A stretch of 22,541 nt of DNA from a virus: positions 1 to 22,541 of IMG/VR virus record IMGVR_UViG_3300009165_000041; one strand, written 5' to 3'. The notes beneath the pieces are model-generated. The model searched no databases and was not told the DNA's origin. It worked only from the letters and a program-made list of their open reading frames with translations. The translations under genes were made by a program, and so were the position numbers. Positions 1 through 22,541 of the stretch are shown piece after piece (positions within the stretch are counted from its first letter, which is position 1; every line of letters starts with the position of its first letter).

Positions 1-2060
1 ACAGAAGGTGTTCCTGGTCTTTGTGCTTCTGTTCCAACTGGTAAGATGTTAGCCGCTGTTGATGTTGATATAAAGATTCCTCGTGCGGTTACAGTTCCTT
101 CCCTTACATCAATAAAGACAGCATTCTCACCTTGAGGTATAGTTTGCCCAGATACTGTTGGAGTAAATCCGATGCCAAACCAAGACGCAATACGGATATT
201 AGCTACAGTCGAACTAGCTCCATCACCATTACCTGCAGCGAACGAGGAACCACTAGTGAGTGTACCTGCGCCTGAACCGACTTCAATTACTTGGTTACCT
301 ATGTTTAAAGTACCAGTCAACGTACCACCACTCAACGGTAGGTAGCTGTGAGTGTGTGATGATGCAGCTGCGCCGATTGTGTTGTAACTGATTGTTCGAG
401 CGGCACTACCGTTGAATGTTGTGCCTGACGCATCACCCGTGCCGCCGTTGTTAAATGTTACGGCGTTAGCTACACTTGCTGCGCTACCGTCGATGCTTGT
501 AATACCTGTCAAAGCCTGAGCTGCCGAAGCACGGTTGAGCGCAATCGCTGTTGTACCAACGTATACTGTGCTATTACCGAGAACTGCACTTGGAATAGTA
601 CCTGTCAACTGACCTGCAGGAACTGATGTTAGTGACGCTGCACTACCACTAAAGGTTGTTGCCGCTAACACACCAGTGCTTGGGTTGAATGTCAGCTTGG
701 TGCTCGAGACCCTAGCTGACTGGTTACCTGTTGTTGCTGCAACGGCAAACACTGGGTAGTATGTAGCGTTAGTTGCGTTATCTTGTGTTACGTTCACAGG
801 TACAGTGATAGCTGCTGAACCGTTGAAGTCAACGCCGTTAATAGCACGGGTTGTTTGCAATGTTGTAGCTGTTGTGGCGTTGCCGGTCAGCGGACCAACA
901 AATGATGTTGCAGTCAACGCACCAGTTGATGGGTTAAATGTCAGCTTGGTGCTTGATACCTTAGGTGATGTGTTACCGGTTGTAGCTTGTGCTAGAGCAG
1001 GGTAATATGTAGCGTTGGTTGTTGTATCGTCGGTTACGTTGATAGGTACAGTGATAGCTGCTGAACCATTGAAGTCAACGCCGTTAATAGCTCTAGCTGT
1101 TGTCAATGTTGCTGCACTACCATCGATGCTTGTAATACCTGTCAGTGATTGAGCGGCCGAAGCACGGTTCAGCGCAATCGCTGTTGTACCAACGTATACT
1201 GTGCTGTTAGCTAAGATAGTTGATGAGATTGTACCAGCAGTCAAGTCAGACGCACTTAAGAATGCATCAAGGGTGCCTTTTGTTCCTGAGAAAACTTCAC
1301 TTGTGTTTGTAGCATCAGGAATAAATGTAAACTTACCGGTGCTGTCATCAAAGCCGAAGAAACCTACCCTAGCTGCTGTACCGTTGTGCCATCTAAACTC
1401 AATACCACGATCTTTGTTATCATCAGCACCTGGCGCAGTATCACCACCTAGCGTGAATATTGGATCATCGATAGTTACTGTTGTTGAGTTAAATGTTGTA
1501 GTTGTGCCGTTTACTGTTAGGTTGCCTGTAACAACCACGTTACCTAAGGTTGATTGGCCTGTTACACCCAAACCACCAGCGACAACAAGTGCACCTGTAC
1601 CAACGGTAGTTGATGCAGTCGTCATCGGAACGCTAACATAACCGGTTGTTGTATCTGTACTATTAGATCTTAAATCTAGCACACCACCTGTACCTGCTTG
1701 TGCATAGATCGTAGCGATGTAAGGTGTACTGATTGTTACAGGACCACTGATTGTACCACCGTGAATCTTGTCACCAGAAATTTGGTCGTTTGCTAATGTC
1801 AGCGTACCAGCTGAAACATCAAGTGTTTTTGTCGAGCCAACAGTGATGTTGCTTGTGGCAATAGTAGCGCCATCGATTGTACCTGAATCGATATTGGCGT
1901 TAGTTAGAATTTGTGAGTTTAAATTTAGTGCGGCTTGAAGTGATCCAGACACGCTTAAATTTGTAAATGTTGCTGCTCCTAAATCACTGATGACTGTTGT
2001 TGGTGATGTACCAACAGCAACACCATGACGAGCAACGAAGTGCTTTACGACTGATGCCAT
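1..2060 (-). CDS. Fiber-like virion structural protein, C-terminus beyond the window (partial)
   Basis: An open frame starts at ATG 2060 (MASVVKHFVARHGVAV) and stays open for 686 codons to the left edge, so the C-terminus is missing. A GGGAA ribosome site lies 7 bases upstream, and a TATAAATA late-promoter octamer lies further back. The sequence is rich in Thr, Ser, Ala, Gly, Asn and Val, as in trimeric beta-structured fibers. Residues about 170-200 read GLGVTGQSTLGNVVVTGNL. They are followed at about 196-243 by a block containing DDPIFTLGGD, DRGIEFRWHNG and VGFFGFDDSTGKF, which I recall from many marine T4-like phage fiber proteins. After that come two copies of a YVGTTAIALNRASAAQ unit and two of an ARAINGVDFNGSAAITVP unit. 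The last visible residues, LPVGTEAQRPGTPS, resemble the widespread 'LPxGTxAQRPxxP' start of a phage tail C-terminal module, so more sequence is expected. It is probably a tail or baseplate-attached fiber; the receptor is unknown. Confidence 0.8.
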   Translation of the reverse strand, partial: MASVVKHFVARHGVAVGTSPTTVISDLGAATFTNLSVSGSLQAALNLNSQILTNANIDSGTIDGATIATSNITVGSTKTLDVSAGTLTLANDQISGDKIHGGTISGPVTISTPYIATIYAQAGTGGVLDLRSNSTDTTTGYVSVPMTTASTTVGTGALVVAGGLGVTGQSTLGNVVVTGNLTVNGTTTTFNSTTVTIDDPIFTLGGDTAPGADDNKDRGIEFRWHNGTAARVGFFGFDDSTGKFTFIPDATNTSEVFSGTKGTLDAFLSASDLTAGTISSTILANSTVYVGTTAIALNRASAAQSLTGITSIDGSAATLTTARAINGVDFNGSAAITVPINVTDDTTTNATYYPALAQATTGNTSPKVSSTKLTFNPSTGALTATSFVGPLTGNATTATTLQTTRAINGVDFNGSAAITVPVNVTQDNATNATYYPVFAVAATTGNQSARVSSTKLTFNPSTGVLAATTFSGSAASLTSVPAGQLTGTIPSAVLGNSTVYVGTTAIALNRASAAQALTGITSIDGSAASVANAVTFNNGGTGDASGTTFNGSAARTISYNTIGAAASSHTHSYLPLSGGTLTGTLNIGNQVIEVGSGAGTLTSGSSFAAGNGDGASSTVANIRIASWFGIGFTPTVSGQTIPQGENAVFIDVREGTVTARGIFISTSTAANILPVGTEAQRPGTPS
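478..1206 (-). repeat. Direct repeats inside the partial fiber gene
   Basis: Two in-frame repeat families interleave. The first covers about 478-573 and 1111-1206, offset by 633 bases, and encodes YVGTTAIALNRASAAQ(S/A)LTGI plus TSIDGSAA. The two copies are nearly identical in DNA. The second covers about 665-865 and 914-1100, offset by 249 then 246 bases (one codon gained or lost), and encodes ARAINGVDFNGSAAITVP, a TNATYYP segment and SSTKLTFNPSTG. Retained DNA identity points to recent duplication or gene conversion rather than distant protein-level similarity. Confidence 0.85.
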
Positions 2061-2067
2061 TACTTAG

Positions 2068-2072
2068 TTCCC
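2068..2072 (-). promoter_or_regulatory. Ribosome binding site (GGGAA) for the partial fiber gene
   Basis: GGGAA lies 7 bases before the ATG at 2060. It supports that start codon over any internal one. A second purine-rich GGGAAAG overlaps just upstream. Confidence 0.55.
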
Positions 2073-2104
2073 TTTCCCTAAGACTGTTTCTTATTGTTGT
2101 TTTG

Positions 2105-2112
2105 TATTTATA
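2105..2112 (-). promoter_or_regulatory. T4-type late promoter TATAAATA
   Basis: The minus strand reads TATAAATA, an exact match to the T4 late-promoter octamer read by the gp55-type sigma factor. It overlaps the TAA stop of the 1023-residue gene (2108-2110) and sits 44 bases before the ATG at 2060. That leaves room for a leader of about 35-40 bases with the GGGAA ribosome site. It is the best promoter candidate in the window and would let the distal fiber gene be transcribed separately. Confidence 0.72.
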
Positions 2113-5100
2113 CTAGAATGGCTGTCGCAACCACCTTATATACTGTTGATGCTGCTGATGCTGAAGTTACCTTAAGCACAATGTTACCTGCTGAAATATC
2201 AACTGCATAAGATGCCACCGGAGATGTGCCGATACCTGCCATACCATATTCTGTCCAGTTTACGTTTGTGCCGTCATGAATAGCCAAAATTTTACTAGTC
2301 CAGAACTTAGTGCCTTCAACCGCTTGAATTTGGAACTCAACAGAACGGTAAGTTGCCGCAGCAATAGATAGAATAGTTGTTTCAGACGTGCTTGTTGTAG
2401 TTACAGGGTTCTCTACGATACCTTGAGTAACAACAGCACCGCTTGATCCTGTATTAACAATGTTGCCTTGAACATACAAGTCACCGTTGATTGTTGTCTT
2501 ACCACTAGGTTCAATCAGAAACTTTGTAGAACCAACAGAGTCTTGAACCTCCATCAACTTTGTGATTTGGGTCAAGTCATATGCCTTAACAAACAGCGAT
2601 GTGGTTGGTACATATTCGTCAGTCCCGATAGACAACACTTTTGTGATGTTACCCGTACCACCAATCTCTGCTGTTACGTTACCACTTGTTGTTTGGATGG
2701 ATCCTGTGACAGTAAAGTTATCAGCGTCGATAACTGTTACTTGATACGCACCATCGTTACCTGTGCCTGATGTGAAGTCCAAGTATACCCAGTTACTTGA
2801 GGTCATACCATGACCAACAATGTTCACGCTGATTGTCGAAGTACCTGATTGTGAGTATGTTCCTGACTTGTTGCTACCAACACGAAGGTCACCAATAACC
2901 AGAATTGATGTAGGCATCGACCCAGTTGTACGAAGGTTGACCTTACCAGATATACTGTAGTCGTATGCAATGGTTGAGTCACTAGAGATAAACTGCATAG
3001 CTTCGACTTGGTTGGCTGTCTTGGCAAACAACAATGAGTTAGCTGCAACTGTTGCAGGTAATGTTGCTGTTGACCAAACTGGAGCAGCACTCGCACCAGA
3101 CAATAAAACTTGGTTAGCTGTCGCTGTACCAAGAATACCAACGGTTCCGTTACCACCTGTTGTATGAATCACACCGTTGGTTGTAACACCAGCGAATCTC
3201 ATGTTTGGTGTGTTGAACATTATAGTTCCACCAGCAGTCGATCCGATATTAATGTTTGTTGTGCTACCTGCTACACCACCTGTTGCGAGGTTGAGTGTTT
3301 TTGTGCTACCTGATAATGTTGCGCCTGAAGCTAAGTTATATGTGCTTGCGCCGGTTGATGCAGTAAACATGTTCACTGTTTGTGCACCAGTCGCAACGTT
3401 TCCTAGTGAGAACGAAGTTGCAGCACCAGCTATATTCACAGTTGTTGCTGTTGCGTTGACGAGGTTAAATGTTGCAGCTGTTGTAGTGATGTCTCCACCA
3501 TTAACAGCCAAGTCTCCGGTTAGTGTTGTGTCACCAGTCACACCAAGTGTGCTGCTCAGCGTTACTGCGCTAGTCACACCAAGTGTACCAGCGATCAATG
3601 TGTTACCATTTATCGAATCAACAGAGAATCTTGTAGTTGTACCATCGTTGATAATGAATGTTTGAGCTGATCCACCTACAACAAGCAGACTATTGTTTAC
3701 TGTTGTAGTACCAGTCGCAGCACCAATATTAACTGCGGTTGCACTTGTTCCTATATTCAATGTTGCAACAGATGCGTTAGCGAACACATTCGCTGTAATG
3801 GCGCTGTCAGTTGTGATTGTTGCTGAATCAACACGGAGTGTACCAGTAATCGCTGTTGTAGCATTTCTGATTGTTGCTGTACCTGTTGTCGCACCGATGG
3901 TTAATCCTGTTGATGCTCCTGCAAAGTTAACAGTTGTTGCTGTTGCATTCAACAAGTTAAATGTTGTTGCTGTTGTAGTGATGTCTCCACCGTTGACAGC
4001 CAGGTCGCCAGTGATTGTTGTATCACCAGTTAATGTAGATGTTCCTGTGACAGATAGAGTACCACTGATCACTGTGTTACCGTTTGTCGAGTCAACAGTA
4101 AATCTGCTAGTTGTACCGTCATTGATAATGAATGATTGTCCTGATCCACCTTGAACAGTTAAAGCGTGACGAATTGTAGTTGTACCTGTCAGCGCACCAA
4201 TAGTAATTGATGTTGCAGCTTGCGCCATACTCAGTGTTGTCACCGAAGTGTTCAACAGGTTGAACGAGGTTTGGTTAGTTACAATGTCACCACCGTTGAC
4301 TGCTAGATCATTGTTTACTGTTGTAGTACCTGAACCTGCTCCAATGTTGATTGCTGTACCAGCACCAAAGGCGTTAACCGTAGTTGCAGTGGTATTAAGT
4401 AGATTAAATGTTGTTGCTGTTGTAGTGATGTCCCCACCGTTGACAGCGAGGTCCCCGGTTAGTGTTGAATCACCGGTTACACCAAGTGTACCAGCGATCA
4501 ATGTGTTGCCGTTAACTGAATCAACTGAGAATCTTGTAGTTGTGCCATCGTTGATAATGAATGTTTGACCTGCACCGCCACTAACCAAAAGGCTATGATT
4601 AATGGTTGTGGTACCAGTAATAGCACCAATGTTAACCGCAGTGCTAGCACCAAAGGCGTTAACTGTTGTCGCTGTTGTATTAAGTAGATTAAATGTTGTT
4701 GCTGTTGTAGTGAGGTCGCCACCGTTGACAGCCAAGTCATGGTTGATTGTTGTTAGACCCGTACCAGAACCAATGCTAATCGATGTACCAGCACCAAAGG
4801 CACTGATTGTTGCAGCTGTTGAGTTAAGAAGATTAAATGTGGCTTGATTGGTGATAATATCACCGCCCTGAACCACCAAGTCTTGATCAACAATCAAGTT
4901 CTGGTTGATGCGAAGGTTACCTGTGATAATGTCACCGCTGCGCTTAACTTTTCTATCGTTCAGATCATTCAAGGCACGAACAACTGCACTTTGCTCTAGG
5001 GCATCATGAGTATATGTGCTTGTATTGATTAAGTACGAAGGGTAGGCAGCGTTATGAGTAGCGTAATCACCATCACTAACATATACGTTGACAGGGTCTC

Positions 5101-5179
5101 CCAAGTTTTCTGAGATTCGGTTCGTATCATCAAGCCACTGATAAACGTAGTCAACACTTTCGGTAAATGGTTTTGCCAT
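2108..5179 (-). CDS. Repetitive fiber-like virion structural protein
   Basis: This 1023-residue protein starts at ATG 5179, 7 bases after the stop of the coiled-coil gene. The N-terminal 90 residues (MAKPFTESVDYVYQWLDDTN, then ALNDLNDRKVKRSGD) are non-repetitive, are typical of marine phage fiber-type proteins, and are a plausible baseplate anchor. Residues about 105-607 hold six copies of a roughly 45-residue unit (GGDIxTxxTxFNLLNxTATT, then IGAxTGTTTI) and three copies of a unit starting with FIINDGTT(T/S)RF, VDS and NGNT. Such Thr/Asn/Gly repeats suit a triple-stranded beta shaft. Residues about 787-836 form an HGM..xWVYLDFTSG module also seen in other genes here. Residues about 925-1023 form a compact C-terminal domain (RSVEFQIQAVEGTKFW, LAIHDGTNVNWTEYG), probably the tip. 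No intramolecular chaperone or enzyme motif is visible. Fiber is the best call; a baseplate decoration protein is possible. Confidence 0.78.
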   Translation of the reverse strand: MAKPFTESVDYVYQWLDDTNRISENLGDPVNVYVSDGDYATHNAAYPSYLINTSTYTHDALEQSAVVRALNDLNDRKVKRSGDIITGNLRINQNLIVDQDLVVQGGDIITNQATFNLLNSTAATISAFGAGTSISIGSGTGLTTINHDLAVNGGDLTTTATTFNLLNTTATTVNAFGASTAVNIGAITGTTTINHSLLVSGGAGQTFIINDGTTTRFSVDSVNGNTLIAGTLGVTGDSTLTGDLAVNGGDITTTATTFNLLNTTATTVNAFGAGTAINIGAGSGTTTVNNDLAVNGGDIVTNQTSFNLLNTSVTTLSMAQAATSITIGALTGTTTIRHALTVQGGSGQSFIINDGTTSRFTVDSTNGNTVISGTLSVTGTSTLTGDTTITGDLAVNGGDITTTATTFNLLNATATTVNFAGASTGLTIGATTGTATIRNATTAITGTLRVDSATITTDSAITANVFANASVATLNIGTSATAVNIGAATGTTTVNNSLLVVGGSAQTFIINDGTTTRFSVDSINGNTLIAGTLGVTSAVTLSSTLGVTGDTTLTGDLAVNGGDITTTAATFNLVNATATTVNIAGAATSFSLGNVATGAQTVNMFTASTGASTYNLASGATLSGSTKTLNLATGGVAGSTTNINIGSTAGGTIMFNTPNMRFAGVTTNGVIHTTGGNGTVGILGTATANQVLLSGASAAPVWSTATLPATVAANSLLFAKTANQVEAMQFISSDSTIAYDYSISGKVNLRTTGSMPTSILVIGDLRVGSNKSGTYSQSGTSTISVNIVGHGMTSSNWVYLDFTSGTGNDGAYQVTVIDADNFTVTGSIQTTSGNVTAEIGGTGNITKVLSIGTDEYVPTTSLFVKAYDLTQITKLMEVQDSVGSTKFLIEPSGKTTINGDLYVQGNIVNTGSSGAVVTQGIVENPVTTTSTSETTILSIAAATYRSVEFQIQAVEGTKFWTSKILAIHDGTNVNWTEYGMAGIGTSPVASYAVDISAGNIVLKVTSASAASTVYKVVATAILV
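3359..4867 (-). repeat. Tandem/interspersed shaft repeats in the fiber-like gene
   Basis: The DNA is repetitive as well as the protein. A block of about 40 bases in the GGDITTTATTFNLL units recurs starting near 3469, 3961, 4408 and 4693 with only scattered changes. A second block encoding FIINDGTTTRF recurs near 3641, 4115 and 4543. Spacing is irregular (492, 447 and 285 bases) because two unit types are mixed. Such DNA can change copy number by homologous recombination, which would alter shaft length. Confidence 0.88.
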
Positions 5180-5186
5180 TAGGTTC

Positions 5187-5405
5187 TCACTTCTTTAAGA
5201 GATTTAGAATTTGATCCAAAGTAGAAGACATAGATTCTACCCTGTTATTCAAATTATTTATTGTTGTTCTCATGCTGTCTATCTCAGCTTTGTTAGCCTC
5301 TGCTGATGCTCTTTTCTTCACATATGCGTTATACGCATCTAGGTCAGTGTTGATAACAGCAGGGCCGTCCTTCATCCATTTCGGATTGTCTTTTACAGGT
5401 ATCAT
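5187..5405 (-). CDS. Small coiled-coil virion-associated protein
   Basis: This 72-residue protein has its ATG at 5405, one base after the TAA of the DUF4815 gene (TAATATG on the minus strand). It stops 7 bases before the 1023-residue fiber gene. The first half (MIPVKDNPKWMKDGPAVINT, LDAYNAYVKKRASAE) resembles the short 'NPxxVxD...AVINTD...YxxY' proteins I recall from marine T4-like phages. The second half, residues about 39-72, has regularly spaced I, L, M and V residues and ends LDQILNLLKK, consistent with a coiled coil that oligomerises. No enzyme motif is present. Its place between a giant baseplate protein and a fiber protein suggests an adaptor or assembly factor, but that is inference. 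No clear ribosome site is visible, so translation is probably coupled to the upstream gene. Confidence 0.72.
   Translation of the reverse strand: MIPVKDNPKWMKDGPAVINTDLDAYNAYVKKRASAEANKAEIDSMRTTINNLNNRVESMSSTLDQILNLLKK
5255..5262 (-). promoter_or_regulatory. Possible internal late promoter AATAAATA
   Basis: The minus strand reads AATAAATA inside the coiled-coil gene, about 75 bases before the fiber ATG at 5179. It fits the relaxed cyanophage form NATAAATA. An A-rich octamer can arise by chance in coding DNA, so this is weaker than the copies at gene junctions. Confidence 0.28.
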
Positions 5406-5406
5406 A

Positions 5407-8400
5407 TTAAGCCAATGAAATAACTCTCAAGGCGCTGACTCTAGGTGTCAGTGCCGGGTTACTTGATCTAAACACAATCTTAACTTGTCCAACGTCATGT
5501 GCTGCAATACCAGTTTTCTCAAAGACGTATTCAGTCATATTATTAAAGTCCGCTGTTGTAACAAGCGTAGTCAATGAAGGAATCGGGTGCCAGCAAATCT
5601 CATGCAATGGCACTAGGCTGTTTGCAACCATATGGCGATGATAAACTTCAATCATTGTGCCTGTAGGAATGTTAGCATCCAATGTAATACGAACGCCTGT
5701 GCTTGCAACGGTTGTACGCATTGCTTGTGAGACATATGTTGAAAGTACACTTGTATTATATGGTGCAATCTCATCAGTATATCTAGTATGAAGAGTCAAC
5801 GAACAATTACTTGTACTTGTTCCTGATGTGAAGCTCACTGCACCATCAACGTAAATTCTATATGTCTCAGTTACTCCAACTGTCAACTTAGTTGGTCTAA
5901 GTACCTTGAAGGTAAATCCGTTGTTAGTGCCACTTGTAACAGTTACATACTTACCAACAGAAATCTTGTCAAAGTCGTCGAACAATGTAGCGTCAGTTGT
6001 CTCAAAATAGCTGTTGCACTCCTCAGGGTTAGCTTTCTGTGAGTGCAGGAAGCTGATTGTTTTATTTGTGCAAAGTACAACATCATCGAACGAAGCAAAG
6101 TTAATATTATCTAGAGAAGGGTCGTTGATTTTGTTGTTAACCAAGATAGCTGAACAGCGCTGCGAGTCGAGCACAGGAGACAAGTTTTCATCGTCAGATT
6201 GGAACGTAACAGTCATCTGCAATGATTTATCTTTAGCCAAACGCTTCGATTCGTTATCATGCGATGCTACAAGCATCATTGATGTAAAGTGGACGTTCTC
6301 ACGGTTAGGTGCTTCAAATTCACTAATGAAGTTGTATGCATTAACAGGATCACCCTTCATTGGCTTAATTGATAGAACTGCTGTTGTATCAGGGAAAGCT
6401 TGAACTTGGAAGTTCGGGAACAATGTTGAGTAAGCTATCTGGTATGTGCCTTCAACTTCTTCTCCACCAAACTGGGTTGTGAACGCTGCGTTCACGGCCG
6501 CACCTGCCGCACTTGTGATTTCGATTGTGTAGAAGTCATGCTCAACATTATCGACAATGTAGCTCTTAGAATCTGTTGCAAGATCACCCGCAAGATATTC
6601 TGTACCTAGTGCAGCAAACGGTCCTGTTGTTCCGACATAAGCACCACTCAGTGCAACAGTGTCACCTTCAACAAACCCATGATTCTCTTGGAACACACGA
6701 ACAATATTTGTTCCCTGAACAGCATAAAATGGGTTATCATTCAAGCGAACTGTAGGAATACGCTTGTTTACAAACTCAATCGAAGCTCTTTGTGAGATGT
6801 CGAACTTAGCCTTGTAAATCTTAAATGTAAGGTCTTCGTATTGTTCTGCTGTCCATGTGCTGTTGTTTTGCGACTTGAACAATGAACCTAGTGAAGGTTG
6901 TGAAGTGATCAGCTTGTTTGTACCAAGAATCTCTTCACCCATGCGAGCAATCCATACCTTGTAAACTGTTGAATCTGACAACAGCACGATACAATATTCA
7001 ACAACTGGCGCTAGATAGATAGGCTGTGCGAAAGTGAACACTGTAGGCACCATCTTGGTTGCGTCAACATTAACCTCAGATGGGTTCAGTGACTTACGAG
7101 CCAAAACATCAGGTCCTGGGTAGCCGTTTACAACACTACGAATCTCACATCTAACAGGTAGTGTAGGGTCTTTCGCAACAAAGTAAACTTCAGCTTGAGT
7201 GATGAATGCCCCTGATTGTTCACTGATAGAGAATGTTTGTGCTAGAGGGTCACCACGACCAGCGATGAACAATGTTTGGTTAATTGTTTCATTTTGTGTT
7301 ACATTCTGAGTAACAACATCACCTGCATTTCTAACATTCGTGATAGTTCTGTCTTTAACCTGCAATGTTCCACTTGCAATGTAATTACCAACTGCGGTTG
7401 TTGTAGCTAGCGCATCGTTGTTTGTGCTATCGTCAGTGAACTTGAATACTCTAGATCCTGTGTTGAACTTATGTGTAGCGTTGTTAGGAATGTAGAACGA
7501 TACATGAACAGCGCCCTGTGAGTTTGTAACTAAGCCAGGGTTGCGGATCTTACTAAAGCTGCAAGACGCATTACCTGACGTTGATTTGATGCTGTAACCT
7601 GTCAGGTTAGTAGGAACAGCGTTCCAGTCAAAGGTTGCGCCATTTTTTCTTCCGATGACTTTAACAACTTGCTCATCAATACCATCTTTTGTTTGTTTGA
7701 CAATATCAACAACAATAGCAGTTGCGCCTGTGTCAATGGTGCCATTAAACACCTTAACCACTTCACCACGATCAAAGAATACACCCTTTAGTTGTGCGAC
7801 AAGGGACTTACTTTTTGTCTCAACGTCTTTGGTTGAAAGTCTGCGAGCTTCATTGTCTTCATCATCAACCACACCCTCTTCGTAAAGGGCAAACTTACCG
7901 CTGATGCTACCACTAACAACTAGTTCATTTAGGCCATAGCAGTACTCAGATACATCAATGTCACTGAAGAATGGGACAACTTTTGTATTGGGGCGAAGAC
8001 CAGCCGCCTTAATAACAACAGGGCGAGTACGAATGGTAGGAATAATTGTTGTCTCAACAATTCTATCATCGATTGTTGTAGTCCACGACTCATTCAGGCG
8101 AGTTTCGATGCCTGTTCTGGATCTGTTTTGATTAATGTTAACTGTACCAACACCACCTTGCTCACCAAACGGCGCAACACCGATACCCAAGTGTCCTGTT
8201 AGGAACTGATTAGATGTTGGAATATTTCCAGCCTGCAACATTCCAGTAACACGACCACGGAAACCTTCACCATCTAACCAACGATTGCCCCATTGGCGTG
8301 TCCAGGCGTTATTTTGGTTCATGTTGAAGGTGATACCAGACCAGTTAGTCTGCCATGAGTTCCAACGTGTACCTAGTTGACCAGATGAGGCCAGCGCTGC

Positions 8401-11400
8401 TTGTACTGTGTTGAAGTTACCTTCCTTGGTTAGAGTAACTTCCATTCGGGTTTTTTCTTCCATCCATGTATCTTGTGAAGGATACAGTTGCACTTCACCG
8501 TTAAAGGTAACAACAGCGAATGGGTTAACGTATTCTGATCTCGACGCAAGAGGTTGCTCAACACAAGTTACGTTTGTGTAAGGCAATGACAGAATATCAC
8601 CTGTCATTGTGTAATGTGAAGTCAATCTTTGTGATTGTGTCAACGCTGATTCTTTCAAATCGATACTTGTTGATTCAGCGAAAGCACGACATTCACCTTG
8701 CTCAAAGTCAAGAGCACATAGGAAGTCTGGGTGAGCTGCATCACTGACAGCTTGACTTGCAAACGAATCAGTCAAAATACCTGCCTTGAAACGATCAAAT
8801 CCATTTGAGTCAGTCACTGTCTTACTGATAGTTTCACTTTCAAGTAGAGACAGCTGTGCATAGTACTCTAGGTTGTTGATACGGCGCTCGAGCTGACCAA
8901 TATCGGCCATAGTGTAACGCTTATGTTCTTTCTTGCTAATCTGAATATCATTTGAGTTTGCGCTAAATGATCCAGGCGCAAGTCTTGCCAAGCTGATAAT
9001 CATGCTGTTTTGCTTAGGGATAGGTTCCTTCAATGAATAACCTGGCTCACCCGCAACAACCTCTAGCTTGTTGTTACTATCGATTGTGATGATGTCTATT
9101 CTTGGTAGGTAATATGAGTAGTTGACCTTGAAGAAAGTATTAAGTGATGTTGGTTCAGTTACAGATGCACCATCAATAGTCAAGAATGACAGACCATCAT
9201 CTGAAATACGTGGACGGAAGTCAATCGAGTCACGAAGAATAGTATCGACCTTATCACGGGCAACGTCAACATATGAGTTAACTGTGAAGAAGTCACCAGC
9301 ACTATGGTTGAAGTATTCAAATACAATACGGACAGTGTTGTTCAGTTTTGGGCAGTCTTTCTTCTTAGACAGCTTACCCAAACCATAGAACATAGGTGTT
9401 TGACCGTTATCCAAAATAAACTGGTTTGTAATGTCGTTATAGCCTTCGGTAGCTGTTGCTGTCGCCCAGTCATCATAATCTGTGCCTGTTAGGTTACCAG
9501 CACCTCTTGCCTTCATGACTTTAACAACACGATACACGTCTGCTTCGTTCAGTTGCAGTACAGCCTTTTCAAGTGTCTTCTGGTTTGTGACATCCATGAT
9601 CTTGATGGCACGAGTTTTTGTTTTTTCACGGGCCGCTGTTGATGTTTTCTCAACTGTAGTTAGAACTTCGTGCGCCTCTGACGCAAGGCCTGAAATTGTC
9701 AGTGTCTTAGCATCAGGTGAGAGAGTCATATTAGGCGCTGCTAGAATGGCTCCTGAAGAGATAACCGATACCAAGTAGTTGCCTGTAGTGATAGGTGCAA
9801 ATGTTTCACCATCAACAGTCAGTGTAATTGTAATGGTTCCAGCTGTTGGGTTCAACAGGTTGAAGTGACGGCGTACAGTGTATGTTGTAGCGATAGTTGT
9901 GTCATCTTTACTACGGACGTTACGCACATACTCTTTGGTGAACGGGGTCAACAAGCTAGCTGATACTGAGAAAATTGAGCTGTAGACAGCATCAATCGTT
10001 TGAGACTCAAGTGTTGTGGCGAAGTTATATGGAACTGTCAATGAGCTGTCTGATGTAGGCACAACCCAGCTTGTCTTGACTGTCAAACCAGAACCAATAC
10101 GAATATACTGACCTGAAGTTACGTTGCTCAGGAATGAAGTTCCGATACCTGATACTGTCTTTTGACCTGATGTGATATTTACCAAACCAGGTAGACGAAC
10201 TAGTTCTTCAACAAGGTCGGCTTGGAAACCTGACGATCCTTGTCCAATAATAGACTTAACATGTAGACCCCATGTGTATTCAGGTTGTAGGTCAACGTCA
10301 AAAATCTGTAGACGATACTTAGCAGTTGCGGATCCTTGTGTTCCTTCTTGATAGTCCATTGAACGAACACGACATGTACCGATCTTAACAGGATCAGCAG
10401 TAGGAGCACCGATAGCAATGTTTTGTGAGCCGTTATAAGCTGAACCGCCGTTGATAACACGGATCTCTTGAATTTCACCAGTCAACGAAACAATGGCCTT
10501 AAGAATTGCGCCTGAACCACCACCACCTGTCACTGTTACTGTTGGAGGGTTGTTACGGTCATAACCATAACCCATGTCAGTAACAGTAATGGATGTAATG
10601 GTTCCAGTTTGAGTGTTTGATGCTGTTGCTTGTCTTTTGTTTGTGTCGAATGTTAGCAGTTCAGCACGAGTGTAGTAATACAAGTCAACTTGTTCGTATG
10701 TGCTAATGTTAGGCAAACCACGAAGGTTGGTCACCTCAGCATATGTACCAGCAGCCGCAGGTACAATTTCGTTCTCAACATGTTCGTATGTTAGAGCCTT
10801 TTCGCTGGTTAGTGTTTGATCAGCCTTTGTTTCAACTTCATAGCCACTAACATAACCTTTACCAGGCGCAATCTTATAAACAATCTTGCCTGCATTTTCA
10901 CGGTTAGTGAACAGCGAATCTGTTTCTTTTGGTCTGAAAATACCGTTGTTTGACAGGTTGGTTTGCATCTTGTTGAGCATAACCCAGTTAATGTTACCAT
11001 CGTTAACCTTATAACCTGTAGCCTCAGAAGGAGCTGAAGGACCCGCTGCACCATCATTCAGCGCTTCCCATGTTGCACCATTTGATTTTACAACGTCACC
11101 CTGCAAGTATGATACACCTGCTTTCCAATCACCACGATAGTTGTTTCTATAGTTGTTGGATGTAACAACAAAAGGTTTAACTTCATAATCACCCGACTCA
11201 TCATATGTACGACGAGCAAAAATCTTCTCGATTTCTGAGTACTCTGTTGCAGTTACTTCCTGAATGATTTGACCTTTTTTAACATGGATAAGGTCAATGA
11301 ACTTTTCCTCAAGAACATTTCCTTCATCATCAGTTGTTTCTAGGTCATCAAAGTTAAATGAGCGCTTAGATAGGATCAGTTCCAGCTTGTAACGGTTAGC

Positions 11401-12102
11401 ACCAGGAGCAGCATAGTTGCTGTAACCGAGTGCGTTATCATACAATGATTCATCTTCTACTGCTGTTACGATTGTCTCTTTGATTTCCAGACCAGCACGC
11501 CATGTAGGAGTCTTGCTGAATTTTTCCAGAGTAATTGTTTGCTTATCAACACGAACAAAGTATCCGTTGATGTAGTAAATACCTTCGTTAACTGTAACGA
11601 TTGATGCTGATGAAACTGCTTCTGATGAGACAAGTTTAACCTTAACGTCTGCATTAGTTGAGTCATACAGAACTTCACTGTTCTTGAACTGTTTAACTTC
11701 TTCTTCGGTTGTTGAAGAAGAAATGAACTTAACATATAGTAACGGTGCGTCTTTGTTGGTTGATAGGTCGTAGTGAACAACCAAGGCAGTCACGCCTGTT
11801 TCAGAGCCAACCAATGTTTGACCAACAAGGTTGTCTAGGATAAGATCAGCTGAAACGTCGTTGTATAGACCAACCAACTTCAATGAGTATACTGCTGAGT
11901 CGTAATAAACGTGTCCAGGAATAACCATCGAACCATTCTTAAAGACGTGATCAGCATGGCTCTTGATTTGATTTTGCAGGATAGATTGAATCTGGTTCAA
12001 CTCACGGGTTTGTACTGGGCGAGTTGGGACGAACAACATCTTATAGAAGTTCTTGTCGTCTGTGAAATCGTCAAAGTATGGAGCGACGTTAAAATTTTGC
12101 AT
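5407..12102 (-). CDS. Giant DUF4815-family virion/baseplate protein (possible gp9/gp10 functional counterpart)
   Basis: This 2231-residue protein starts at ATG 12102 (MQNFNVAPYFDDFTDDKNFY); AGGA lies 10 bases upstream. Its N-terminus (LFVPTRPVQTRELNQIQSIL, QNQIKSHADHVFKNGS) is the signature I associate with DUF4815, found in large structural proteins of marine T4-like phages. Residues about 322-378 are a CBM5/12-like module (DWKAGVSYLQGDVV). Residues about 500-566 hold one or two GxGY repeats. Residues about 1062-1092 (YTMADIGQLERRINNLEYY) form a short predicted coiled coil typical of these proteins. Residues 1247-1275 are Trp-rich. Residues 1801-1870 contain an ENHGFVEGDTVALSG module. The C-terminal part is beta-rich and unassigned. 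It follows gp8, where T4 carries 9, 10, 11 and 12, so a peripheral wedge or fiber-docking role is likely. The exact role is unproven. Confidence 0.82.
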   Translation of the reverse strand: MQNFNVAPYFDDFTDDKNFYKMLFVPTRPVQTRELNQIQSILQNQIKSHADHVFKNGSMVIPGHVYYDSAVYSLKLVGLYNDVSADLILDNLVGQTLVGSETGVTALVVHYDLSTNKDAPLLYVKFISSSTTEEEVKQFKNSEVLYDSTNADVKVKLVSSEAVSSASIVTVNEGIYYINGYFVRVDKQTITLEKFSKTPTWRAGLEIKETIVTAVEDESLYDNALGYSNYAAPGANRYKLELILSKRSFNFDDLETTDDEGNVLEEKFIDLIHVKKGQIIQEVTATEYSEIEKIFARRTYDESGDYEVKPFVVTSNNYRNNYRGDWKAGVSYLQGDVVKSNGATWEALNDGAAGPSAPSEATGYKVNDGNINWVMLNKMQTNLSNNGIFRPKETDSLFTNRENAGKIVYKIAPGKGYVSGYEVETKADQTLTSEKALTYEHVENEIVPAAAGTYAEVTNLRGLPNISTYEQVDLYYYTRAELLTFDTNKRQATASNTQTGTITSITVTDMGYGYDRNNPPTVTVTGGGGSGAILKAIVSLTGEIQEIRVINGGSAYNGSQNIAIGAPTADPVKIGTCRVRSMDYQEGTQGSATAKYRLQIFDVDLQPEYTWGLHVKSIIGQGSSGFQADLVEELVRLPGLVNITSGQKTVSGIGTSFLSNVTSGQYIRIGSGLTVKTSWVVPTSDSSLTVPYNFATTLESQTIDAVYSSIFSVSASLLTPFTKEYVRNVRSKDDTTIATTYTVRRHFNLLNPTAGTITITLTVDGETFAPITTGNYLVSVISSGAILAAPNMTLSPDAKTLTISGLASEAHEVLTTVEKTSTAAREKTKTRAIKIMDVTNQKTLEKAVLQLNEADVYRVVKVMKARGAGNLTGTDYDDWATATATEGYNDITNQFILDNGQTPMFYGLGKLSKKKDCPKLNNTVRIVFEYFNHSAGDFFTVNSYVDVARDKVDTILRDSIDFRPRISDDGLSFLTIDGASVTEPTSLNTFFKVNYSYYLPRIDIITIDSNNKLEVVAGEPGYSLKEPIPKQNSMIISLARLAPGSFSANSNDIQISKKEHKRYTMADIGQLERRINNLEYYAQLSLLESETISKTVTDSNGFDRFKAGILTDSFASQAVSDAAHPDFLCALDFEQGECRAFAESTSIDLKESALTQSQRLTSHYTMTGDILSLPYTNVTCVEQPLASRSEYVNPFAVVTFNGEVQLYPSQDTWMEEKTRMEVTLTKEGNFNTVQAALASSGQLGTRWNSWQTNWSGITFNMNQNNAWTRQWGNRWLDGEGFRGRVTGMLQAGNIPTSNQFLTGHLGIGVAPFGEQGGVGTVNINQNRSRTGIETRLNESWTTTIDDRIVETTIIPTIRTRPVVIKAAGLRPNTKVVPFFSDIDVSEYCYGLNELVVSGSISGKFALYEEGVVDDEDNEARRLSTKDVETKSKSLVAQLKGVFFDRGEVVKVFNGTIDTGATAIVVDIVKQTKDGIDEQVVKVIGRKNGATFDWNAVPTNLTGYSIKSTSGNASCSFSKIRNPGLVTNSQGAVHVSFYIPNNATHKFNTGSRVFKFTDDSTNNDALATTTAVGNYIASGTLQVKDRTITNVRNAGDVVTQNVTQNETINQTLFIAGRGDPLAQTFSISEQSGAFITQAEVYFVAKDPTLPVRCEIRSVVNGYPGPDVLARKSLNPSEVNVDATKMVPTVFTFAQPIYLAPVVEYCIVLLSDSTVYKVWIARMGEEILGTNKLITSQPSLGSLFKSQNNSTWTAEQYEDLTFKIYKAKFDISQRASIEFVNKRIPTVRLNDNPFYAVQGTNIVRVFQENHGFVEGDTVALSGAYVGTTGPFAALGTEYLAGDLATDSKSYIVDNVEHDFYTIEITSAAGAAVNAAFTTQFGGEEVEGTYQIAYSTLFPNFQVQAFPDTTAVLSIKPMKGDPVNAYNFISEFEAPNRENVHFTSMMLVASHDNESKRLAKDKSLQMTVTFQSDDENLSPVLDSQRCSAILVNNKINDPSLDNINFASFDDVVLCTNKTISFLHSQKANPEECNSYFETTDATLFDDFDKISVGKYVTVTSGTNNGFTFKVLRPTKLTVGVTETYRIYVDGAVSFTSGTSTSNCSLTLHTRYTDEIAPYNTSVLSTYVSQAMRTTVASTGVRITLDANIPTGTMIEVYHRHMVANSLVPLHEICWHPIPSLTTLVTTADFNNMTEYVFEKTGIAAHDVGQVKIVFRSSNPALTPRVSALRVISLA
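8278..8364 (-). other. Trp-rich segment of the DUF4815 protein
   Basis: Residues 1247-1275 contain six Trp (RWNSWQTNWSGI, then AWTRQWGNRWL) in 29 residues, while Trp is rare elsewhere in this protein. The cluster could be a packing core or an aromatic binding patch. Confidence 0.6.
10405..10605 (-). repeat. GxGY beta-repeat module in the DUF4815 protein
   Basis: Residues about 500-566 read TITSITVTDMGYGYDRNNPP, then TVTVTGGGGSGAILKAIV, then GEIQEIRVINGGSAYNG. This is the same unit pattern (G.GY..P.V.V.G.G.GA...A.V, then a strand and G.GY) that fills much of the gp7-position protein and is inserted in gp8. Confidence 0.75.
10969..11139 (-). other. CBM5/12-like module in the DUF4815 protein
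   Basis: Residues about 322-378 contain DWKAGVSYLQGDVV, then WEALNDGAAGPSAPS, then VNDGNINWVML. The W..G..Y..GD.V...G..W.A...G....P layout, closing with DG.I.W..L, resembles carbohydrate-binding module family 5/12-type modules. It aligns by eye with two segments of the 2123-residue protein. Confidence 0.55.
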
Positions 12103-12112
12103 TCTTTAGGTA

Positions 12113-12116
12113 TCCT
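12113..12116 (-). promoter_or_regulatory. Weak ribosome binding site AGGA
   Basis: AGGA lies 10 bases before the ATG at 12102, longer than the usual spacing. No better purine run is closer, so this is the likely site for the giant DUF4815 gene. Confidence 0.4.
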
Positions 12117-12132
12117 GTTATTGCAACTGTTT

Positions 12133-12140
12133 TATTTATG
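12133..12140 (-). promoter_or_regulatory. Late-promoter-like CATAAATA before the DUF4815 gene
   Basis: The minus strand reads CATAAATA immediately after the TAA stop of gp8 (12141-12143) and 30 bases before the ATG at 12102. It differs from the T4 octamer only at the first base, as allowed by the NATAAATA form described for cyanophages. The predicted transcript would start about 6-7 bases downstream, leaving a short leader with the AGGA site. Confidence 0.6.
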
Positions 12141-13568
12141 TTAGAATTCAAAGGTAATGATGATGACTTCAGTTTGGTCAGCCGATCTTTGAATTGCACG
12201 TCTGTTTTCATAATAAATGACCTGACCAGTATACTTTTCAACCTCAGGGCCACCGTTTGTTTTATCAAGCACTGCAGTGATTGTTCCTGTTCCAAGAGCA
12301 CTTGTTGATACAGTCTTACCTACGTTGAATGATGAACTTGCACCAGCACCAACTTGCTCCGATTCTGTTCTAATGTAGCGAACAACCAGATCAGGACCAC
12401 TAACATATGTGTCGATGATTCTTCCCTTAGCGCCATCTTGTTCTGTGATGATGCTATCAGGAGAGAACGAACCTGAGTATGGGTTCAACTTGATTGCATA
12501 GCAAGACGAGGCTGTTGGTAGTGTCAACAAAGATGTACCACCGTTTTCGATTGGGTTTGCAACCAAACCAATTTGACGGTAATCGTTAGTAACAGGGAAG
12601 TCACCAGCGCCTTCGGCCTCAACAAACGCCGAGTAGGCGATAACAAAATAACCATTCAAGTCACGAACAGGATCAGCACCAAGACCATCTTTAGGTGTGA
12701 TAATCGCTGTAGCTGTTGCAGTTGTTCCTGCCGAAGGTGCGGCGATAACAATGTTCGCCCATGTATAACCTGTACCATAGTTGGTCATATTGACACCAAC
12801 CACTTTACCTGTACCGTCGACAACTGCGACAGCTGTTGCGTTTGCGCCATCACCTTCAACTGTTACGGAAGGTGGAGTACCTTGCACATAGCCTGTACCT
12901 TGACCTGTAACCAGCACGTTGAAGATAGCGCCGGGGTATGTTGTTTTAGCTGTTTGCTGTGCGTTCCACTGAACTTCATATGGGTCACCTGTCAACGGAG
13001 CAGTTATAAGCGTTCTAACAGGGTGATAATATGTGCTTTGGAACTTGTTAACCGCTGTTGAGTCTGTTGTACCAATGTACTTCCAAACATAACCATCTGC
13101 GCCTGTTACAGGAAGGAACTGTGCGCCACCTGTACCGAGTGTTTGAGGAGAAACTGTTGATTGACCGTTTGTCTTCAAGCAAACATAAACACTGTTATTT
13201 GCTGTTACAACGTAATAGTTTGCGTCACTTAGTGACAGTGGGTAAGTTGATGATCCTGTGTCAATATCAACACCAGGAACTGTACCATCGTAGTCGTGAC
13301 GGTACATGTCGTAATACTTACCAGCTGTCCAAGTTCTACGGTAGATGCCGTGTGACACATCATTGGAAGTGATTCGCTTCATAGCGATCATGGAGTCCCA
13401 AATCTTGTTGTCTTGCTTTACGTTATCAGCAGGGTTAGGCGGAACTAGGTCATCTGGCCAGGATTCGGGGCGTCCGATAAACATGTAGTAATAGTTAGAT
13501 GCACTTAGTGCGTCAATGAATTTTTTAGCATTGAACACTCTGAATTTGCTTGTGATAATTGCGGCCAT
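12141..13568 (-). CDS. gp8: Baseplate wedge protein gp8, with inserted beta-repeats
   Basis: This 475-residue protein starts at ATG 13568 with a well-placed GGAGT. The match to T4 gp8 runs through several blocks in order: IITSKFRVFNAKKF near the start, a PESWP...PPNPAD segment at about 34-48, VYVCLK at about 127-132, DGYVWKYI at about 158-165, NDYRQIGLVANPIENGG at about 328-344, and the C-terminal YTGQVIYYENRRAIQRSADQ followed by ITFEF. T4 gp8 (334 residues) ends with a very similar YMENR...DQTE...FTF. In T4, gp8 forms a dimer in the wedge with gp10, gp7, gp6 and gp53. The extra length comes mainly from residues about 213-298, two GxGY units, and from about 350-435, a less regular Ser/Gly-rich beta stretch. 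Both lie between conserved gp8 blocks, so they look like surface insertions. Confidence 0.9.
   Translation of the reverse strand: MAAIITSKFRVFNAKKFIDALSASNYYYMFIGRPESWPDDLVPPNPADNVKQDNKIWDSMIAMKRITSNDVSHGIYRRTWTAGKYYDMYRHDYDGTVPGVDIDTGSSTYPLSLSDANYYVVTANNSVYVCLKTNGQSTVSPQTLGTGGAQFLPVTGADGYVWKYIGTTDSTAVNKFQSTYYHPVRTLITAPLTGDPYEVQWNAQQTAKTTYPGAIFNVLVTGQGTGYVQGTPPSVTVEGDGANATAVAVVDGTGKVVGVNMTNYGTGYTWANIVIAAPSAGTTATATAIITPKDGLGADPVRDLNGYFVIAYSAFVEAEGAGDFPVTNDYRQIGLVANPIENGGTSLLTLPTASSCYAIKLNPYSGSFSPDSIITEQDGAKGRIIDTYVSGPDLVVRYIRTESEQVGAGASSSFNVGKTVSTSALGTGTITAVLDKTNGGPEVEKYTGQVIYYENRRAIQRSADQTEVIIITFEF
12675..12932 (-). repeat. GxGY beta-repeat pair inserted in gp8
   Basis: Residues about 213-298 read VLVTGQGTGYVQGTPP, then SVTVEGDGANATAVAVV, then GKVVGVNMTNYGTGYTW, then ANIVIAAPSAGTTATATAII. 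These are two consecutive units of the module repeated in the neighbouring 2123-residue protein. T4 gp8 has no counterpart here in my recollection of its sequence. Confidence 0.78.
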
Positions 13569-13575
13569 TAGATAG

Positions 13576-13580
13576 ACTCC
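13576..13580 (-). promoter_or_regulatory. Ribosome binding site GGAGT for gp8
   Basis: GGAGT lies 7 bases before ATG 13568, the best Shine-Dalgarno match in the window, and fixes the gp8 start. Confidence 0.7.
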
Positions 13581-13593
13581 GGATGAGATTTCT

Positions 13594-13601
13594 TATTTAT
13601 C
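13594..13601 (-). promoter_or_regulatory. Late-promoter-like GATAAATA before gp8
   Basis: The minus strand reads GATAAATA 25 bases before the gp8 ATG and 3 bases after the TAA stop of the preceding giant gene. A start point about 6-7 bases downstream would leave the GGAGT site inside the leader. It fits NATAAATA, not the strict T4 octamer. Confidence 0.6.
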
Positions 13602-13604
13602 AAG

Positions 13605-16600
13605 TTAAATAAACTTCTTGGTTCCAAACGATCTTTCAACTGTTACGTTGCCACCTGTACCACTACCTAGGTATTCAACACTGAAAGAGTCATCATTAAT
13701 TTTGGTTATTACGAACGGTTGGCTAATGTTTAGACCACCTGAGGTAAACGATAGAAAGACAATCTGACCATCGAATAATCCATGAGCCACCTCACTAACT
13801 GTGACTAAATCAGCTGCCCATGTATATGTTGCTGATGTGAATATTCCACTGATAGGTGATAACACTTCATACTTAACCCACATATCTGTTGCTGTTGGTT
13901 GATGCATTAAGTCACGGTGAATCATCATTGAGTGGTTGTTAACCGTGAATCGAGAACAATCATCTCCAAACGAATCAGTCATCCATGAACCAACTGAGCG
14001 AGTCATTTTTGTTATAGCCAGATTGGCTAATGACAGTGTATAGTTAGCACCAACACCAACACCTGAGATCGTTAGTGTGTCAGCAACATTATAGTTGGCG
14101 CCACCGTACACTACATTGATAGCAACAACTTCACCGTTGGATACAATTGCTTCTAGAATAGCACCACTACCTGTTGAGGTATTAATCGACACTGTAGTTG
14201 TAAGGGAACTATATCCTGATCCTACTGCAACTCTACTTGTCTTAGCGATGGTATTAGTTAAAGTGTCATCAACAAAAGTTAACGTACCAGGATTAGTCAT
14301 GTCCATAAACTTGCATAGTTGAGTGTTAACACGACCACGGCGAAGTTTGTTTAGGAGTGATGAGAGATCAACATTACCACTAGCAAGCTCTTTGATGATA
14401 TAAGGAGTGATATCTGATACTCTTAGCCATAGTAGTTCGCTAATATATCCAACATATGCCCCAAGATACAAGCTTGCGTACAATGAGAACAACAACAAGT
14501 ATGTAACGTCACTAATTTGTTCACCTGTGTCTGTTGTAGGCATGTCAACAGTTGCACTACCGTAACCTTCGATAACAATATCACCAAATAACTTGAACCC
14601 TGATGGGTGAACCAATGACTTCAATGTTTGCTCATAATCGCTCAATGAAAGACCAGTTGATACCTTGTACGCATAGTCATGGTATCTATAGCTGTCATGT
14701 AGAACAATGTCGGTGTTGCTCAGATAACCTGACGACTTACTAAACACTGCTTTATACTTACCAACAGCAGCGTTACCAACTACGCCTGAAGCACGGTTCT
14801 GCCACAACACTCTTGTCTTAAGTCTTGTTCTCTCACCAACAATAACATTACCGATACCGATATAGTTACTGATTTCGTTTACTAAGTATGAATCCTTCTC
14901 AGACAGAATCAGGAAGTCATTTTTGCCTGCTGACAGTGTCAGAATATAGATGTCAGTTGTTCCACCAAGAACAACCAAGTTTCTGTCCAAGTCAACTTCT
15001 TTCACATACGCATGAGGGCCTTTAGTAAAGTCATTGTCAGGATAGTTATAACCGTCAACATAAACTAGTTCACCAACCATGAATGGATATGTCATATCAC
15101 TGACAATCAGGTTCAATGGGAACGAAACAAGTGGAACTTCCTTATAGTTGAATCCGAAGTCAGTTGTATTGAATCCTTTAACTGCGCCGATTGTATTCGA
15201 TACTGCAATAACAGCTGACGCACCATCGTTGTTTTCAATTACTGCAAGTGGAAGGGTAGTATAACCATACCCTTTATCACGAATAGTGATCTCCGAGATC
15301 GCACCAATAGCTGATACATCATCAACAATAACTGTAGGAAATTGGGTGTATTTTGTACCTTGTGTATCGACGGATGCATCTGTTACACTTCCGAAACCTG
15401 CGATGTTGGCTGATAGAGCTGCTGCGGTGCCGTCTCCAATTACTGAAAGGAAGGTGTAGTTGTAACCTGTTCCAGCGTTTGTAATTTCAACACTCTTAAT
15501 AGGACGATCAGCGAATGCCTGGATGACAGCATTTCTTCCTACGTTTGTAGCGACATATGCATGGGCCCAAGTGTATCCTGATCCAGGAGTGATTGTAATT
15601 GAATCGATAGTTCCGTCTGATGCTAGAACTGTTGTGCCACCTGCACCTGCGCCATCACCTACAACATAGATGGTAGGGGCTGTACTATACACTCCGTTTT
15701 TAGTTATAGTGAACGAATCAACAGCACCGGCGAGCAAATTGGCCTCGACTTCAGCATCACCTGGGTTGTTATACACGACAATGGACGGAGTAACGTATAA
15801 CGCTCCTGCTTCGACAATATCATATGAACCAATAACTCCTGATACTTTTTGAGCCAAGAGATCTGAGTCCATGTTTGTGTTTGCATGAACTTGAACTGTA
15901 CCCATAACTCCCTTAGGACCTAGGTACAACCAATCAACAGCGCCATCTGATACAGTACCAGTAGTATGTGTGGGCGGAGTTGCTCCTGCTGTACCACCTG
16001 CTACTGCTTGATATTGGTAATCACCGTACCATACTTCTTCTCCGGTATTATATGTGTCACCCGAGTTCCATTCGTTGATAACAGTGATTGTACTATTGAT
16101 GTATCCAGTTCCACCATTAGTGACTGTTGCTGATACAATTGTATCTGACTGTAGAGGGTCTGTCTTAATTGTCGCAGTTGCACCAGCACCATCCATGTTA
16201 ATGAATTCGATTGTGCTATTGTTAGGGTAACCTGTACCACCATTAACAATGTACACTGAGGTAATCTTGCCATTAACATAGTTAGCTTCCAGGATCGCAT
16301 CTTCACCCAGCCCGGCGACGCAATGAACACCAGCACTTCTTTCGCACTGAATGTAATCACCAGCACCAAATTGAACTGGGTAGCTATCTTGTAAGTAATA
16401 ATGAATAACAGGGTTGGTTGTTGTTCCTTCAACTTTGACAACCACCCCACGCTTGATTGATCTTAGGGCGCTGACACCAACAAAGATAATATCGCCTGCG
16501 AGGAATGTTCCTACACCATTGCGACCAATGAACTTCTTAACCTTTGCATCGATCTCTTTTAGGTTCAGCTTAACTTTAGCTGTCGCATTATCTTCTTCGT

Positions 16601-19600
16601 ACACTAATGCCTTAGGTGCAGTGAATGTTTCACCACCATCGATAATGTCTAAGCGAGTGATACCTGTCTCAACAATGGGAGTTGCTGCTGCGTTCGAACC
16701 ATCACCATCGATAACAATTTGAGTTCCGTAGTGATATCCTGCTCCACCTGAAAGATCGAATCCTGTCAGTTGTCTTGTAGTTACGTTAACTGTAGCATTT
16801 GTTACAGAACCAGCTAGGGGAGGGGTGCCACCATTGATTGTTATAGTGGGCGGCACCACGTAGCCGAAACCTGGATCGAGAATCTCTAGAACTTCAATCT
16901 CACCAGAATCTTTATTAATGGTTGGTGCCAGCTTAGCTAGCTTACCTGACACAATAGCGATCTCAGTAACAGCGCCGTTAACTACTCTTGCAATACCATG
17001 AGCGCCTGTACCAGCACCTGTAATAACAACGTCTGCATATGTGTAGTTCTTTCCAATGCTAGTCATTGTAACAGACATAACTACGCCGTCGTTACGCACA
17101 TTAGCTACTGCTGCTGCTCCAGTACCATCACCAACAATCGAAACAAAGGTGCCACCTGAAACATAACCGCCGCCACCCGCAACTAATGATGGGTTAGTAG
17201 GTGCGCTAACAGTAACCGTTAGAGGAGTAATTTCAGTTGGATCCCAATATCCTTCGCCACTTGCATCAACATTGATGTTCTTGATAACACCATTAGGTGA
17301 TGTTTGAATGCTGACTTCAGCGTCCACACCTAGTACGTTTATTGTTACTGAGGCAGTTGTGTAACCTGACCCTCTGTTGGTCATGCTAACTCTTGTGATC
17401 ACACCATCAGTGATGGTTGGAGTAGCTGTTGCACTTGCTCCATCACCGGTAATTGTTAGAGTGACACCTGATTGATAGCCTTCACCTGAACTCAGAAGAC
17501 GAATAGCACGAATCACACCATCAGCAGTAACTATCGATAGCTGTGCTCCTGAACCAGTTTTGCTTGTGACAAGAACCAAGTCACTATTGGTGTAACCCTC
17601 ACCACAATCAACGATGGTAACACCTGTTATAACACCTGCTGAAATAACTGGTCTTAGTACTGCGCCGTTACCGTACTTGCTGATAACTTGAATAGTGGTG
17701 TCTTCTCCATACAATGTACCACCATTAACAATAGTGACTGAGGCAACGGCGTCTTGAACAATCAATGGCTCGAGAACTGCACCAGTTCCCTTACCTTCAG
17801 TAACAGAAACAATATAACCACCAAAGCTTAATGTCACACCGGTGTCGTCTATTGTTGCATTGTTTGATACAGTGAAAGAGGTGTTGCTGTCAACGGAAAC
17901 AACGTAAGTGTCGTCAGGCACACCAGTGCCGACAACCAAAGCGTCTGCCTTAACAATAGTGCTAGAAAGAAGTTCACCTGCAGGATATTGAATAACTGCG
18001 GAGTTGTTAGTTGTGGTAAATCCTATCAATGACTCGGCTACTGTATATCCACGTCCAGAATTATCAATTAATATGTTTTTGAGACGATATTCAGCATCTA
18101 CGACAGCCGATTCGTTTACTTTGGTTGTACCAAACAAGCGAGTAGGAATGTTGTAGGAAATAATATCGCCATGAAGTTCGTCCAGATCACCACGACGGTA
18201 GATAGATGCTGTAGCAATCTTACCACCCATCTGCAATGAGCCAACAAAGCCCGAACCAGTTTGACATTCAAGTCTAAAGTAGATTGTTGTACCAGCAGCC
18301 ACACCTTTGAATATAGTTGCACCGAGAATAGTATCGTTCTTAAATGTTAGAGAATCAATACCCAACTCATCAGTAACAGAAGGAACGTAGTCGACGTTCA
18401 GGTTAACTGTTTCAATAGGCTGAGTGAAACCAGCATCAAGGAAGAATCGTGCAACTGGACATTGAGTGTAGTTGATTCCTTTATCTGTTGTAGCAATTGA
18501 ACCAACGTATGTTGATCCTACTGAACCACCAGCTTGAGTGACAAGAGAACCATATGCGCCAGCACCACCAACTTGCATAACAGGCTCACCGATCCAAGCA
18601 ACGTCTGGAACGGGAATGTAGGTAATAGCACCATCATGGATGGTTGCAGTAACAGGATAGTAGTCTGTGCCATCGTCGATAAACATCACTTGGGCTCTTG
18701 TATATGTACCACCGTATTCGATAGTTACAGTAGCTGGCCCAGTTGTAATGGTGTCAACTTGTAGAACAGGATTTACGTTATCACCAGGCAAGACAAGTTC
18801 AATCAAGTCACCTGCTTTGTAGTAGTCACCTACACTTCTAAATGTGAATGAGTCGAGTTCTAGAACAGGTAAGAGGTTAGCATCGATACCGTCAATAGCT
18901 GTTACTTCAGCCAATGCACCTGTACCATATCCATCAACCGATAGGAAGTTAATGTTGTCACCAACCTGATGACCGTAACCACGCTTAGCTATAATTGTGT
19001 TTGTCACACCACCCGGAGAAACTTCATCAACAAGAATTTGTCCGTTGATACCAGATCCGCCTGTTAGTGTTAATTCTTGGCCAGGTTTGTATAGAGAACC
19101 TGGACTCTCGATGCTCACATCACCCAGAATATTATCGATCTGAACAATAACGCTTTCGCCTGTCTCACGGAACTTACCTGTGATTTTACCACCCAGAATG
19201 AATTCACCAAAGATAGTGTCTTGTCTTAGTGTACATGTGTAGTAATCGCTACTGATAAGTTGCCATGTAACATCATTATCTACAATGGTTGTGCCTAATG
19301 ATGTTGGAGCATCAGTGTCAGTTGTTCCGCTGTTTTGTGCTTCATACTCTCTGTTACCAATGTTAAGGCGATCACCTCGAGTAACCGAAATAGACGCAGC
19401 CCACAAAGGTAGATCAGGGCTCATCCATGTTACCTTCTGCACTCTATCAACGAATGCAGCTGCAATAGGTGATTGCTGAACCAATGATGATCCGATCAAC
19501 TGTAGAAGATCAACTTCCTGTCCTGGAAGGTTCTTAACTACAATGATTGTTTTTGACTCATACTTGTTGTCTGACGCACGGAAAACATAATCAGCCATGA

Positions 19601-19976
19601 CCTCAGTGTCCACATTCTGATCATAGATCGCTTGCATAGTGTAGCGATATGAATCTAATGTTCCTTTTACACTAACAAGCTCTTTGATGTGCTTAATCAA
19701 AGTGTTTGCATCAACACGGTCTAATTCATTTTGAGGTAGTGATGGTAGAACTTGTAGCTTGATGTAGTTTGAAAATACTTCTGTAGCAAGGTCAACGTCT
19801 TTTTGCTCGATAGCTGCACGAAGGAAACCAATAGGTGACCAAACAGAACCTGTACTATCTGTAGGCTGTTCTAGAAACTCATAATATGATTCAAGTAGTT
19901 TTACAAATACAGGGTTATCACTACGAATAAACTCAGGTACTTGAGATTTGATATAGCTCGATACTGATGGTTTCAT
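13605..19976 (-). CDS. Giant repeat-rich baseplate wedge-type protein in the gp7 position
   Basis: This 2123-residue protein starts at ATG 19976 (MKPSVSSYIKSQVPEFIRSD), 3 bases after the gp6 stop. Residues 1-130 form a probably helical head with VPEFIRSDNPVFVKLLESYY, a motif I recall from large structural proteins of marine T4-like phages. The rest includes a CBM5/12-like module (about 189-242), about 21 GxGY beta-repeats (mostly 640-1110, 1220-1300, 1385-1615 and 1915-1985) and a second CBM5/12-like module (about 1301-1356). A conserved non-repeat block spans about 1700-1810 (LHDSYRYHDYAYKVSTGLSL, LVHPSGFKLFGDI), followed by a hydrophobic stretch at 1825-1851. The protein ends with an HGLFDGQIVFLSFTSGG module near 2065. 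It lies between gp6 and gp8, exactly where T4 has gp7 (1032 residues), but I see no direct gp7 sequence match. Wedge membership is inferred from position and neighbours. Confidence 0.75.
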   Translation of the reverse strand: MKPSVSSYIKSQVPEFIRSDNPVFVKLLESYYEFLEQPTDSTGSVWSPIGFLRAAIEQKDVDLATEVFSNYIKLQVLPSLPQNELDRVDANTLIKHIKELVSVKGTLDSYRYTMQAIYDQNVDTEVMADYVFRASDNKYESKTIIVVKNLPGQEVDLLQLIGSSLVQQSPIAAAFVDRVQKVTWMSPDLPLWAASISVTRGDRLNIGNREYEAQNSGTTDTDAPTSLGTTIVDNDVTWQLISSDYYTCTLRQDTIFGEFILGGKITGKFRETGESVIVQIDNILGDVSIESPGSLYKPGQELTLTGGSGINGQILVDEVSPGGVTNTIIAKRGYGHQVGDNINFLSVDGYGTGALAEVTAIDGIDANLLPVLELDSFTFRSVGDYYKAGDLIELVLPGDNVNPVLQVDTITTGPATVTIEYGGTYTRAQVMFIDDGTDYYPVTATIHDGAITYIPVPDVAWIGEPVMQVGGAGAYGSLVTQAGGSVGSTYVGSIATTDKGINYTQCPVARFFLDAGFTQPIETVNLNVDYVPSVTDELGIDSLTFKNDTILGATIFKGVAAGTTIYFRLECQTGSGFVGSLQMGGKIATASIYRRGDLDELHGDIISYNIPTRLFGTTKVNESAVVDAEYRLKNILIDNSGRGYTVAESLIGFTTTNNSAVIQYPAGELLSSTIVKADALVVGTGVPDDTYVVSVDSNTSFTVSNNATIDDTGVTLSFGGYIVSVTEGKGTGAVLEPLIVQDAVASVTIVNGGTLYGEDTTIQVISKYGNGAVLRPVISAGVITGVTIVDCGEGYTNSDLVLVTSKTGSGAQLSIVTADGVIRAIRLLSSGEGYQSGVTLTITGDGASATATPTITDGVITRVSMTNRGSGYTTASVTINVLGVDAEVSIQTSPNGVIKNINVDASGEGYWDPTEITPLTVTVSAPTNPSLVAGGGGYVSGGTFVSIVGDGTGAAAVANVRNDGVVMSVTMTSIGKNYTYADVVITGAGTGAHGIARVVNGAVTEIAIVSGKLAKLAPTINKDSGEIEVLEILDPGFGYVVPPTITINGGTPPLAGSVTNATVNVTTRQLTGFDLSGGAGYHYGTQIVIDGDGSNAAATPIVETGITRLDIIDGGETFTAPKALVYEEDNATAKVKLNLKEIDAKVKKFIGRNGVGTFLAGDIIFVGVSALRSIKRGVVVKVEGTTTNPVIHYYLQDSYPVQFGAGDYIQCERSAGVHCVAGLGEDAILEANYVNGKITSVYIVNGGTGYPNNSTIEFINMDGAGATATIKTDPLQSDTIVSATVTNGGTGYINSTITVINEWNSGDTYNTGEEVWYGDYQYQAVAGGTAGATPPTHTTGTVSDGAVDWLYLGPKGVMGTVQVHANTNMDSDLLAQKVSGVIGSYDIVEAGALYVTPSIVVYNNPGDAEVEANLLAGAVDSFTITKNGVYSTAPTIYVVGDGAGAGGTTVLASDGTIDSITITPGSGYTWAHAYVATNVGRNAVIQAFADRPIKSVEITNAGTGYNYTFLSVIGDGTAAALSANIAGFGSVTDASVDTQGTKYTQFPTVIVDDVSAIGAISEITIRDKGYGYTTLPLAVIENNDGASAVIAVSNTIGAVKGFNTTDFGFNYKEVPLVSFPLNLIVSDMTYPFMVGELVYVDGYNYPDNDFTKGPHAYVKEVDLDRNLVVLGGTTDIYILTLSAGKNDFLILSEKDSYLVNEISNYIGIGNVIVGERTRLKTRVLWQNRASGVVGNAAVGKYKAVFSKSSGYLSNTDIVLHDSYRYHDYAYKVSTGLSLSDYEQTLKSLVHPSGFKLFGDIVIEGYGSATVDMPTTDTGEQISDVTYLLLFSLYASLYLGAYVGYISELLWLRVSDITPYIIKELASGNVDLSSLLNKLRRGRVNTQLCKFMDMTNPGTLTFVDDTLTNTIAKTSRVAVGSGYSSLTTTVSINTSTGSGAILEAIVSNGEVVAINVVYGGANYNVADTLTISGVGVGANYTLSLANLAITKMTRSVGSWMTDSFGDDCSRFTVNNHSMMIHRDLMHQPTATDMWVKYEVLSPISGIFTSATYTWAADLVTVSEVAHGLFDGQIVFLSFTSGGLNISQPFVITKINDDSFSVEYLGSGTGGNVTVERSFGTKKFI
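14022..14234 (-). repeat. C-terminal GxGY repeat pair in the gp7-position protein
   Basis: Residues about 1915-1985 read SRVAVGSGYSSLTTTV, then GSGAILEAIVSNGEVV, then AINVVYGGANYNVADTLTIS. This pair is separated from the main arrays by the conserved VHPSGFKLFG block. Confidence 0.72.
14424..14504 (-). other. Strongly hydrophobic segment in the gp7-position protein
   Basis: Residues about 1825-1851 (TYLLLFSLYASLYLGAYVGY, then ISELLWL) contain almost no charge over about 25 residues, close to a membrane-segment composition. In a virion protein this may instead be a buried helix or oligomer core. Confidence 0.55.
15132..15824 (-). repeat. GxGY beta-repeat array II in the gp7-position protein
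   Basis: Residues about 1385-1615 carry roughly seven units with turn motifs GALY, GVYS, GSGYT, GTGYN, GTKYT, GYGYT and GFNYK. They alternate with VxxxGDGxxA strands and spacers of about 35-40 residues. Confidence 0.8.
15909..16076 (-). other. CBM5/12-like module (second copy) in the gp7-position protein
   Basis: Residues about 1301-1356 contain EWNSGDTYNTGEEVWYGDYQ, then YQAVAGGTAGATPPTHTTG, then VSDGAVDWLYL. The layout matches the copy in the DUF4815 protein: W..G..Y..G..V, aromatic and A, G..G..P, then SDG.(I/V).W..L. Confidence 0.58.
16077..18059 (-). repeat. GxGY beta-repeat array I in the gp7-position protein
   Basis: Residues about 640-1110 and 1220-1300 carry about twelve units. Typical turns are GRGYT, GEGYT, GEGYQ, GSGYT, GEGYW, GGGYV, GFGYV and GGTGY. 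Each is followed by a VxIxGDGxGAxAxAxV strand pair and then a DGVIxxVxMTNxG strand. A non-repeat block (about 1111-1219) separates the last two units from the rest. Confidence 0.85.
19248..19409 (-). other. CBM5/12-like module (first copy) in the gp7-position protein
   Basis: Residues about 190-243 contain LWAASISVTRGDRLNIGNRE, then YEAQNSGTTDTDAPTS, then IVDNDVTWQLI. It is more diverged than the other two copies but keeps the W...V..GD....R.Y.A..SG....P...D..V.W layout. Confidence 0.48.
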
Positions 19977-19979
19977 TTA

Positions 19980-21803
19980 TTATACCAAGGTTCTGTTTTG
20001 TGTTGGAAGTTCTGCGACGACTTTGATGCTAATATCATCAGGTCTGATTCTTAAAATGTTATTTAATCCTGCAGAAATATCCTGATATGAAGGGACGATA
20101 GTGACACGGAAATCTGAACCATATATCTCAGTAAATTCTAATGAACTCAAACTGATGATGCCCTTAGACAAATCAACTGTGCCTGCGAAGGCCACTTGAA
20201 TAGTTTTACCTACATCGTTAGTGTAGACAGCATAAAGATTAGTGCCGATGTTACTCAAGCGAACCCAGTTCTGTTCTCCGTAAATCTTGAACAATGTAGA
20301 GGTAACTGTGTCTGTGCCGTTTTTAATTTGGTTGTAAAAATTAAGTGTGTATGATTGTGTCTCATTCAGCTTAGGAATCAGTGTTTTATATGCAGTAACG
20401 GCAGTAATGTTGCTGTTAACTGAGTCATCTGTTTCATCGATAACTGTAGAGAACTTTGAGAAGCGGAAATGCTGCCCGAACTTTTCCAACTCAAGCTCTG
20501 AGAAGTCTTGAACAATGTTTTTAATCTCTGTTGCAAGGTTCATTGACTTAGGCAACTTGGTTGGATCATAATACGCTACGGTCGCTACACTAATATTGAT
20601 GTACTCAGGGTCGATGTACTCCAAACCAATAGAGATAACTGACTTCTCTGCAAGAATATCGCTGATATAATCTTTTTCTGTTTGTGTAATGTAGTCGCCG
20701 TACTGGGGCTGAATACAAACCATAACCTTACCATAACGGACAGGATTGTTATCTTCACCGCCCCACACTTTGATCGAGCGCACATTGGCAAAGTATTCTT
20801 GAATAAGGGCTTTATAGTCACTAACTGTAACAGCACGATCCTGCACAATGAAGTGATTAGCAGCGTTGTGTTTGATTTCAGGAATAGTTTCAGGGTCGGC
20901 ACCACCAACTGACTCTTGACTCAATGAGATTCTGTATGATGCAGCGGTAATGTTACTATTACCTTCATGAGCAATGCGTGAAACAGGAACAAACTTCTTA
21001 GCGCCGTTTGATGCAAAGCCTTGTGACGAAACATACTCGAGAACTAAAATGCTGCCCACTGCAGGAATCATACCCATCTGGCCGTTACCGAAGAAGAACT
21101 CATAATAACCATTCATGCCTTCTTGTGTCCAGTAAACCTTTGAGTTTTCGTCCACGTTAAGAATAGTATCAGATCTCTGCCATTGTGTAGGTGTAACGTC
21201 TGATACAGATTGTCTTACAGTCAGCGCTGTTGTAGAGGTATCGACACTTTGATTAGGGATAGGATAAATGACACCAGGTGAATCATCAGTTACATAATAC
21301 TCATATGAGAATAGCACCCCTTCAACCAATTCAACATCATCTAGGGTATAACTACCGTCATTGTTCTTTGGTGCTGATCTATCGTTGAGGGTCACAAACT
21401 GAAATTGAGTGTTGCCCACTGTTGAGATAAATGCCGTGCCTTTTGGTAGAATAAATGTGTCAGGAGCTGATGCACTATTAGCTAGAGTCAATGTATTGAT
21501 CTTAATGTCGACCTTTGCTCTAGATGAGCGAATGCCTCGAGTTCTGTAACCCAGCGCCTTTGCATGAGACAAAACACTCGATCTCTTTGCAGCAGTATCC
21601 AGGAACATTTCGTTTGCAACAAAGTTCGCCATCAAAGCGTTGTAGTGGGTGTTATATGCAAGTGTATCAAGAAGGAATGACAAGCCTGATGCTTCGAAGT
21701 CATAATCCTTGAATTCATCTTTACTTGATAAAAATGTCTTAAGGTTTGCTTTGATCTGATCGAACTCTAGTTCGGTGACCTTCATTGTTGATGGTGCAGC
21801 CAT
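19980..21803 (-). CDS. gp6: Baseplate wedge protein gp6
   Basis: This 607-residue protein starts at ATG 21803, with an AAAGGA site that overlaps the gp25 stop. The N-terminal block (FDQIKANLKTFLSSKDEFKD, then YDFEASGLSFLLDTLAYNTH and FVANEMFLDTAAKRSSV) is the diagnostic gp6 signature. The central block, about residues 290-365 (SYRISLSQESVGGADPETIP, AVTVSDYKALIQEYF, VWGGEDNNP, YGKVMVCIQP), matches the J-like baseplate fold shared by gp6 and phage P2 gpJ. In T4, gp6 (660 residues) dimerises and links wedges into the inner baseplate ring, contacting gp25, gp53 and gp7. The slightly shorter length is within normal spread. The gene ends in two consecutive TAA codons immediately before the next ATG, so the downstream giant gene is probably translated by coupling. 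No frameshift or lost block was seen. Confidence 0.95.
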   Translation of the reverse strand: MAAPSTMKVTELEFDQIKANLKTFLSSKDEFKDYDFEASGLSFLLDTLAYNTHYNALMANFVANEMFLDTAAKRSSVLSHAKALGYRTRGIRSSRAKVDIKINTLTLANSASAPDTFILPKGTAFISTVGNTQFQFVTLNDRSAPKNNDGSYTLDDVELVEGVLFSYEYYVTDDSPGVIYPIPNQSVDTSTTALTVRQSVSDVTPTQWQRSDTILNVDENSKVYWTQEGMNGYYEFFFGNGQMGMIPAVGSILVLEYVSSQGFASNGAKKFVPVSRIAHEGNSNITAASYRISLSQESVGGADPETIPEIKHNAANHFIVQDRAVTVSDYKALIQEYFANVRSIKVWGGEDNNPVRYGKVMVCIQPQYGDYITQTEKDYISDILAEKSVISIGLEYIDPEYINISVATVAYYDPTKLPKSMNLATEIKNIVQDFSELELEKFGQHFRFSKFSTVIDETDDSVNSNITAVTAYKTLIPKLNETQSYTLNFYNQIKNGTDTVTSTLFKIYGEQNWVRLSNIGTNLYAVYTNDVGKTIQVAFAGTVDLSKGIISLSSLEFTEIYGSDFRVTIVPSYQDISAGLNNILRIRPDDISIKVVAELPTQNRTLV

Positions 21804-21809
21804 TTATTT

Positions 21810-21815
21810 TCCTTT
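21810..21815 (-). promoter_or_regulatory. Ribosome binding site AAAGGA for gp6, overlapping the gp25 stop
   Basis: AAAGGA lies 6 bases before ATG 21803 and shares bases with the TAA stop of gp25 (21814-21816). This implies coupled translation of the two partner proteins. Confidence 0.65.
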
Positions 21816-22191
21816 ATCTTACACGTTCAACAGCAATTGGAAGCGTGAATTGTACTTCGGGTGTTTCTTTTAAGCTGAGATATAACAAAATATACATTTC
21901 ATTGTTCTCGGTTGTTATGTCAAGTCTATCGATAGTTGCTCTAGGTTCATACATGAGCAGCAGCTCATTCCACTTACGCTTCAATAGTTCACTGTCAGTG
22001 TTGCTAATGTTTTCAAACAACAAACCACGAATGGAACCACCAAAGTTAGGCTTAAAGAGTTTTTCTCCTCGATTGCACTTAACTAGGTTGCGAACTGCAT
22101 TCTTCACCGCATCGAGGTCGTAGCGCTTCAAAACATCTCTAGTATTAGGATGTTTGATGAAGTTTAAATTTAAGTCTGAATATCTAGGCAT
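21814..22191 (-). CDS. gp25: Baseplate wedge protein gp25
   Basis: This 125-residue protein starts at ATG 22191 (MPRYSDLNLNFIKHPNTRDV); T4 gp25 has 132 residues. The core FKPNFGGSIRGLLFENI and WNELLLMYEPRATIDRLDIT, with a NAVRNLV helix before them, follow the GPW/gp25 family, whose members form the inner wedge of contractile baseplates and nucleate the sheath. The family name includes 'lysozyme' in some databases, but this fold is structural and no catalytic site is visible. It is followed 10 bases later by gp6, its physical partner in the wedge. No ribosome site is visible before the start; the upstream bases are a NATAAATA motif, so expression may come from read-through or a leaderless message. 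Confidence 0.93.
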   Translation of the reverse strand: MPRYSDLNLNFIKHPNTRDVLKRYDLDAVKNAVRNLVKCNRGEKLFKPNFGGSIRGLLFENISNTDSELLKRKWNELLLMYEPRATIDRLDITTENNEMYILLYLSLKETPEVQFTLPIAVERVR

Positions 22192-22195
22192 GGTT

Positions 22196-22203
22196 TATTT
22201 ATC
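22196..22203 (-). promoter_or_regulatory. Late-promoter-like GATAAATA abutting gp25
   Basis: The minus strand reads GATAAATA, overlapping the TGA stop of the upstream gene (22202-22204) and ending only 4 bases before the gp25 ATG. A T4-type late promoter would start the transcript about 6-7 bases downstream, essentially at the ATG. It may therefore give a leaderless gp25 message, serve gp6, or be a chance match. Confidence 0.42.
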
Positions 22204-22541
22204 AGCGAGTAGAAGAATGTCTTTTGTCTTCCATTAGTTGCTTATCAATGGACACATCAGGGCTTCTATGAGAAGGTCTTGTTTTAGAACCACCACCTTG
22301 CTGTTGAGGTACGTTATTAATAACCGTAGTGTTACCTTTACCTTCACCTGATGATGTAGGAGAAGTGGGTGCTGTAAGTGACGGTGCTTTAGGTGCAGTT
22401 GCCTTTGGCGCAACTCCTACTCCATTTTGGTCTAACATTTTTTCCTGTTGCAAAGTTTCATTGACAATACCTTTTTGAGATCTTGTTAATAAGTTCTCAG
22501 CGGCCAACATCTCTACTGCAGCTTTTCCTAAATCTTGATCT
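22202..22541 (-). CDS. C-terminal end of an unidentified protein with a low-complexity tail (partial)
   Basis: The frame is open to the right edge for 10 codons beyond the first visible Met (22510), reading DQDLGKAAVEMLAAENLL, so this is the 3' end of a longer gene; 112 codons are visible and the stop is TGA. The first 40 residues look helical (LAAENLLTRSQKGIVNETLQ). Then comes a Pro/Ala/Thr/Ser-rich linker (APKATAPKAPSLTAPTSPTS), a TTVINNVPQQQGGG stretch, and a basic, polar end (KTRPSHRSPDVSIDKQLMED, then KRHSSTR). Similar TTVINN-type tails occur on tail tape-measure and hub-associated proteins, so a tail hub or tape-measure relative is possible, but I do not recognise the family. It lies 10 bases upstream of gp25. 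Confidence 0.6.
   Translation of the reverse strand, partial: DQDLGKAAVEMLAAENLLTRSQKGIVNETLQQEKMLDQNGVGVAPKATAPKAPSLTAPTSPTSSGEGKGNTTVINNVPQQQGGGSKTRPSHRSPDVSIDKQLMEDKRHSSTR

What the first reader, a model, noticed from the sequence alone, without database searches (positions are those of the whole stretch)
10405..19124. One GxGY beta-repeat module is shared by three adjacent baseplate genes
The unit GxGY..P.V.I.G.G.GA.A.A.V..G.I..V.VTN.G occurs about 21 times in the gp7-position protein (including a diverged start near residues 285-360), twice in gp8 and once or twice in the DUF4815 protein. The unit is visible directly; the sharing suggests intragenic expansion plus transfer between neighbouring genes, or matching interfaces in the assembled wedge. 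I know of no established function for it.
Basis: partly seen in the sequence, partly recalled or inferred. Interest (0 to 1): 0.62.

Follow-up and report, generated by a model that had tools for sequence, protein, structure and literature searches.

The report
Shared insert domain in phage tail proteins
A small beta-strand building block, about 40 amino acids long, is repeated around 20 times in one tail protein of this virus of bacteria and is also found in two neighbouring tail proteins; it proves to be a common, unnamed plug-in domain used all over the virus particles of this large group, most likely to extend the tail tip and hold fibres or touch the host surface.

Summary
Observation confirmed. 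Profiles built independently from the gp7 units, the gp8 units and the DUF4815 unit match each other (hhalign 91-98%, E 1e-7 to 1e-14), against 0.2-5% for fibre and reversed controls. The window has 17 strong to about 22 plausible units in gp7, two in gp8, and one full plus one degenerate unit in DUF4815.

The interpretation needs changing. The gp8 pair is ancestral: all 95 gp8 relatives have units, 78 exactly two. The DUF4815 copy is a clean ~80-residue insertion missing from 54 of 55 relatives, and other phages carry units at other DUF4815 sites. The gp7 array interrupts a gp7 core homologous to the C-terminal part of T4 gp7; minimal gp7s of ~290-430 aa lack it. Window gp7 units are no more alike than units of unrelated proteins, so there is no sign of recent tandem expansion or of transfer between these neighbours. 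Units also occur in gp14 neck, a proximal tail sheath stabiliser and giant gp7-position proteins.

Best reading: a widespread, Pfam-unnamed virion insert domain of two three-stranded units, probably the same kind as the Ig-like D3* insert of the solved tailspike Dpo31. It likely extends the wedge and provides docking or adhesion surface.

The parts
13605..19976 (-). gp7-position protein, 2123 aa: gp7 homologue carrying the module array
   Evidence: PHROG baseplate wedge families; minimal-gp7 profile matches residues 4-146 and 1734-1806 and T4 gp7
19539..19967 (-). gp7 N core (residues 4-146)
   Evidence: minimal-gp7 profile, 63 bits; the same profile matches T4 gp7 645-758
18885..19118 (-). 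two diverged GxGY units of gp7 (residues 287-364), at the place where the gp7s of relatives carry theirs
17280..17756 (-). four contiguous GxGY units (gp7 residues 741-899)
   Evidence: 31-43 bits each; middle pair modelled at pLDDT 91-97
16965..17204 (-). two GxGY units (gp7 residues 925-1004)
   Evidence: 26 and 32 bits
16656..16907 (-). two GxGY units (gp7 residues 1024-1107)
   Evidence: 31 and 33 bits
16059..16277 (-). two GxGY units (gp7 residues 1234-1306)
   Evidence: 44 and 12 bits
15180..15845 (-). four to six GxGY units (gp7 residues 1378-1599)
   Evidence: 6-36 bits
14559..14777 (-). gp7 C core (residues 1734-1806)
   Evidence: minimal-gp7 profile, 43 bits
14025..14261 (-). two GxGY units after the C core (gp7 residues 1906-1984)
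   Evidence: 27 and 24 bits
15900..16082 (-). carbohydrate-binding-like module in the gp7 array (residues 1299-1359)
   Evidence: matches cyanophage tailspike receptor-binding domain 7eea, E 1.3e-8
19242..19409 (-). second, diverged copy of that module (gp7 residues 190-245)
   Evidence: alignment z 7.1 to the first copy, 9.6 to the DUF4815 copy
12141..13568 (-). gp8, 475 aa
   Evidence: PF09215 48.7 bits, phrog_438 E 1.8e-114; structure match to T4 gp8
12696..12932 (-). conserved GxGY unit pair in gp8 (residues 213-291)
   Evidence: present in all gp8 relatives examined; model pLDDT about 90-97, three strands per unit
5407..12102 (-). DUF4815 (VrlC) protein, 2231 aa
   Evidence: PF16075 229 bits; homologue of solved phi812 DUF4815 protein 9euf, E 3.5e-44
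10378..10647 (-). lineage-specific insert in DUF4815 (residues 486-575) holding one full and one degenerate GxGY unit
   Evidence: 54 of 55 relatives lack it, with the strands VDLY and IGTARVR joined by a short loop
10969..11130 (-). carbohydrate-binding-like module in DUF4815 (residues 325-378)
   Evidence: alignment z 10.2 to gp7 1294-1362; at least half present in only 4 of 55 relatives

Best explanation
The GxGY unit is a three-stranded beta unit of 38-45 residues. It usually occurs as tandem pairs that make one small beta domain, and that domain is plugged into surface loops of many virion proteins of cyanophage-like T4-type phages. In gp8 the pair is an old, fixed part of the protein. 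In gp7 a variable array of such domains, mixed with carbohydrate-binding-like modules, is spliced between the two halves of the conserved gp7 core. In DUF4815 the module was inserted into a loop in this lineage and at other sites in other lineages. The array most likely works as a non-enzymatic, surface-exposed extension of the baseplate wedge that adds bulk and docking or adhesion surface for tail fibres and the host surface, much like other inserted Ig-like domains of phages. Shown: homology, positions, conservation, insertion. Predicted with confidence: strand content in gp8. Inferred: Ig-like fold, surface exposure, docking or adhesion role.
For: Cross-gene homology with controls. gp8 pair universal and modelled as six strands at high confidence. 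Empty-site comparison in DUF4815, with several different insertion positions in relatives. Minimal gp7s of 291-429 aa without units, in the three smallest of which the N core runs almost directly into the C core. gp7 core homologous to T4 gp7. Unit profile matches Dpo31 residues 445-504 in the PDB, inside the protruding Ig-like insert D3* (434-536) that the authors compare with sugar-binding domains (PMC13317679); the pair profile scores 12.7 bits there against at most 8.4 in 2000 shuffles. Units match 21 PHROG families; all with an assigned name are virion proteins. Carbohydrate-binding-like modules lie in the same insert. Precedent: an inserted wedge domain of cyanophage A-1(L) holds the long tail fibre (PMC10966104).
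Against: The Dpo31 match is weak as a database hit (E 0.024), and with the single-unit profile one of 2000 shuffles scores higher (12.3 against 11.3 bits). The array model is poor outside one unit pair (mean pLDDT 67, pTM 0.36) and the deep alignment coverage sits on that same pair. Its structure search gave only weak hits, many of them Ig-type folds. No coordinates were available to assign topology. The pairing of units is suggestive only: alternation of the two gp8-like unit types has p 0.12 in the window and is absent in marine arrays, and many detected units elsewhere stand alone. No binding data exist.
Confidence: 0.55

Rival explanations
1. The units are glycan-binding domains: the array multiplies weak sugar contacts and helps set host range.
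For: Dpo31 D3* resembles sugar-binding domains; carbohydrate-binding-like modules sit in the same insert and in DUF4815; units also match tail fibre PHROGs; all five amino-acid differences in gp7 from a 99.7% identical strain lie in the variable region, none in the cores.
Against: Units also occur in neck and sheath-stabilising proteins far from the host surface; the gp8 pair is highly conserved; five differences against seven silent ones are too few to show selection.
Confidence: 0.25
2. The units are homotypic assembly surfaces: gp7, gp8 and DUF4815 units pack against one another in the wedge.
For: In T4, gp7 and gp8 are in contact and form the platform for gp6 (PMC3004832); all three proteins here carry the unit.
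Against: DUF4815 relatives mostly lack it and minimal gp7s lack it altogether, although their wedges must still assemble.
Confidence: 0.12
3. The gp7 array is a passive spacer that enlarges the baseplate, replacing the first 640 residues of T4 gp7 that this protein lacks.
For: The profile match to T4 gp7 starts at T4 residue 645 while it starts at residue 4 here; gp7 length rises with unit number.
Against: The spacer would have to be inserted in the middle of the core rather than at the N-terminus; functions other than spacing are not excluded.
Confidence: 0.2
4. The similarity is convergence of glycine-rich beta hairpins, not shared ancestry.
For: Units share mostly Gly, Tyr and alternating hydrophobic positions, and variable columns are only about 15% identical.
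Against: Profile-profile E 1e-7 to 1e-14 with clean controls; the same order of three strands predicted in gp8 and gp7.
Confidence: 0.05

Closest known systems
Dpo31 tailspike insert D3* (Cobetia phage Carin-1; PDB 28lx, 28mg, 8ck1; PMC13317679)
   Same: Two GxGY motifs 45 residues apart in a protruding inserted beta domain of a virion protein; the profile match lies inside D3*.
   Different: Single copy in a podovirus tailspike; similarity weak (E 0.024).
gp8 of cyanophage-type T4-like phages (phrog_438, PF09215)
   Same: Same unit pair at the same place in all relatives examined.
   Different: T4 gp8 matches only the flanking parts and shows no unit.
T4 gp7 (PDB 5hx2, 5iv5)
   Same: N core and C core homologous (E 6.4e-6).
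   Different: The window protein lacks the first ~640 T4 residues and has a ~1590-residue insert between the cores.
Tail sheath gp18-like domain I (PF22639)
   Same: Several gp7 units of relatives give partial weak matches to its start; in T4 this domain is also an inserted, outward-protruding domain (PMC3004832).
   Different: All matches are below the curated cut-off and cover only about positions 5-48 of 93.
Insertion domain of the A-1(L) cyanophage wedge protein gp31 (PMC10966104)
   Same: Inserted domain in a wedge protein; one copy holds the long tail fibre.
   Different: No sequence comparison was made here; analogy of role only.
Phage Ig-like accessory domains
   Same: Modular beta domains scattered over structural proteins, absent in close relatives (general knowledge, not tested here).
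   Different: No Pfam Ig-like family matched the units.

Membership tests
Phage T4 gp8 (PF09215) | profile match above the curated cut-off | tested here: met
   48.7 bits against 25; Foldseek to 1n7z E 4.8e-13
T4 gp7 | sequence homology to T4 gp7 | tested here: met
   minimal-gp7 profile vs T4 gp7 645-758 and a weak second stretch at about 860-907, whole-sequence E 6.4e-6; the window matches that profile at 63 and 43 bits
T4 gp7 | full-length T4 architecture including the first ~640 residues | tested here: not met
   the match begins at window residue 4 and T4 residue 645
DUF4815 (PF16075) | profile match above the curated cut-off | tested here: met
   229 bits against 30
Gp18 domain I (PF22639) | profile match above the curated cut-off over the domain | tested here: not met
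   best 20.3 bits against 27, partial
Dpo31 D3* type Ig-like insert | sequence similarity over the two-unit domain | tested here: inconclusive
   PDB search E 0.024; 12.7 bits against a shuffle maximum of 8.4 with the pair profile
Dpo31 D3* type Ig-like insert | Ig-like topology of the unit pair | not testable with these tools
   strands predicted but no coordinates; array model search gave only weak Ig-type hits
Carbohydrate-binding module 5/12 (PF02839), for the second shared module | profile match above the curated cut-off | tested here: not met
   21.5 bits against 26.2 for DUF4815 326-348

The most novel reading that the evidence does not exclude
The gp7 array is an evolvable adhesive arm: a baseplate core protein that gains and loses interchangeable Ig-like and carbohydrate-binding-like modules, doing in these phages what separate pin and short-fibre proteins do in T4.
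Probability: 0.2. Interest if true: 0.68.

Novelty: new variant of a known kind. Interest (0 to 1): 0.45.

Why it matters
A domain present in every gp8 relative examined of one of the most abundant groups of aquatic phages has no Pfam or NCBIfam entry. Giving it a profile would help annotate many 'virion structural proteins' (21 PHROG families match units) and links them to a solved structure. It also shows that gp7 is present in pelagiphages and their kin, where a published analysis states that it is absent and replaced by VrlC (PMC7029224): the minimal-gp7 profile, which matches T4 gp7, finds both cores in the HTVC008M protein between gp6 and gp8.

Tried and rejected
DNA tandem repeats: none. 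Pfam and NCBIfam for the unit: no family above cut-off. PDB hit to BURRH: rejected as a sum of many sub-threshold repeat hits on a different repeat type. Idea of a closed six-stranded barrel of the elongation-factor kind, from the gp8 Foldseek hit to eIF2-gamma domain III: dropped because the aligned region could not be assigned to the module and may be the C-terminal gp8 domain. Alternation of two unit types as proof of pairing: not significant in the window (p 0.12), significant in other gp7s (p 0.0015, but related sequences), absent in marine arrays. Membership in Gp18 domain I: sub-threshold. Array AlphaFold model: only one unit pair reliable.

Full report
WHAT THE WINDOW IS. The window is a 22.5 kb virus record of IMG/VR. 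On the minus strand it carries gp25, gp6, a 2123-aa gp7-position protein, gp8, a 2231-aa DUF4815 (VrlC) protein and two fibre-like proteins. The order gp25-gp6-gp7-gp8-VrlC is the same in Pelagibacter phage HTVC008M. The nearest cultured relative by DUF4815 is Synechococcus phage BUCT-ZZ01 at 34% identity. A second contig, L004, is 99.7% identical over 13.2 kb.

A profile from 11 gp7 units alone finds both gp8 units and the DUF4815 unit, while nothing above 2.2 bits appears in the other window proteins. With a refined profile and 1615 ORFs there are 628 hits at 8 bits or more, against 0 in shuffled and 2 in reversed sequences. As a stricter test, profiles were built separately from gp8 units of other phages, from window gp7 units and from the DUF4815 stretch. 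They match each other at 91-98% probability (E 1e-7 to 1e-14); fibre repeats and reversed sequences give 0.2-5%. The consensus unit is SDGKITGVTITNGGTGYTSGPTVTITGGDGSGATATAVVPNGGVVT.

THE SHARING IS MUCH WIDER. All 95 gp8 proteins fetched contain units, 78 of them exactly two, at a conserved position with invariant glycines. This holds for cyanophages, pelagiphages, a methylotroph phage and Caulobacter phage Cr30. A search of whole records places further units in gp14 neck, a proximal tail sheath stabilisation protein, another gp7-annotated protein and single proteins of 4000-7124 aa. Units match 21 PHROG families; those with an assigned name are baseplate, neck, fibre, head decoration or other virion proteins. 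T4 gp8 matches only the flanking parts.

gp7. The smallest gp7-position proteins (291-429 aa) have no units. Their profile matches T4 gp7 residues 645-758 and, weakly, a second stretch at about 860-907 (whole-sequence E 6.4e-6), so this is a gp7 homologue, contrary to a published statement that gp7 is absent and replaced by VrlC in pelagi- and cyanomyophages (PMC7029224). In the smallest ones the two cores are almost adjacent; in the window they lie at residues 4-146 and 1734-1806. The insert between them holds most of the array plus two copies of a carbohydrate-binding-like module, one of which matches a cyanophage tailspike receptor-binding domain (E 1.3e-8). Relatives of 570-1016 aa carry one to three units near the position of the window's first, diverged units.

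DUF4815. The window insert at residues 486-575 is missing in 54 of 55 relatives, where the same two strands are joined by a short loop; the remaining one (L015) has a large insert at that place. Other phages carry units at other places in this protein, aligned to about window residues 646, 1680, 1795 and 1828. These hits are weaker (7-18 bits) and neighbouring sites could be one, so 'at least three further sites' is the safe reading.

EVOLUTION. The units in window gp7 are no more similar to each other than to units of other proteins and phages, and no DNA tandem repeat remains. The array is therefore old or was assembled piecewise. The nearest relatives of the DUF4815 unit are in gp7-position proteins of other phages, not in its neighbours. 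The five gp7 amino-acid differences from L004 all lie in the variable region between the cores, beside seven silent ones; this is too little to infer selection.

STRUCTURE. The gp8 model is confident (pLDDT 92) and gives three strands per unit. The array model is reliable only for one unit pair, with the same strand order, and the alignment depth is concentrated there. The unit profile finds Dpo31 residues 445-504 (E 0.024). That lies within D3*, an inserted, protruding domain described as Ig-like and distantly similar to sugar-binding domains (PMC13317679). The match beats all of 2000 shuffles with the pair profile, though not quite all with the single-unit profile. This is the best structural lead, not proof. 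In T4, gp7 and gp8 lie at the baseplate periphery (PMC3004832), so modules inserted there could reach the surface.

MECHANISM. Most likely the modules are inserted beta domains that extend the wedge and offer docking or adhesion surface. Precedents are the Dpo31 D3* domain, T4 gp18 domain I, which protrudes and contacts retracted fibres, and the A-1(L) wedge insertion domain that holds the long fibre (PMC10966104). Homology, position, conservation and insertion are shown; fold, exposure and role are inferred.

Noticed in passing
15900-16082, 19242-19409 and 10969-11130 (minus strand): A second module, carbohydrate-binding-like (W...Y..GD.V...Y.A...GT.G...PT..TG.V.DG.V.W), occurs twice in gp7 and once in DUF4815; in DUF4815 at least half of it is aligned in only 4 of 55 relatives.
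   Followed up: partly
13605-19976: gp7 is present in this phage and in pelagiphages, although a 2020 paper reports it absent; the homologous part is the C-terminal third of T4 gp7.
   Followed up: yes
5407-12102: The DUF4815 protein is homologous (E 3.5e-44) to the solved DUF4815 baseplate protein of Staphylococcus phage phi812 (9euf), and gp8 resembles its neighbour in that phage (9fko, 9euj); there is also a weak hit (E 0.08) to Anabaena All3316 (7b5h).
   Followed up: no
L015:13306-23907, L011:1-9011: Marine cyanophages carry single genes of 3500-7100 codons around the gp7 position that contain many units.
   Followed up: partly
L004: In a 99.7% identical strain, gp7 differs at five residues (703, 1051, 1053, 1372, 1386), all between the gp7 cores; gp8 and the compared part of DUF4815 have no amino-acid difference.
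   Followed up: partly
2108-5179: The fibre-like protein has its own long repeat (TFNLLN.TATTVN.FGA.TA.NIGA.TGTTTI), unrelated to the GxGY unit (hhalign 0.2%).
   Followed up: no
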